A stretch of 54,719 nucleotides of DNA from a virus, in IMG/VR virus record IMGVR_UViG_3300042691_012197, positions 1 to 54,719 of that record; one strand, given 5' to 3'. A program made the translations under genes and the position numbers. Below the pieces are notes generated by a model, which was given only the letters and a program-made list of their open reading frames with translations, was not told where the DNA came from and searched no databases. Within the stretch, counting starts at the first letter, position 1; each line of letters opens with the position of its first letter. Positions 1-54,719 of the stretch are shown here, one piece after another.

Positions 1-547
1 TACTGCGGGTACAGCAGGTGGTGTTGCTACAGCTGCACAGACTATATACGGACAATCTGCTAACTTTGTTTTAGCTAACTCTGCAGCAGGTTATATTGCT
101 GGTCAGGCAGGTGGTGCTGGAGCTTCAGGTGCTGTGGGCGGTTCGATAGCTATAGCTACTGCTGCTACATCGCCATTATTTACAACTGCGGGAACAGCTG
201 GGGGTGGGGTATCTGCTGCCAATGCTACCTTTGCTGGCGGAGCGATAACTGGTTCAGGATTACTATGGTCTCAGTATGCTGTGGCTGCAGCTCCTGCTGG
301 AGCTAACGGATCTGGTGGAATGGATTTTACAGGATCGCTTTTTGGTAGCTCTACCAAAACGGCCTTGATCGGAACTGGTGGACTCGGTGGAGGAAGTGTT
401 AGTGGTACATCTGTAACAGCTGGTGCTGGCGGTAATGGAGGACCTGGGTGTGGCGGCGGAGGTGGTGGAGGTGCCAATGGTACTACCGTTACCGGCGGTG
501 CTGGTGGACGTGGCGGAGACGGATTAGTAATATTTGTATTTATTTAA
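1..547 (+). CDS. Glycine-rich tail-tip protein, 3' end (copy A)
   Basis: The open frame enters from the window edge (codons begin at base 2) and gives the last 181 residues of a glycine/alanine/serine-rich protein. It is colinear with residues 142-322 of the complete gene at 38797-39765. I count about 22 base differences and one residue change (Ala for Ser near the C-terminal glycine block). Runs such as GGGGGGGANG near the C-terminus resemble the polyglycine-rich receptor-binding or adhesin tips of phage tails. A holin gene follows 9 bases later. Function is inferred from composition and position after the tail-fibre genes of the second copy. The 5' part lies outside the window. Confidence 0.8.
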   Translation, partial: TAGTAGGVATAAQTIYGQSANFVLANSAAGYIAGQAGGAGASGAVGGSIAIATAATSPLFTTAGTAGGGVSAANATFAGGAITGSGLLWSQYAVAAAPAGANGSGGMDFTGSLFGSSTKTALIGTGGLGGGSVSGTSVTAGAGGNGGPGCGGGGGGGANGTTVTGGAGGRGGDGLVIFVFI

Positions 548-556
548 AGGTTTAGT

Positions 557-997
557 ATGTTAGGCACAATAATAAGCGGGGCTTTTGGATTAGTCTCAGA
601 AGGAGTTAAAGGATTCTTTGGCGTAAAACAGAGACAGGCTGATTTATTTGACCATGGGATTCAGGCGTTCAGCGATGCAAACAACTCGGCTGCGTCAAGA
701 GAGCAAGCCATTGCCACAGTCTTATCTTCAGAAATGTCTAGTGGTTATTGGTTAGCAGCAGTGTGGCGTCCATTAATTATGGTAGTAATAGCTGGATTAG
801 TAACCGCCTATTTTTTTGGATATACTACGCCAAATCTTCTTATGCCAATGCCAGAAAATTCTTTAATCGGAGAATTATTTGAAATATTAAAAATTGGTAT
901 TATGGGGTACATGCCTTTAAGATCAATTGAAAAAATTGCAACTCAAGTAAATTTAGGACGAATTATAAATAAAATCCTCGATAAAAAAGCTGGGTAG
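557..997 (+). CDS. Holin, three-TM GTA-type (copy A)
   Basis: Encodes 146 residues. An amphipathic N-terminal part (about 1-65) is followed by two hydrophobic segments around the motif YWLAAVWRPLIMVVIAGL and a third weaker one near 105-125. The tryptophan-arginine-proline motif between helices matches the 'holin of 3TMs, for gene-transfer release' family, which permeabilises the inner membrane so that endolysin can reach the wall. It follows the glycine-rich gene directly and ends before a two-way terminator. The copy at 39775-40215 is clearly homologous but much more diverged than the gene upstream. Its endolysin is not adjacent; it lies at 13371-13925. Confidence 0.8.
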   Translation: MLGTIISGAFGLVSEGVKGFFGVKQRQADLFDHGIQAFSDANNSAASREQAIATVLSSEMSSGYWLAAVWRPLIMVVIAGLVTAYFFGYTTPNLLMPMPENSLIGELFEILKIGIMGYMPLRSIEKIATQVNLGRIINKILDKKAG

Positions 998-1029
998 AAA
1001 AAAATTATCTTCTACAATCAACGTATAGC

Positions 1030-1078
1030 AACAAATAACCCTTTCTAGATGATGTAAGTCCAGAAAGGGTCTTTGTTA
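1030..1078. terminator. Bidirectional terminator between convergent genes
   Basis: An inverted repeat, ACCCTTTCT (1038-1046) with AGAAAGGGT (1062-1070), is flanked by a further AACAAA/TTTGTT pairing and has A/T tracts on both sides. It lies between the rightward holin and the leftward LOG gene, so it can end transcripts from both directions. Confidence 0.75.
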
Positions 1079-1104
1079 TTAAAAAGGGGCTTAAAATGCA
1101 ACTA

Positions 1105-1659
1105 TTACGATTTCCTTAATATTTCTAATAATTGAGTGTCATTATAGGCAAATTGTATTCTTTTTACATCAGTTTCTTTAATTACTCTTAGTTTTTCTAA
1201 GCCATCTAGTAAATCACGCATTACTTTTACAAAACTGTGCGTTACAAGCGGAACTTCATCATAAATAATTATTGGTTTAGCCTCGACATTTAGTTGTTGT
1301 AGTGTTAATACCTCGAACATTTCATCCAGTGTCCCAAAACCCCCAGGTAGTATTACATAGGCGTCTGCTTGTTGACTCATTAGTCGTTTTCTTTTAGACA
1401 TGTTATGAGCAGTTACTTTAGCAAATTTCTTTGACCCAGCTTCTACTTCTAAACACTCTACGGATACACCGCTTAAGAGGCCTTCATCCACCCCTGCGAC
1501 ACCCCGTGCCAAAGCCCCCATAAGCCCAACCTCTCCACCACCATAGACTACATTGTACTCATTTCTGGCTAAAAAGTTTCCTATTGAATACGCCATGTTC
1601 ATATATTCTATAGCAACATTATTTGAGGCACTACAAAATACAGCTACGGATTTTATCAT
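1105..1659 (-). CDS. LOG-family (lysine decarboxylase-like fold) nucleotide hydrolase
   Basis: The 184-residue protein carries the LOG family signatures: YGGGEVGLMG near residues 39-48, a conserved SKRKRLM segment, and PGGFGTLDE near residues 105-113. LOG enzymes are Rossmann-fold phosphoribohydrolases that release a base from nucleoside 5'-monophosphates; the real substrate here is unknown. The ATG overlaps the stop of the upstream phosphohydrolase-like gene (ATGA) and has a strong GGAGGAG site. It is the last gene of the leftward replication operon and has no counterpart in module B. It may act in nucleotide salvage or against nucleotide-based defence signalling; both are inference. Confidence 0.85.
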   Translation of the reverse strand: MIKSVAVFCSASNNVAIEYMNMAYSIGNFLARNEYNVVYGGGEVGLMGALARGVAGVDEGLLSGVSVECLEVEAGSKKFAKVTAHNMSKRKRLMSQQADAYVILPGGFGTLDEMFEVLTLQQLNVEAKPIIIYDEVPLVTHSFVKVMRDLLDGLEKLRVIKETDVKRIQFAYNDTQLLEILRKS

Positions 1660-2135
1660 TTTCTCCTCCGTGGAAATTGTGTTGGATCGTAGCGCGAGTC
1701 ATCATATACTAATTCATACTCATCTACAACCGTTCTAGTTACATCATCATAACAACTTTGCAAATCTGTGTAAGTTGCTGTACCTTCCCATACATTACCA
1801 TTAAGCTGTTCCGTAGAAAGTACTCCAAAGGCTTCCTCTACCGCATTTTGTATGCTTGAGTCTGGTTTGGTTTTTAGCGCCATTGCTAGAGTTAGCGAAG
1901 TTGCTGCATGTGCTAGGTGACTTAGTCCTGATTCTTCATCAGTATCATTACCATTTAAGTACTTATATACATGGCGCAAAGTTGCTTCTAAAAATTCTTT
2001 TTCAGGCACATCTTTCCAACAGGTGTCATCTCCATATTTGTTTACCCCAAACTCCCGAACTTTAGCAATTTGTTCAAGTGCTGTGTATGGTATTAAACTT
2101 AATTTAGGTTTTCCTTTTGTATCTTTAGCTGACAT
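1656..2135 (-). CDS. dATP/dGTP diphosphohydrolase-like protein (DUF5664 domain)
   Basis: The protein has 159 residues. The first 90 or so match the phage domain formerly called DUF5664: LSLIP near residue 12, KYGDDTCWK near residue 34, and ESGLSHLAHAATSL near residue 68. That domain is described as the N-terminal part of dATP/dGTP diphosphohydrolases related to MazG all-alpha NTP pyrophosphatases. The C-terminal 70 residues are acidic and unrecognised; the module B homologue (40283-40576) lacks them. Likely role: adjusting the deoxynucleotide pool. The ribosome site is AGGGGG, and the preceding gene ends one base before the ATG. No purZ-like gene is seen, so there is no support for a modified-base pathway. 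Confidence 0.7.
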   Translation of the reverse strand: MSAKDTKGKPKLSLIPYTALEQIAKVREFGVNKYGDDTCWKDVPEKEFLEATLRHVYKYLNGNDTDEESGLSHLAHAATSLTLAMALKTKPDSSIQNAVEEAFGVLSTEQLNGNVWEGTATYTDLQSCYDDVTRTVVDEYELVYDDSRYDPTQFPRRRK

Positions 2136-2136
2136 A

Positions 2137-2358
2137 TTACCCCCTGAATCCTAATCTGTATGCTTCAAAAAGAATGGAGCCATCTTCATTCTCATTTATA
2201 TATTCTGCATTTTCGTATGTTGTTTTTGTGGCTACATAATTAAATGCTCGATCAAATAATTTTCTAACTTCGATTTCAATTGTAAGGTCATCTGCATCTT
2301 TATCTACTAGATTAGCTATATAGTTACCAAAGTATTTAAACATTTCTTCGTTTGTCAT
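2137..2358 (-). CDS. Small conserved phage protein (EA..LGF family)
   Basis: 73 residues from the ATG at 2358, chosen because GGAGGT lies five bases upstream. A longer frame to 2418 only overlaps the neighbouring gene. The C-terminal half (FDRAFNYV..., ending LFEAYRLGFRG) resembles the product of the next gene upstream (2360-2506) and the module B protein at 41132-41299. These are paralogues of one small family of unknown function. It is translated with the nucleotide-enzyme genes. Confidence 0.6.
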   Translation of the reverse strand: MTNEEMFKYFGNYIANLVDKDADDLTIEIEVRKLFDRAFNYVATKTTYENAEYINENEDGSILFEAYRLGFRG

Positions 2359-2359
2359 G

Positions 2360-2506
2360 TTAACCTCCAAATCCAGATTCGTATGCTTCTCGTAAAACCT
2401 CATCTTTACCGTATTCATACTCTAAGTTTATTGCATAATCTATGTTAGTGCGTTCTACTAAATAGAAAAAAGCTTTGTTATATATTTCTTTTGTTATATC
2501 AGTCAT
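2360..2506 (-). CDS. Small conserved phage protein (EA..LGF family)
   Basis: 48 residues, beginning MTDITKEIYNKAFSILVERT and ending EAYESGFGG. It is too short for usual gene callers but similar to both 2137-2358 and 41132-41299 (shared IDYxxNLExEYG core, then EA...GF). The ATG overlaps the 3' end of the exonuclease gene, and CTACTACCTCC on the plus strand gives a GGAGG site. The stop lies one base before the next ATG. Function unknown. Confidence 0.6.
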   Translation of the reverse strand: MTDITKEIYNKAFFYLVERTNIDYAINLEYEYGKDEVLREAYESGFGG

Positions 2507-3261
2507 TCTACTACCTCCTTATTATTATATGACACTGATCCACAATTATTGCATCTGTAGTACTGTACTTTTCGTGTCTTTAACACTTTTGTTCCGTCCT
2601 TCACCAAATTCTTACCACCACAGCAATTACATATTAAGTCATGTGTTTTACCAAATAATGACCTATTTATTTTTGTTTCTACATATGGTAATAACTTTTT
2701 AAAAATAGCCTCAAGTAAATCGACATCTTGTTTATTGTAGGCTAACATTTTTTTAAGAGCCTTTAGATCTCCTTTTGCACAGTCTACCCAATAGCTGTAG
2801 TTCATTGGCATCTTCCCGCCAAGGCCTAAGAGCTTACCTATATAATCCAGTCTGTTAGCATTTAAATTAAAATGTTTTTTAACTAATTTGTAAGTATCTA
2901 TTTGTGCTGGCATTTTAATTGGGGGTAATTCATTAATTAAAACACGTGCTTGCAAAAATTTGTTGTCAAACTTATCTGAATAATGTCCAACTATATAATC
3001 GGCTTCGTTTACAATCTTACTAAAAGCTTCAAGTAATGCCTTGTCATCATGAGGATTAAATGAATCCCCATCTTTTACGCAATCTGCTATGGATAAACCT
3101 TTTGCTTTACCCTTGTCCCCTAAGAATTTATATGCAATAGTAAGAATTGACTTTTCTTTTACAATAAAGTTAGGATTGATAGGATCATAAAGACTGAAGA
3201 AAAAACCTTCATTCATTAGTGTTTCTATATCGTAGAGTAATATTTTAGGGGCTTTTGTCAT
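2503..3261 (-). CDS. DEDDy 3'-5' exonuclease with C-terminal zinc ribbon
   Basis: 252 residues. The N-terminal DIETL motif (residues 11-15), GHYSDKFDNKF near residue 92 and YNKQDVDLLE near residue 175 form the three exonuclease motifs of the DnaQ/PolB-exonuclease fold (RNase H-like). The last 50 residues hold two Cys pairs (CNCCGG and CNNCGS), a zinc ribbon not usual for plain proofreading domains. It probably trims or proofreads 3' ends during replication or processes RNA primers. It has its own promoter at 3285-3312. The module B homologue (41304-42056) has the same architecture. Confidence 0.8.
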   Translation of the reverse strand: MTKAPKILLYDIETLMNEGFFFSLYDPINPNFIVKEKSILTIAYKFLGDKGKAKGLSIADCVKDGDSFNPHDDKALLEAFSKIVNEADYIVGHYSDKFDNKFLQARVLINELPPIKMPAQIDTYKLVKKHFNLNANRLDYIGKLLGLGGKMPMNYSYWVDCAKGDLKALKKMLAYNKQDVDLLEAIFKKLLPYVETKINRSLFGKTHDLICNCCGGKNLVKDGTKVLKTRKVQYYRCNNCGSVSYNNKEVVE

Positions 3262-3284
3262 TTGTATCTCCTGTTTATAATTAA

Positions 3285-3312
3285 ATTATAACATACTTAG
3301 GCAGTATGTCAA
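3285..3312 (-). promoter_or_regulatory. Sigma70-type promoter for the exonuclease operon
   Basis: On the minus strand there is TTGACA (3312-3307), a 16-base spacer and TATAAT (3290-3285), with TG one base before the -10 box (extended -10). It starts immediately after the primase-helicase stop and points to the exonuclease gene. Confidence 0.8.
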
Positions 3313-4968
3313 TTAAAAATCACCTTTTACTTTTATTTTCGCTTCAACTAATTTGCAACCATTTGTACAAGAGAAGCCTATTGTTTTACCCAAGGATCCT
3401 TGCCTACTTTTTACCACTTCTATTACGAAAGTTCCAGGTGTATTATCGTAATAGTCTACTTCAATCTTATTCTTTTTATCATCCGGATCTGCCTCTAGTT
3501 TAAATGTTCCGGTAACTCTTGCTGACTCTTTGTTCCACACTTTTAAAATTAATGCTGCTGTAAAGCTTATATCTTTACTTTCGCGAGCTTGATCTTGATA
3601 AGGGGTTTCTCCAGACGTAAGTTGTGAGCCACCCATAACTATCATTTTTAATTCGTTTGCTAACTGTCTAAACTTTTCTACCACATTTTTAATTTCAAGA
3701 TATCTTTCTTGGCGATATTTGTTAATCGGAACTAACTGTATATAGTCGATAAATATTATTACTTTCTTACCAATTTTATGAAGGAATCGTAGTGTATCTT
3801 CTAATTCATCTAAGCCAACATCTTGGTCTGTTATAAATAGTTGGTTAGATTTAATATAGCTATTGACTTCTGCTACTTCTGGTAGTTCTCCTTTTTGTAT
3901 TTTTTGTTTATAGATTAAATCATCTTTGTACCCTACATCATCAAACTTAGTACCATTTAAAGTTTTAATTAACCTTAAAATGATATCTTCGTTTGGCATT
4001 TCATAGGATAGATACACACACGCTGTATTGGTTTGGCGAAGTAAGTTAGCCATCACATTAATCATAAACAATGATTTACCGTGGTTTGTTCTACCTGGTA
4101 TAATAACTAGGCCATGTGTAGGTAGCTTTACAAACTCATCCATTCCTTTCCAGCCCAAACTTAGACCTTCCTCAATGTTTGAAAACAAGCTTTCAATTGT
4201 AGGTTCTTCAATTACACCACGTAATATTGGTTTTCCTATATCAATCCTGTTTTGGTATAGCTCTATGATAGTGTCCATAGGAATATTATCAGCTAAATCT
4301 GCTTTGTCAGGTAAACTGCTGACATTAATTATGGACATGCTGTGAGACTTTACAAGATCGGCAACTTTGTTCATGGCGGCGACACCCACCTCATCGTTGT
4401 CTGGCCACAGTATAACTGTTCTACCATTTAAAATTGACCAGTCTTGTGATTGAACATTAGTTGCACCTCCCTGCCAAGACACCACGTCAGCTTTTGTAAA
4501 TATCTTTGCTGCTGCATCCGCGGCTTTCTCTCCTTCAACTACAATAACCGGACGGTCATCTGTATGTAGGAATTCCGATCGATATAGTTGTAAGTTTGGT
4601 ACAGTTGATAGTATCCACTCAGTTCCATCCCAGATCATCGGACGTATCCATTTTTCTTTTTTGTCACCTTTTCTAACTACATACATCATATGTACCCCAT
4701 TAACATAATAGGGGTAATACGTATAGCTTGTATCAGTAAAAGGAACAACACCTGGTGGGATAGGCTTAGGGTTATTTAAATTTTTATCCATTCCTTTATC
4801 CTCCTCAATTATCGGTTCACGTTTTAATTCTTCCCATCCACAGTGAAAGCAACGATAGCTTGTACCTAGTTCTGTTGTGTAAACAGAGCATGTAACTAAA
4901 TGGCTTTTCTTTCTAGAGTCGGCACACTTAGGGCACTTTATCAATGATTTACTACGAATTAAGCTCAT
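3313..4968 (-). CDS. T7 gp4-like primase-helicase
   Basis: 551 residues. Domains in order: an N-terminal zinc-binding domain (CPKC near 13, a later Cys, then CFHCGW near 40); a TOPRIM primase core (VVEGEKAADAA near 143 and WPDNDEVG near 187); and a RecA/DnaB-type helicase with Walker A GRTNHGKS near 292 and Walker B IIFIDYIQLV near 400, followed by GGSQL. It unwinds DNA 5'-3' as a ring and primes lagging-strand synthesis. Length is close to T7 gp4 (566). It overlaps the small upstream gene by 17 bases. A closely similar protein lies at 42222-43877. Confidence 0.95.
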   Translation of the reverse strand: MSLIRSKSLIKCPKCADSRKKSHLVTCSVYTTELGTSYRCFHCGWEELKREPIIEEDKGMDKNLNNPKPIPPGVVPFTDTSYTYYPYYVNGVHMMYVVRKGDKKEKWIRPMIWDGTEWILSTVPNLQLYRSEFLHTDDRPVIVVEGEKAADAAAKIFTKADVVSWQGGATNVQSQDWSILNGRTVILWPDNDEVGVAAMNKVADLVKSHSMSIINVSSLPDKADLADNIPMDTIIELYQNRIDIGKPILRGVIEEPTIESLFSNIEEGLSLGWKGMDEFVKLPTHGLVIIPGRTNHGKSLFMINVMANLLRQTNTACVYLSYEMPNEDIILRLIKTLNGTKFDDVGYKDDLIYKQKIQKGELPEVAEVNSYIKSNQLFITDQDVGLDELEDTLRFLHKIGKKVIIFIDYIQLVPINKYRQERYLEIKNVVEKFRQLANELKMIVMGGSQLTSGETPYQDQARESKDISFTAALILKVWNKESARVTGTFKLEADPDDKKNKIEVDYYDNTPGTFVIEVVKSRQGSLGKTIGFSCTNGCKLVEAKIKVKGDF

Positions 4969-5131
4969 CTTGTAATCTCATCACTAGTTCAAGTAAAATA
5001 CTAATATCTGCCTTTATCAATTCTATGACTTCAGGAGAGTCTTCAGCAACGGCTAGACTATCATGGAGGAGCATAATTAGCATGTCTACCTCATGTAGTC
5101 TGGACTGAATATGTCTAATATCTTTTATCAT
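4952..5131 (-). CDS. Small helical protein between SpeD-like and primase genes
   Basis: 59 residues, starting MIKDIRHIQSRLHEVDMLIM and ending MRLQDELNS. It is predicted helical with heptad-like leucines. The ATG lies two bases after the SpeD-like stop, and the 3' end overlaps the primase start by 17 bases, so translation is probably coupled. Module B has an unrelated-looking but also helical 65-residue protein at the same position (43867-44064). Function unknown. Confidence 0.55.
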   Translation of the reverse strand: MIKDIRHIQSRLHEVDMLIMLLHDSLAVAEDSPEVIELIKADISILLELVMRLQDELNS

Positions 5132-5133
5132 AA

Positions 5134-5529
5134 TTACCTCTTTGTATTACGAAAGTATTTTGTATATACTCCTGTATCCACGCGATTTATTGAGGTAGAT
5201 AGTAACTCTATAACGCCCATATAATCTTCAATGTGTTTATATACAACTTCCTCGTTAAATGTTCTACAGCTATATACATCTAGCATAAGTAAGCCTGTTT
5301 CATCCCAACAGTGAAATGCGATATGTGATGTTGCCAGATTAATTGATCCGGTAAATCCTTCGTTACCTAAATCGGTTACATAGGTAGCTTGTGGTTTTGT
5401 TACAGGAACCATGCCGATTTTTCTAACTAGTGTTTCTAAAAAATCTAAAGCATCTTCTTGCTTTGTCATTGGGGAAATGATTGTAGCGTTAATTAGAAGA
5501 TGTTGGTGTATTGGTTTAAATTTGTCCAT
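5134..5529 (-). CDS. S-adenosylmethionine decarboxylase-like protein (SpeD family)
   Basis: 131 residues. The block NLATSHIAFHCW followed by LDVYSC (about residues 64-88) reproduces the bacterial SpeD active site. That site has the serine that becomes the pyruvoyl group after self-cleavage, the processing histidine five residues later, and the catalytic cysteine in a DVxxC context. Length is typical of class 1b proenzymes (about 120-130). The family makes decarboxylated SAM for spermidine synthesis; some relatives decarboxylate arginine or ornithine. It sits between polymerase and primase genes in both modules. Possible roles are polyamine supply for DNA packaging or SAM consumption. Family assignment is firm, substrate open. 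Confidence 0.75.
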   Translation of the reverse strand: MDKFKPIHQHLLINATIISPMTKQEDALDFLETLVRKIGMVPVTKPQATYVTDLGNEGFTGSINLATSHIAFHCWDETGLLMLDVYSCRTFNEEVVYKHIEDYMGVIELLSTSINRVDTGVYTKYFRNTKR

Positions 5530-5561
5530 TTGCTTCTCCTTTTGGTTATCTCTTAACTTAT

Positions 5562-5589
5562 ATCATAACATCCCTAGGATATAAGTCAA
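5562..5589 (-). promoter_or_regulatory. Sigma70-type promoter for SpeD-like/primase genes
   Basis: Minus strand: TTGACT (5589-5584), a 16-base spacer, then TATGAT (5567-5562) preceded by TGT (extended -10). It lies between the polymerase stop and the SpeD-like start. Confidence 0.75.
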
Positions 5590-5597
5590 CAATTATT

Positions 5598-7382
5598 TTA
5601 GTGTATTTCTGCCCACGTAGCACCAATTCGTGCATCTGCATCTAAGATACATTTAAAATTAAAATCTAATCCCGCCTTCCGTATAGATTCTTTCAGTTGC
5701 TCTGCCACATCTTCAGCTATTTCTGATCTGCATTCTACCACCATCTCATCATGAACATTGCAAACATAATTATAATCTCTTCCTATTCTGTACCCTTTCG
5801 AGTGCATAAGTAGGTACGAGTTTACAAGAGCTTGCTTCATTATTATAGCCCCTGCTGATTGAATAAGTAAATTCAAAGCAGAGTATTCTTTACGTGGATG
5901 TAATGGTCGTCCATCTAATCCATTTAAATAGCCTCTCCCATTAAACACTTTCTTTATATCACTTACTAATTCACTGTATCCCGTTAAAGAATCGGCAATC
6001 TGACTTCTTATATAGCGGCCCGCTTTCATCTGCTCCGTTTCTTTGTAAGAAGATTTTCCCATGTCGCCCATTGCTAACTTACCTAGCTTCATATCACCAG
6101 CACCATATATAAGTGCGTATAAGATACCTTTGGCGGAGTCACGTTTATTTAATCCTAGTAGGCCTTGATTGTATGTATGGAGATCTCCGGTAGCAGCTAT
6201 ATCCGCAAAGAGACCCCCGTCATACGCAGCTAAGTAGTGGCCAAGTACGCGTGATTCAAGAGAGGCCGCATCACAGTCAACTAGTTTCCACCCAGTTTCT
6301 GTTATCCAAACGTTTCGCATACGAAGATCCTTCTTATCAATCTGAGCCATATTTGGATGTGAGTGGGTTGCGCGCCCTGTGTTTGCACCATTGGTTATTA
6401 CATCTCCATGAACCCTACCAGTTATAGGGTTAAGGCATTTTAACCAGCCATAGTCCCCATCTTTTATCATCCCCATCATTTTTTGTAAGCGAAACATTCT
6501 AGCAATTCTGATTGCACCATCAATTTTTACTGTTGCTAAAACCGTCTCGTCAATCTTAGCCTGACCCTTTTCTGTAAACACGGTAGGGGTCCAGCCTAAA
6601 GATTTTAAGTAATCTACTATCTGCTGTCTGCTTGTTGGGTTTGGTTTATCAAACCTAAATTCCTTTATTACTAACTTTCCTCGAGACTCATAGGTATATG
6701 TAGTAGCTGTCTCTTCTCTCAGTAGTCCACGCTTTAGAATACTTTTATAGTGCGTAGTATCTTTTATTGGAGGCATAACCTCTACCATATGATCATAAAT
6801 CTCTTCAAACTCTTCGTGTAAATTTTTATGTAATTCTTCAGCTTCACTTACGTTAATCTTAAATCCAGCAAGAATTTGTAGGGTTATTAGGTATGCATAG
6901 CGATGCTCTAAGGTAATATAAGTTGAATTTAAATCTATCTCTGACATAAATCGGTCGCGTAATGCTACGGATACGTTAACGTCTTGTTTACAGTAGTCAA
7001 CCATCTCATCTGAGTACTGACTAAAATCTGTAAAATCTAGTTTTACTGTTCCTAAGCGAGTTGCCCACGCCCCTAAGCTGTGCCCACCCTCCCGATCGGG
7101 TTGCTGTACTCTGCTAATTAGTAAGGTATCCATTACTTTATTTGGGTTATATGTTATACCATAAAGCTTGTTAAGGAGTGGTAAGTCATACATTAAGATA
7201 TTGTGACCTACAATTTTATCTGCTTCGGCAAACATATCATTGATAACTTGTATTGAGTCCTCGTCTTCAAAAGGTTTAAAGACGTGCTGTCCATCGGAAT
7301 CAGCAATTACAACGCACCATACTGTTGTGGCCGTTAGTAAAAGCCCGTCTGCCTCAATATCTATTGTTATGATGTTTGTCAT
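5598..7382 (-). CDS. T7-like family A DNA polymerase
   Basis: The ATG at 7382 gives 594 residues. The nine residues upstream are left out because GAGGATGG forms a good ribosome site for the inner ATG. An N-terminal 3'-5' exonuclease (DIEADG; VGHNILMYDLP; YCKQDV) is followed by the polymerase: motif A DCDAASLESRVLGHY, O-helix KGILYALIYGAG, a conserved block LIQSAGAIIMKQAL, and motif C VHDEMVVE. The O-helix residue equivalent to E. coli Phe762 is tyrosine, as in T7. It replicates the phage genome. Its homologue is at 44741-46522. Confidence 0.95.
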   Translation of the reverse strand: MTNIITIDIEADGLLLTATTVWCVVIADSDGQHVFKPFEDEDSIQVINDMFAEADKIVGHNILMYDLPLLNKLYGITYNPNKVMDTLLISRVQQPDREGGHSLGAWATRLGTVKLDFTDFSQYSDEMVDYCKQDVNVSVALRDRFMSEIDLNSTYITLEHRYAYLITLQILAGFKINVSEAEELHKNLHEEFEEIYDHMVEVMPPIKDTTHYKSILKRGLLREETATTYTYESRGKLVIKEFRFDKPNPTSRQQIVDYLKSLGWTPTVFTEKGQAKIDETVLATVKIDGAIRIARMFRLQKMMGMIKDGDYGWLKCLNPITGRVHGDVITNGANTGRATHSHPNMAQIDKKDLRMRNVWITETGWKLVDCDAASLESRVLGHYLAAYDGGLFADIAATGDLHTYNQGLLGLNKRDSAKGILYALIYGAGDMKLGKLAMGDMGKSSYKETEQMKAGRYIRSQIADSLTGYSELVSDIKKVFNGRGYLNGLDGRPLHPRKEYSALNLLIQSAGAIIMKQALVNSYLLMHSKGYRIGRDYNYVCNVHDEMVVECRSEIAEDVAEQLKESIRKAGLDFNFKCILDADARIGATWAEIH

Positions 7383-7383
7383 A

Positions 7384-7536
7384 TTACCATCCTCGATTAT
7401 ATTTATCAATGTGGTTATTCTCTAGCCAATATAGTATGACTACGACTATTACTATTTCTAGACAACCGCCCCCGAGAAAGGAGGTAACGAGGGCGATTGT
7501 TAGAACACCTAGAATTTTAGAAGCCAAATGGGTCAT
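7384..7536 (-). CDS. Small membrane protein nested between erf and polymerase
   Basis: 50 residues (MTHLASKILGVLTIALVTSF..., ending YNRGW) with two hydrophobic stretches, about 8-24 and 27-37, and a polar tail. The ATG lies inside the last codons of erf in another frame. The stop TAA is one base before the polymerase ATG, so it bridges the two genes translationally. The module B genes are only 20 bases apart, so it is absent there. Function unknown; the position makes it likely to be translated. Confidence 0.5.
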   Translation of the reverse strand: MTHLASKILGVLTIALVTSFLGGGCLEIVIVVVILYWLENNHIDKYNRGW

Positions 7537-7960
7537 CTCTTTTTACCGTTGGTTTTACTGGTTGTTTTGCTTGTACTCTACCCATAGCAGACTCTCCGTC
7601 ATCATCTACGTCAGCTGGAACACCTACAATAGCCTGTAAGCCATAGCGTTTAGCGTACGTTATTGCACTACCTAAAGCTTGTGGGTCACGTTCCTTAGCC
7701 ACTACTACTGGTGTTATACCAGATATATACTCCCCACTTTCATGAAGAAGCATTGTCTGAACACCTTCTTCGACAACTACTTGTAAGAAGGCGATCCCAT
7801 GTTTGTTTAGTGCAGGCTTCACTGCGTCAATAACTGCAGGAAGGTCCGCATACTTTGACTTAAAGAATGGGTTGCTAGAATCTTTCGCCGCAAATTTGAT
7901 TTCTGATTGTGCTTTAACTAAAGCAGCAGCCAATTTTCCTAATGTTTCTGAGTGTCTCAT
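7517..7960 (-). CDS. erf: ERF-family single-strand annealing protein
   Basis: 147 residues. The ERF superfamily core is clear: NPFFKSKYADL near residue 31, GIAFLQVV near 54, and DPQALGSAITYAKRYGLQA near 89-107. ERF proteins (named for P22 Erf) bind single-stranded DNA and anneal complementary strands, usually with a phage exonuclease (here YqaJ-type at 9771-10424). The tail is basic, then ends DDPFGF. It is a direct homologue of 46543-47013. Confidence 0.9.
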   Translation of the reverse strand: MRHSETLGKLAAALVKAQSEIKFAAKDSSNPFFKSKYADLPAVIDAVKPALNKHGIAFLQVVVEEGVQTMLLHESGEYISGITPVVVAKERDPQALGSAITYAKRYGLQAIVGVPADVDDDGESAMGRVQAKQPVKPTVKRDDPFGF

Positions 7961-7961
7961 A

Positions 7962-8096
7962 CTATTCCTCGCTCTTTGATTTTAATTTAACGTCTGTAAG
8001 GATTACATGTTTATCGCCATCTTCATCATACGTAACCGTAAACTCGTATGCTCCGTCTATAATCTTTTCTACTATTGTTCCTGTGCATTTTTTCAT
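7962..8096 (-). CDS. Small acidic protein upstream of erf
   Basis: 44 residues beginning MKKCTGTIVEKIIDGAYEFT, with a likely small beta-sheet fold (alternating polar and hydrophobic residues) and a charged tail KSKSEE. GGAG lies seven bases before the ATG, and the stop is one base from the erf start. It is the first gene after the promoter at 8125-8152. Function unknown. Confidence 0.55.
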   Translation of the reverse strand: MKKCTGTIVEKIIDGAYEFTVTYDEDGDKHVILTDVKLKSKSEE

Positions 8097-8124
8097 TTTT
8101 ATCTCCATATTAAGTTATAAGTTA

Positions 8125-8152
8125 ATCATACCATCATTAGCTAGTAAGTCAA
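8125..8152 (-). promoter_or_regulatory. Sigma70-type promoter for erf/polymerase genes
   Basis: Minus strand: TTGACT (8152-8147), a 16-base spacer, TATGAT (8130-8125) preceded by TGG. The -35 box overlaps the last codons of the membrane protease gene. Confidence 0.8.
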
Positions 8153-8770
8153 GAGAAATCGAAAGGTATCATAATGTGTAACCTTTTTGTTTAAATAACT
8201 AGCATAGGATAGATCTCGGTAATTATTAATAATATCAACTCCTGTAAGCCAGACATCTTTTCCAGAAAGATAGTCCTCTAAATGTTTTCCAAGTGCTCTA
8301 GCTCCACGGCCTTCATTTAAAAAAGCTTTGTTAAAAACTATATTATATTCAGGATCAATAACCACATGTCCTTCGTAATAACCTAGTCTAGGAACATGTA
8401 TAACAGAAGTTGCAGTAGGCGCCATTTGTAGATAAGTGCCTGAAAGCATGATAAATGCCCCTGCTGAATGTGCATATCGCTCTACAATCATTGTTGTTGT
8501 TTTTGTATGCGCATCTAAAAACAATATTATGTCAATGGCAGAATTAACCAGTCCACCATCAGTTTCAATTTTAACACACACGTTGTTTTTGTCTGCCAAG
8601 GCTTCGTACTGTGTTTGAACACTAAAAACCATAGCTGGGTCAATATCCCCTTTTATTATTATACATCCTTGGGTTTTTCCAGTATATACAGGCTGGGAAA
8701 AGAACACTCCAGTAAGTACTAATAAACCGGTTCCTATAATAGCCAGATTTGCTAAAATTACTTTATTCAT
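8141..8770 (-). CDS. Membrane-anchored ClpP-class serine protease
   Basis: 209 residues. One N-terminal transmembrane helix (about 5-25) is followed by a ClpP/crotonase-like domain. Readable elements are IKIETDGGLVNSAIDI (the glycine-rich substrate strand), YAHSAGAFIML (candidate nucleophile serine) and VIHVPRL (candidate histidine), in the order and spacing of ClpP and signal peptide peptidase relatives. The domain would lie outside or inside the membrane depending on helix orientation. Module B has the same anchored form (47023-47607) in addition to a soluble ClpP. Targets are unknown; superinfection control or protein turnover at the membrane are possibilities. Confidence 0.65.
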   Translation of the reverse strand: MNKVILANLAIIGTGLLVLTGVFFSQPVYTGKTQGCIIIKGDIDPAMVFSVQTQYEALADKNNVCVKIETDGGLVNSAIDIILFLDAHTKTTTMIVERYAHSAGAFIMLSGTYLQMAPTATSVIHVPRLGYYEGHVVIDPEYNIVFNKAFLNEGRGARALGKHLEDYLSGKDVWLTGVDIINNYRDLSYASYLNKKVTHYDTFRFLLTY

Positions 8771-9050
8771 AATGACCTCGTACTAATTCAGTTGCTCTAT
8801 TTAATACATCAACATAGCTTAAACCCGTATGGTCACAGATATATTCTAATGTTTCGCCCGCAAAAAACTCTTCGGCGTCTTTACGAATTTTGTCTGATGG
8901 TGCCATTAGGTCAAGCATTGCTTGTAAAATCACGGCAATCCATAGACGTTGCATTGAATCTTCGTATTCAGGACTGCGTAGTAAACCTATTCGTAGAGAA
9001 TTCATTGCATGTTGTATGTCTTCAGCTACTCTTTTTTCTTTTTTTCTCAT
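8763..9050 (-). CDS. Conserved hypothetical helical protein
   Basis: 95 residues, mostly helical. The middle (MQRLWIAVILQAMLDLM, then IRKDAEEFFAG and YICDHTGL) is conserved with 47616-47882 (KRLWLAVI, LRKDAKEFF, ICKQIDI). Both sit just upstream of the membrane protease gene, which it overlaps by eight bases here. No function is recognised. Confidence 0.65.
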   Translation of the reverse strand: MRKKEKRVAEDIQHAMNSLRIGLLRSPEYEDSMQRLWIAVILQAMLDLMAPSDKIRKDAEEFFAGETLEYICDHTGLSYVDVLNRATELVRGHYE

Positions 9051-9059
9051 ATGTCCCCG

Positions 9060-9089
9060 TTTACAATGTGTTACTCAGTATGCTATACT
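9060..9089 (+). promoter_or_regulatory. Rightward sigma70-type promoter for DUF1064 nuclease
   Basis: TTTACA (9060-9065) and TATACT (9084-9089) are 18 bases apart, about 25 bases before the ATG of the only rightward gene in this module. Confidence 0.6.
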
Positions 9090-9113
9090 TTAATATTAAC
9101 ATAGGTGTATGAT

Positions 9114-9488
9114 ATGTCAACAGATTTTTTTAAGCGTAGTCGTTTTAATAACAAAAAGGTTACAAGACGTGGTAGGACCTATGATTCAAAAGCTGAGGCC
9201 TCCTATGCCGACACCCTACTATCAATGGCCCGAGTTGGTAAAATAAAAGAAGTGAGGGAACAAGTTAGATATCCACTACCAAACATGGATGGTGAAATGC
9301 GAATGGCCTACATTGCTGACTTTGTTGTAATAAATAATAGCGGGGAAGAGTTTATTATAGATGTTAAAGGATTATTAACTCCGGAAATGAAAGTTAAACT
9401 CTCTTATTTTCAATACTATTATAAAAAGAAAGTGCACCTAGTATTTACAACTGGCGCACATGCATATCGAACAGAATTTTTGTTATAA
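9114..9488 (+). CDS. DUF1064 PD-(D/E)XK nuclease, probable Holliday junction resolvase
   Basis: 124 residues from the ATG at 9114, chosen by AGGTG spacing and by the matching MST start of the homologue at 48657. The DUF1064 pattern is clear: YDSKAEASYADTL near residue 23, EVREQVRYPLP, YIADFVV near 68, and DVKGLLTPEMKVK near 83, giving catalytic E, D and DxK. The role by analogy with T7 gp3 is to resolve branched recombination intermediates before packaging. It is read against the direction of all its neighbours, in both modules. Confidence 0.8.
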   Translation: MSTDFFKRSRFNNKKVTRRGRTYDSKAEASYADTLLSMARVGKIKEVREQVRYPLPNMDGEMRMAYIADFVVINNSGEEFIIDVKGLLTPEMKVKLSYFQYYYKKKVHLVFTTGAHAYRTEFLL

Positions 9489-9491
9489 TCT

Positions 9492-9761
9492 CTACTGATC
9501 AGAAGCCGTAGTTTTTACAGGCATTTCTTTTATAATAAAGCTAGGCAATACATACTTTGTATCTATAATATCTAGATATTCCAATGCTTCTGATTTGGTT
9601 ATTTCAATAAGATTACCTGTGCCATGATGCTCTTTAAAATATAGGTAGTCTTCATGGTCAAGACCGGGAATCGTATACGAAAGTAACGGGTGGTGACGAC
9701 CAACTTTACTTTTTACACATAATTTAACGCTAAAATCTAATGCCTGTAAATAAAATTTCAT
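9492..9761 (-). CDS. Hypothetical protein, module A only
   Basis: 89 residues (starts MKFYLQALDFSVKLCVKSKV, ends KTTASDQ). There is no membrane segment or recognised motif. It lies between the convergent DUF1064 gene and the YqaJ exonuclease gene, nine bases after the latter. No counterpart is visible in module B. Confidence 0.55.
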   Translation of the reverse strand: MKFYLQALDFSVKLCVKSKVGRHHPLLSYTIPGLDHEDYLYFKEHHGTGNLIEITKSEALEYLDIIDTKYVLPSFIIKEMPVKTTASDQ

Positions 9762-9770
9762 CTTGATCTC

Positions 9771-10424
9771 CTACGATTTAATTAATGTTACGTTACTATA
9801 CAACTGTTTTTGGATTACTGCTTTGTAAGCAGGTTTTACTTTAAATTCTTTGTTTTCTTTTATGCAATTCCAAAATCTATTGACTTCTTCAACCATAAGA
9901 TCCTGTATTTCTTTATTAGGTTTGATATAATAAACGACTAACGGGGAAGGTGAGTCAAGACCTAAGCAAGCCAGAAGACCACCACAATAACCGGTTACAG
10001 CGATCTGTGCATAAACTTGCATTACATAATAAGCTGGTGCTTGCTCATACCACGACATTATTTTACCCCGCGTAGTCTTTGCCTCAACTACGTACATCTT
10101 ACCTTCTTTTTCTACATACCCATCTAGACTGGCTGATAATTTACATTCGTCATGAATCATCATTACAACTTCTCCATTACCTGGTTGTTCAGCTGCAATA
10201 CCTTCTAAGTATAAAGCCTGAAACACCGCTGGTTCATAGATTCTTCCTTCTCTCATATATATGTTATCCGCTATGACTTCGGGAACTAATTTTGATTTAT
10301 AAACCTTATTAGCTGATTTGTAAGGGTTCAAGCCAAATAGGCTGGCAATATCTGTAGCCGTAACATGATCCATACGCACACGCAACCATTCAGGACTACC
10401 ATTTTTAAAAGTTAATTTTTTCAT
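9771..10424 (-). CDS. YqaJ-type (lambda exonuclease-like) recombinase nuclease
   Basis: 217 residues. The pattern NGSPEWLRVRMDHVTATDIA near the start, then LFGLNPYKSANK, LSASLDG (aspartate) near 122 and VEAKTT near 135 matches the YqaJ/lambda exonuclease PD-(D/E)XK fold. It degrades 5' ends of duplex DNA to give single strands for ERF. Its start overlaps the HNH-DUF5681 stop by four bases. Homologue at 47942-48595. Confidence 0.9.
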   Translation of the reverse strand: MKKLTFKNGSPEWLRVRMDHVTATDIASLFGLNPYKSANKVYKSKLVPEVIADNIYMREGRIYEPAVFQALYLEGIAAEQPGNGEVVMMIHDECKLSASLDGYVEKEGKMYVVEAKTTRGKIMSWYEQAPAYYVMQVYAQIAVTGYCGGLLACLGLDSPSPLVVYYIKPNKEIQDLMVEEVNRFWNCIKENKEFKVKPAYKAVIQKQLYSNVTLIKS

Positions 10425-11119
10425 TCGGTATCCTCATCATTGTTATCGGTAGGTTGGTGTGTTACAGTTTTCATTTTTTTAATTGAAGGTAAGTTTGTTT
10501 GTAATACTATTTGTGTAGGTTTTTCTTCGATTTTAGTTTCTATAGATGCCTTACGTGGAGTCTGATAAACACTTAATTCTTTTGCAAGTTTGAGAGCTAC
10601 ATCCAATGTTATCCCTAATTCCCTACCATTTTTTAAAACTAATTGTTGGAACTTTACTGCATCCCCGTCTGCCAAATCAAATATTTCGTCTAGAGTCGCT
10701 TGTTTTACTGCAGCTATCTTTTTTGATGGTGGTCGCCCAGCTGGATTTCCTGATACACCTTTTACGAATTTTCCATTATTACGAATTGCATCCATCTCTC
10801 TTATTTCAGCAATTGTTATTGCATTCTCTTCGGGTTCAAACCTGAGGTCACTCCCTTTATCTTTATTCTGATCTTTAGTAATTATTTGAAGATTGTTTGG
10901 ATGATGTAAACCACAAACTAGTGGATTACTTAAAGGTATTATATGATCTACTTCATATTCGGTACCATTAGTTGCAGACATGTGCTTTGCCAGCTCATAA
11001 AATTTATTTATGTCGGCGAAATCTTGTGGTGTCATCCACGGAGGGGTTGCTGTTTTTAGCGTGTCCCTCCGCTTTTGACAGTGTTTTTTATTTGTGTCTG
11101 TTGTTCTTTTATTTGCCAT
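10421..11119 (-). CDS. HNH endonuclease fused to DUF5681-type domain
   Basis: 232 residues. The N-terminal half contains the HNH core YEVDHIIPLSNP...LHHPNNLQIITKDQN (about residues 55-90). A linker leads to KFVKGVSGNPAGRP near residue 118, the signature of DUF5681 proteins that often sit beside terminase genes, then a helical region (LKLAKELSVYQTPRKAS) and an acidic tail. HNH proteins assist packaging in several phages. No other small terminase is visible, so this is a candidate packaging partner of the large subunit at 18236. Homologue at 49808-50482. Confidence 0.7.
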   Translation of the reverse strand: MANKRTTDTNKKHCQKRRDTLKTATPPWMTPQDFADINKFYELAKHMSATNGTEYEVDHIIPLSNPLVCGLHHPNNLQIITKDQNKDKGSDLRFEPEENAITIAEIREMDAIRNNGKFVKGVSGNPAGRPPSKKIAAVKQATLDEIFDLADGDAVKFQQLVLKNGRELGITLDVALKLAKELSVYQTPRKASIETKIEEKPTQIVLQTNLPSIKKMKTVTHQPTDNNDEDTE

Positions 11120-11120
11120 A

Positions 11121-11231
11121 TTAGTGTTTCATAAAACGTTTAACTGCTAACATATGTAGTGCTTTGAAAACAAGAAGTGGGGAAATTGCCATCACAACTA
11201 TGTACGCACTTACTGCTAAAAATTCTAACAT
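11121..11231 (-). CDS. Small membrane peptide upstream of HNH gene
   Basis: 36 residues, MLEFLAVSAYIVVMAISPLL then a basic tail ending KRFMKH: one transmembrane helix with positive-inside end. CGGAG lies about five bases before the ATG, and the stop is one base before the HNH-DUF5681 ATG. Module B has a 37-residue membrane peptide at the same place (50466-50579). Function unknown. Confidence 0.5.
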   Translation of the reverse strand: MLEFLAVSAYIVVMAISPLLVFKALHMLAVKRFMKH

Positions 11232-11262
11232 AACTACTCCGGTTTGTGTTGTCTATACTTTA

Positions 11263-11290
11263 ATAGTACCACATCTATCTACATTGTCAA
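11263..11290 (-). promoter_or_regulatory. Sigma70-type promoter for HNH/YqaJ genes
   Basis: Minus strand: TTGACA (11290-11285), a 16-base spacer, TACTAT (11268-11263) preceded by TGG. It lies between the 172-residue gene and the small membrane peptide gene. Confidence 0.75.
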
Positions 11291-11293
11291 TAT

Positions 11294-11812
11294 TTATTTG
11301 TCATCATCAATAGGTGTTCCCATACCATCATAGTCTAGTACATAATAAAGTAACTCTTCATGTATAGATTGATATATACTTTCTATAAGATCAGCTGAAT
11401 TCTTAGTTTTACGCAATCTTGATATATCTTGTATTGCATTTAAAGCTAAGTGGTACATATCTAAGATAATTTCATCTTGTTTATTTTCAGGTAGAAATTT
11501 TGAGACATCCTTATGCGTAAAGACTGGTGATGCTACAGGGCCTGCTGCTGGTAGCGCCTTAGGTTCTTGTGGGATATTAAGGTGTTGCTTTAATTTTTCT
11601 TCATCAATAACTCTGTGACCGTTAACACGTTCAGGCATAGTACGTAATAAATCTAAAAGGTGCTCTGGCGACACCCCAGTGATGGAGGAGTTGGAATCAT
11701 AGCCCTCAACTTTTCCATTTTCTTCGTTTATTAAACATATCTTAATTGAGTATATGTCACGCCCTTTTACTTTAGTTTTAAATAATCGATACTGTTTATT
11801 TAAGATTGTCAT
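11294..11812 (-). CDS. Hypothetical protein, module A only
   Basis: 172 residues. The N-terminal part has alternating beta-like segments (QYRLFKTKVKGRDIYSIKIC). A proline/alanine-rich linker near 90-105 leads to a helical C-terminus (ILDMYHLALNAIQDISRL). No domain is recognised. It is downstream of the 43-residue gene, whose end it overlaps, in the SSB-ClpX operon. Confidence 0.55.
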   Translation of the reverse strand: MTILNKQYRLFKTKVKGRDIYSIKICLINEENGKVEGYDSNSSITGVSPEHLLDLLRTMPERVNGHRVIDEEKLKQHLNIPQEPKALPAAGPVASPVFTHKDVSKFLPENKQDEIILDMYHLALNAIQDISRLRKTKNSADLIESIYQSIHEELLYYVLDYDGMGTPIDDDK

Positions 11813-11927
11813 GTTTCAAATCCTCGATTATAAATTGAAGAGTATTAATTAAATGTTCTAAATTATCTGTTCGTAGATAGTTATCTAGGGTTCTTTCCAA
11901 TACTTCGAGTAGAAAATCATTGTCCAT
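11796..11927 (-). CDS. Small helical protein
   Basis: 43 residues, MDNDFLLEVLERTLDNYLRT... ending HDNLK, acidic and helical. The ATG at 11927 has AGGA five bases upstream. An in-frame ATG at 11969 would add 14 basic residues but has no visible ribosome site. The 3' end overlaps the next gene by 17 bases. Function unknown. Confidence 0.45.
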   Translation of the reverse strand: MDNDFLLEVLERTLDNYLRTDNLEHLINTLQFIIEDLKHDNLK

Positions 11928-11979
11928 TAGAATCCTATTGTTTTTTATTACTTTATGGCGGCGTTTCATATAGGTAAGT

Positions 11980-12000
11980 AATGTGGGGCTACCTGCCCCG
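11980..12000 (-). terminator. Possible weak terminator after SSB-like gene
   Basis: GGGGC and GCCCC with a five-base loop form a compact hairpin just after the SSB-like stop. No clear U-tract follows on the minus strand, so this may be an attenuator or stabilising hairpin rather than a full terminator. Confidence 0.35.
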
Positions 12001-12006
12001 TTGTTA

Positions 12007-12315
12007 TTAGAAAGGTAAACCTGAATCTACTATATTTGGTTTATTACTTTTTGTATAAGTCTTTTGACTTGTCGTAGTACTTTTTTTATTATTGTCTTCA
12101 TCTTGAACCACCTCTAGGTTAAATGCTTTATATTGTTGTCCTGTTTTTGTTTCACCAACATGTGTGTGGCCGAATACTGGAACTACCAGGTCTCCGTCCC
12201 CATTTAAAAATCCTGCTATGTCAGCTTGTTTTATAGTAATAGTACCTTTAAGGTAGGTCTTACCAGATTCTTTAGCTTGATTAATAAATAGTCTTGATAT
12301 AAATTTTCTTTCCAT
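12007..12315 (-). CDS. SSB-like small protein with C-terminal PF tip
   Basis: 102 residues. A compact N-terminal domain of beta-like strands (FISRLFINQA..., TYLKGTITI, LVVPVFGHTH, YKAFNLEVV) is followed by a Ser/Thr/Lys-rich linker and the end NIVDSGLPF. A folded DNA-binding-sized domain, flexible linker and terminal PF recall bacterial SSB and T7 gp2.5 tails that recruit replication proteins. No OB-fold signature is proven. The module B homologue (54010-54309) ends SLDTPF. It is encoded next to ClpX in both modules. Confidence 0.5.
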   Translation of the reverse strand: MERKFISRLFINQAKESGKTYLKGTITIKQADIAGFLNGDGDLVVPVFGHTHVGETKTGQQYKAFNLEVVQDEDNNKKSTTTSQKTYTKSNKPNIVDSGLPF

Positions 12316-12354
12316 TGTATGTTTTTCCTCCGTATTACAATGCTTTATTTAAGT

Positions 12355-13371
12355 CTAGAAGTACATCCTAGCTCTTAAATGCTCTTCGCAAACTGATTTT
12401 AAAGCTCGTGCTCCGACCTTTAATTTCATTGCTTTATCTACTATATCCCAGATTTCAGATTCAGTCAAGGACAAATTTACACTAGCCAATTTTCCCATGT
12501 GGGCATATTGTTTAACTAAACTGTCGACGGGTTTGGTCATGATATTATAGAAATCTTCGCGTGTTAAATCAGACAATAATTCTATTTGTCCCATGCGCCC
12601 AACTAATTCTCTACTTAATCCGTACTTAACTAGATCTTCTTGTTCTATTTTAATTGATTCATCCGTGCTTTCATTAGAATAATCAGCAAATCCCATTGAT
12701 TTTTTATTTACACCTACCTGACTACGCTTTTCTTCAAGAAGCATGGAGAAAGCCCCACCAAAGATCCATAGGATGTTACGTGTGCTAATAAAACTACCCC
12801 CTTCTTTTACTCTATCAAGATGGTCAGTCATCATTCTCTCATCTTGACCCTCAATAAGTTTTAAAAGTTGAGATTGTACCTTGGTCGAGTTTACACCTGA
12901 AGAATCAGACCCTGCTGCTATTTTATCTATCTCATCTAGAAAGATAATCATACGACCAAACTCTTCTTCATTATTGTTGCATAATTCCATCGCTTCTTTG
13001 AGTATAGACTCCGTGTCACGACCTACATAACCAGAAGAAGTAAAGCTCGAAATATCTACAATCAATACTTTTCTATTTAAAATACGTCCTAGTGTTTCAA
13101 CTAAAAATGTTTTACCACTTCCTGAAGATCCAATTAAAACTAAGTTACTTTTCTTTAGTTCAAATTCTATCTTGTGAGCTGGTTGTTTATTATGCGTACA
13201 AATAAGAGCATGGTAACAGATTGTAGTAGCTAATGCTTTCTTTGCTTTTTCCTGACCAATAACATAATTGTCGAGTTTTTTAACAATATCGGAAGGAGCT
13301 AGGATGGGTTCAAATGTAGGCTCAAGAGTGAAACCTCCATTTGTAAGTACGTCTTTTAAATTTTCACTCAT
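12355..13371 (-). CDS. clpX: ClpX-like AAA+ unfoldase without zinc domain
   Basis: 338 residues, shorter than bacterial ClpX (about 420) because the N-terminal zinc domain is missing. ClpX features are present: VIGQEKAKKAL, Walker A GSSGSGKT near 83, pore loop SGYVGRD near 111, Walker B IIFLDEID near 143, RNILWIFGGAF near 198, LVGRMGQI, and sensor II VGARALKS. At the ClpP-binding loop position the sequence reads SMGF instead of the canonical IGF. It probably unfolds or remodels specific proteins, with host ClpP or alone. The start overlaps the lysozyme stop (TAATG). Homologue at 52988-53995. Confidence 0.9.
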   Translation of the reverse strand: MSENLKDVLTNGGFTLEPTFEPILAPSDIVKKLDNYVIGQEKAKKALATTICYHALICTHNKQPAHKIEFELKKSNLVLIGSSGSGKTFLVETLGRILNRKVLIVDISSFTSSGYVGRDTESILKEAMELCNNNEEEFGRMIIFLDEIDKIAAGSDSSGVNSTKVQSQLLKLIEGQDERMMTDHLDRVKEGGSFISTRNILWIFGGAFSMLLEEKRSQVGVNKKSMGFADYSNESTDESIKIEQEDLVKYGLSRELVGRMGQIELLSDLTREDFYNIMTKPVDSLVKQYAHMGKLASVNLSLTESEIWDIVDKAMKLKVGARALKSVCEEHLRARMYF

Positions 13372-13925
13372 TACATACCTCTCAAATTCTCAAAATATTC
13401 TTTAAGGAGTCTTGCTGAATTATTATTTGAGGTGTGATACTCCGAGTGAAAGTCACTCGCAAAGATTGTTGCCTCAATAAATCTTCTTTCCACTAATCCT
13501 TTAACTACTTTTCCACCTGCATAGACCCACTTCTTAAATTCATTATGCGCCCCTTTCATATCATTTGCAAGCACTTTTTTAAATAATGTCGAATTTTTTA
13601 GTGCATTTAATCCAAGATTGAAGGCAAATAATACTAATGCATCAAATTGAGATTGAGTAATGTAGATGTTTGCTGATTCTACCCAATCTAGTACTGATTC
13701 CTCAAATATCTTTAGATCTAAGTCTAATAATCTGTCTACTTGGTCCATTGTTAAGCTTTTAACCATTAATGGAGGCATTCCAGTCACTGCTGTAAGATTT
13801 TTATCTGTTGGGGTAAGGATTAAGTGCCCCACACCAATTGTACGTTTACCTACGACATCTCTGTATACTTGTAGCTCAACGCCTTCTAGTTCTTTTAAAA
13901 GTTGCTCTGCTGCGTGACTAATCAT
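13371..13925 (-). CDS. GH24 muramidase endolysin
   Basis: 184 residues from the ATG at 13925, chosen over 13937 because GAGG is correctly spaced and the start matches the homologue at 52388. The T4-lysozyme catalytic triad pattern is seen: E in LKELEGVELQVYRD, D eight residues later, and T in KRTIGVGH. SQFDALVLFAFNLG and a C-terminal WVYAGGKVVKGLVERR are typical of GH24. It cleaves peptidoglycan. No signal peptide is evident, so it needs the holin encoded at 557-997. It sits between regulator-like and ClpX genes, far from the holin. Confidence 0.9.
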   Translation of the reverse strand: MISHAAEQLLKELEGVELQVYRDVVGKRTIGVGHLILTPTDKNLTAVTGMPPLMVKSLTMDQVDRLLDLDLKIFEESVLDWVESANIYITQSQFDALVLFAFNLGLNALKNSTLFKKVLANDMKGAHNEFKKWVYAGGKVVKGLVERRFIEATIFASDFHSEYHTSNNNSARLLKEYFENLRGM

Positions 13926-13926
13926 A

Positions 13927-14187
13927 CTAAACCTCATAATCGTATACGATGTTGCGGGAAACTTTAATTTCTAAATGTCCCATTAAAGCTACAAAATTAT
14001 CAAAAGCAAATGGTCGTTTGTTGGTTAAGCACTCAAGAAGGACTTCCTCCGGGATTCCGAGCTCCTGCGACACCCCAGCAATGCTATGGTATGTTGTAAT
14101 ATAGGATTTTAATTGACGCAGAAAAGATACATATGCTTTGGTTGAAACTATTTTATTCATTCTATTAATATGTTCTACTCGTTGCAT
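13927..14187 (-). CDS. Small helical protein, possible regulator
   Basis: 86 residues from the ATG at 14187, chosen because GAGGT is seven bases upstream and a longer frame would run into the promoter. It is helical, with a possible helix-turn-helix (SIAGVSQELGIPEEVLLECL near 43-62). The module B protein at 52116-52388 is similar in size, context and helix pattern (SYITTYHS versus KYITTYYD). As the first gene after the divergent promoter region it could be a regulator; this is inference. Confidence 0.5.
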   Translation of the reverse strand: MQRVEHINRMNKIVSTKAYVSFLRQLKSYITTYHSIAGVSQELGIPEEVLLECLTNKRPFAFDNFVALMGHLEIKVSRNIVYDYEV

Positions 14188-14211
14188 AAGATACCTCAGA
14201 TTATATTTTAA

Positions 14212-14239
14212 TAATAACATGATCTAAATTATAAGTCAA
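14212..14239 (-). promoter_or_regulatory. Leftward promoter for regulator/lysozyme/ClpX operon
   Basis: Minus strand: TTGACT (14239-14234), a 16-base spacer, TTATTA (14217-14212) preceded by TG. It is weaker at the -10 box than the other promoters and lies 25 bases before the ATG at 14187. Confidence 0.6.
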
Positions 14240-14490
14240 CTATAAAGATGGTATATAAATGAATAAGAGTAGAATTATACTATAGTTAATTCTTTTACTC
14301 TAATCAGAATAGACTATCTTTACTTCTATACCATCTATATAACTCTTATACATCTTTATATCTATACTATAGTCTACTAGTATAATTAGGTATAGAGTAT
14401 AACTATAGTATAATAGAGTTAGAGGGTAGCATACTTTTATAATAAGTCAATAAAAATTATTTAGTATAAATTAAACACTGTTTAAAAATA
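14240..14490. other. AT-rich noncoding region, putative origin of replication
   Basis: About 250 bases without a gene lie between the leftward and rightward operons. The region is extremely AT-rich and built from repeated CTATAGT/ACTATAG-like words. It includes a 15-base perfect inverted repeat (14274-14288 with 14400-14414) and a third TATACTATAG at 14363-14372. T7-like phages start replication in an AT-rich region near early promoters. Origin function is inference. Confidence 0.4.
14274..14414. repeat. 15-bp inverted repeat with internal third copy
   Basis: ATTATACTATAGTTA at 14274-14288 is the exact reverse complement of TAACTATAGTATAAT at 14400-14414. TATACTATAG recurs at 14363-14372. 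The arms are 111 bases apart. They could be protein-binding iterons. Confidence 0.7.
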
Positions 14491-14494
14491 ATAG

Positions 14495-14522
14495 TTGCAT
14501 ATATGTGTGGTTATGGTACTAT
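14495..14522 (+). promoter_or_regulatory. Rightward promoter upstream of candidate small RNA
   Basis: TTGCAT (14495-14500), a 16-base spacer, TACTAT (14517-14522) preceded by TGG. It resembles the stronger promoter at 14718-14745, including the downstream TAAATTA. Confidence 0.6.
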
Positions 14523-14524
14523 TA

Positions 14525-14705
14525 AATTATGGGAACGATCTTAGATCATTGGTTTTATCCTCCCAAGCTGTAAAGAAAGTTAGAACAGCGCATGAGGTTA
14601 TCCTCACCTGACTCCCCCTACCAGAAGGGCAACAGGAGACGCCAAGTTGAACTGCACCTATAACGAATACAAGCCCCTTGACAAAATGTCGGGGGCTTTA
14701 TTTTT
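14525..14705 (+). ncRNA. Candidate phage small RNA
   Basis: About 180 bases between a promoter (14495-14522) and a strong intrinsic terminator (14671-14705) contain no credible ORF. The stretch is richer in G and C than the AT-rich region before it. It contains short stems, for example TGAGG with CCTCA near 14592-14610. A promoter, structured non-coding segment and terminator in series suggest an independently transcribed small RNA. Family unknown. Confidence 0.4.
14671..14705 (+). terminator. Strong intrinsic terminator
   Basis: AAGCCCC (14671-14677) pairs with GGGGCTT (14692-14698), and an inner GACA/TGTC stem extends it; TATTTTTG follows. It separates the candidate small RNA from the next promoter. 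Confidence 0.85.
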
Positions 14706-14717
14706 GTAAAATAGTTG

Positions 14718-14745
14718 TTGACATTGTGTATGTATATGGTATGAT
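14718..14745 (+). promoter_or_regulatory. Strong rightward early promoter
   Basis: TTGACA (14718-14723), a 16-base spacer, TATGAT (14740-14745) preceded by TGG. It is positioned to drive the run of small genes 14777-16510. Confidence 0.85.
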
Positions 14746-14776
14746 TAAATTAAGGGAAACAAATAGAGTAATTAAA

Positions 14777-14929
14777 ATGACCTTCTCACTACTTGCATTA
14801 GTTGCAGTTATAGCTTACTTTACAATTGGTATGGTAGCTTTAATATCCGAGATTGGTAGAGCCGAGAGCGCTATCCAAGCTAAAAAAGACAAAATTAAAC
14901 AAAAAACTGGATTTGATATAGACCGGTAG
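14777..14929 (+). CDS. Small membrane protein, first early gene
   Basis: 50 residues from the ATG at 14777; a longer frame from 14678 runs back through promoter and terminator and is rejected. One transmembrane helix (about 2-25: FSLLALVAVIAYFTIGMVAL) is followed by a charged cytoplasmic-type tail (KKDKIKQKTGF). The ribosome site is weak. As the first gene after a strong early promoter it may modify the host membrane or exclude other phages; this is inference. Confidence 0.6.
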   Translation: MTFSLLALVAVIAYFTIGMVALISEIGRAESAIQAKKDKIKQKTGFDIDR

Positions 14930-14939
14930 GCAGGTTACA

Positions 14940-15383
14940 ATGGCAGACAATATGACACCATCAGAATTCTTCGATTACAATACACTAGATACACTAGTGT
15001 ATGCTGATACTCCAAGATTCTTTAGCTTGATCCAATACAAGAATGGGTTAGGTGACTATGCTGTAAGAGTATTTGGTGAGGGTACGCGTTACTCTATACC
15101 AGATCTAATAGCTGAAAAACCATCACGCTATCAATATGATTCTACTACTGGTTATGTATTTTTATGTACAGACCTATATGTTAGCAGATTGTTTGACATA
15201 CGTGATGCAGATGACAGACAGATGGCAATTGATTCTGCTATAGTGGACCTAACACGAGGTGATTACTATACCACAGTGGAGAATGAGCTAATAATATTCG
15301 AGGAAGATATCTTTCATGATAATATAAAAGACATAGTAGTTACGCAAGTAGAAGATAGCATATATAGAGGAGATTACGAATGA
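14940..15383 (+). CDS. Hypothetical early protein
   Basis: 147 acidic residues (MADNMTPSEFFDYNTLDTLV..., ending YRGDYE) with no recognised domain or membrane segment. It is second in the rightward early operon; CAGG precedes the ATG. The next ORF starts within its stop codon. Many T7-like early proteins of this kind inhibit host functions, but nothing here shows that directly. Confidence 0.6.
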   Translation: MADNMTPSEFFDYNTLDTLVYADTPRFFSLIQYKNGLGDYAVRVFGEGTRYSIPDLIAEKPSRYQYDSTTGYVFLCTDLYVSRLFDIRDADDRQMAIDSAIVDLTRGDYYTTVENELIIFEEDIFHDNIKDIVVTQVEDSIYRGDYE

Positions 15384-15532
15384 TTATAAACAATGAACAT
15401 GATTACTATAATGCAGCTGATTTGATTATACGAATTCGGGAATCGGATCTGGATGACGATCATAAAATAGAATTATGCCTTGTTGTATTAAAGGCAATGG
15501 AGTATTACCTTGAAATAGGAGGCACAATATGA
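15380..15532 (+). CDS. Small acidic early protein
   Basis: 50 residues (MIINNEHDYYNAADLIIRIR..., ending EIGGTI), helical and acidic. ATGA overlap with the stop of the gene before and with the start of the gene after implies translational coupling. A GGAGG inside its own 3' end serves the next gene. Function unknown. Confidence 0.55.
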   Translation: MIINNEHDYYNAADLIIRIRESDLDDDHKIELCLVVLKAMEYYLEIGGTI

Positions 15533-15666
15533 TAAGTAAAATATTAACAATAACATTAGCAATAACTTTCTGTTTAACTTACATCAACTTCACTGTCCAG
15601 GTAATTAAACATCTACCACAAGAGAGTAAAGAGATACTTATAGCTGTTGCACGAGGTTTGAAATGA
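15529..15666 (+). CDS. Small membrane or exported early protein
   Basis: 45 residues with an N-terminal hydrophobic segment (ILTITLAITFCLTYINF, about 5-21) and a polar tail. It is preceded by a good GGAGG and overlaps both neighbours by four bases. The cysteine at about 15 is not in a clear lipobox. Function unknown. Confidence 0.55.
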   Translation: MISKILTITLAITFCLTYINFTVQVIKHLPQESKEILIAVARGLK

Positions 15667-15905
15667 CACAAATGGAACGTTTAATTGATGAAATATGTAT
15701 CAAGATAGGTATAGAACATCTACCAATAGGCTCACTTGAATTACGCACTGTAGATACACATCTACTGGCCATTATTACAGGAAAAGGGCTACAAGGATGC
15801 TCCCTACTATGGGAAGATGCACTTACTGTACCCGTAAAGGTGATAGTTAAAGACATCAGAACACATCTAGAACAATACGTATACTCAGGAGCTGGTAGGA
15901 TATGA
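15663..15905 (+). CDS. Hypothetical early protein
   Basis: 80 residues, mixed alpha/beta in appearance (MTQMERLIDEICIKIGIEHL..., ending YSGAGRI). It is coupled to its neighbours by four-base overlaps. No domain recognised. Confidence 0.6.
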   Translation: MTQMERLIDEICIKIGIEHLPIGSLELRTVDTHLLAIITGKGLQGCSLLWEDALTVPVKVIVKDIRTHLEQYVYSGAGRI

Positions 15906-15973
15906 TACCCTTCTTATACACTTACCTTATACTAATGATAATAACCCTAATTTGGATGATACATCATGACTAG
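15902..15973 (+). CDS. 23-residue membrane peptide
   Basis: MIPFLYTYLILMIITLIWMI plus HHD: almost entirely one transmembrane helix. The GGTAGGATATG context gives a ribosome site, and both ends overlap neighbouring genes. It is credible because the overlaps are exact, but very short. Confidence 0.4.
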   Translation: MIPFLYTYLILMIITLIWMIHHD

Positions 15974-16295
15974 AAAGATAGAAAACCCACCAATTACATA
16001 CACAGTTAGTGGCTTTGCAGTTAAGGGCCGTAAGTACAAGACTAACTTAGTTGAACGTGGTATATTTAATCCAATACCCGTTAAACTCCATGTGACTGAC
16101 GCTGATGCACCTATATTCCTATCTGAATCTAAGAAGATAGAGTATGGTATTCATAGAGTTATAACCAACCAACTACATCATGAAGATTATATATGGATTG
16201 TAGATAATAAGACTAATCCATTGGCTGATGACCGAGCTTTCTTGACTAATGAGATGGTTGCATTACGTATACTTAACAATGATATGAGGTTGTAA
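15966..16295 (+). CDS. Hypothetical early protein
   Basis: 109 residues (MTRKIENPPITYTVSGFAVK..., ending ILNNDMRL) with beta-rich appearance and no recognised domain. It overlaps the peptide gene upstream and shares TAATG with the next gene. Confidence 0.6.
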   Translation: MTRKIENPPITYTVSGFAVKGRKYKTNLVERGIFNPIPVKLHVTDADAPIFLSESKKIEYGIHRVITNQLHHEDYIWIVDNKTNPLADDRAFLTNEMVALRILNNDMRL

Positions 16296-16510
16296 TGTTA
16301 GAGAAAGACCAACTATTTGTACTCAAAGGTGATATAGATAAGTATTATCGAGTAGTAAAGACAGTACACGAAGCTAGACTTAAACCATGGCGTTATAGTA
16401 GTACGGGTGAGATGGTAGCAGACTTATTAAAGAGGAAGTATATTGAACCTATAAGTGTATTACGATTCTATAGTAACGATATGCCATCATTCACATGGCT
16501 AGAGTTATAG
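16295..16510 (+). CDS. Hypothetical early protein, last in operon
   Basis: 71 residues (MLEKDQLFVLKGDIDKYYRV..., ending SFTWLEL). It starts inside the stop of the preceding gene (TAATG). It is the last ORF before about 400 bases without a rightward gene. Function unknown. Confidence 0.55.
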   Translation: MLEKDQLFVLKGDIDKYYRVVKTVHEARLKPWRYSSTGEMVADLLKRKYIEPISVLRFYSNDMPSFTWLEL

Positions 16511-16691
16511 GTAATAACAGTGTAAGAAACAGTAAGTGATATCAGTAGTAGTGTAATGGATTCGGGTAGACTTAGAACTACCCTTATCTATGTGTACATA
16601 TAGCTAGAGGTCAGGTAATACCTGGCTTGTAACTAACTCTATGACATTGTAGTCTAGGATAGTATACTCCTATCCTCAAACATTAGTATAA

Positions 16692-16749
16692 CCCCCTCCT
16701 GCGGAAACAGTGTCCATTCTACGCGGAGTTTGAAGGGGGATACCCCCGG
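16692..16749 (+). ncRNA. GC-rich structured element
   Basis: CCCCCTCCTGCG (16692-16703) can pair with CGCGGAG (16722-16728) and AGGGGG (16734-16739) to form a long interrupted stem around an 18-base loop. GATACCCCCGGG follows and can compete for the G-run. It stands out from the AT-rich surroundings. It may be a terminator-like or regulatory RNA; there is no downstream U-tract. Confidence 0.35.
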
Positions 16750-16857
16750 GAATCTGGCCACCCACCCCGTGCACTATGTGATGGAACCTACACACAAGTA
16801 TAATATTTTAGATTTTCCCTGTAATTTCATTCTAATGGCCTTTTTAGAAGCATCTAA

Positions 16858-16888
16858 TAAAAAAGGCTAGATTATCATATCCAGCCTC
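16858..16888 (-). terminator. Leftward terminator for HNH transcript
   Basis: On the minus strand GGCT-GAT and ATC-AGCC form a hairpin followed by six T residues. It ends the transcript of the HNH gene and the 51-residue gene. Confidence 0.65.
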
Positions 16889-16911
16889 TAGTTTCATTCT
16901 GTACGTGCATC

Positions 16912-17067
16912 CTATTCAATTTCTTGCACTATCTCACAATTCTCTACTACTTCTACTAAATTCTTTAAATTGTACACCAAGTCATCTTTATCAGCGTTTT
17001 GCTCATAATCTTCTAATATTAAATGTAGTGCGGAAAGCACCTGGTAGTCATATACTTTATTACTCAT
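16912..17067 (-). CDS. Small acidic protein downstream of HNH gene
   Basis: 51 residues (MSNKVYDYQVLSALHLILED..., ending EIVQEIE), helical and acidic. The ATG follows the HNH stop codon directly. A terminator lies after it. It forms a two-gene leftward unit with the HNH gene inside otherwise rightward DNA. Function unknown. Confidence 0.5.
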   Translation of the reverse strand: MSNKVYDYQVLSALHLILEDYEQNADKDDLVYNLKNLVEVVENCEIVQEIE

Positions 17068-17514
17068 TTACTTACCCAATTTATTTATCATGTGATTAAT
17101 ATAAGCTAGATCTTTATAATATTGCTCAATCTCTTTTTTATTCTGAGCTTTAATCTGCCTATTCTTTTTAGAGTTAAGTAGCCCTGTCATCTTAGCATGA
17201 TGCATATTGGCTTTGTGAGTAACTAACTCTAGGTTAGATGGATGATTGTTTGTTTTTACACCATCAATATGATTTACTTCTAACCCCTTTCGATAGTTCG
17301 GTAATATAACTTCAGCTACAAGGGAGTGTACGGCTTTTGGTTTAGCTTTAGATGAATAGTATCCAACTGGGTATAGATAAACCATATAGTAACCATGACT
17401 GTTTTTATACTGTTTCAACTCTTGGTTAGTTTCAGTAACTACTATATGGACAGAGTTAGCCTTAAGGATTATGTGATACTTATCATTGATTTTATATTTG
17501 GTTTTATAAGGCAT
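17068..17514 (-). CDS. HNH homing endonuclease
   Basis: 148 residues from the ATG at 17514, chosen because the 16 residues upstream look non-conserved; the ribosome site is poor either way. The HNH core is VHSLVAEVILP...EVNHIDGVKTNNHPSNLELVT (about residues 72-115), followed by KANMHHAKMTG: a free-standing mobile HNH nuclease. It stands alone on the minus strand between rightward early and late genes, as intronless homing endonucleases often do. It is unrelated in layout to the HNH-DUF5681 proteins. Confidence 0.8.
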   Translation of the reverse strand: MPYKTKYKINDKYHIILKANSVHIVVTETNQELKQYKNSHGYYMVYLYPVGYYSSKAKPKAVHSLVAEVILPNYRKGLEVNHIDGVKTNNHPSNLELVTHKANMHHAKMTGLLNSKKNRQIKAQNKKEIEQYYKDLAYINHMINKLGK

Positions 17515-17832
17515 CACTAGTCTTCTCTCCCAGTGTATCGTTAGAATAGATCGTCTGTTCACATTTGAGAGCGGAGCGATCGGAAGCGGAAGCGTATTAA
17601 TTAGAAATCCGTTCTTATGTTAAAGGTACTATATTCAGAGACCCTTGTCAATAGGATTTGAACATCGTTTAATATTTATTTTCTTACAATATCTTACATT
17701 TTACTTCTCTCTGATCATTACATGGTATAGACCCACCTCATTACTTAACGTAATTCGGTAAGGGAGTAGTGGACCATTTGATAGATAAGAGCGGGCTGCT
17801 ACAGTAGTATACTCACAGACCGCTCAAAGTAG
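17515..17832. other. Noncoding stretch with hairpin
   Basis: No credible ORF. GAGCGG (17789-17794) and CCGCTC (17820-17825) flank a 25-base loop, forming a stem-loop seven bases before the promoter at 17833. The rest is featureless AT-rich sequence with a short G+C patch near 17560-17590. Confidence 0.45.
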
Positions 17833-17860
17833 TTGACAGTAGTAACGCTTATGGTATTAT
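17833..17860 (+). promoter_or_regulatory. Rightward promoter before late genes
   Basis: TTGACA (17833-17838), a 16-base spacer, TATTAT (17855-17860) preceded by TGG. It drives the 63-residue membrane protein gene and possibly reads toward the terminase. Confidence 0.8.
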
Positions 17861-17891
17861 ATAAGTAAGATTAATTTTAAAAGAGACTTTT

Positions 17892-18083
17892 ATGTATGTA
17901 AGATTTAATTATTGGACTTCCTTAATATCCATGCTACTAGCTTTTATATTCGGGGCTTTGGCATTAGGGGCAGGTAAGATACTACTAGGGATGCTATTAA
18001 TCGGGGCTTCTATATTTGTATTTCACTTTGAATTTAGACATGCGCTTGACAACTACCTACGTATGTATTATAATAAAAAATAG
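17892..18083 (+). CDS. Small two-helix membrane protein
   Basis: 63 residues with two hydrophobic helices (about 8-27 and 29-46) and a basic C-terminus (LRMYYNKK). AAGAGAC lies before the ATG. It is expressed from its own promoter and followed by a terminator at 18141. It might be a second holin-like or host-membrane protein; no family recognised. Confidence 0.6.
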   Translation: MYVRFNYWTSLISMLLAFIFGALALGAGKILLGMLLIGASIFVFHFEFRHALDNYLRMYYNKK

Positions 18084-18140
18084 GGGGCATGACAAGGGCT
18101 CCCTACCTTAGGGCGTCTCGCGGCTAAAGGCGTCAACATG

Positions 18141-18170
18141 GGCCCACCTTAAAAAAGTGGGCTCTTTTAT
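18141..18170 (+). terminator. Intrinsic terminator before terminase
   Basis: GCCCAC (18142-18147) and GTGGGC (18157-18162) form the stem; TCTTTTATTTC follows. Upstream, 18090-18138 contains further pairing (CCCTA with TAGGG; GGCGTC repeated), so a short structured leader RNA may precede it. Confidence 0.75.
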
Positions 18171-18235
18171 TTCTTATCACCACAGATGATAATAAGAAAT
18201 GCCGCTATTATCGATTTTAAAAGAGTTTGCAACTA

Positions 18236-19567
18236 ATGACCAAAAAAGTACTTAAATCCAATTATGTACCGCAGGAATGGCAAGCGGAAATCCACCAGAA
18301 CCTAAAACGTTTTAACGTACTAGTCGTACCTAGGCAGGCTGGTAAAACTACACTATCTATTAACGAATTATTATTTCAAGCTTTACAATGTGATAGGCGC
18401 AGACCTCAGTATGCATACCTTGCACCAGAAAAGGCGCAGGCCAAGAAAATTGCCTGGGGTAACTTTAAAGATTATGCTTCTTTTATTCCTGACATTAAAT
18501 TTAATGAAGCTGAGCTAAAAATAACATTTACTAATATACACGGACATGAAACAACTATTTATATTGAAGGTGCTGATAATCCTGATCGTTTACGGGGGCT
18601 TTATCTTGACGGCATCATTTTAGATGAGATTGCACAAATGCCGGAATCTATTTGGCATAAAGTTCTAGTTCCTACTATCTCTACTAGGGATGGGTGGGTA
18701 ATATTTATTGGTACACCTAGTGGGCGAAATCTATTCTACCGTTTGTATGTACAAGCTACAGAAGATGATAGTGGTATATGGTATTCTAAGAAATGGGAAG
18801 GGTCCGCACTTGTCGAATCGGGACTATCATCTACGTACACTAAAGAGTTTCTAGCTACTCAAAAAGCCTTAATTGATGAGGAAGCCTTTTTGCAAGAATA
18901 CGAAACCTCATGGGATGCTGCTGTTAAAGGAGCTTATTATGGTAAAACTCTTGCAATGCTACGTAATAATGGTAGCATAGGATTTTATCCCCACAATCCT
19001 AGGGTCCCTGTCATAACATCTTGGGACTTAGGTTCTAATGATGCTACTGCAATATGGTTTGCACAACAAGAGGATGGCCTAATTAAAATTATTGACTACT
19101 ACGAAGAGCAAGGGGCAACCATACAATTTCATACCAACAATATATTAAATAAACCTTACAAGTACGACTACCACATTTTTCCGCACGACGTATATCAAAC
19201 TCACTGGGGACAAGGGCGGACGCGTATCGATCAGCTTAAAGACGCTTTAGGCGGCAGTAAAATCAAGGTACTACCCAAATTACCAGTAATAGATGGAATA
19301 AATGCAGTTAGAGTATTTTTGCAAACATGTAAATTTAATGCTAAAATGGTCGATAAAGGATTAGATGCACTCTTTTTATATCGATCTGATTACAAAGATA
19401 ACGTAGGTGTATTCCAACAAGTCCCAAAACATGATTGGACCTCGCATGCTGCTGATAGTTTTCGTTATTTAGCCACTGGTATGAAACGATTTAAATCCGA
19501 CATTATGTTTAATAATGAAATTAACCCTAAGTTTATGCAATATGAGGACTTTAACCCTCTTGACTAA
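18236..19567 (+). CDS. terL: Terminase large subunit
   Basis: 443 residues from the ATG at 18236 (a TTG nine bases upstream is in frame). ATPase: Walker A PRQAGKT near 34, Walker B GIILDEIAQ near 132, coupling motif GTPSG near 161. Nuclease: SWDLGSNDATAIWF near 261 and SHAADSFRY near the end, giving the RNase H-like acidic residues. It cuts concatemers and pumps DNA into the prohead. It opens the virion module; no small subunit gene is adjacent. Confidence 0.95.
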   Translation: MTKKVLKSNYVPQEWQAEIHQNLKRFNVLVVPRQAGKTTLSINELLFQALQCDRRRPQYAYLAPEKAQAKKIAWGNFKDYASFIPDIKFNEAELKITFTNIHGHETTIYIEGADNPDRLRGLYLDGIILDEIAQMPESIWHKVLVPTISTRDGWVIFIGTPSGRNLFYRLYVQATEDDSGIWYSKKWEGSALVESGLSSTYTKEFLATQKALIDEEAFLQEYETSWDAAVKGAYYGKTLAMLRNNGSIGFYPHNPRVPVITSWDLGSNDATAIWFAQQEDGLIKIIDYYEEQGATIQFHTNNILNKPYKYDYHIFPHDVYQTHWGQGRTRIDQLKDALGGSKIKVLPKLPVIDGINAVRVFLQTCKFNAKMVDKGLDALFLYRSDYKDNVGVFQQVPKHDWTSHAADSFRYLATGMKRFKSDIMFNNEINPKFMQYEDFNPLD

Positions 19568-19588
19568 TCAAATATCGTGTGGTATTAT
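19560..19588 (+). promoter_or_regulatory. Promoter for head genes
   Basis: TTGACT (19560-19565) overlaps the terminase stop. A 17-base spacer leads to TATTAT (19583-19588), preceded by TGG. It lies 30 bases upstream of the next gene. Confidence 0.7.
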
Positions 19589-19617
19589 TAAAGTTTTCCA
19601 GTATATGAGGTTTTAAC

Positions 19618-19965
19618 ATGGGTTTCGCAACAGCATTATTAGGCGGTTTAGGCGGAGCGGGTGGTTTAGGATCCGCGCTTTCTACAATAGGTAGTTTATT
19701 TGGGGCCGTCTCTTCTTTTATGGGTGGGTCTGAAAAAGAAGTATCAATGCCACAAGCAGTAAATGTCGGACCAAGTACTCCAACACCAGATTTACCAGCT
19801 AATCCAGCTACAATTTTATCTTCAGACGAAAATCAAGCCATTTCTGATATTGAAAAACGTAGATTAGCAGCCGGTAGAAAAAAAACAAATGCACAATCAA
19901 CTACACTAGCTGGTGATAATACTGGAAATGGCGCAGTTGAGAGAGTTACATTATTAGGAGGTTAG
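19618..19965 (+). CDS. Small Gly/Ala-rich virion-module protein
   Basis: 115 residues. A hydrophobic glycine-rich N-terminus (MGFATALLGGLGGAGGLGSA) leads to a polar middle and the end RVTLLGG. The N-terminus could be membrane-active or a packing segment. Its end and the KT..STTL pattern are shared with the next gene. Such small proteins commonly lie between terminase and portal genes of podoviruses. Function unknown. Confidence 0.6.
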   Translation: MGFATALLGGLGGAGGLGSALSTIGSLFGAVSSFMGGSEKEVSMPQAVNVGPSTPTPDLPANPATILSSDENQAISDIEKRRLAAGRKKTNAQSTTLAGDNTGNGAVERVTLLGG

Positions 19966-19966
19966 T

Positions 19967-20185
19967 ATGGGGTTTTTTAGTGGTTTAATGGGTGGCGGAG
20001 GCGGTGGTGAACAACAAGTTATTTATCAACCTGCTGCAGCTGCACCAGCTCCATTAGCAGCAGCTTCAATATCAGAAAAAGCATCACCAACACCAGTTGG
20101 TGGAGAAGAAGCACTAAAAGCTAAAAGAGCTAAAACGTCGTCATTACTCTCTAGTGACACGGGGTCTACCTTACTTGGAGGGTAA
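19967..20185 (+). CDS. Small Gly/Ala-rich protein, relative of the preceding gene
   Basis: 72 residues (MGFFSGLMGGGGGGEQQVIY..., ending STLLGG) starting one base after the previous stop. The shared glycine-rich start and LLGG end suggest duplication or convergent assembly signals. It directly precedes the portal gene. Confidence 0.6.
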   Translation: MGFFSGLMGGGGGGEQQVIYQPAAAAPAPLAAASISEKASPTPVGGEEALKAKRAKTSSLLSSDTGSTLLGG

Positions 20186-21769
20186 ATGGACAAAAATATA
20201 ATGCGCGCAACAAAGCGCCTAGACAAACTAAAAACTGATAGGAAAAACGTAGAGAACGTTTGGCAAGAAATTGCTGATTATTGTGTAGTGCATTCATCCG
20301 ATTTTACGTCTACTAGACAAAGTGGTGATAATACAAGATCTAAAGGTACAATTGATATTACTGTAATGCAGGCTATTGATTATCTATCTTCTGCGTTACA
20401 CTCAGGTCTTACAAACCCATCTATGAAATGGTTTGATCTTAGAATGAAAGATTATAATCTTAATCAGAATCCCGAGCTTAGTCGTTTTTTAGAAAAAGCG
20501 CGTGATGATATGTTAGATTGTTTTAATAACTCCGGCTCAGCTTTTCCAGGTCAAAACCATGAAGTAATTCAATCTGTTGTTAGATACGGCCCAGGTTGTT
20601 TATTAGTTGAAGATATTCCAGGAAAAGGTATTAGATTTGCAGCTGTACATATTAGCGAGTTATATTTTAGTGAAAATGCATTTAGTCAAATAGATACAGT
20701 TTTTAGAGAATTTCAAATGACAGCGCGTCAAATTGAAGAAAGGTGGCCAAAAGAAACTTTACATAACAATATCCAAAAAGCGTGTGATTCAGAGCCAGAT
20801 AAAAAATTTAAAATTCTACATGTTGTAGAACCAAAAAGTGACGACGTTATGCCTAAAATGAAAGGGCATAATTTTGTTAGTACACATATTGACCTTGAAC
20901 ATAAACAAATTTTATCTACAGGTGGTTACTATGAAAACCCTTATATTATAGCAAGGTTTTCTAAAACAACGACTGAGGATTATGGACGCTCGCCTACATG
21001 GCAAGTTTTACCACAAGTTAAGTTGGTAAACAAACTCTTAACATCAATTGTAAAAGCTGCAGAATTTCGAACAGCCCCTCCACTGTTAGTTGCAGATGAT
21101 GGTGTTATGATGCCTCTCACTGCGAAGCCACATGCAATCATGTACGGCGGGCTATCAATGGACGGTACACCAAGAGTAGCACCTTTAAATGTAGGAGCTG
21201 ATTTAAATATTGGTAGTGAGTTACTGGCGGGTATCCAAAAAATAATAAGGGATTCATTTTTTATAGATCAATTAGTCTTTAGAGATGGACCTAGTATGAC
21301 AGCAACAGAGGTTGTACAACGTCAACAGGAAGCCTTAAAACTTTTAGGTCCGGCAATAGGAAGATTACAATCAGAATACCTAACCCCACTAATTAGTAAA
21401 GTATTTTCTATATATGCAAGGTCAGGTCGTTTTGGACCAATTCCAGAAGCTTTAAAAAAGAATGAATACGAAATATCGTATATTGGCCCAGTACCAATGT
21501 TACAGAAAGCTACCGATATTCAAAAGTTTCAGCAATTTCTGGGGTCAGTAAGTCCGCTATTACAAATTAACCCACAAGTATTAGATAACTTTGATTTTGA
21601 TACTGCAGCTAGAAAAATAGCAGATAGTTTAAATGTCTGGAAAGATATACTTAGAGACCCACAAGAAGTAGCGGCAATGCGTCAACAAGAGCAACAAGCT
21701 CAACAGGCACAAATGGCAATGAATCTAGCTCAGCAAGCTGGACAAATAACTGAAACATTTAATAAGTAG
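20186..21769 (+). CDS. Portal (head-tail connector) protein
   Basis: 527 residues, close to T7 gp8 (536). The head-tail connector pattern is seen: early RLDKLKTDRKNVENVWQEIA, IDYLSSALHSGLTNPSMKWF near 67, and SMTATEVVQRQQEALKLLGP near 371, a conserved portal element. The glutamine-rich C-terminus (QEQQAQQAQMAM) is typical. Twelve copies form the ring through which DNA passes. The ATG follows the previous stop directly. Confidence 0.92.
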   Translation: MDKNIMRATKRLDKLKTDRKNVENVWQEIADYCVVHSSDFTSTRQSGDNTRSKGTIDITVMQAIDYLSSALHSGLTNPSMKWFDLRMKDYNLNQNPELSRFLEKARDDMLDCFNNSGSAFPGQNHEVIQSVVRYGPGCLLVEDIPGKGIRFAAVHISELYFSENAFSQIDTVFREFQMTARQIEERWPKETLHNNIQKACDSEPDKKFKILHVVEPKSDDVMPKMKGHNFVSTHIDLEHKQILSTGGYYENPYIIARFSKTTTEDYGRSPTWQVLPQVKLVNKLLTSIVKAAEFRTAPPLLVADDGVMMPLTAKPHAIMYGGLSMDGTPRVAPLNVGADLNIGSELLAGIQKIIRDSFFIDQLVFRDGPSMTATEVVQRQQEALKLLGPAIGRLQSEYLTPLISKVFSIYARSGRFGPIPEALKKNEYEISYIGPVPMLQKATDIQKFQQFLGSVSPLLQINPQVLDNFDFDTAARKIADSLNVWKDILRDPQEVAAMRQQEQQAQQAQMAMNLAQQAGQITETFNK

Positions 21770-21775
21770 GTAACT

Positions 21776-22075
21776 ATGTTTGGAGGAACAGTGAAAGATA
21801 TACTTAAAAAATTCTTTGGAATAAGGCCACAGGCAAATTTAGAATTGGCCGAAGCCTATCAAAAAGTCATGAATACACCTGAAGGAGAGAAGGTATTGAC
21901 AGATCTCTTAAAATTTAGTACAATATTTGATGTTGACTACTCTCAAAAAGACTTATACAACGCAGCTTATAATGAAGGTTTAAGACGAGTTGGATTAAGA
22001 ATATTAAGTTTTATTAATATTGAAGTAGAAGCATCTCGTAAAACTAAAATCAACCAAGATCAGGATTATAATTAA
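21776..22075 (+). CDS. Bbp19-like virion-module protein
   Basis: 99 residues between portal and scaffold. The segment NTPEGEKVLTDLLKFSTIF followed by YNEGLRRVGLRILSFI resembles the Bbp19-like phage domain often found at this place. Its role in the particle is not established. The stop overlaps the scaffold start (TAATG). Confidence 0.6.
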   Translation: MFGGTVKDILKKFFGIRPQANLELAEAYQKVMNTPEGEKVLTDLLKFSTIFDVDYSQKDLYNAAYNEGLRRVGLRILSFINIEVEASRKTKINQDQDYN

Positions 22076-22914
22076 TGGAAGACAATATAAACGTATCACA
22101 ATCTGTAGAAACTGTAGCAGCTCCAGTAGCTGAATCAGCACCAGTACAGGCAACTGGGTCGGTAGCGCAAGCTCAGCCTATACCATCATTTGTAGATGGT
22201 CTAAGTGAAGATTTAAGAGGAGCAAAATCCCTATCAAATTTTAAAGACGTAAATGACCTTGCTAAAAGTTATCTAAATGCACAAGCTCTTATTGGTAAAC
22301 GTATCCAAGATATGGGCCCAGAAGATTTGGCACACATTAATCATTTACGTGGTGTACCACAATCCCCAGATGCATATTCGTTACCAGCTGAATTACAACC
22401 AGAAGCTGTAGATTGGTATCGGAAAGCTGCAATGGAAGCAGGTCTATCTCAAGAACAAGCTAGAAAACTATCTGAAAATTTTATTATGAATAACAGACTA
22501 GCAGCTGAAAAGCAACAACAACAAATTCAACTCCAACACACAAACTGGATTAATGATTTAAAACAAGAGTTTGGAAGTGCATTTGATCAACGTATTGATA
22601 TAGCAAAAAGGGCTGTAGATGCATTTGGTGGACAAGAACTAAAACAACTTTTAAATGAGACAGGTTTAGGAAACAATCCCGTAGTAGTAAAGATGTTTGC
22701 AAAAATAGGTGCTAATATTTTAGAAGATCAATTAGTGCGTGCTGATTATGAAAAAACAGCTGGTATGACTCCGGCTGATGCAAAAGCAGTAATGAACAAT
22801 AAAATGTTAGATCCAGAATTTAGAAGTGCATTGTACTCTGCAACTCACCCAGCGCATGCTGCAGCAGTTTCAGAATATGAAAAATTAATTTCATCAATGA
22901 ACTTCAAAGGATAA
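22075..22914 (+). CDS. Scaffolding protein
   Basis: 279 residues, acidic and helical, with a Gln/Ala/Val-rich disordered N-terminus, a coiled-coil-like middle (EKQQQQIQLQHTNWIND near 143), and DAFGGQELKQLLNETGLGNN near 183. This pattern is typical of T7 gp9-like scaffolds and lies just before the major capsid gene. It guides prohead assembly and is lost on maturation. Confidence 0.85.
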   Translation: MEDNINVSQSVETVAAPVAESAPVQATGSVAQAQPIPSFVDGLSEDLRGAKSLSNFKDVNDLAKSYLNAQALIGKRIQDMGPEDLAHINHLRGVPQSPDAYSLPAELQPEAVDWYRKAAMEAGLSQEQARKLSENFIMNNRLAAEKQQQQIQLQHTNWINDLKQEFGSAFDQRIDIAKRAVDAFGGQELKQLLNETGLGNNPVVVKMFAKIGANILEDQLVRADYEKTAGMTPADAKAVMNNKMLDPEFRSALYSATHPAHAAAVSEYEKLISSMNFKG

Positions 22915-22945
22915 GCTGTAGTTAGCCCCTGTATATAGACTCGTG

Positions 22946-22972
22946 GATACCGTAAGTATCAGGATAGCCCCA
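22946..22972 (+). promoter_or_regulatory. Hairpin in capsid leader
   Basis: GATAC and GTATC flank a five-base loop in the 117-base gap before the capsid gene. This is the longest leader within the head operon. It may stabilise or process capsid mRNA. No promoter is evident. Confidence 0.35.
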
Positions 22973-23031
22973 TAACCGGACAAGCATTTCCGAAACAACA
23001 AACTATTTAATTAATTTAATAAGGTAAAAAC

Positions 23032-23898
23032 ATGGCTTATACTATGGACACCTCTTTTGTTAATGCTTATAATGCAATGCTGCATCACTTAGCAGAACAA
23101 AGGGGATCAAAACTAAAAGGCCTTTTCGTTGAAGAACAAGCTAAAGGCGAAAAACACTTCTTCGACAGAGTCGGCACATTCTCAGTAGGTGAAATACTTT
23201 CAGTAAATTCTCCTATCGAACTACAAGACAGTACAATGTCAAGACGTATGGCAACATTGCGTGCATATGATGCAGGTACGTTGATTCATGACATTGAAAA
23301 ATTGAAAATGTTAGTAGACCCAACAAACGACTATGTAGTCAAAATGATGAACGCTCATGGCAAAAACTATGACCAAGTTATTTTGAACGCATTGATTGGA
23401 ACTGCAGCTACTGGTAAAGATGGTGCTGGCTCTCAAGCTTTTGATTCAGCTCAGCAAATCGCACACGGTTCAGTTGGTCTAACAGTAGATAAACTTTTAC
23501 AAGGCTTACGTATTCTAGAATCAAATGATGTAGATATGGACGCAAATAACGTTTACTTAATTGTAAATGCTAGAGGTAAAGAAGATTTACTAGCTGACAC
23601 AAAGTTTATTTCTCATGATTTCCAAAATGAGAAAGCTTTATCTGGCAAAATGTTACCATCTTTCCGTGGTATCCAAATAGTTCACTCTGAGCGTTTACCA
23701 GCACAAACTGCAGGTTCGGTTTATCGTGCTATTCTTTGCACAGATAACTCAATCAAAGTGGCTAAAGGCATGGATCCTGTTGTTGACATCACACAACGTA
23801 AAGATCTTAAAAACTTACCATACCAAGTATACACTCAACAAATGTTTGGTGCTGTACGTATGGAAGAAGGTCTTGTAGTTGATATTTTATTCCAATAA
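23032..23898 (+). CDS. Major capsid protein
   Basis: 288 residues (MAYTMDTSFVNAYNAMLHHL...), matching podoviral capsid proteins in its N-terminal helix, ATLRAYDAGTLIHDIEKLKM near 77, and the C-terminal VYTQQMFGAVRMEEGLVVDI. It is shorter than T7 gp10A (345). It forms the icosahedral shell. It is preceded by a clear AAGGT site. Confidence 0.9.
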   Translation: MAYTMDTSFVNAYNAMLHHLAEQRGSKLKGLFVEEQAKGEKHFFDRVGTFSVGEILSVNSPIELQDSTMSRRMATLRAYDAGTLIHDIEKLKMLVDPTNDYVVKMMNAHGKNYDQVILNALIGTAATGKDGAGSQAFDSAQQIAHGSVGLTVDKLLQGLRILESNDVDMDANNVYLIVNARGKEDLLADTKFISHDFQNEKALSGKMLPSFRGIQIVHSERLPAQTAGSVYRAILCTDNSIKVAKGMDPVVDITQRKDLKNLPYQVYTQQMFGAVRMEEGLVVDILFQ

Positions 23899-23910
23899 TG
23901 AGGTAATACA

Positions 23911-24447
23911 ATGGGTGTTAAATTTTCAGTAAACTCAGTTAATATGGCGGCAAATCCTGTTGCTATATTAAGCCGTAAAGTCGGTATGGCAGAACGTCTA
24001 ATAGATCGCGTAGCCGTAGCTACAACAGATATAGACAATGCTGACGACACAATCTTTTTTGGTCCGATACCATCAAATGCAGTCATTTCATCAATAAGAA
24101 TATTTAATGATGACTTAGACTCAAATGGTACTCCTACTTTAGCTTGTAACGTCGGTCTTTTTTACTCTGGAACAGGTGGTGGTCAAATTGCTGCGGGTCG
24201 CGTAGCAGGTGACGTTATTGATGTAGATTGCTTTGCAACTGCAATAACAACACTACAGTCAGCTAACGTTACTGGTGTCGAAGTACGCTTCGAAGCTGGT
24301 GATATTGCTGACATCCAAAAAGAAGCGTGGGAAATTGGTGGTCTGTCTTCAGACATCGGTGGACACTTTCTAATTGGTCTGGACTTAACAACCGCGGCAG
24401 CTACTGCTGTTGCAGGTGATATAGTTCTTGTAGTAGATTATATCTAA
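23911..24447 (+). CDS. Probable head decoration or minor capsid protein
   Basis: 178 residues, rich in Ala, Val, Ile and Asp with a beta-strand pattern and no charged clusters (AVATTDIDNADDTIFFGPIP near 35). Its position 13 bases after the capsid gene and before a strong terminator suggests a protein made in capsid-like amounts. No family recognised; decoration is inference. Confidence 0.6.
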   Translation: MGVKFSVNSVNMAANPVAILSRKVGMAERLIDRVAVATTDIDNADDTIFFGPIPSNAVISSIRIFNDDLDSNGTPTLACNVGLFYSGTGGGQIAAGRVAGDVIDVDCFATAITTLQSANVTGVEVRFEAGDIADIQKEAWEIGGLSSDIGGHFLIGLDLTTAAATAVAGDIVLVVDYI

Positions 24448-24453
24448 CAAAAA

Positions 24454-24492
24454 GGGAGGGCCTCCTGCATTGTAGTAGGGGCCCTCTTAATT
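24454..24492 (+). terminator. Strong terminator after capsid genes
   Basis: GAGGGCC (24456-24462) pairs with GGCCCTC (24480-24486); TTAATTAATTT follows. This is the same place as the T7 terminator after gene 10. Confidence 0.85.
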
Positions 24493-24508
24493 AATTTAAA
24501 GGTTTTAC

Positions 24509-25066
24509 ATGGCTTCAGTAATAGAAATTTGTAATCGTGCATTAATTAGATTAGGTGCAGATACAATTATCGATATAAATGAACAATCATCAAAAGAAGC
24601 CCGTCTTTGCAATATTTTGTATAATCAAGTTCGTAAAGAATTACTTAGATTACATCCCTGGAATTTTTCAATAAAACGTACTATTTTAGCAGCTGATGTA
24701 GTTTCCCCTCCTTTTGAGTATATTTATTCGTATACCTTACCATCAGATTGTATCCGAGTAATTAAAGCAAATGACTTTGTTTCGGATTATAAGATTGAAG
24801 GTGGAAAACTTCTATCTGACGATGATGGAATTGAATTAATTTACATTTATGATGTAACTGATCCTACACAGTTTGATACATTATTTACTTCTTTATTTGT
24901 ACTAAAGTTAGCAATGGAAATGAGTTACAACATAACCGGAGCTACATTTGCATATAGTGGATTACAATCAGAATTCAATCAATTTAAAAGAGAAGCTAAA
25001 CTATTTGATGCTCAAGAGGGTATACCTGACTCATGGGGAGATGGTGATTGGCTTGGGAGTAGGTAA
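24509..25066 (+). CDS. Tail tubular protein A (T7 gp11-like)
   Basis: 185 residues. The start VIEICNRALIRLGADTI and LLRLHPWNFSIKRT near 48 are diagnostic of the T7 gp11 family, which forms the adaptor ring between portal and tail. Length is close to T7 gp11 (196). Confidence 0.92.
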   Translation: MASVIEICNRALIRLGADTIIDINEQSSKEARLCNILYNQVRKELLRLHPWNFSIKRTILAADVVSPPFEYIYSYTLPSDCIRVIKANDFVSDYKIEGGKLLSDDDGIELIYIYDVTDPTQFDTLFTSLFVLKLAMEMSYNITGATFAYSGLQSEFNQFKREAKLFDAQEGIPDSWGDGDWLGSR

Positions 25067-25068
25067 CC

Positions 25069-27693
25069 ATGGCAATAACAAATTATATTCAAACTAGTCT
25101 TGTTACAGGAGAGATAGCGCCGGAACTCCAAGGGCGCACAGAATTATCCAAATATAAAAGTGCATTACATACGTGTCATAATTTTTTACTAACAGCTTAT
25201 GGTAGTGCTTCACGTAGATCGGGCACCACTTATGTATATAATGCAACATCAAACAGTAGTACATCAAAACTAGTACGGTTTGAATATTCTTTAGAGCAAT
25301 CGTATGTAGTAGAATTTTCCGGATCAACCATACGCTTTTTTAGAGATCAGGGTATTATTCTTCAAGGTAGGGATTTTGTTAACGGGACATTTGTATCAAA
25401 TATTACAGGATGGACCGCTAGAAATGCAGGTACTGGTGCCATATCACACGATGCGGGTAACCAGCGTTTAAGTTTGACTGGAAGTGGGGTTGGAAATGAA
25501 GCACGTGCCTACCAAAGTATTGCAAATCTTGGTGTTTCAACCTACACAGTAACTGTAGATGTATTAGGAGCGTCAGTAACTTATAGGGTTGGTACAACAA
25601 TTGGTGGCTCTTCTATTGCGACAGGAACACTTACCGTGGGTTCTGCCAAAACATTTACATTTACTCCAACACTAAATGGAACAGTGTATATAGAATTTCA
25701 ATCAACTGGAAGTGCCCAAATTGATAACGTTCTATTAGATTCACCAATTTATGTTATTGATTCTCCTTATGTTCAGGCTGAGTTAAACGAGTTACGATTT
25801 GCTCGATCTTATGATACAATGTATATAACTCATCCAGATCATACTCCATATCAATTACAAAGGTTAGGGCATGATAACTGGCGCTTAACTCAAGTTATTT
25901 TTGTTGAACCACCTTATTTAGATGAGAACATAACGGACACTACAATAACACCAAGTGCAACAACGGGCTCAATAACAGTAACGGCTAGTACATCCATATT
26001 TGTGTCAACAGATGTTGGAAGGGCTATCAGATATAAAGCTGGCCCAGACAAATCAGATGTTACAACATACACAGGTACTGGAGCACAAACTTATTTTGAC
26101 ATACCATTTTACCCTCAAGGATCTTCAGATTTAATTGTTAATTTTATTGAAAGCAGTGGTGTCCGTACTTCTAAAACCTACACATCAGGAGTACCAAGTG
26201 CGGGTCAATTTACTATTACTAATGGACAAGTTAGAACTGGGGATACAGCTTCTACTTCTCAAAGAATAGAGATCTCACCAGTTAATGCCGGCTCAGGAGA
26301 ATGGGGATGGATGACTATAACTGCATATACGTCTGGAACTCAGGTTACAGCGCTGGTCGAAAAAGATTTAGCTGGAACAAATGCTTCTGATCAATGGAGA
26401 CTGGGAGCTTGGTCTGCTACAACAGGCTACCCAAAAACTGCAGTTATACATGAACAACGTTTATTATTTGCCAATACTACAAATCAACCCTATACATTTT
26501 GGGGTTCCGAAATCGGAAATTACACAAATTTCCAACCCGACAATGTTCTTTATAAAGGTGTTGTTGATAATGATACCTCATATTCTTTTACGCTAAGTGG
26601 AGAATCCTCACAAGCAATTTTATGGCTTCGTTCTAAAGGGGCTTTAATACTTGGCACATCTAGTAGTATCCACTCTGCAAAAGGATCAAGTGGATCTATT
26701 ACAGTTAGTAATATTACTGTTCGAAAAGAATCTGATGTACGCTGTGCGGATATTGATCCGGCAGAAACAAAAGATGAAGTTATTTTTATTGATAAACGCG
26801 GGCGTAGGGTCTATTCTGTATTCTATCAGTTTGAAATTGATGGTTACGCAGTGCAAGAAATTGCTTTACTAGCGGATCACTTAGGCGGACAATATCCAAT
26901 CCAAGAACTTGATTACCAGGATTCGTCAAAAACAATATGGGCTCGTCGATCAAATGGTACACTAATTAGTTGTATTTATTTAAGAAGCCAGGACGTAAAT
27001 GGATGGTCACGTCATACAATTGCAGGAAATAACGTTTCTGTGGAAGCTATTTGTGTAGTGCCTGGAAGCACCGAAGATGAATTGTGGTTAGAAGTTGCAC
27101 GTAAAATTAATAATGTAGATAAAAAATATATTGAGCTTTTGTTACCACGGTTTGAGTTTTTAACAAAAGAAAACTCTAGATTCTTAGATTGTTCGTCTGC
27201 GTATACTGGGGCTCTTGCCGATGTAATAAGTGGTTTAGACCATTTAGAAGGTGAAACAATAGAGGTTCTTGCTAATGGGGCAGTACACCCAAACGTAACC
27301 GTGTCTGGTGGGCAAGTTACTTTAAACTATGAAGTTACCAATGCAACTTTTGGCTATGGTTTTGTAAGTGAGATTGAAACACTACCAATTGATGCAGGTT
27401 CTCAGATTGGATCTTCGATTGCGTCCATATCTCGTATTACAGAAGTAGCATTTAAATTTAAAGAATCTCTTGGTGGAGAATTTGGGTACGATGAAGTATC
27501 AACTGACATTATACCATTTAGAACATCGGATGATGTAATGAATAGCTCCCCAGAATTATTTACAGGATTAAAAATTTTAAAATTTAATACTGGATTTAAT
27601 AGAGATTATAAGGTATACTTAAAGCAAGAACAGCCATTACCAATGACAGTTTTAAATATTATTTTTAAGGCACAGATTTCAGATGCACAATAA
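25069..27693 (+). CDS. Tail tubular protein B (T7 gp12-like nozzle)
   Basis: 874 residues, somewhat longer than T7 gp12 (794). The N-terminus (TSLVTGEIAPELQGRTELSK..., then NFLLTAYGSASRRSGT) is typical of tail nozzle proteins. The beta-rich insert at about 110-225 (TVDVLGASVTYRVGTT) resembles a carbohydrate-binding fold. It forms the tail tube tip. It overlaps the next gene by 11 bases. Confidence 0.88.
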   Translation: MAITNYIQTSLVTGEIAPELQGRTELSKYKSALHTCHNFLLTAYGSASRRSGTTYVYNATSNSSTSKLVRFEYSLEQSYVVEFSGSTIRFFRDQGIILQGRDFVNGTFVSNITGWTARNAGTGAISHDAGNQRLSLTGSGVGNEARAYQSIANLGVSTYTVTVDVLGASVTYRVGTTIGGSSIATGTLTVGSAKTFTFTPTLNGTVYIEFQSTGSAQIDNVLLDSPIYVIDSPYVQAELNELRFARSYDTMYITHPDHTPYQLQRLGHDNWRLTQVIFVEPPYLDENITDTTITPSATTGSITVTASTSIFVSTDVGRAIRYKAGPDKSDVTTYTGTGAQTYFDIPFYPQGSSDLIVNFIESSGVRTSKTYTSGVPSAGQFTITNGQVRTGDTASTSQRIEISPVNAGSGEWGWMTITAYTSGTQVTALVEKDLAGTNASDQWRLGAWSATTGYPKTAVIHEQRLLFANTTNQPYTFWGSEIGNYTNFQPDNVLYKGVVDNDTSYSFTLSGESSQAILWLRSKGALILGTSSSIHSAKGSSGSITVSNITVRKESDVRCADIDPAETKDEVIFIDKRGRRVYSVFYQFEIDGYAVQEIALLADHLGGQYPIQELDYQDSSKTIWARRSNGTLISCIYLRSQDVNGWSRHTIAGNNVSVEAICVVPGSTEDELWLEVARKINNVDKKYIELLLPRFEFLTKENSRFLDCSSAYTGALADVISGLDHLEGETIEVLANGAVHPNVTVSGGQVTLNYEVTNATFGYGFVSEIETLPIDAGSQIGSSIASISRITEVAFKFKESLGGEFGYDEVSTDIIPFRTSDDVMNSSPELFTGLKILKFNTGFNRDYKVYLKQEQPLPMTVLNIIFKAQISDAQ

Positions 27694-28144
27694 TTATCCT
27701 TTAAGAAAATTTCAAATATCAGATATATTTGAAATTAAAGTCAGAAAAGAACAAAGCGAGTTTCACGCAATGAAAGTAGACTTAGCTGAATATGGGGCTT
27801 TGCTTCTCAATGGGTACGAGGCCTTGACACTAGTCGACAAACATGGTAAAATTGTTTGGATAGTAGGGATGTACCAAATTAGTGCATCTACAGCCGAAGG
27901 ATATTTTTTAACAGGAGATGGTTTTGAGGAAGCTTTTGGAGAGTCCCCTAAATTATTTGTTAAAGCAATACGTAAATTTATTCAAGAATGCCCGTTTGTA
28001 AGAGTTCAAACATGGTGTAAAGCAGACTTTGTACAAGCTGAAAAACTTATAAAATTAATGGGCTTTACCTATGAAGGAACATTACGTAAAGCTAGTGTAG
28101 ACCAACAAGATATAAAAATTTTTAGTGTAATAAAAGATGTTTGA
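27683..28144 (+). CDS. T7 gp13-like protein with GNAT fold
   Basis: 153 residues. The C-terminal MGFTYEGTLRKA motif and the overall pattern match GNAT-like DUF2833 proteins, to which T7 gp13 (138 residues) belongs. In T7 it is needed for internal core assembly. Acetyltransferase activity is not implied. It overlaps both neighbours. Confidence 0.7.
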   Translation: MHNNYPLRKFQISDIFEIKVRKEQSEFHAMKVDLAEYGALLLNGYEALTLVDKHGKIVWIVGMYQISASTAEGYFLTGDGFEEAFGESPKLFVKAIRKFIQECPFVRVQTWCKADFVQAEKLIKLMGFTYEGTLRKASVDQQDIKIFSVIKDV

Positions 28145-28790
28145 CGGATTATCAAGTTTATTTAGTAATAGTTCTAGTTTTAATTTAGCTGGTTCTGATG
28201 GTGGTTTTAATTCTGCGGGTTATTATGATTATCAACGAGGTAGAGCAGCCAATCAGGGATTAGGACAAGTGTTTGATGTTATTGGTGGGATTGGATCAAG
28301 ATTATCTGCGTCCTGGGCAGCCAGAGACTATGCAGACCAAGTGGCAGAAGCACAGGCAATTGCATATGAAAATGCCAGAAAAATTGCAGCAGCACAAAAA
28401 GAATCAATAACAAAAGCAGCTGAGTTTAGTGCACAGCTTAAAGAACGTAACGCCGATATTTTATTTAACAATGCTTATAACATGCAACAATTTGCTCTAC
28501 AAGAAAAGGAGCAAGGATTTGCATATGCAATGAGAGTTAGTGGTGATTATGAAGCTGAGTTTGCAAGCTCTGGAGTTCAATTAGGAACCGGGTCTACTAA
28601 GGCAGTTGAGCAAAATCTTATTGATGATGCAATGTTTAAATCAGATTCGCGGTACAAAGAAAGACTTAATCAAATACATGATACATTAAATAAAATGCAA
28701 TCCGAAAGAATTTCTGCGGAATTTGACAGGTGGTCAGCAAAAGAACGCGGACGTTTTCTAGATGCTAATACCGACATAAGATTATATTAA
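28137..28790 (+). CDS. Internal virion protein (T7 gp14-like)
   Basis: 217 residues. A Ser/Gly-rich N-terminus is followed by a long helical region rich in Ala, Gln and Glu (AEAQAIAYENARKIAAAQKE near 75). Size and order match T7 gp14 (196), which forms an outer-membrane channel during ejection. It starts eight bases before the previous stop. Confidence 0.7.
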   Translation: MFDGLSSLFSNSSSFNLAGSDGGFNSAGYYDYQRGRAANQGLGQVFDVIGGIGSRLSASWAARDYADQVAEAQAIAYENARKIAAAQKESITKAAEFSAQLKERNADILFNNAYNMQQFALQEKEQGFAYAMRVSGDYEAEFASSGVQLGTGSTKAVEQNLIDDAMFKSDSRYKERLNQIHDTLNKMQSERISAEFDRWSAKERGRFLDANTDIRLY

Positions 28791-28799
28791 GAGGATATA

Positions 28800-30893
28800 A
28801 TGGCAAAGATTAATTTACCATTTACTGAAACAGGAATGACTCCAAGTCAAGTTACTCCTAACTATAATGAACAGGATTTAAACCAAGCACAAAATGAAGT
28901 GCTAGGTGCACGTCAAGATTTATTAAATAGCGCAATGTCACAAGCTGAAATGTGGAAAGGTAAATCAGAGCGTGCTGAAATGATGGCGGTTGAAGCTGAA
29001 AACAAAGCTAATTTAATGAAGTTAATTCCAGATGCCATGAAAGATATTGGGGGTATTATTGATGAAACTTCTAATAAAATACTCTCATTAGATATTCACC
29101 AATTTAAAGAAGAGCTTAAACAAAAAGAACGTGCCTATGTTTTAGACAGTGGTATGAAGCTACAAGAAGATTATTTAAAGTTTAGACAAACGAACCCAGG
29201 TAATCCAAAAGCAGCACTTGAATTTGTTAACTCTAAAATAAATCAATCTCTTAGTCAAGCTCCTTCTGAGACATCTAAACTAGATTTTTTATCTAAAGCT
29301 TATGGATTAAAATATTCAGCGTTGTCTTCTGCATATGCGGAAAAAAGACATATTGAAAAAAATCAACGCATGTCCACTATTGGGAATTCCTACCAATCCG
29401 TACTATCCCAAATTAAAATGAACCCGTTGGATACATACAAACCTATTCAACAAATGAGTGACATTTCAAAAGTTCTTGCAGGAGAGGGAAAGGATCAAGC
29501 GTTTATTGACAGATTTAATATACAAGCAAAATCAGATATAATGTCTACTCAAGTTAGAACATTTCTTGATAAAGGTGATCCAAAAACTGCTATTAAAGCA
29601 TTAGCAACACCAGCTTATAAAGAAAATATTGCAGCTCCTCAATATAAAACCTTAGAAGATTTATCAGTTCAAATGTTTGCAGACTCTAAATTAGCTAGTT
29701 ATAAAGGGGCAGATATTCGGGCAGGTATCTCTGCGTTACGTAGTGGGGCAATGACTCCCGAAATGCCAAAAGCAAAACAATATGCAGATGCTGATTTTAT
29801 GTTAAATTTAAAAACAATGATGCCCGCATCATCATCTATAACAGAGTCTAACGTAGGAGATATATCAAATAATCTGATTATGTATTGGAAAGGCCAACCT
29901 ATAGTGGGTGCGGATCAGACTAAATTTATTATGGATAGAGTTAAATATAGTAACAACCCGTACGAAGTTGCTGGCTATGCAATGGCTTTAGATAGAATTT
30001 ATAATGAGAAAGAATTGCAATTAGGAAATGTTGCAGGCCAATATAAAGATATTGATGAAAAGTATACTGGAATGGCTTTAGATATTGCACGAGTAGCTAA
30101 GCTCGGAAATGATAAAGGGTCATTACAAAAATCTGTAGAGGAAATCAGAAAATTTTATTTTGATAAAAGTAAAGATGAAATTAAAGACTTTAATAAATCT
30201 ATTACACAATTAGAAAAAGACGGTGGTATAAATTATAATGATGTAGTATCAGATACTTTTAATCATTGGTACTCAACCAACCCAACTAATACAGATCAAA
30301 TTGCTAAAGAAACAAGAGAAATATTTCGAGGTGCCTATATAAGAACAGGTAGTGTAGATGCAGCAAAAGATTTAACAAAAGCAGCGTTAGTCCGTGATTA
30401 TCAAACAACAACAATAAACGGATCTAAAGAAATAATGAAAAATGCCCCAGAGCAATTTATTGGTAATGCCAAGTTAGCTCAAAAGCAATTACATGATACA
30501 TTAGGAACATATTTTAAAGAAGCCGGATTAGAGTATTCTGATTATATGGTAAAACTTCCAGATGGATCAAAAACACAAATTAAAGTTCAACCATTAGATA
30601 CAGGTAGAAATGATCCTGGAATGAGAAGATATTTAGTGACGGATCTTAATGGAGGGTTAATTCAAAAACCAGATGGTACATTCCTTACATTTGACGTAAA
30701 ATTTGATCAAGATAGATTTGATAAAGAACGGATTCGAGTATTAAAAGAACAAGGATTAGAACCAGATGTTAGTGACCATCAAATACTTGACTCAGCTAAA
30801 GAAGAAGCGTATACTTATCTAAAGGGCCAATCTACTTTAGAAATGGTTGGACGAAATAAACCTGGATCTAGTTTTACACCTAAGAGGACTTAA
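28800..30893 (+). CDS. Internal virion protein (T7 gp15-like)
   Basis: 697 residues, helical with coiled-coil stretches (QAEMWKGKSERAEMMAVEAE near 47) and no membrane helix. Size and order fit T7 gp15 (747), which forms the periplasmic ejection tunnel. AGAGG precedes the ATG. It shares its final base with the next gene's start. Confidence 0.72.
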   Translation: MAKINLPFTETGMTPSQVTPNYNEQDLNQAQNEVLGARQDLLNSAMSQAEMWKGKSERAEMMAVEAENKANLMKLIPDAMKDIGGIIDETSNKILSLDIHQFKEELKQKERAYVLDSGMKLQEDYLKFRQTNPGNPKAALEFVNSKINQSLSQAPSETSKLDFLSKAYGLKYSALSSAYAEKRHIEKNQRMSTIGNSYQSVLSQIKMNPLDTYKPIQQMSDISKVLAGEGKDQAFIDRFNIQAKSDIMSTQVRTFLDKGDPKTAIKALATPAYKENIAAPQYKTLEDLSVQMFADSKLASYKGADIRAGISALRSGAMTPEMPKAKQYADADFMLNLKTMMPASSSITESNVGDISNNLIMYWKGQPIVGADQTKFIMDRVKYSNNPYEVAGYAMALDRIYNEKELQLGNVAGQYKDIDEKYTGMALDIARVAKLGNDKGSLQKSVEEIRKFYFDKSKDEIKDFNKSITQLEKDGGINYNDVVSDTFNHWYSTNPTNTDQIAKETREIFRGAYIRTGSVDAAKDLTKAALVRDYQTTTINGSKEIMKNAPEQFIGNAKLAQKQLHDTLGTYFKEAGLEYSDYMVKLPDGSKTQIKVQPLDTGRNDPGMRRYLVTDLNGGLIQKPDGTFLTFDVKFDQDRFDKERIRVLKEQGLEPDVSDHQILDSAKEEAYTYLKGQSTLEMVGRNKPGSSFTPKRT

Positions 30894-33800
30894 TGAGTAT
30901 TGTTGACACAATTACAAATATTTTACCTAAAAGTAATTTACAAGAATCTGTAGAAAATTCTATTGTATCCTCAACTGGTGGAGTTACATACGAAGATTTA
31001 ATGATGAAACATACAGCAAAAGCTGCGGTACTATCAGATCCTAATGTTGTAAATGACGTCGAGCCAGGTAAATGGGAAGCTTTATACGATAGAGCAACTC
31101 TACAAGCCAATACAGATCTTGAAGGACTTGGTTTATTTTTATATGAAGCTGCTGTTAAAGACCCTAACTACAATCCCTTAAAAGACCCTATTTTTCAAAG
31201 CCTACCTGCAGATCAGCAAATTGAATTAGCACCACAGGTAAAGGATGCAGCAACTCCAGATATGCTTCAGGGGTACATTAATAAAGCAAATAAAGCTTCC
31301 GAAATACGAACCAGGGCTGAACAATATGGAGGTTTAGCAAACTTCGGTGCTGATATGGTGGGTAGTTTATTTAACGTTTCCAACCTATTTTTTGCTCGTG
31401 CGGCTTTAGGAGAACTTGGTGTCGCAGCTACGGCGGCTATTCGTGGAGGTGAGGCGGGTGCTCTAGTATTAGCTCAGGAACTAGGACGTCAAAAAACTGA
31501 TCCTACTGTACAATCTTCCGAAGTTGCAATGAATGCGGCTGGAGGTGTTTTGCTAGGTTCTTTATTAGGATCATTTGGAGCAGGAGGTGTTTCTAAAGAA
31601 GGTGGTGAAGCATTTAAAAAAGTTTTAACCGGACAATCCGATAACGTTGAGCTACAAACACTAATTAAAGAAGCAGGTTCCGCCGGAGCGGCACGACCTA
31701 TCGACCCAGCTAACTATGCACTTGCCGAAACAAATGCAGTGTTTAATTCAGTTAGTAGAGTATTAAATCTAGGGGTAGAGTTAGACGGGCTTCGTTCGGT
31801 ATCCCCATTAGTCCAAAAACTCACATCACAACTTACTTCACATAACTATCTATTAAAAGGTAACACAGAAGGAGTTGCAACCCCAATGAGTGTATTTAAC
31901 TTAGCAGAATCTAATTTCAACCTTATTTATCAAAAAACAGCTACCAATTTGGAAGACGCTTATACAATGTATAAAGCTGATGGTGGCAAACTAAATAACG
32001 CTGGGTTTTTAAATGAGGCAATTGAAGTTAAATTGGGTATAAAACAAACTTCATCTAAGGGCGTATCTAAAGCGTCAGAGACTTTTAAAACTTATTTTGA
32101 TACCTATAACAAACAAATGGAGAGTATAGATCCAGAATATAAAGGACGTACAGCTTACGACATCCCACATATCTGGAATAGAGAAAAGGTTGTTACTTCT
32201 CTAGGAGAGCTTAAAGCAGATATCTCTGAGCAATTAATGCGTATTTTACGTCGTGACGAAAATATGGCAGCAAAACAAGGTAAACTAAAAGAGTATAAAG
32301 CCGATAAAGACTACGTACCTGCTGACAGAGAAGATGCAAGATTTGCAGACTACATTGATGCTGTATATGAACGTATTGCATTAGATTCTGCGGGAAGTCA
32401 TTTTAAACAAGGTTTTAGATTAAAAACTTGGAGTAACCAAAACTTAAAAGCTCGTATGCTAGACTTTGATGCTCAGTTTGTAAATAAGTATAGATCAAAA
32501 GACCCAATGCACATTTTACAGTCATACGGTAAAAAGATGTCAAAGTCGTGGTCTTATCAAAGAGAATTCGGTGTAAAAGACCCTTACGAATTAATTGAAC
32601 AAGTTACTAAAGATTATGCGGAACTTGAACGTGGCATCAGACAACGTACAGATTTACCATTAGAGAAACGTAACCAGTTATTAGAAGACCTTAATAAAAA
32701 TTTAGGTAGGGATAAAGATAACTTAACTAAATTAATAGATATACATACTGGAAATTTTATGTCAAGCTACAGTCGCTCTGCACGCGATGCATCGGCTATA
32801 GCAAAAGCTTTTGTGTATTTAACAACAATGGGTTCTGTGGTTGCTTCAATGTTACCCGATTTATCTAGGTTAGCACAATCCTCAATCAAAGCAATTGGGT
32901 TGGATAAAGACATTTTACAATTAGCAAAGACGTCAGCTACTACATTTAAAGCTATTAAAGATAAAAACGTAGCTAGACTTTTTGGTGTTGTTGCAGATCC
33001 AGTAATGGGAGTTAGTCGTAGCAGTATGTGGTTAGATATGCCAGAATTAGATATCATGACCAAAATAGAAAAAACAACTCAAGCTGCCAATAGTTTATTT
33101 TCAAAATTAAACTTAATGGATCCTATTAACAACTTTACCCGAACAGCAGTAGCTGAAGATGTTTCTGTACGCTTACTATCTGCAAGTAAAAAATTAGTAG
33201 AAGGTACATTGGATCCTAAATCTGCGGAAGCAATTGAGATGGCAAAGATGGGTCTGGATAAAAAAATGGCGGCGAATTTCTTAGACCAATTTGATCGTTT
33301 TAAAGAGATTCGAGGTGAGGGAAAAGACTCAGTTGTAACTACTGGTATTGATGACTGGGATGTTGGAATAGCTTCTGATTTTGTAGCAGTTGTTAAACGA
33401 GCTGTTGATAATACAATTCTTGCACCAACTGTTGGATCAAAACCTCTTTGGACAAATACTCCTTGGGGATCTATTTTGACAATGTTAAAAGGATTTTTAT
33501 TTTCTTCAACAAATAAATATTTATTACCTTCGTTACAAAATCTGAGTGGTGTAAATCCAAAATTAGCAGCTAGTACTTTAGGAGTTGTCGCTGCAGACTT
33601 TGCCATAGCTTCTATGGTAGCACCATTACAAGATCTTATTAAAGGCAGAGAACCTAATTTAGAACCGGAAAATGTATTAAACAGTGTATTGACTAGAAAC
33701 TCTACATTTGCTATACTTGGTATAGGAAACGATCTTGCGGGTATGTTTGGCTATGGAACACGCGATATGCTTGGCCTAAATTCTCAAACAAGAAAGAACG

Positions 33801-34024
33801 TTCACTATGATAGTATGGAAGCAGCTAAATATGGTGCCGGTATTTTCTTTGGTCCGTTAGCTAGACAAGGTTTAGAAGCTGTTGATTTAACTATTGATGC
33901 AGCACACTCTAGACAAGACGGGTTAACAGATAGGGAGGCTCTACGCGCTATGAGGTTTGTACCGGGAAACAATTTATTATATTGGTCTTGGTTATTACAA
34001 GCACCACAACAAAAAAATAAATAG
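30893..34024 (+). CDS. Internal virion protein (T7 gp16-like)
   Basis: 1043 residues against 1318 in T7 gp16. Hydrophobic segments near 155-215 (ADMVGSLFNVSNLFFARAAL) and in the C-terminal third suggest membrane insertion during ejection. I see no lytic transglycosylase motif at the N-terminus, unlike T7 gp16. It would span the inner membrane to pull DNA in. Overlap with the gp15-like gene indicates coupling. Confidence 0.72.
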   Translation: MSIVDTITNILPKSNLQESVENSIVSSTGGVTYEDLMMKHTAKAAVLSDPNVVNDVEPGKWEALYDRATLQANTDLEGLGLFLYEAAVKDPNYNPLKDPIFQSLPADQQIELAPQVKDAATPDMLQGYINKANKASEIRTRAEQYGGLANFGADMVGSLFNVSNLFFARAALGELGVAATAAIRGGEAGALVLAQELGRQKTDPTVQSSEVAMNAAGGVLLGSLLGSFGAGGVSKEGGEAFKKVLTGQSDNVELQTLIKEAGSAGAARPIDPANYALAETNAVFNSVSRVLNLGVELDGLRSVSPLVQKLTSQLTSHNYLLKGNTEGVATPMSVFNLAESNFNLIYQKTATNLEDAYTMYKADGGKLNNAGFLNEAIEVKLGIKQTSSKGVSKASETFKTYFDTYNKQMESIDPEYKGRTAYDIPHIWNREKVVTSLGELKADISEQLMRILRRDENMAAKQGKLKEYKADKDYVPADREDARFADYIDAVYERIALDSAGSHFKQGFRLKTWSNQNLKARMLDFDAQFVNKYRSKDPMHILQSYGKKMSKSWSYQREFGVKDPYELIEQVTKDYAELERGIRQRTDLPLEKRNQLLEDLNKNLGRDKDNLTKLIDIHTGNFMSSYSRSARDASAIAKAFVYLTTMGSVVASMLPDLSRLAQSSIKAIGLDKDILQLAKTSATTFKAIKDKNVARLFGVVADPVMGVSRSSMWLDMPELDIMTKIEKTTQAANSLFSKLNLMDPINNFTRTAVAEDVSVRLLSASKKLVEGTLDPKSAEAIEMAKMGLDKKMAANFLDQFDRFKEIRGEGKDSVVTTGIDDWDVGIASDFVAVVKRAVDNTILAPTVGSKPLWTNTPWGSILTMLKGFLFSSTNKYLLPSLQNLSGVNPKLAASTLGVVAADFAIASMVAPLQDLIKGREPNLEPENVLNSVLTRNSTFAILGIGNDLAGMFGYGTRDMLGLNSQTRKNVHYDSMEAAKYGAGIFFGPLARQGLEAVDLTIDAAHSRQDGLTDREALRAMRFVPGNNLLYWSWLLQAPQQKNK

Positions 34025-34031
34025 GGATTAA

Positions 34032-35471
34032 ATGACAGTATCTTCAACAACCACTCCTATTAAACAATACTCTGGTAATGGTGTAACAACAGCTTTTAAT
34101 ACTGTATTTACCTTTAACCTTTCAGTTGACATACAAGTTATCTTAACTAATACTGCTGGAGTTGATTCAATTAAGACTCTAACAACAGATTATACCGTAA
34201 CGGGGGGTAGTGGTTCGACAGGTACTGTAACAATGCTAGTTGCACCAGCTTCCGGCGAGTTACTTACATTACGTAGAATAACAGCCAAAACCCAAAATAC
34301 CGATTACATTGAAAATGATTCATTTCCAGCTTCAGCTCACGAAGCAGCTTTAGATAAACTTACGTATATTGTACAAGAATTTGATTCGGAAATTGATCGT
34401 GTTTTAAAAACTCCAGTAACATCTGGTTTGACAGACATTGAAGTGCCAGTTGCAGCCGGAGAATTTATAAAATGGAATGCTGCCGGAACTAACTTAGAAA
34501 CAACTTTATTATCTTCTTTGGGAACTATTGCATTCCCTGTTACTAATGGACTTCTTGCCTATACAGGATCTACTTCGTTAACTCAAAGAACAATAACGGG
34601 AACGGCAAATGAAATTACTGTGACAAATGGAACTGGGGAGTCTGGTAATCCAACTATTTCTCTACCTTCCGCTTTGACCCTTACTGGAAAAACAATAACT
34701 AATGGTACGTTTAGTAACCCAACAATTAGTATGCATGGTAATGATCTAACTATTAAAGATCAAACAGATACAACTAAACGTTTTCAATTTGAAGCTTCTG
34801 GAATAACAACAGGTACAACTCGAACTCTTACCGTGCCAGATGCGTCTGGAACAATTGCGTTAACCTCTGCTATTTCTCCTTCCGATGCACAATATATAAC
34901 ACTTGCTACCAATGCCACTTTGACAAATGAAAGAGTTTTAACAGCGGGTAATGGTATCTCTCTGACAGATGGCGGTGCAGGTTCAACATTAACTGTAGCT
35001 AACACGGGGCTTACAGGAACTGTCTTACAAGTAGTGTCTACACAAGTTACGGCAACAACAACTTCTACATCTACTACCTATGCAGATATCTCAGGTGTAA
35101 CTGTTAACATAACCCCTTCTAGTTCCTCCAATAGAGTACTAGTTCTAGTTGATCTTTCAATAGCAACTGACTCAGCAAACAATGCCAGTATCAGAATAGA
35201 TCGTGGTGGGACTGCAGTAGGTTCGGGTACGGCAGCAGGATCTAGGTTTGCTGCAGGTAGACAAACATATGTGAATGATTCTACAACCATGCAAAACATA
35301 ACAATGATTTTTGTAGATTCGCCAGCAACAACTTCTTCCACAACTTATAAAGTACAATGGATATGTAATACTGCAGGTACAAACTATTTAAATCGATCCA
35401 GAACAGATACAGATGCCTCTAACTTTGCAAGAGGTTCAAGTTCTATAACAGTAATGGAAATAAAAGGGTAA
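34032..35471 (+). CDS. Tail fibre protein (T7 gp17 N-terminal type)
   Basis: 479 residues. The first 140 or so (IKQYSGNGVTTAFNTVFTFN..., then LLTLRRITAKTQNTDYI and EAALDKLTYIVQEFDSEIDR) match the T7 fibre virion-anchoring domain. A beta-rich shaft (TLTGKTITNGTFSNPTISM) and a distal domain with SSRFAAGRQTY follow. It is probably trimeric and binds the host surface. Confidence 0.88.
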   Translation: MTVSSTTTPIKQYSGNGVTTAFNTVFTFNLSVDIQVILTNTAGVDSIKTLTTDYTVTGGSGSTGTVTMLVAPASGELLTLRRITAKTQNTDYIENDSFPASAHEAALDKLTYIVQEFDSEIDRVLKTPVTSGLTDIEVPVAAGEFIKWNAAGTNLETTLLSSLGTIAFPVTNGLLAYTGSTSLTQRTITGTANEITVTNGTGESGNPTISLPSALTLTGKTITNGTFSNPTISMHGNDLTIKDQTDTTKRFQFEASGITTGTTRTLTVPDASGTIALTSAISPSDAQYITLATNATLTNERVLTAGNGISLTDGGAGSTLTVANTGLTGTVLQVVSTQVTATTTSTSTTYADISGVTVNITPSSSSNRVLVLVDLSIATDSANNASIRIDRGGTAVGSGTAAGSRFAAGRQTYVNDSTTMQNITMIFVDSPATTSSTTYKVQWICNTAGTNYLNRSRTDTDASNFARGSSSITVMEIKG

Positions 35472-35473
35472 TT

Positions 35474-35767
35474 ATGAATATACAAGATGCATTATATTTT
35501 TATAACAAAGATTTAAAAGCAGAATATACTGTAGGTGAAGATTATGAATCACTAATTTGGCACAGTGTTGATATACCAAAACCATCAAACGAAGACTTAC
35601 TAAATGCCTATATTGCATTCTTAGAATATAAAAATAGTACAAGATATAAAGAGTTAAGAAAAGCAGCTTATCCTTCAATTGAAGATCAACTTGATTTAAT
35701 ATTTCATGATGGTTTAGATGCATGGCGAGAAGTTATCCAAGACGTAAAAAATAGGTTTCCAAAATGA
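35474..35767 (+). CDS. Tail fibre-associated small protein (XkdW-like)
   Basis: 97 residues. The C-terminus YPSIEDQLDLIFHDGLDAWR...RFPK is common in small phage proteins encoded next to fibres and thought to help fibre assembly or attachment. ATGA overlap with the next gene. Confidence 0.6.
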   Translation: MNIQDALYFYNKDLKAEYTVGEDYESLIWHSVDIPKPSNEDLLNAYIAFLEYKNSTRYKELRKAAYPSIEDQLDLIFHDGLDAWREVIQDVKNRFPK

Positions 35768-36687
35768 TTGACTGTACTTCATTAGTAAAATTTGGTAATA
35801 TGACATCCGGAAGTGGGTTAGCCCAGATTTTTGATAATGATATTTCCGACACCGGTTATGCAACTGCAACTCAAGGATGGGCTGGTGTAAGTTTAAGCTC
35901 TTCTAAAATAATAAGCAAAGTGGAAGTAACAGCGGCTTCTAATGGATTTGACGCAAGTGGCTTAACCACATCCATAACTATTGATGTTTATGCTAAACAA
36001 GGCGCAGTACCTACATCTGCTACTGGGGGTACAAAAATTGGTAGTACAGGGTCTTTTACGGATATTAATTCACAAATAACAAAAGTAGTTAACTCTAATA
36101 GCTCAATAGCTTATGATCATGTTTGGGTTGTAATAAATACTGGGGTATGGGCTGTTGCTTCTATTGTTAACATTTTTGAAGGTGAAATACTAGGAGCTCC
36201 TGTTGTTGTAGCTTCCGATAGATATTCTTTGCAAAAGTCTTTAAACACAACAACACCATTAAACTGGGCTACAACAGAAGTTCCAGGATTTAGAATAGCT
36301 ACAATATCTGACAGCAACGCAATTGCTACATGTATGTTAAGAATGGACATCATTCACAATAACGTATTTTCAGGTGCGGTCGGTATTGCGGGTAGGATAT
36401 TAGTTAGAATGGGCAACACTTGGGCAGAATGCCAATCCGCAAACTTCACATATATCCCAAATGCAGTAAGTGGAAAGAATATTACAGATGTAACCGATCA
36501 CTATGGGAATATTAATATTTTTATAAAATATCCTTTACTAGCTAATAAGTATTATGAATTCTCAGTCGCTAGTACTGCACATTCTACGGGGTCTTCGTCT
36601 AATGGTTTATGTAGTATCTTAGCTGAGTATGGCCAAGGGTTAAACTCCTTTATTATAAGTGTCGATAAAAATGAGGTGTTAGTATGA
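35764..36687 (+). CDS. Putative tail appendage protein
   Basis: 307 residues, beta-rich. AQIFDNDISDTGYATATQGW near 18 resembles the start of galactose-binding-like domains, suggesting glycan recognition. Position among fibre genes supports a receptor-binding role. No precise family. Confidence 0.55.
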   Translation: MIDCTSLVKFGNMTSGSGLAQIFDNDISDTGYATATQGWAGVSLSSSKIISKVEVTAASNGFDASGLTTSITIDVYAKQGAVPTSATGGTKIGSTGSFTDINSQITKVVNSNSSIAYDHVWVVINTGVWAVASIVNIFEGEILGAPVVVASDRYSLQKSLNTTTPLNWATTEVPGFRIATISDSNAIATCMLRMDIIHNNVFSGAVGIAGRILVRMGNTWAECQSANFTYIPNAVSGKNITDVTDHYGNINIFIKYPLLANKYYEFSVASTAHSTGSSSNGLCSILAEYGQGLNSFIISVDKNEVLV

Positions 36688-36920
36688 ACCCGTTAAAAGA
36701 ATTAGATACAAAGTTAGATGACGTTATACACAAATTAGAACGTGTAACTTTTCTCAGTGATATTCTAAAAGAAAAAATAGATGAATTAGAAAACTTAGAA
36801 ACGCGAGTAACTAAACTTGAAAACTTTCAAAGTTATGTCAAAGGTATTTTTGTTACAGCATCCGTTGTTGGGGCTGTGATACTAGGGTTTGCAGTAGATA
36901 TGTTAAAGAGGTTATTTTAA
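36684..36920 (+). CDS. XhlA-like coiled-coil membrane protein
   Basis: 78 residues: a coiled coil (LDTKLDDVIHKLERVTFLSD through RVTKLENFQSY) followed by one C-terminal transmembrane helix (about 54-73) and KRLF. This layout matches XhlA/haemolysin-type accessory lysis proteins. It could assist the holin. It overlaps both neighbouring genes (ATGA, TAATG). Confidence 0.6.
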   Translation: MNPLKELDTKLDDVIHKLERVTFLSDILKEKIDELENLETRVTKLENFQSYVKGIFVTASVVGAVILGFAVDMLKRLF

Positions 36921-38383
36921 TGGCCTATATAGATAAACGGTTTGTAAGATTTGTTCCAATAGAAATAACAACATTTACCGACATGGTAACAGGGCTTGTT
37001 CCTGCAAGTGGTGGTGGGTCTGATAAGTTTTTATGTAGTGATGCAACTTGGAAAAATATTACAACGACAAGTATGTTTTCAACAATTGCTGTATCGGGGC
37101 AGGGTAACGTAGTAGCCGATACAACATCCGACACATTGACATTAGTTGCTGGGTCAAATATTACTATCACTACCGATGCGACTGCGGATAGTATTACAAT
37201 ATCTGCGTCTGGTGGTTCAGGGGGACTTACGGATGGTGATTATGGGGACATAACTGTATCTGGAACTGGCACTATCCTTACGGTTGATGCCTTACCTATT
37301 TCAAGAATTACCAATTTACAAACAGCTTTAGATAATAAAGTTGACGATACGCAGCTTTCAGCTTTCGGAGCTACTTTAATTGATGACGTGGACGCAGCTT
37401 CCGCCCGAACAACATTAGGACTTGGTACGTTATCCACACAATCGGGTACATTTAGTGGTACATCTTCTGGTACAAATACTGGCGACCAGACAATAACATT
37501 AACATCCGATGTAACCGGATCTGGTACGGGATCATTTGCAACAACAATTGCAGCAGGTGCAGTATCACTATCTAAAATGGCCAATATGGCTACTGCTTCT
37601 ATATTAGGTAGGAATACGGCAGGTACTGGCTCACCGGAAGTTCTTTCAGCAGTTACAACAAAATCCCTACTGTCTTTAAATAACGTAGAAAATACAGCCT
37701 TATCAACTTGGGCAGGTACGGCCAACATAACAACAGTAGGTACAGTAACTACTGGGTCGTGGAATGCTACTAATATTCCTTTAGGTAGGGGTGGTACTGG
37801 GGCTTCCCTAGCAAGCCCTATCGCTGATAAACTTATGTTCTGGGATTCATCAGCTAGTGCTGTAGAGTGGCTTACACTTGGTACAAATCTATCTATAACT
37901 GGCACTACTCTAAATGCTGCCGGAGGTGGTGGAGGTGGGTTATCAGATGGTGATTATGGAGATATAGTAGTATCTGGTACAGGTACCGTAATGACTATAG
38001 ATTCAGCCGCATCAATTCAAGTTGCTGAAATAGGAGTAGGATCTGCAACAAGCGGGTCTAACGTATTACAGACTAATGGTGATATTTTATTTGATGCTAA
38101 TAGCTCGGGAGATTGTAACATCTCTTATAATAAAGATACTGCTGGTGATGCTGCTCAATTCTTCTTTAACACTAATTACTCTACTAGGGCAATTGTCGGA
38201 ACTCAAGGTGACGATGATTTAACAATTAAAACAAGTCCAGACGGATCTACATTCTATACAGGATTGGTTATTAGTAAGGATAACGGTAACGTAAATATAC
38301 CTACAATAATAACAGAGCAAGATGCTAGAGTAGCTACCTTAGCAACTGCCTCTCTACTAACATTTGGCTTAACAATATATTGA
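36920..38383 (+). CDS. Repeat-containing tail fibre protein
   Basis: 487 residues of low-complexity Thr/Ser/Gly sequence. DGDYGDI followed by VSGTGT occurs twice (about 109 and 343), with RITNLQTALDNKVDDTQ and ASARTTLGLGTL between, elements typical of collar or side-fibre proteins. It probably forms a trimeric fibre carrying the following small proteins. Confidence 0.7.
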   Translation: MAYIDKRFVRFVPIEITTFTDMVTGLVPASGGGSDKFLCSDATWKNITTTSMFSTIAVSGQGNVVADTTSDTLTLVAGSNITITTDATADSITISASGGSGGLTDGDYGDITVSGTGTILTVDALPISRITNLQTALDNKVDDTQLSAFGATLIDDVDAASARTTLGLGTLSTQSGTFSGTSSGTNTGDQTITLTSDVTGSGTGSFATTIAAGAVSLSKMANMATASILGRNTAGTGSPEVLSAVTTKSLLSLNNVENTALSTWAGTANITTVGTVTTGSWNATNIPLGRGGTGASLASPIADKLMFWDSSASAVEWLTLGTNLSITGTTLNAAGGGGGGLSDGDYGDIVVSGTGTVMTIDSAASIQVAEIGVGSATSGSNVLQTNGDILFDANSSGDCNISYNKDTAGDAAQFFFNTNYSTRAIVGTQGDDDLTIKTSPDGSTFYTGLVISKDNGNVNIPTIITEQDARVATLATASLLTFGLTIY

Positions 38384-38390
38384 GGATTAA

Positions 38391-38795
38391 ATGGCAACTT
38401 CACCAAACTTTACTGCAACACCTAAAATCGCTTGGTCAGGAAACTTGACTACAGGTACTAACAACTACGACGGTACGTCAGGTACTACTGTAGTATTTAC
38501 TGCTGGATCATCTGGATCTTTCCTAAGATCATTAGAATTAGAGGCTGCGGGTACAAACGTTGCAACAGTACTAAGGGTATTTATAAATAATGGGTCGGCT
38601 GTGGGCACTGCATCGAACAACGCTTTAGTAATGCAGTATTCTTTGCCTGCTACTACTGCTTCTGCGACTGTTGGAACTCCGCATGTTACAGTCCCGCTTA
38701 ACTTGGCTGTTCCAGCTGGCTATGTAGTTAGGGTGGTATTGGCAACAACAGTTGCTGCTGGTTGGCAAATATCCTCAGTACACGGAGATTATTAA
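38391..38795 (+). CDS. Putative small receptor-binding protein
   Basis: 134 residues, beta-rich and Thr/Ala/Gly-rich (PKIAWSGNLTTGTNNYDGT...), ending WQISSVHGDY. It resembles small jelly-roll-like tail-tip proteins in composition. It sits between a fibre and the glycine-rich protein. Function inferred. Confidence 0.55.
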   Translation: MATSPNFTATPKIAWSGNLTTGTNNYDGTSGTTVVFTAGSSGSFLRSLELEAAGTNVATVLRVFINNGSAVGTASNNALVMQYSLPATTASATVGTPHVTVPLNLAVPAGYVVRVVLATTVAAGWQISSVHGDY

Positions 38796-38796
38796 A

Positions 38797-39765
38797 ATGT
38801 ATTTCATTAATGGTACGCCATCTATAGCTGATAAGATAAGGATAATCAAACCTGCGAGTGGAACGGCTGGTACTCAGAGTATGATACCAGTAACTATACC
38901 ACAATGGGCTTCTGCTGTAATGATTATGGCTATTGGAGCTGGAGGATCAGGAGCAGGTGGTGGTACTGCTGCACTAGGAGCCGCTGTAGCTGGGGCCGGT
39001 GGAGGCGGAAGTGGTGCTGTATCTAAACTTTTTATACCTACAATTCTATTACCTGGTGTTATATACGTAACTGGAGGTATTGGTGGAGCTGCGGTAGCAG
39101 CTAACACTGCTGGTAATGCTGGTACATCATTATACGTATTGGCCTATCCAGATACTTCGCTAACGGCTAACACTGTAATAATACGGGCCGATGGTGGTGG
39201 TGGCGGTGCCGTGGCTGGTACTGCGGGTACAGCAGGTGGTGTTGCTACAGCTGCACAGACTATATACGGACAATCTGCTAACTTTGTTCTAGCTAACTCT
39301 GCAGCAGGTTATATTGCTGGTCAGGCAGGCGGTGCTGGAGCTTCGGGTGCTGTGGGTGGTTCTATAGCTATAGCTACTGCTGCTACATCGCCGTTATTTA
39401 CAACTGCTGGAACAGCTGGTGGCGGAGTATCTGCTGCTAATGCTACCTTTGCTGGCGGAGCGATAACTGGTTCAGGATTATTATGGTCTCAGTATGCTGT
39501 GGCTGCAGCTCCTGCTGGAGCTAACGGATCTGGTGGAATGGATTTTACAGGATCGCTTTTTGGTAGCTCTACCAAAACGGCCTTGATTGGAACTGGTGGA
39601 CTCGGTGGCGGAAGCGTTAGTGGGACATCTGTAACAGCTGGTAGCGGTGGTAATGGAGGACCTGGGTGTGGCGGCGGAGGTGGTGGAGGTGCCAATGGTA
39701 CTACCGTTACAGGCGGTGCTGGTGGACGCGGCGGAGACGGATTAGTAATATTTGTATTTATTTAA
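38797..39765 (+). CDS. Glycine-rich tail-tip protein, complete (copy B)
   Basis: 322 residues from the ATG at 38797, preceded by GGAGAT; the upstream in-frame start lies inside the previous gene and is rejected. A short non-repetitive N-terminus (MYFINGTPSIADKIRIIKPA) leads to a long Gly/Ala-rich region with repeated GAGGSGAGGG-type runs, as in glycine-rich adhesins that form polyglycine-helix bundles at fibre tips. It is the probable host-range determinant. The last 181 residues equal copy A with one change. Confidence 0.75.
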   Translation: MYFINGTPSIADKIRIIKPASGTAGTQSMIPVTIPQWASAVMIMAIGAGGSGAGGGTAALGAAVAGAGGGGSGAVSKLFIPTILLPGVIYVTGGIGGAAVAANTAGNAGTSLYVLAYPDTSLTANTVIIRADGGGGGAVAGTAGTAGGVATAAQTIYGQSANFVLANSAAGYIAGQAGGAGASGAVGGSIAIATAATSPLFTTAGTAGGGVSAANATFAGGAITGSGLLWSQYAVAAAPAGANGSGGMDFTGSLFGSSTKTALIGTGGLGGGSVSGTSVTAGSGGNGGPGCGGGGGGGANGTTVTGGAGGRGGDGLVIFVFI

Positions 39766-39780
39766 AGGTTTAGTATGTTA
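39219..39780 (+). repeat. Direct repeat of window positions 1-562
   Basis: Bases 39219 onward align without gaps to base 1 onward (offset 39218). I count about 22 mismatches, nearly all silent. Identity stops at the third codon of the following holin gene in both copies. The left end of copy A is cut by the window edge, so the repeat may be longer. Confidence 0.9.
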
Positions 39781-40215
39781 GCGGGATTAATATCGGGTGC
39801 TCTATCGCTTGCGGGATCTGGTGTAAAAGGATTCTTCGGAGTTAAAGAGCGTCAATTAGATACTGTACAAAGTGGGATATCAGCACTGAGTGATGCCAAT
39901 TCATCTGCTGCACAGAAAGAAAGAGCTATAGCAGACATCATATCTTCAGAGATGCAGAGTGGGTATTGGTTAGCAGCTGTATGGCGTCCAATGATAATGG
40001 TTGTATTTGCTGGATTGCTTGTGGCTTACTTCTTTGGATATACTACACCAAACTTAATGATGCCAATGCCAGCTAACTCAGTAATAGGTGAAATATTTAA
40101 TTTACTTACTATTGGACTAACTGGTTATATACCTGCGAGGACTGTAGAAAAGATCGCTACGCAAATAAACATTGGTAGAGTTCTATCTAAATTAATTGAA
40201 AAGAACGTCAACTAA
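39775..40215 (+). CDS. Holin, three-TM GTA-type (copy B)
   Basis: 146 residues, the same length and pattern as 557-997: YWLAAVWRPMIMVVFAGL near 65 and GYIPARTVEKIATQINIGR near the end. It is a homologue but diverged well beyond the adjacent glycine-rich gene, so the two genes have different histories. Its partner endolysin is probably at 52388-52978. Confidence 0.8.
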   Translation: MLAGLISGALSLAGSGVKGFFGVKERQLDTVQSGISALSDANSSAAQKERAIADIISSEMQSGYWLAAVWRPMIMVVFAGLLVAYFFGYTTPNLMMPMPANSVIGEIFNLLTIGLTGYIPARTVEKIATQINIGRVLSKLIEKNVN

Positions 40216-40283
40216 TCGTCGTTAAGTAGATTTAGTATTATTACCATAAATATAAAGATTGATACTAACATTAATAGGTTCAT
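40212..40283 (-). CDS. 23-residue membrane peptide
   Basis: MNLLMLVSIFIFMVIILNLL plus NDD: a single transmembrane helix. The ATG lies in the stop of the upstream gene (TAATG) with GGAGG eight bases before it. The end overlaps the convergent holin gene by four bases. It is very short, but the translation signals are good. Confidence 0.45.
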   Translation of the reverse strand: MNLLMLVSIFIFMVIILNLLNDD

Positions 40284-40576
40284 TATACTGCCTCCTTATT
40301 AAGTTCGTCTTCTAATAAAGCTAGTGCTAGGACTAAGCTGCAGGCTGCGTGTGCTATATGGTTTAAGCCGGACTCATCATCCAATTTACCTACATGTAGA
40401 TATTTGTACGTATGTCTTAACGATGCTTCAATAAAGTCTTTTGGATCTCCCTGCTTCCAGCATTGATCATCTCCATATTTACTTATACCAAACTCTCTAA
40501 CTTTAGATATAGCTTTTAAGGCCTGATATGGAATCAGGCTTAATCTCTCTTTACCCTGTACATCTTTAACTGTCAT
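40283..40576 (-). CDS. dATP/dGTP diphosphohydrolase-like protein (module B)
   Basis: 97 residues, equal to the N-terminal domain of 1656-2135: RLSLIPYQALKAISKVREFG, KYGDDQCWK, and ESGLNHIAHAACSL near 69. The C-terminal extension of the module A protein is absent. Role as for the homologue: likely nucleotide pool control. It follows the dUTPase-like gene by two bases. Confidence 0.68.
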   Translation of the reverse strand: MTVKDVQGKERLSLIPYQALKAISKVREFGISKYGDDQCWKQGDPKDFIEASLRHTYKYLHVGKLDDESGLNHIAHAACSLVLALALLEDELNKEAV

Positions 40577-40578
40577 GA

Positions 40579-40950
40579 TTAACCTTCTATTTTAATTGTT
40601 GCAGTTTTTATTATATGTATGGTTCCTATTATATCACCTGGGTTTACTGAGAATGACGTATACTTATTATTTACTAACCCTAGTACAACCTCACCAGTAG
40701 ACTCAGAGTCTAATATTGTTATCCCGTTTACCAATGATACGTTACTATTTAGTGATAAGAGTGGATCTATAGACAGTAAGCCTATATGACCTTCTGGAAG
40801 TGAGATTTTAATACCTGTTGGTATTACTACTGTTGTACCCATACCTATTAATACTGGTAGATTTATACCAGCTGTAACTACGATTTGAGAATCATCTGGT
40901 CGTATTATATGATCCATATGATTAGCTAATTTAGTTATTTTTACTTTCAT
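40579..40950 (-). CDS. dUTPase-like protein
   Basis: 123 residues. TTVVIPTGIKISLPEGHIGLL (about 38-58) fits the dUTPase/dCTP deaminase beta-fold around motifs 1 and 2. NGITILDSESTGEVVLGLVN (about 75-94) fits motif 3, and PGDIIGTIHII motif 4. Several canonical active-site residues are altered and the glycine-rich motif 5 is missing, so catalysis is uncertain. Module A lacks it. Confidence 0.65.
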   Translation of the reverse strand: MKVKITKLANHMDHIIRPDDSQIVVTAGINLPVLIGMGTTVVIPTGIKISLPEGHIGLLSIDPLLSLNSNVSLVNGITILDSESTGEVVLGLVNNKYTSFSVNPGDIIGTIHIIKTATIKIEG

Positions 40951-41129
40951 GTATTATACTCCTCTATATAACCTAATTTAATTAGCGACTTAACTACCAG
41001 CGCGTGTGATCCGCTGTGACTTAACATTAAGTAACTAAAATCGTTACTTGTAAACTGATTGATTACTTTGTATTCTTTTTTATTTATAGTGCGTACACTA
41101 CCAACTTTATATACAAAAACCTTTGTCAT
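40947..41129 (-). CDS. Hypothetical small protein
   Basis: 60 residues (MTKVFVYKVGSVRTINKKEY..., ending LGYIEEYNT), basic at first, perhaps a small beta-alpha fold. Four-base overlap with the dUTPase-like gene. Function unknown. Confidence 0.5.
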   Translation of the reverse strand: MTKVFVYKVGSVRTINKKEYKVINQFTSNDFSYLMLSHSGSHALVVKSLIKLGYIEEYNT

Positions 41130-41131
41130 GA

Positions 41132-41299
41132 TTACTCCTTGAAGCCTAGTCTACGAGCTTCCTCTACTACTGCCTCCTGTCCGTACTCTACTTCTAAGTT
41201 TACTACATAGTCTATTGTGCGCTTATCAACTAAGTAAGTAAACATTTTGTCATATGTTAGACGTGTAATAAAACGTTTCTGATTTGTAAAAACTGTCAT
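41132..41299 (-). CDS. Small conserved phage protein (EA..LGF family)
   Basis: 55 residues. KMFTYLVDKRTIDYVVNLEV then EYGQEAVVEEARRLGFKE aligns with 2360-2506 and the C-terminal half of 2137-2358. It lies in the same place, just after the exonuclease gene. GGAG precedes the ATG. Function unknown. Confidence 0.6.
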   Translation of the reverse strand: MTVFTNQKRFITRLTYDKMFTYLVDKRTIDYVVNLEVEYGQEAVVEEARRLGFKE

Positions 41300-41303
41300 G
41301 GCT

Positions 41304-42056
41304 TTACTCCTTTATATTAAAATATTTTGAGCATGATTTGCATAATAGGATCTGCTTACGTCCCGTCTTGTTATAGTATGATCCACGTTTAATAACATCG
41401 TGTGATGAGCAGTGTGGGCATAGGTTTGGCGCATCTACTGCAAATAGATTGCTGTTGATCTTTGTATCTACGTATGGTAATAATCTAATAAATACTTTCT
41501 CAAGAAGCTCTACGTCTACTTTATTGTATTCGGCCATCTTCTTAATTGCCTCGAGATCGCCATTAGCACATCGTACCCAATCCATAGCTTCCATCTTGTT
41601 TTTGACACCCTCACCTAACCAATACCCTATATGATCTAGTTTATTAGTATTTAGTTTGAAATGTTTCTTAACTAATTTGTATGTATCTATAGACTGCACA
41701 GGTTTTAGTGGATCTAACCCGTTAAGTAATACCCTAGAGTTAAACATCTTAATATCATGCTTATCTCCATAATGAGCTACAGTGTAGTCAGCCTCGTTAT
41801 ATATCTTAGCGAAAGCTTTGATTACTTCACTATCGTCATAGGGATCTTTCTTAAGATTCTTAGGGAAGTCAGCTGTAGATATTACCTGTGCTTCGCCTTC
41901 TTCAAACCACTTGTATGCTATAGATATTATAGAGTGTGTCTTCTCTATAAAAGGTAGCGTACCCATAGGTCCATTATAGACATTAAAGAAGTATCCTCTA
42001 TTAGGTAAATTCTCAATATCCCATATTAATATTTTAGGTTTATTAATTGTTGTCAT
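41304..42056 (-). CDS. DEDDy 3'-5' exonuclease with zinc ribbon (module B)
   Basis: 250 residues from the ATG at 42056, chosen because AAGGAG is correctly spaced and the start matches the module A protein. Exonuclease motifs: DIENLP near 11, AHYGDKHDIKMFNSR near 92, YNKVDVELLE near 174. The C-terminal zinc ribbon has CPHC and CKSC pairs. Same role as 2503-3261. Confidence 0.8.
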   Translation of the reverse strand: MTTINKPKILIWDIENLPNRGYFFNVYNGPMGTLPFIEKTHSIISIAYKWFEEGEAQVISTADFPKNLKKDPYDDSEVIKAFAKIYNEADYTVAHYGDKHDIKMFNSRVLLNGLDPLKPVQSIDTYKLVKKHFKLNTNKLDHIGYWLGEGVKNKMEAMDWVRCANGDLEAIKKMAEYNKVDVELLEKVFIRLLPYVDTKINSNLFAVDAPNLCPHCSSHDVIKRGSYYNKTGRKQILLCKSCSKYFNIKE

Positions 42057-42222
42057 TGTTGTTCTCCTTAGCATTATATCTATTGTACTTCTGTATTCTA
42101 TAATTGTCAAGATTTATTATCTCAGCACCTAAATACTTCTTAGTTACTGGGTTTGTTTGTATTGTTGACAGCATAGATAGCTGCATCTTTAGTAAGTATT
42201 CCATAATCATAAACCAGTACAT
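42043..42222 (-). CDS. Possible small protein between helicase and exonuclease
   Basis: 59 residues (MYWFMIMEYLLKMQLSMLST..., ending AKENNNDNN). The start is coupled to the helicase stop (TAATG) with GGGAGG upstream. The reading frame runs through the exonuclease promoter and overlaps its start. No homologue in module A. It could be spurious. Confidence 0.4.
   Translation of the reverse strand: MYWFMIMEYLLKMQLSMLSTIQTNPVTKKYLGAEIINLDNYRIQKYNRYNAKENNNDNN
42082..42110 (-). promoter_or_regulatory. Sigma70-type promoter for module B exonuclease genes
   Basis: Minus strand: TTGACA (42110-42105), a 17-base spacer, TACAAT (42087-42082). It is at the same place as the module A promoter 3285-3312 but lacks the TG extension. 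Confidence 0.65.
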
Positions 42223-43877
42223 TAGAAACCTCCCTTACTTTCTACGGAAGCTTCTACAAGCTTACATCCGTTTGTTGTTTTAAACCCAATAGTTCTTCCT
42301 AAACTTCCCTGCCTACTCTTTATAACTTCCACCACGAATGTTCCTGGTACATCATCGTAATAATCTGCTTCTATCTTCTCTCTAGGATTGTCTGGGTCTT
42401 TTACTTGTTTTACTGTTCCTGTAACTCTAGCTGATTCCTTATTCCACACTTTTAATATAAGCGCTGCTGTGAATGATATATCTTTACTCTCACGTGCTTG
42501 ATCTTGGAATGGGGTATCGCCAGAGGTAAGCTGTGATCCACCTACTATAATATACTTAAACTCATTTGCTAGTTGTCTAAATTTCTCCACTATGTTCTTA
42601 ACTTCTAAGTATCTTTCCTGCCTACCTCTGTTCGCCGGTACTAACTGTAGGTAATCTATGAATATAACCACTTTGCGCTTAAGCGCTGCTAAATATCTTA
42701 TTGTCTCCTCAACTTCTTCCACACCTACGTCAGCATCTGTTATGAATAACCTATCTTGTTGGATGTATTTATTTACTTCATCAACTTCTGGTAATTCATT
42801 ATTCTGTATCTTTTGTTTATATACTAAGTCATCTTTATAACCTACTGGATCAAAGGCTGTACCATTTAGGGTCTTTATCAACCTTAGTATAATCTCATCA
42901 TTAGGCATCTCGTAAGATAGGTATATACATGCTGTATTAGTCTGTCTTAAAAGATTTGCCATCATGTTTATTTGGAATAGTGACTTACCGTGGTTGGTAC
43001 GTCCTGGTATTACTACTAATCCGTGAGTCGGTAGCTTAATATACTTATCCATGCCTGGCCATCCTAGAGATAATCCTTCTTCGATATTCTCAAACATTGA
43101 TTGTACATTATCGGTATCTATTATACCTCTAAGCATTGGCTTAGCTACATTCTTACGTGTCTTGTATATCTCAGCTATTGTATCCAAAGATAAGTTATCT
43201 GCTAGATCTGTCTTTGGTGGTAAGCTACTCACATCTACTAAGTAGATACTCTTACTTTTTAATACTCCGGCTAGTTTATTCATTGCGTCCTTACCGGCTG
43301 GATCGTTATCTGGCCATAGTACTATATCCCTATTATCGATTTTGGCCCAATCCGCTAATAAGACTGCTGTCGCACCACCTTTCCAGCTAACAACGTCAGC
43401 CTTAGTGAATATTTTAGCGGCTGCATCAGCTGCTTTCTCACCCTCTACCACTAGTACAGGGCGACCATCATCATGCAGGAACTCTGATCTGTACAAGAAA
43501 GGTCCCTTGGTATCTGATGTTACCCACCCCTCATCGGTAAGTATGAATGGGCGTATCCACTTATCATCTCCAGATCCACGTCTAGCTATCAACATTACGC
43601 ATTTGTTATCTTTGTAATACTTATGGAATATAGTATCCTCTGATTCAAAGGGTACTTCCCCATCAGGTATTTCGATAGCGTCTGTAATCTGGACTTTTTC
43701 TATCTCATCCTTATCCATGACTATCCTCTCCTTTGTTTGTATGAATTCTTTATAGCCGCAGTGAAAGCACTTGTAGCTATATCCGGATTCAAATTCTATT
43801 ACTGAGCATGTAGCTAGATGTTTCTTCTTTCTTGAAGATGCACATTTAGGACATTGCTGTAGGGTTTTATTCAACAT
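42222..43877 (-). CDS. T7 gp4-like primase-helicase (module B)
   Basis: 551 residues, the same length as 3313-4968 and very similar throughout. Zinc domain CPKC/CFHCGY, TOPRIM VVEGEKAADAA and WPDNDPAG, Walker A GRTNHGKS near 292, Walker B VIFIDYLQLV near 399, GGSQL near 435. Start MLNKTLQQCPKC. It overlaps the 65-residue gene by 11 bases. Confidence 0.95.
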   Translation of the reverse strand: MLNKTLQQCPKCASSRKKKHLATCSVIEFESGYSYKCFHCGYKEFIQTKERIVMDKDEIEKVQITDAIEIPDGEVPFESEDTIFHKYYKDNKCVMLIARRGSGDDKWIRPFILTDEGWVTSDTKGPFLYRSEFLHDDGRPVLVVEGEKAADAAAKIFTKADVVSWKGGATAVLLADWAKIDNRDIVLWPDNDPAGKDAMNKLAGVLKSKSIYLVDVSSLPPKTDLADNLSLDTIAEIYKTRKNVAKPMLRGIIDTDNVQSMFENIEEGLSLGWPGMDKYIKLPTHGLVVIPGRTNHGKSLFQINMMANLLRQTNTACIYLSYEMPNDEIILRLIKTLNGTAFDPVGYKDDLVYKQKIQNNELPEVDEVNKYIQQDRLFITDADVGVEEVEETIRYLAALKRKVVIFIDYLQLVPANRGRQERYLEVKNIVEKFRQLANEFKYIIVGGSQLTSGDTPFQDQARESKDISFTAALILKVWNKESARVTGTVKQVKDPDNPREKIEADYYDDVPGTFVVEVIKSRQGSLGRTIGFKTTNGCKLVEASVESKGGF

Positions 43878-44064
43878 AAATTTTACCAGCTAACTTACGT
43901 GCTCTTATAGATAGTACTTTAGATCTTTCCATCAATAGTTCTACATCTATGATTGCACTTGGGTTATCCTCATTTATAGCTCTAGATGCTCGTATTGCAT
44001 CATCGACTGTTGTTTTCAACTCTGAGAGTAAAGTCTCTAGTGAGTATTGTTTAACTGTTTTCAT
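43867..44064 (-). CDS. Small helical protein between SpeD-like and primase genes (module B)
   Basis: 65 residues (MKTVKQYSLETLLSELKTTV..., ending RKLAGKIYVE), helical and mixed-charge. It is the positional counterpart of 4952-5131 without convincing sequence similarity. Four-base overlap with the SpeD-like gene. Function unknown. Confidence 0.6.
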   Translation of the reverse strand: MKTVKQYSLETLLSELKTTVDDAIRASRAINEDNPSAIIDVELLMERSKVLSIRARKLAGKIYVE

Positions 44065-44447
44065 TTTATTCTAACTGTACGATTCTCTATCTCGCCAGTT
44101 TCCCTATCAATTATTATTGCTTCGGCTATTAGGCTTCCCATATAATCGTATATGTGTTCGAATACAATGTCAATATCAAAATCTCTGCAGCTATATACGT
44201 CCATCATTAGTAAGTTTTCCTTATCCCATATATGATATGCTATATGTGACGTAGCTAGGTTTACAGATCCGGTTAATCCTTCGTTTCCTTCCTCGGATAC
44301 ATATACTGATCTGGCTGGAGTTACTTGTACCATTCCTATTTTCTCTATAAGGGATACCATGAATGTATTTCCTTGTGATTCAGATGTTATAGGTAAGGTT
44401 ACTTTAGCCTTTATTACTAAGTGTTTGTGTATTGGTTTGAATGCCAT
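44061..44447 (-). CDS. S-adenosylmethionine decarboxylase-like protein (module B)
   Basis: 128 residues. NLATSHIAYHIW and MDVYSC keep the cleavage serine, histidine and cysteine of SpeD, as in 5134-5529. GNEGLTGSVNLATSH is nearly the same in both modules, so the active-site region is under strong selection. It sits between primase and polymerase genes as in module A. Confidence 0.75.
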   Translation of the reverse strand: MAFKPIHKHLVIKAKVTLPITSESQGNTFMVSLIEKIGMVQVTPARSVYVSEEGNEGLTGSVNLATSHIAYHIWDKENLLMMDVYSCRDFDIDIVFEHIYDYMGSLIAEAIIIDRETGEIENRTVRIK

Positions 44448-44456
44448 GTTGTCCTC

Positions 44457-44681
44457 CTATTTATTAATTTTAGATACCATGTTATTAAAGATAGCGTCAA
44501 CTTTCTCTAACTGAGATAAGCTAGTGTGTTCGTTATGTACTATGTTTAAATGATATTTTATAAAACTTTTTAATGCTTTATTTTTTGGAGAAAAATCTTC
44601 TAGGGTATTTACGTTTTTATAAATAGAGCCTAAGATGGTTTTGATTCTGTTCTCGCTAGGTGTTTCTATTATATTTTTCAT
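44457..44681 (-). CDS. Hypothetical protein, module B only
   Basis: 74 residues (MKNIIETPSENRIKTILGSI..., ending IFNNMVSKINK), helical and basic. It reads as more AT-rich in codon choice than its neighbours, which hints at separate acquisition. CAGGAGA precedes the ATG; its promoter is at 44707-44735. Confidence 0.5.
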   Translation of the reverse strand: MKNIIETPSENRIKTILGSIYKNVNTLEDFSPKNKALKSFIKYHLNIVHNEHTSLSQLEKVDAIFNNMVSKINK

Positions 44682-44706
44682 TGTTGTTCTCCTGGGTTAT
44701 GATTTA

Positions 44707-44735
44707 AGGATACTACGCAATAAAACCGGTGTCAA
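44707..44735 (-). promoter_or_regulatory. Sigma70-type promoter for SpeD-like/primase genes (module B)
   Basis: Minus strand: TTGACA (44735-44730), a 17-base spacer, TATCCT (44712-44707). It lies between the polymerase stop and the 74-residue gene. Confidence 0.6.
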
Positions 44736-44740
44736 CATAT

Positions 44741-46522
44741 TTAATGAGTTTCTTTCCAAGAATTCCCAACTTTATACTCACCGTCCATTTTACATCTCAT
44801 TTTAAAATCTTCACCGGCCTTAATAATACCATCTCTAAATAATGATCCTATCTTCTCTGCTATCTCTGGTCTGCATTCTATCTGCGCTTCGTCGTGTATG
44901 TTTCCCACGTAGTTGTAATCTGTTCCTAGTAAGAACCCTTCTTTAGTGTATAGCTCATATGAATTTATTAATGCCTGCTTCATTATTATAGCGCCAGCTG
45001 ATTGTATTAAAAGGTTCAAGGCTGAGTATTCTTTTCTCGGATGTAGTGGCCTTCCATCTAAACCATTAAGATATTTCCGTTTTAGAAATACGTTCTGTAC
45101 ATCCTTAAGTAATTCTGAGTATCCAGTGAATTGTTCTTCAATTGTGTGGCGTAGCTGTGTACCAAGACGCATAAGCTTTACCGGATCCCTCTCTGCGACA
45201 CCCATGTCATCGGCCTTAATCTTTCCTAACTTAGCATTACCAGCTCCATACACCAGTGCATATATCATGGTCTTAGCACTATCACGTTTAGCTAATCCTG
45301 CAAGATCTTTGTTACGTGTGTGTACGTCGCCACTTTCTACCTCGATTGCAAATAAGCCTTTATCGTAGAATGATAGATAGTGTCCTAGTACTCTTAGTTC
45401 TAAGGATGATGCGTCACAGCCTACTAGCTTAAAGCCTTCACGAGGCTTCCACAAATCACGCATACGTAAATCCTTTTTATCTACCTGTGCTAGATTAGGT
45501 TTGGAGTGTGTACATCTAGAGGTGTTTGCCCCGTTGGTTATAACATCTCCGTGCACTCTTCCTGTGCGGTGATTAACACACTTAATCCACGCATATTGTC
45601 CGTCGTTTATCATACCTATTTGTTTCTGAAGTCTAAACATTCTCGCAGCAATAGCAGATGATTCAGTACCTATAGAGTCTAGGATTTTCTCATTAATTTC
45701 TGGCTGTCCTGCTTCGGTAAACTCTTTTGGTACCCACCCTAATTCCTTGAAGTATGCTATTAATTGTAGTCTACTGGTTGGATTAGGGTCAGTAAATTTA
45801 AACTCCTTAGTTACTACCTTTTTGTTAGAAGTATATGTATATGAGGTATCATTCTCTGACAGAAGGGCACCTTTCTTAATGACTGTTTTATAATGCGTTA
45901 AATCCTTTTGTGCTGGCATTAATGAACTTAATTTCTCTCTGAGTTCTTGGTACTCTATATTTAATTCGTCGTATAACTTCTTAGCTCCATCTACGTCTAA
46001 CGTGAATCCAGCCATGATTTGTTGGTTAATTAGATAGGCGAACTTGTGCTCTATGGTTATGAAGGTAGCGTTGATATCTACTTCAGATATAAGATGGTTA
46101 TAAAGTTTTTCGGTTACTACTACGTCCTGTATACAATACTTCACCATTTCTTCAGAGTATTGACTAAAATCATTAAACTCCGATTTATGTACGCCTAATC
46201 TTTGTCCCCAAGCGTTAAGGCTATGTCCGTTCTCCCGATCTGGGAGTAAGGCCCTACTTATTAGTATAGTATCAACTACTTTGGTAAAGTCATACTTTAC
46301 ATTATACAATCTTTTTAAACAAGGTAGGTCGTACATCATTATGTTATGACCAACTATCCTATCAGCTTTATCTAATATAGATTGTAATTCTACTAAGTGC
46401 TCTGGGTTCTTAAATGGTGTGAAGGTTCTTGTGGCTGTACCATTGCTGACTACTACGCACCAAACATCTGTAGCGTCTAAGAGTAATCCGTTTGCCTCAA
46501 TGTCTAGAAAGTATGTCTTCAT
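44741..46522 (-). CDS. T7-like family A DNA polymerase (module B)
   Basis: 593 residues. Exonuclease DIEANG near 6, GHNIMMYDLP near 58 and YCIQDV near 130. Polymerase motif A GCDASSLELRVLGHY, O-helix KTMIYALVYGAG (tyrosine at the position of E. coli Phe762), LIQSAGAIIMKQAL, motif C IHDEAQIE. It is the full-length homologue of 5598-7382. The gene follows erf by 20 bases. Confidence 0.95.
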   Translation of the reverse strand: MKTYFLDIEANGLLLDATDVWCVVVSNGTATRTFTPFKNPEHLVELQSILDKADRIVGHNIMMYDLPCLKRLYNVKYDFTKVVDTILISRALLPDRENGHSLNAWGQRLGVHKSEFNDFSQYSEEMVKYCIQDVVVTEKLYNHLISEVDINATFITIEHKFAYLINQQIMAGFTLDVDGAKKLYDELNIEYQELREKLSSLMPAQKDLTHYKTVIKKGALLSENDTSYTYTSNKKVVTKEFKFTDPNPTSRLQLIAYFKELGWVPKEFTEAGQPEINEKILDSIGTESSAIAARMFRLQKQIGMINDGQYAWIKCVNHRTGRVHGDVITNGANTSRCTHSKPNLAQVDKKDLRMRDLWKPREGFKLVGCDASSLELRVLGHYLSFYDKGLFAIEVESGDVHTRNKDLAGLAKRDSAKTMIYALVYGAGNAKLGKIKADDMGVAERDPVKLMRLGTQLRHTIEEQFTGYSELLKDVQNVFLKRKYLNGLDGRPLHPRKEYSALNLLIQSAGAIIMKQALINSYELYTKEGFLLGTDYNYVGNIHDEAQIECRPEIAEKIGSLFRDGIIKAGEDFKMRCKMDGEYKVGNSWKETH

Positions 46523-46542
46523 GGTACAACCTTATAAGTTAT

Positions 46543-47013
46543 TTAGAAGTCGAAGCCGTCTCCTGTTGGTGCAAAGGCTTTATCTGATTTTTTAAATCCA
46601 GGTGCCTGGGCTACTGACTTAACTGCGGCTTGTCTTCCCATTGCCTTTTCTCCGTCATCATCTTCAGCAGGAATGCCTAACATTGCCTGTAGTCCGTATC
46701 TTCTAGCGTATGTTATTGCACTACCTAAGGCCTGTGGGTCGTTCTGTTTAGCTACAACTACGGGCGTGGTACCAGATATAAACTCACCACTTTCGTGTAC
46801 TAGCGTTGTCTCTACTCCTGCTTCTGTTACTATCTGTAGGAACGCGATTCCGTTTTTAAGTAATGGCTCTTTGACTACAGAGACTACCTCTGCTAAGTCG
46901 GCGTATTTAGATTTAAAGAATGGGTTAGCTGCATCTTTCTTAGCTGATCCCATTGCTAGCTGTGCTTTTACTAGAGCGGTAGCTAACTTACCTATTGATT
47001 CACTTCTATTCAT
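46543..47013 (-). CDS. erf: ERF-family single-strand annealing protein (module B)
   Basis: 156 residues. NPFFKSKYADL, GIAFLQIV and DPQALGSAITYARRYGLQA match 7517-7960 almost word for word. The C-terminal linker is longer and ends DGFDF, an acidic-aromatic tip that could contact SSB or other replication proteins. Confidence 0.9.
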   Translation of the reverse strand: MNRSESIGKLATALVKAQLAMGSAKKDAANPFFKSKYADLAEVVSVVKEPLLKNGIAFLQIVTEAGVETTLVHESGEFISGTTPVVVAKQNDPQALGSAITYARRYGLQAMLGIPAEDDDGEKAMGRQAAVKSVAQAPGFKKSDKAFAPTGDGFDF

Positions 47014-47022
47014 AGTTTCCCC

Positions 47023-47607
47023 CTATAATATTTTTACTCTGTTATGTCCTATTCTCTCACGAATCTCAGTAGATGTCAAGATAATATCCATACCATTAAT
47101 GTATGCGAACTTCTGTTCTTCTGTGAGTGCTTTACGTGCTGATGTACTATTTAGTAAGTACTTGTTAAATGCTGTATTAAATTTAGGCTCAGTTACTAAT
47201 AGCCCATCCCTATCTGCTATACGTGGGGTGTGGAATAGAACCACTGCTGGACTATTTATGTATATATGATCTGCGTGAGCTAGTATGATTGCCCCGGCAG
47301 ACATTACATATTTAGGTACAATGATATCGAAGCTTCCTGTAATGCTTCTCAGTAGAGCAATTACATCTACCATAGATTCTAATTCTCCGCCATAAGTAGT
47401 TAGATTAATGCAGGGTTTGGAAACCTTTCCCAACAGCTGTTTCTTTACACTATCTACCATTTGCTGGTTTACCTCACCATTATATATTACACATGAATTA
47501 GCATCGATAGGCTCTGGCTCGGCGTATTGATAAGCAGTATAAAGCATTGATGTGGATATTGCCACTGCGCTTACTAATACTATTGCTTGTTTGAATATTG
47601 TATTCAT
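47023..47607 (-). CDS. Membrane-anchored ClpP-class serine protease (module B)
   Basis: 194 residues: an N-terminal transmembrane helix (about 6-28), then a ClpP/crotonase-like domain with NLTTYGGELESMVDV, YVMSAGAIIL (candidate serine) and VLFHTPRI (candidate histidine). It is the homologue of 8141-8770. Both lie just after erf and before the conserved helical gene, so the membrane form is ancestral to both modules and distinct from the soluble ClpP at 49231. Confidence 0.65.
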   Translation of the reverse strand: MNTIFKQAIVLVSAVAISTSMLYTAYQYAEPEPIDANSCVIYNGEVNQQMVDSVKKQLLGKVSKPCINLTTYGGELESMVDVIALLRSITGSFDIIVPKYVMSAGAIILAHADHIYINSPAVVLFHTPRIADRDGLLVTEPKFNTAFNKYLLNSTSARKALTEEQKFAYINGMDIILTSTEIRERIGHNRVKIL

Positions 47608-47615
47608 ATTATCCT

Positions 47616-47882
47616 CTATATCAGAGATCTAACTACTAGATTATCATATAATTTTAAGTAGTCAATATCTATTTGTTTACATATATCTCTTAGATAGTCG
47701 CTATTAAAAAATTCCTTAGCGTCTTTTCTTAGAAATCTATCTGAAGATTGTAAGTCTATTATACCGTAAACAATTACTGCTAACCACAGTCTTTTATATT
47801 CGGATCCGTAATCATCTTGTCTAAGCTGGTTCTTTCTAAGTGTATCTAATATCTCTAGTAAATCGCTTACATTAGTTTTCAT
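47616..47882 (-). CDS. Conserved hypothetical helical protein (module B)
   Basis: 88 residues from the ATG at 47882. This start is chosen because GAGGAT precedes it; the frame to 47903 would begin at the transcription start. KRLWLAVIVYGIIDL, LRKDAKEFF and ICKQIDID match 8763-9050. Function unknown. Confidence 0.6.
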   Translation of the reverse strand: MKTNVSDLLEILDTLRKNQLRQDDYGSEYKRLWLAVIVYGIIDLQSSDRFLRKDAKEFFNSDYLRDICKQIDIDYLKLYDNLVVRSLI

Positions 47883-47911
47883 CTTATATATCCTCATGTA
47901 CATATAACTAT

Positions 47912-47938
47912 ATTATATCAGTATGTACAAAAAGTCAA
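47912..47938 (-). promoter_or_regulatory. Sigma70-type promoter for protease/erf genes (module B)
   Basis: Minus strand: TTGACT (47938-47933), a 15-base spacer, TATAAT (47917-47912) with TGA before the -10 box. Confidence 0.7.
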
Positions 47939-47941
47939 GAA

Positions 47942-48595
47942 CTAATTATATAGCAGTTCTATACCGTCGTATATATGCTGTAGGATAATTCTTTTACTAG
48001 GTTGATGCACTACAAAGTTCTTATTATTCTCTAAACAATTCCAAAATCTATTGGTCTCTTCTAGTATAAGATCATGTATTATTTTATTAGGTTGTATCTC
48101 ATATCCTATTCCAGGAAATGGGGCGGTAAGGCTTAGACAAGCCAGGATACCTGACTTATATCCACTAATCATTAATTGAGTCTGTACCTGTAGAATGTAT
48201 GCAATGGGTGGATTTGAATCCCACTCACGTATTTTCTCTATTGTAGTCTTAGCCTCTACTATATGATTACCTTCTTCACTAATTATATAGCCATCTAAGC
48301 TTGCCGATATCTTAACGGTATCATGCGCAATCATTACTACATTACCGTCTCCGGGTTGTTTAGCAATAATACCTCGTTCACGTAAATCCATAAATACAGA
48401 ACTCTCAAAGATTCTTCCTGCGCGCATATGTATACTATCAAATGGCGGCTCAGGTATGAGTTTGGATTTGATTAGTTTATTGGCTGACTTATATGGATTC
48501 AATCCAAATAAAGATGCAACTTCGGTAGCAGTTAAATACTGTCTACGTTTGTGTAGCCACTCTGGAGAACCGTTGGTAAATTTAAATACTTGCAT
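47942..48595 (-). CDS. YqaJ-type exonuclease (module B)
   Basis: 217 residues, the same length as 9771-10424. NGSPEWLHKRRQYLTATEVA, LFGLNPYKSANK, ISASLDG near 122 and VEAKTT near 135. It is a 5'-3' exonuclease partner of ERF. It is read divergently from the DUF1064 gene. Confidence 0.9.
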   Translation of the reverse strand: MQVFKFTNGSPEWLHKRRQYLTATEVASLFGLNPYKSANKLIKSKLIPEPPFDSIHMRAGRIFESSVFMDLRERGIIAKQPGDGNVVMIAHDTVKISASLDGYIISEEGNHIVEAKTTIEKIREWDSNPPIAYILQVQTQLMISGYKSGILACLSLTAPFPGIGYEIQPNKIIHDLILEETNRFWNCLENNKNFVVHQPSKRIILQHIYDGIELLYN

Positions 48596-48656
48596 CCTAC
48601 CCCATTTGTATGGTAATATGTATCATCACTATTCAGTGTAACACAGAGGATGTATA

Positions 48657-49031
48657 ATGTCAACAAGATTTACTAAACGATCTAGATTTAATAACGTAAA
48701 GGTTACTGTTAATGGTCGTAAGTATGACTCAAGGTCTGAGGCTGAGTACGCAATGACACTAGTGAGGATGCTAGAGCTTAAGCAGATAAAAAGTATCAAG
48801 GAACAAGTAAGATATGCATTACCTAATATGGATGGTAAGTTAAAGATGGCTTACATTGCAGATTTTGTAGTTATAGGTAATAGTGGTAAGGAATATATAA
48901 TAGATGTCAAGGGTATGTTAACTCCTGAGATGAAGGTCAAGATGGCGTATTTTCAAACATATCACAATAAAAAAGTCCAGCTGGTTTTTACAACTGGACC
49001 TAAAGCTTTCGATGTATCGTTCTTAATATAA
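48657..49031 (+). CDS. DUF1064 nuclease, probable Holliday junction resolvase (module B)
   Basis: 124 residues. YDSRSEAEYAMTL, IKEQVRYALPNMDG, YIADFVV and DVKGMLTPEMKVK match 9114-9488. AGAGGAT lies before the ATG. It is again the only rightward gene within leftward neighbours, but it sits after YqaJ here and before it in module A. Confidence 0.8.
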   Translation: MSTRFTKRSRFNNVKVTVNGRKYDSRSEAEYAMTLVRMLELKQIKSIKEQVRYALPNMDGKLKMAYIADFVVIGNSGKEYIIDVKGMLTPEMKVKMAYFQTYHNKKVQLVFTTGPKAFDVSFLI

Positions 49032-49133
49032 TTTAATACCAAACGTAATTGCTAGATAGAGGAATGTTATCATACCTACTATATAGGATGGTAATATAAT
49101 AAACACTAGTATATTTCTTAATTTAGTTATCAT
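49023..49133 (-). CDS. 36-residue membrane peptide
   Basis: MITKLRNILVFIILPSYIVG... ending FGIKLY: two short hydrophobic stretches. It is coupled to the upstream peptide by ATGA and overlaps the convergent DUF1064 gene by nine bases. Function unknown. Confidence 0.45.
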   Translation of the reverse strand: MITKLRNILVFIILPSYIVGMITFLYLAITFGIKLY

Positions 49134-49228
49134 TGTATAAGCCCTGATAAAATTATAAACATTACTATATAAGTGAATGAGGATACTAAGAACATCAAAA
49201 ACATTATATATTCATTTCTATTATCCAT
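49130..49228 (-). CDS. 32-residue membrane peptide
   Basis: MDNRNEYIMFLMFLVSSFTY... ending LSGLIQ: one transmembrane helix after a polar start. The ATG is two bases after the ClpP stop, with AGAGG inside the clpP end. It may belong to the clpP transcript. Confidence 0.45.
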   Translation of the reverse strand: MDNRNEYIMFLMFLVSSFTYIVMFIILSGLIQ

Positions 49229-49230
49229 AA

Positions 49231-49821
49231 CTACCTCTTTTTCATTATTGAATCTACTAGGCCGTAATTAACTGATGCCTCTGCATCCAACCATAAATCT
49301 CTTGTAGTATCTTTTAGGATCTTACCAAGTGTGTGACCAGTATTATCAGCTAATATTTGCATAAGTTTTTTGTTAAGTTTTTTAGTGTGTTCGAACGATG
49401 CTTCCATATCCTGTACGTTACCACGCGTTCCTGCTGAAACCTGATGTAGCATGAACTGAGCATTTGGTAATATAAACCTTTTACCTAATGTTCCTGAGGA
49501 AGCTATTACTGAGCCCATAGAGCATGCGTATCCAGTTACAACTGTAACTACGTCTGGCTTGATTAGATTCATCGTATCTACTATAGATGTTCCTGATACT
49601 ACGCATCCACCAGGTGAGTTAATGTACATATAAATATCAGCATTCTTATCTTCTGATTCTAATAATAATAACTGGGCTATTATATCATCAGACATTAAAT
49701 GATTAACTTCGCCATTAACAAATATGATGCGTTCCCTGAGTAATCTGGAATAAACATCCATGGCTTTGACACCCTTGTCGCTTACTTCGTATGTTGTTGG
49801 TATAATTCTATTGTTGGTCAT
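49231..49821 (-). CDS. clpP: Soluble ClpP protease
   Basis: 196 residues from the ATG at 49821, chosen by GAGGAT spacing; TTG and ATG starts up to 49839 are possible. Classic ClpP landmarks: RIIFVNGEV near 30, YINSPGG near 66, ACSMGS with catalytic serine near 98, FMLHQ with catalytic histidine near 124, and a downstream acidic residue in TTRDLWLDAEA. No transmembrane helix. It should form a tetradecamer and degrade proteins fed by ClpX. Module A has no such gene. It overlaps the HNH-DUF5681 gene by 14 bases. Confidence 0.92.
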   Translation of the reverse strand: MTNNRIIPTTYEVSDKGVKAMDVYSRLLRERIIFVNGEVNHLMSDDIIAQLLLLESEDKNADIYMYINSPGGCVVSGTSIVDTMNLIKPDVVTVVTGYACSMGSVIASSGTLGKRFILPNAQFMLHQVSAGTRGNVQDMEASFEHTKKLNKKLMQILADNTGHTLGKILKDTTRDLWLDAEASVNYGLVDSIMKKR

Positions 49822-50482
49822 CGTTATCCTCATGATCAATTACTTTAGGTTCTTCTTTGGCTGGTATACTGTATTGTATCACATAATTCTTAACATCTTC
49901 GTTCTTGGTTTCTATACTAGCCTTACGTGGTGTTTGGTATACAGATAGTTCCTTAGCTAATTTCATTGCTGTACTTAAGTCTAAGTTAAGCTTACTACCA
50001 TTTTTCAATATCAATTGTTGGAACTTAACTGCATCCCCATCAGCTTCATCAAATATTGCATTGAGTGTGGCCTGCTGATCTTTAGCTATCTTAACAGTTT
50101 TAGGTCTACCATTAGCATTTCCTGAAACACCTTTAACGAACTTACCTCTATTACGTATTGAGGTAAGACCTTCTATATCTTTTATAGTTATAGATCCAGG
50201 CTCTGCCTCATAACGTATATCATTACCTTTTTCTTTATTCTGTGCGTGAGTTATAACCTGTAAGTTAGCTGGTACGTGTAGTCCGCATACTATTGGATTA
50301 TTAACTGGTATTATATGATCTACTTCATGCTGTACGCCTGTTGTTGCGCTTAGATGTTTTGCTAAATCATAGAACTTATTAATATGTGTCTTTTGTTCTA
50401 CTGTTAGCCAGGAAGGGGTAGCTGATTTAAGGCTATCCCTACGTCCGGCGCATTTATCTTTGTTTTTATTTATGTCTGCCAT
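49808..50482 (-). CDS. HNH endonuclease fused to DUF5681-type domain (module B)
   Basis: 224 residues. HNH core HEVDHIIPVNNPIVCGLHVP near 54, then KFVKGVSGNANGRPKTVK near 117 and LAKELSVYQTPRKASIETK near 178, parallel to 10421-11119. Candidate packaging factor for the same reasons. Confidence 0.7.
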   Translation of the reverse strand: MADINKNKDKCAGRRDSLKSATPSWLTVEQKTHINKFYDLAKHLSATTGVQHEVDHIIPVNNPIVCGLHVPANLQVITHAQNKEKGNDIRYEAEPGSITIKDIEGLTSIRNRGKFVKGVSGNANGRPKTVKIAKDQQATLNAIFDEADGDAVKFQQLILKNGSKLNLDLSTAMKLAKELSVYQTPRKASIETKNEDVKNYVIQYSIPAKEEPKVIDHEDNDDQQ

Positions 50483-50579
50483 ATCTATGTGCCTTTCTTT
50501 CTGCTGATGTTTCTAGTGCAAGTTTTAGTGTTGCTGGTATTACTAAATAAGCTACGCTTACTAATATTAAAGTTGTCAT
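50466..50579 (-). CDS. Small membrane peptide upstream of HNH gene (module B)
   Basis: 37 residues, MTTLILVSVAYLVIPATLKL then a basic tail ending HRYGRHK. It overlaps the HNH-DUF5681 start by 17 bases. It is the positional and topological match of 11121-11231. Confidence 0.5.
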   Translation of the reverse strand: MTTLILVSVAYLVIPATLKLALETSAERKAHRYGRHK

Positions 50580-50602
50580 CGTATTTACCTCTTATATTAA
50601 GT

Positions 50603-50875
50603 TTATTGTAATTTCTCAAGAATGTCAAGAGAATCTTTATAGTGTCCATATATTTCTTTATACATCTCAAAGCTTACTACTTTGGATTTACTTGTGTGGG
50701 CTTTTAGTAATTCGTACATAGCTTCGTTATGTTGTACTTCGTCTTCTAAAGACTCTAAATAGCTATCTAATTCGGAACCTTTTACTAACATTACTTGGTT
50801 TTCTTCGTCATTTACTGCTACATCGCTCCAACCTAATGTGTCATCAGTTACGAAATCTTTATAATATATAAACAT
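50603..50875 (-). CDS. Hypothetical acidic protein, module B only
   Basis: 90 residues (MFIYYKDFVTDDTLGWSDVA..., ending DILEKLQ), strongly acidic with a helical C-terminal half. TAGGAGG precedes the ATG. Nothing is recognised. Small acidic phage proteins can mimic DNA, but no evidence here goes beyond charge. Confidence 0.5.
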   Translation of the reverse strand: MFIYYKDFVTDDTLGWSDVAVNDEENQVMLVKGSELDSYLESLEDEVQHNEAMYELLKAHTSKSKVVSFEMYKEIYGHYKDSLDILEKLQ

Positions 50876-50884
50876 GGCTTCCTC

Positions 50885-51181
50885 CTATTGGAAAATTTTA
50901 TTACGTTTTCTTTGTTGTATACTTTGTTTCATGTGTTCTTTGTGAGCTTCGTTATCGGCTCTTAAGTAACCATTGCTTAAATATACTTTAATACTGTAGG
51001 CACAAATTAAACCACCAACTATTAATAAGGTTAATATAACAAGTCTATATATTACATATTGGTCTACAGTCAATACTTGGAAGTGTGTAAGTAGTTCACC
51101 AACCAACCAAGCTGCGTCTGCAGCTACTACACCCACGCCTGCTGCTGTGGCGATTATGAATGGGCTTTGAATCTTGGTCAT
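50885..51181 (-). CDS. Two-helix membrane protein, module B only
   Basis: 98 residues with hydrophobic segments at about 7-30 and 43-64, then a long basic cytoplasmic-type tail (KEHMKQSIQQRKRNK). It is downstream of the promoter at 51230-51258. Possible exclusion or holin-like protein; no family recognised. Confidence 0.6.
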   Translation of the reverse strand: MTKIQSPFIIATAAGVGVVAADAAWLVGELLTHFQVLTVDQYVIYRLVILTLLIVGGLICAYSIKVYLSNGYLRADNEAHKEHMKQSIQQRKRNKIFQ

Positions 51182-51229
51182 CTTATTTTCCTACTTTATT
51201 CTGTGAGGGTTAATTCCCTCTATAACTTA

Positions 51230-51258
51230 AGTATCGCTCTTTTCTAAACCGAAGTCAA
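51230..51258 (-). promoter_or_regulatory. Sigma70-type promoter, module B
   Basis: Minus strand: TTGACT (51258-51253), a 17-base spacer, GATACT (51235-51230). Upstream of the 98-residue membrane protein gene. Confidence 0.55.
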
Positions 51259-51268
51259 TACATTTTAT

Positions 51269-51454
51269 TTAAAAATGTCTACCATCTTCAAAATGATTAG
51301 GCATGTCAGTATCTGAGCCGATTAAGCTCTGCTCTATACCTAATTCTGGTGCAAAGATATATATTAGAGTTATAAGTACTACAGCAATTATTACTAATGA
51401 TAGTATTATTCTATTACTGTCCCTTTGTTGTGCTATATAAAATTCATCTAACAT
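51269..51454 (-). CDS. Single-helix membrane protein
   Basis: 61 residues: a polar N-terminus, one helix (about 16-35: IILSLVIIAVVLITLIYIF) and an acidic outside-type tail. Third gene of a cluster of tiny membrane proteins. Function unknown. Confidence 0.5.
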   Translation of the reverse strand: MLDEFYIAQQRDSNRIILSLVIIAVVLITLIYIFAPELGIEQSLIGSDTDMPNHFEDGRHF

Positions 51455-51458
51455 TTTA

Positions 51459-51539
51459 TTACCCCATTAATATTGTTACTACAATTATGCCTACATAACT
51501 TAAGAAGGCTACTAGTTTATATATTTCTGTTGAATTCAT
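51459..51539 (-). CDS. 26-residue membrane peptide
   Basis: MNSTEIYKLVAFLSYVGIIV plus VTILMG: one helix. GGAGG lies nine bases before the ATG, among the best ribosome sites in this region, and the stop is four bases before the next ATG. Confidence 0.45.
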   Translation of the reverse strand: MNSTEIYKLVAFLSYVGIIVVTILMG

Positions 51540-51558
51540 TTCTTCCTCCTGGCGACAC

Positions 51559-51660
51559 CTACCCGATTAAAGCTACAAGTAGAGTTACTCCTAGTATTAT
51601 TAATACATATACTGTTACTGATCTTAGTGTTAGGTTTTCTAGTTCGTTATTGTTTTTCAT
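51559..51660 (-). CDS. 33-residue membrane peptide
   Basis: MKNNNELENLTLRSVTVYVL plus ILGVTLLVALIG: a polar start and a C-terminal helix. First of the leftward tiny membrane protein cluster. Weak ribosome site. Confidence 0.4.
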   Translation of the reverse strand: MKNNNELENLTLRSVTVYVLIILGVTLLVALIG

Positions 51661-52115
51661 TTTATTAACTCTTTGGTTATATTATTATTGTACTCCTAAA
51701 AAAATATCAATACAAGTAAAATCTTTAGTAGGCTCCTGTGCTAGGTGGAACCTAGCTAGATTCAATATTCGTAAAAAGTCAAGTTATTTTTATACAATAA
51801 TTATGTTACAAACCCTTGACAAGGCTATTTTAAACTTGCTATTATACTAGAAGCTAACTGTAGTAGACTCAAGATACGAGTTATACTAATAGATAATAAG
51901 AGTATCGATGTTATCACATCTTACACGAGTTCGATTAAAATACTCTCTACTCTAGAACGATAAACACAATGAAACTAATAGTTACTCTATACACGGTCTA
52001 ATAGAGGTACTCATAAACTAAAATAATAATGCTTAAGGATATCTGTATCTATTATATTTATCTTGTAATATATGTATATGTGTGATATACTTAAAGTATA
52101 TAATAGAGGTGTGTT
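51661..52115. other. AT-rich noncoding divergent region (module B)
   Basis: No credible gene. It holds a rightward promoter (51816-51845) and then about 270 very AT-rich bases with short inverted repeats (AGAGTAT near 51899 with ATACTCT near 51941). It corresponds in position to the putative origin 14240-14490 but shares no long sequence with it. Possible origin of module B. Confidence 0.4.
51816..51845 (+). promoter_or_regulatory. Rightward promoter, module B
   Basis: TTGACA (51816-51821), an 18-base spacer, TATTAT (51840-51845) with TGC before the -10 box. It can drive the regulator-lysozyme-ClpX-SSB genes through a 270-base leader. Confidence 0.65.
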
Positions 52116-52388
52116 ATGACAGATAAATTTTCTATGATAGATAGGATGAATGAAGCCTTATCATTAAGGGACCACGAAGGTTTCTTTGTACTATTAGATA
52201 AATACATAACAACCTACTACGATTACGGCTATGTATCAGATATGCTTGGTAATAGTACTAGTGCAGAAGTGCTTAGTAATATGGTTAGAAGCGGTAAAAT
52301 AACACTAAGGATGCTAAATGTAGTATTACGTACGTTAAAAATCAAACTACGTCAAGAATCCCCACGCAATTATGAGGAGGTAGAGTAA
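52116..52388 (+). CDS. Small helical protein, possible regulator (module B)
   Basis: 90 residues (MTDKFSMIDRMNEALSLRDH..., ending PRNYEEVE). KYITTYYDYGYVSDMLGNST near 29 and RTLKIKLRQ resemble 13927-14187, and the gene again precedes the endolysin. Possible helix-turn-helix. The stop shares a base with the lysozyme start. Confidence 0.5.
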   Translation: MTDKFSMIDRMNEALSLRDHEGFFVLLDKYITTYYDYGYVSDMLGNSTSAEVLSNMVRSGKITLRMLNVVLRTLKIKLRQESPRNYEEVE

Positions 52389-52978
52389 TGCAGATATCTT
52401 CAGCCGGAATTAGATTAATCATGGACTTAGAGGGAATCAGTAACAAACGGTACAAAGATAGTGCTGGTCTAGATACTATAGGTGTAGGTCATCTTATATT
52501 GGATAATGATCCTAACTTGCATAAAGTTACTGGTATATCAAATAGTGATGAGGTTAAATCCCTTACTGACGCACAGATAATGAGGCTATTAGAGTTGGAT
52601 TTGGTAGGTTTCATTGCAGAGATTGATAGGGTAGGAGTTATATTTACTCAAAGCCAGTTTGACGCACTAGTAAGCCTTGTTTTTAATATAGGCGTAGGAA
52701 ACTTTAGAGGATCTACACTATTTAAATTATTATCTAGGCATAAAGGATCTAGGATACCAGATAGTAGAGTAGAGGATATATCACAAGAGTTTGGTAGATG
52801 GAGATATGCTGGTAAGAAAGAGATTAGAGGTCTTCTAGTAAGAAGATTGATAGAAACATTTATTTTCCTTGACAAAGCTAACGAGGATGCTATAATAGAA
52901 GGTGTAAGAGCTTCAGATATGGATTATATAATCTCCGTCTTTGAGGATTACAAAGTAAACAGAGCTCAACGAATTTAG
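52388..52978 (+). CDS. GH24 muramidase endolysin (module B)
   Basis: 196 residues. E in MDLEGISNKRYKD, D eight residues later, and T in DTIGVGH give the T4-lysozyme triad; SQFDALVSLVFNIG follows. It has a 35-residue C-terminal extension beyond the usual fold. GAGG precedes the ATG. No signal peptide. Homologue of 13371-13925 on the opposite strand. Confidence 0.9.
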   Translation: MQISSAGIRLIMDLEGISNKRYKDSAGLDTIGVGHLILDNDPNLHKVTGISNSDEVKSLTDAQIMRLLELDLVGFIAEIDRVGVIFTQSQFDALVSLVFNIGVGNFRGSTLFKLLSRHKGSRIPDSRVEDISQEFGRWRYAGKKEIRGLLVRRLIETFIFLDKANEDAIIEGVRASDMDYIISVFEDYKVNRAQRI

Positions 52979-52987
52979 CGGGTAACT

Positions 52988-53995
52988 ATGATTAACAATT
53001 TATACAACATCAGAGACTTAGATCCCGACGTTAAGGTTTATCTAGAACCACAGTTTAAACGTACACGTAAACCATCAGATTTGGTAGCAGAATTAGATAA
53101 GTTTGTTATTGGTCAAGATGCAGCTAAAAAGGCATTAGCTATTGCTATGGTTAACCATGAGGTTATAACTGAACACAATAGAAGGATTAAGAAGTCTGAA
53201 ACTAGATTAAAGAAAACTAACTTAATGCTAGTAGGACCATCTGGTACAGGTAAGACATACTTATTAGAGGTTATAGGGCGTACATTAGGAAAGGACGTAA
53301 TGGCCGTAGATATATCATCTTACACTCAAGCAGGCTATGTTGGTAGAGATCTAGACTCAATTATAACTGAGGCATGTGCTAGGTGCGACGATAATCCCGA
53401 AAGAGTGGAAAACATGATCATCTTCTTAGATGAGGTTGATAAGCTATCAGACCAAGAGGGCGTAGGTAAGGTCGGTACATTGGCCGTACAACAACAACTA
53501 CTAACCCTTATTGAGGGTCAAGAGGAGTATAATGTAACCAATGATAAAGGACGCAATACCGGCTTCCAAGTCGACACCCGTAACATCCTTTGGGTACTAG
53601 GTGGCGCATTCACTGCGTACAGAGAATCAGCTATTAAGAAACTTAAGAACCCTACCACAATAGGCTTTGCTACGGAAACCAAAGAACCAGAAGAGTTTGT
53701 GTTCGATCAACAACAAGCTATTAAAGCTGGATTACTAAGGGAATTAGTAGGGCGTATAGGGCAAGTTATAGAGTTACATGACTTAAGCAGAGAAGAGTGC
53801 TACAGAATTATGGTAGAACCAGTAGATTCTATAGTTAATCAGTATAAGATATTAGGGGAATTAAGAGGATTAAATCTAACACTAACCGAGAAGGAGATCT
53901 GGGATATAGTGGACGAAGCAATCCGCTTAAAGCTTGGTGCACGTGGATTAAGGACACTGGCAGACAAGTTAATGAAAGATCGTATGTATATATAA
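52988..53995 (+). CDS. clpX: ClpX-like AAA+ unfoldase without zinc domain (module B)
   Basis: 335 residues. FVIGQDAAKKALA, Walker A GPSGTGKT near 81, pore loop AGYVGRD near 109, Walker B IIFLDEVDK near 141, RNILWVLGGAF near 196, LVGRIGQVIEL, sensor II LGARGLRT. The loop that docks ClpP reads TTIGFATE, keeping the canonical IGF tripeptide, in the same module as a ClpP gene (49231-49821). The zinc domain is absent. Confidence 0.92.
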   Translation: MINNLYNIRDLDPDVKVYLEPQFKRTRKPSDLVAELDKFVIGQDAAKKALAIAMVNHEVITEHNRRIKKSETRLKKTNLMLVGPSGTGKTYLLEVIGRTLGKDVMAVDISSYTQAGYVGRDLDSIITEACARCDDNPERVENMIIFLDEVDKLSDQEGVGKVGTLAVQQQLLTLIEGQEEYNVTNDKGRNTGFQVDTRNILWVLGGAFTAYRESAIKKLKNPTTIGFATETKEPEEFVFDQQQAIKAGLLRELVGRIGQVIELHDLSREECYRIMVEPVDSIVNQYKILGELRGLNLTLTEKEIWDIVDEAIRLKLGARGLRTLADKLMKDRMYI

Positions 53996-54009
53996 GGAGG
54001 ATTTAATAT

Positions 54010-54309
54010 ATGGCAGATCGTAAATTTATATCAAGATTGTTCCTAAACAAGGCAAAGGACTCAGGTAAAGTATATCTGAAAGGTACAATTAAGATAGCTA
54101 AAGAAGAACTAAAGGCCTTCCTACAGAGTGATGGATCAGTAGAGATACCAGTATTCGGGCACACATTCGAAGGTAAAGACAAACAAGACAATGTATATAA
54201 AGCATATAATTTAGAGGTAGTATATGAAAGTAATTCTAAAGACGTTAAAGGTTTTAAAAAAGAGAATACTAAAACTTTTAAAAACAATTCTCTAGATACA
54301 CCATTCTAA
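54010..54309 (+). CDS. SSB-like small protein with C-terminal PF tip (module B)
   Basis: 99 residues. ADRKFISRLFLNKAKDSGKV, YLKGTIKI, VEIPVFGHTF and YKAYNLEVVYE match 12007-12315. A lysine-rich linker and SLDTPF end it. AAGGAGG precedes the ATG. The same arguments for an SSB role apply. Confidence 0.5.
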   Translation: MADRKFISRLFLNKAKDSGKVYLKGTIKIAKEELKAFLQSDGSVEIPVFGHTFEGKDKQDNVYKAYNLEVVYESNSKDVKGFKKENTKTFKNNSLDTPF

Positions 54310-54342
54310 GATAAACATAAGACAATAATAGTTATACAAAGA

Positions 54343-54374
54343 GGGGGCTAGCAATAGTCCCCTTAAATATTTTA
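54343..54374 (+). terminator. Intrinsic terminator after SSB-like gene (module B)
   Basis: GGGG(G)CTA and TAG(T)CCCC form a stem with a GCAA loop; TTAAATATTTT follows. An AT-rich promoter-like stretch with TATTAT (54399 region) comes next. Confidence 0.75.
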
Positions 54375-54434
54375 CTGGACTTTACTTAAGAAATGTAGTA
54401 CTATTATATTATAGATAAGAAGTTGAGGTACACA

Positions 54435-54605
54435 ATGGCCTACAAATTCAAAGTAAGAGACGAGTCTCCGGAAGATATGGATACCAAAGATATCTTACAG
54501 TATCTAGATAGAATGAGAACTAACTTTAAAGACAGTACAGATAAAGATGAACTTAAATCATCGCTAGAATTCTTAAAGAATATGTTAGGAGAGGATAATA
54601 AATGA
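54435..54605 (+). CDS. Small acidic early protein (module B)
   Basis: 56 residues from the ATG at 54435 (GAGG seven bases before; an upstream TTG is rejected). Charged and helical (SPEDMDTKDILQYLDRMRTN), ending GEDNK. It opens a new rightward run after the terminator, probably the early genes of module B. Four-base overlap with the next ORF. Confidence 0.55.
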   Translation: MAYKFKVRDESPEDMDTKDILQYLDRMRTNFKDSTDKDELKSSLEFLKNMLGEDNK

Positions 54606-54719
54606 CAATAAGAATATTTAAATCTATAGAGTATATGGATAGAGATGGGGAGCAGCCAAGCTTTCATTTGTACCAAGCAAAGAAGGTTAGGTACAACCCA
54701 GAGTCAACAGTTATACAGG
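54602..54719 (+). CDS. Hypothetical protein, cut by window end
   Basis: The ATG overlaps the previous stop. 39 residues are visible (MTIRIFKSIEYMDRDGEQPS..., open at the window edge). No domain can be named. Confidence 0.5.
   Translation, partial: MTIRIFKSIEYMDRDGEQPSFHLYQAKKVRYNPESTVIQ

Follow-up and report, generated by a model that had tools for sequence, protein, structure and literature searches.

The window, the whole stretch of 54,719 bases analysed here as one virus record, encodes two ClpX-like unfoldases and one soluble ClpP, accompanied by lysozymes, small proteins and signal-anchored ClpP-like proteins. The features relevant to the analysis, assigned to phage A or phage B as explained below, are the following:

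8141-8770, minus strand: signal-anchored ClpP-like protein of phage A, without docking pocket
12007-12315, minus strand: small protein after clpX A, possibly binding single-stranded DNA (from sequence only; tip LPF)
12355-13371, minus strand: clpX A, 338 aa, with an MGF docking loop and the same losses as clpX B
13371-13937, minus strand: phage lysozyme directly upstream of clpX A (Pfam Phage_lysozyme, 3.9e-34)
39031-39086, no strand: 56-bp stretch of the switch from A to B, common to both and inside tail-fibre genes
47023-47607, minus strand: signal-anchored ClpP-like protein of phage B, without docking pocket
49231-49839, minus strand: clpP B, soluble ClpP (Pfam CLP_protease, 1.1e-66; 202 aa as listed)
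49808-50482, minus strand: gene upstream of and overlapping clpP B, HNH-type nuclease-like by eye (in Pfam, a weak DUF5681 match only)
52388-52978, plus strand: phage lysozyme directly upstream of clpX B (Pfam Phage_lysozyme, 8.7e-26)
52988-53995, plus strand: clpX B, 335 aa, with an IGF docking loop, without zinc domain and RKH motif, and with a short pore-2 stretch and C terminus
54010-54309, plus strand: small protein after clpX B, possibly binding single-stranded DNA (from sequence only; tip TPF)

The preliminary description had divided these genes into two modules, A and B. Its gene content was right, but it missed that the modules belong to two different phages. Window positions 38350-54719 match the first 16,370 bases of IMGVR_UViG_3300008105_000027 (phage B), a record of 39,257 bp that has its own structural genes and, because a 103-base repeat is present at its ends, was read as a closed circle. 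Base-by-base comparison revealed identity over 38350-38463, 58 differences in the 567 positions of 38464-39030, identity over 39031-39086 and 39091-39566, and then 100% identity without exception over 39569-54719, while the stretch to the left of the match (37223-38349) is 23% different. Phage A thus occupies the window from position 1 to about 39,030, and phage B continues from there. Independent contigs match phage A at 100% over 208-22887 and extend to 33895, and the A-to-B junction was found in no other record recovered. The contig is therefore chimeric, two sister podoviruses of about 39 kb each having been wrongly joined, and the join at 38350-39568 affects any claim that takes modules A and B as one genome. 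A true A/B recombinant is unlikely, because a single genome would then have two polymerases, helicases and lysozymes. Likewise, one real genome with two ClpX proteins and one ClpP, which would explain why both modules share a contig, is hardly credible: phage B closes as its own 39-kb circle, divergence of the contig from B drops abruptly from 10-23% to none, and almost all core genes would be doubled. We rejected it.

Phages A and B have most genes in common, in largely the same order, and their head proteins are 83% identical. Their genes include a family A polymerase, a DnaB-like helicase, ERF and YqaJ, and the portal is 36% identical to that of HTVC010P-type pelagiphages, podoviruses of similar size; unlike A and B, HTVC010P has no ClpX or ClpP annotated. 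Searching IMG/VR with the head protein and helicase yielded only fragments of the two phages themselves, a single additional close relative (L024) and two remote helicase matches. S-adenosylmethionine decarboxylase-like genes lie at 5134-5529 and 44061-44447 (both minus strand), the B copy with a Pfam AdoMet_dc match. Judging by position, only about 200 bases of one fibre gene of phage A are missing from the window, so the absence of a soluble ClpP from this phage is solid; the only ClpP match in A is the signal-anchored protein at 8141-8770, which confirms the earlier statement that module A has a ClpX and no soluble ClpP. The signal-anchored proteins of the two phages are ClpP/NfeD-like, with an SAG serine and a histidine, and are 30% identical to each other; the B copy had no match in annotated phages.

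We next consider the ClpP of phage B. Its listed reading frame starts with TTG, and the first ATG, at 49833, would give 200 aa and overlaps the end of the upstream gene. When the protein was compared to solved structures, the best 60 of the 110 distinct matched sequences were all ClpP. The catalytic triad is complete, comprising the SMGS serine (Ser107) and the LHQ histidine (His132), both read correctly before, as well as Asp181. At the residues that we take to form the docking pocket of E. coli ClpP (Leu48, Tyr60, Tyr62, 90, 92, Phe112, Leu114 and 189), ClpP B has the same residue as E. coli at the equivalents of Leu48, Tyr60, Tyr62, Phe112 and Leu114, a conservative change at 90 and at 189, and Thr in place of Met92. 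The hydrophobic pocket for the docking loop of an ATPase is thus mostly kept, and together with the N-terminal hairpin it resembles that of ordinary ClpP. Relatives closer than about 52% were absent from annotated phages, and searches that see close relatives only returned none closer than 47% in bacterial genomes and none closer than 46% in other viral contigs.

The nearest PHROGs families of ClpP B are named head maturation protease, which could suggest a role in capsid maturation. We consider this far-fetched, as the PHROGs name follows the shared fold, and clpP B lies in the early module by the recombination genes and not by the portal, with no counterpart in sister phage A despite the 83% identical head protein; neither a head-module location nor sharing among phages with the same head was found. 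Another reading is that ClpP B acts without ClpX B, joining host ClpP or host Clp ATPases and changing their output, for example in mixed rings. The ordinary appearance of its pocket and hairpin would fit, as would the fact that clpP and clpX are not co-transcribed. However, the same phage encodes a ClpX with a docking loop, and none of the cellular ClpP proteins found is more than about 50% identical to ClpP B, which makes mixed rings less likely. We hold this reading to be quite improbable.

The two ClpX proteins are 48% identical to each other, and their best solved relatives are ClpX structures (4.6e-50 for ClpX B, 4e-53 for ClpX A). HslU was rejected as an identity on scores, ClpX B reaching 174 bits to ClpX versus 106 to HslU. 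We aligned A and B with the E. coli protein, seven other bacterial ClpX and seven ClpX of jumbo or huge phages. Both viral proteins keep Walker A, Walker B, the GYVG pore-1 loop, the arginine finger and sensor 2 (GAR), and their docking loops, TIGFA in B and SMGFA in A, bear out the earlier reading of IGF and SMGF. Several parts are gone. The RKH motif, GGRKH in all aligned bacteria, is replaced in A and B, as it is lost in some other viral ClpX; the RKH loop has been described as unique to ClpX-family enzymes, and with it gone we file A and B as divergent ClpX-like motors and not as canonical ClpX. The pore-2 stretch comprises 12 residues as compared to 16-17 in all other aligned ClpX, and four of its residues, including the Thr199 position, are missing. 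About 38 C-terminal residues are lacking as well, both proteins ending one residue after MY, a short distance ahead of the next gene. In agreement with the preliminary description, the N-terminal C4 zinc domain is absent from both, the zinc cysteines being missing from the alignment. Engineered E. coli ClpX without this domain still works with ClpP (structures, PMC7112951), so the domain is not needed for the motor.

An AlphaFold2 model of ClpX B, built from 8 sequences, had a mean pLDDT of 67.8, with the small domain mostly above 80. The best Foldseek matches were all ClpX chains, most from ClpXP complexes; because the domain angles differ from those of the matched chains (TM about 0.55), the model supports the fold only. 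In a tree, the A/B pair stands apart (SH-aLRT 100, stem of 1.88 changes per column). ClpX A and B thus form a deep clade of their own, whose long branch leaves its placement unsure. The data do not support a recent capture of either gene, clpP or clpX, from a host, given the best bacterial ClpP at 47% and the stem of 1.88.

The lost positions bear on substrate choice. E. coli ClpX depends critically on Tyr153, Val154, Thr199, Val202, Arg228 and His230 for the ssrA tag; in human ClpXP, leucine stands where E. coli has Thr199 and His230, and ssrA substrates are not degraded (PMC7652416). As ssrA-reading positions of RKH and pore-2 are lost in A and B, the viral motors are predicted to ignore ssrA-tagged proteins. 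The phage proteins were also screened for ssrA-like tails that could mark them as targets; such tails were absent, apart from two open reading frames antisense to larger genes. The proposal of a phage-owned ClpXP with altered substrate choice in B is thus supported by these residues and gains a stronger basis than before, since the losses extend beyond the zinc domain to RKH and to some of the pore-2 loop. The first substrate candidates are DNA-metabolism or defence proteins, because replication and recombination genes adjoin.

The docking loop was examined more broadly, using 80 loci of at least 530 IMG/VR matches to viral ClpX; this set includes near-identical records, many fragments and some records resembling host DNA or the flanks of prophages. 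All 80 proteins, like A and B, retain the docking motif xG[FILY]. Its first letter is I in 55, M in 17, V in 4, L in 2 and F in 2 records, and the M variants include proteins with zinc domain and RKH intact. ClpP (PF00574) was present in 33 of the 80 records, and six of the 17 M-type motifs occur in records with ClpP. M versus another letter showed no association with ClpP presence in the 80 records (Fisher p 0.78), nor in those over 50 kb (p 0.48) or over 100 kb (p 0.36). We therefore reject the idea that MGF signals the loss of a ClpP partner, and the weaker ClpP contact formerly suggested for A is not supported by this motif, which is common in viral ClpX whether or not the record has a ClpP. 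In E. coli ClpX, I268L is defective, its docking being weakened (PMC7112951), and docking strength is accordingly not readable from sequence alone. The docking loops are 18 (A) and 17 (B) residues long, within the 17-21 of the aligned bacteria. In the loop surrounding the motif, A and B agree at just 7/36 positions, but both retain GFA; this is the best indication that selection for docking persists in A, where the partner would presumably be a host ClpP. Of ten small ClpX-bearing contigs checked for completeness, none had end repeats.

In phage B, clpP and clpX do not form one operon: 3.1 kb separates the two genes, which are oriented divergently on different strands. In both phages, clpX lies between the lysozyme and the possible single-strand binding protein; the latter is 50% identical between B and A, and the B copy has no family match in Pfam or PHROGs. 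The block of small protein, lysozyme, clpX and possible single-strand binding protein spans 11294-14220 (minus strand) in A and 52116-54309 (plus strand) in B, its orientation thus being inverted between the phages relative to the rest of the early module. In B, it is flanked by a 150-bp inverted repeat (84%; window 51857-52006 and L006:18633-18780), which could allow inversion or carry shared regulatory sites. A perfect sigma-70-type promoter match (TTGACA, spacing of 16, TATAAT, with TG) sits at 52869-52896 on the plus strand, within the lysozyme gene and a short way upstream of clpX B, although promoter-like matches are overall no commoner than chance.

Host ClpX remodels the transposase of phage Mu, and viral ClpX could similarly work for the most part on its own, as an unfoldase remodelling a phage complex for replication, recombination or packaging; ClpP B would then be a separate gain. 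Consistent with this, ClpX is present in both phages and ClpP in B only, clpX is fixed beside the lysozyme and the possible single-strand binding protein and not beside clpP, and 47 of the 80 viral ClpX records, many of them fragments, show no ClpP. A pure remodeller, however, would not need docking, and the retention of the docking motif in A, B and all 80 viral ClpX makes us regard the stand-alone role as rather unlikely.

ClpXP as such is known from jumbo phages, and viral ClpX is widespread in IMG/VR. Bacterial ClpXP of E. coli shares with the viral proteins the ATPase motifs, the GYVG pore-1 loop, the xGF docking loop, and the ClpP triad and pocket. E. coli ClpX is about 34% identical to the viral pair and differs in having the zinc domain and RKH, a pore-2 stretch of 16 instead of 12 residues and a C terminus that is about 38 residues longer; in phage B, moreover, clpP and clpX are not adjacent. 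Of the jumbo phages compared (phage G gp257/gp258, Atu_ph07, Phosso, Lak, PA5oct), several have both ClpX and ClpP, as described for Atu_ph07 (PMC6102473) and reviewed in an overview (PMC7824862), and in phage G the two genes lie side by side. Unlike the 39-kb phages A and B, these phages have genomes of 286-552 kb, and their ClpX proteins keep the zinc domain, the C terminus and, except in PA5oct, an RKH-like motif. The ClpX of uncultured phage LR756504 (636 kb) resembles A and B in being without zinc domain and RKH motif, but its pore-2 stretch is not shortened, its C terminus is longer, and it does not group with A and B in one clade. The other IMG/VR viral ClpX differ in that 72 of 80 have the zinc domain and none is closer than about 37% identity. 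The ClpX of Lak phage C1 (L049) carries a long, intein-like insertion at Walker B, and several viral ClpX records, namely those of L096, L105, L109, L112, L122 and L133, carry a pair of ClpP-family genes, a full one and a divergent one, within about 2.7 kb. New are the minimal ClpX in a podovirus of 39 kb, the separate position of the A/B pair in the tree, and sister phages of which one has ClpP and the other lacks it.

Taking these data together, we favour, as somewhat probable, a phage-owned ClpXP with a retargeted, minimal ClpX in phage B, and the same motor working most likely on host ClpP in phage A. It is supported by the assignment of both families by sequence and the matching of the model to ClpX chains, by the complete ATPase motifs, the ClpP triad and most pocket residues, by GFA in an otherwise variable loop, by the losses at ssrA-reading positions, and by the jumbo phage precedents; the presence of clpP in the early module and its absence from the sister phage speak against a capsid role. 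Set against it are the divergent, unlinked arrangement of clpP B and clpX B, the Thr at the Met92 pocket position and the Thr or Ser at Val274 of the docking loop, the missing C-terminal strands of the ClpX small domain, and phage A itself, which shows that ClpP is dispensable in this phage group.

From these features we infer assembly of ClpX with ClpP, docking, activity and a changed choice of targets. ClpX A and B would be ATP-driven unfoldases cut down to the motor core, in which rings most likely draw selected proteins through the pore at the expense of ATP. The loop that plugs into ClpP is retained, whereas the zinc domain, with which bacterial ClpX accepts adaptors, and the RKH motif and pore-2 threonine, with which it accepts ssrA-tagged proteins, have been lost. 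In phage B, ClpX B may feed the catalytically complete ClpP B, leading to the degradation of proteins other than the usual host targets, whereas in phage A, the same motor would most likely dock on host ClpP, or release unfolded chains. A wider proposal, which we regard as doubtful, is that the deep viral clade, without the recognition elements known from bacteria, represents an unfoldase specific to phages that follows a degron code of its own, and that phages of this group shift it between remodelling and proteolysis by gain and loss of a ClpP gene.

Phages exploit or redirect host Clp proteases. That a 39-kb phage devotes about 1.6 kb to a ClpX and a ClpP of its own suggests an importance of selective protein unfolding in the course of infection. 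Phages A and B allow this motor to be compared, in a natural setting, in the presence and in the absence of a phage ClpP, and the minimal ClpX would test, beyond engineered mutants, which loops set substrate choice.
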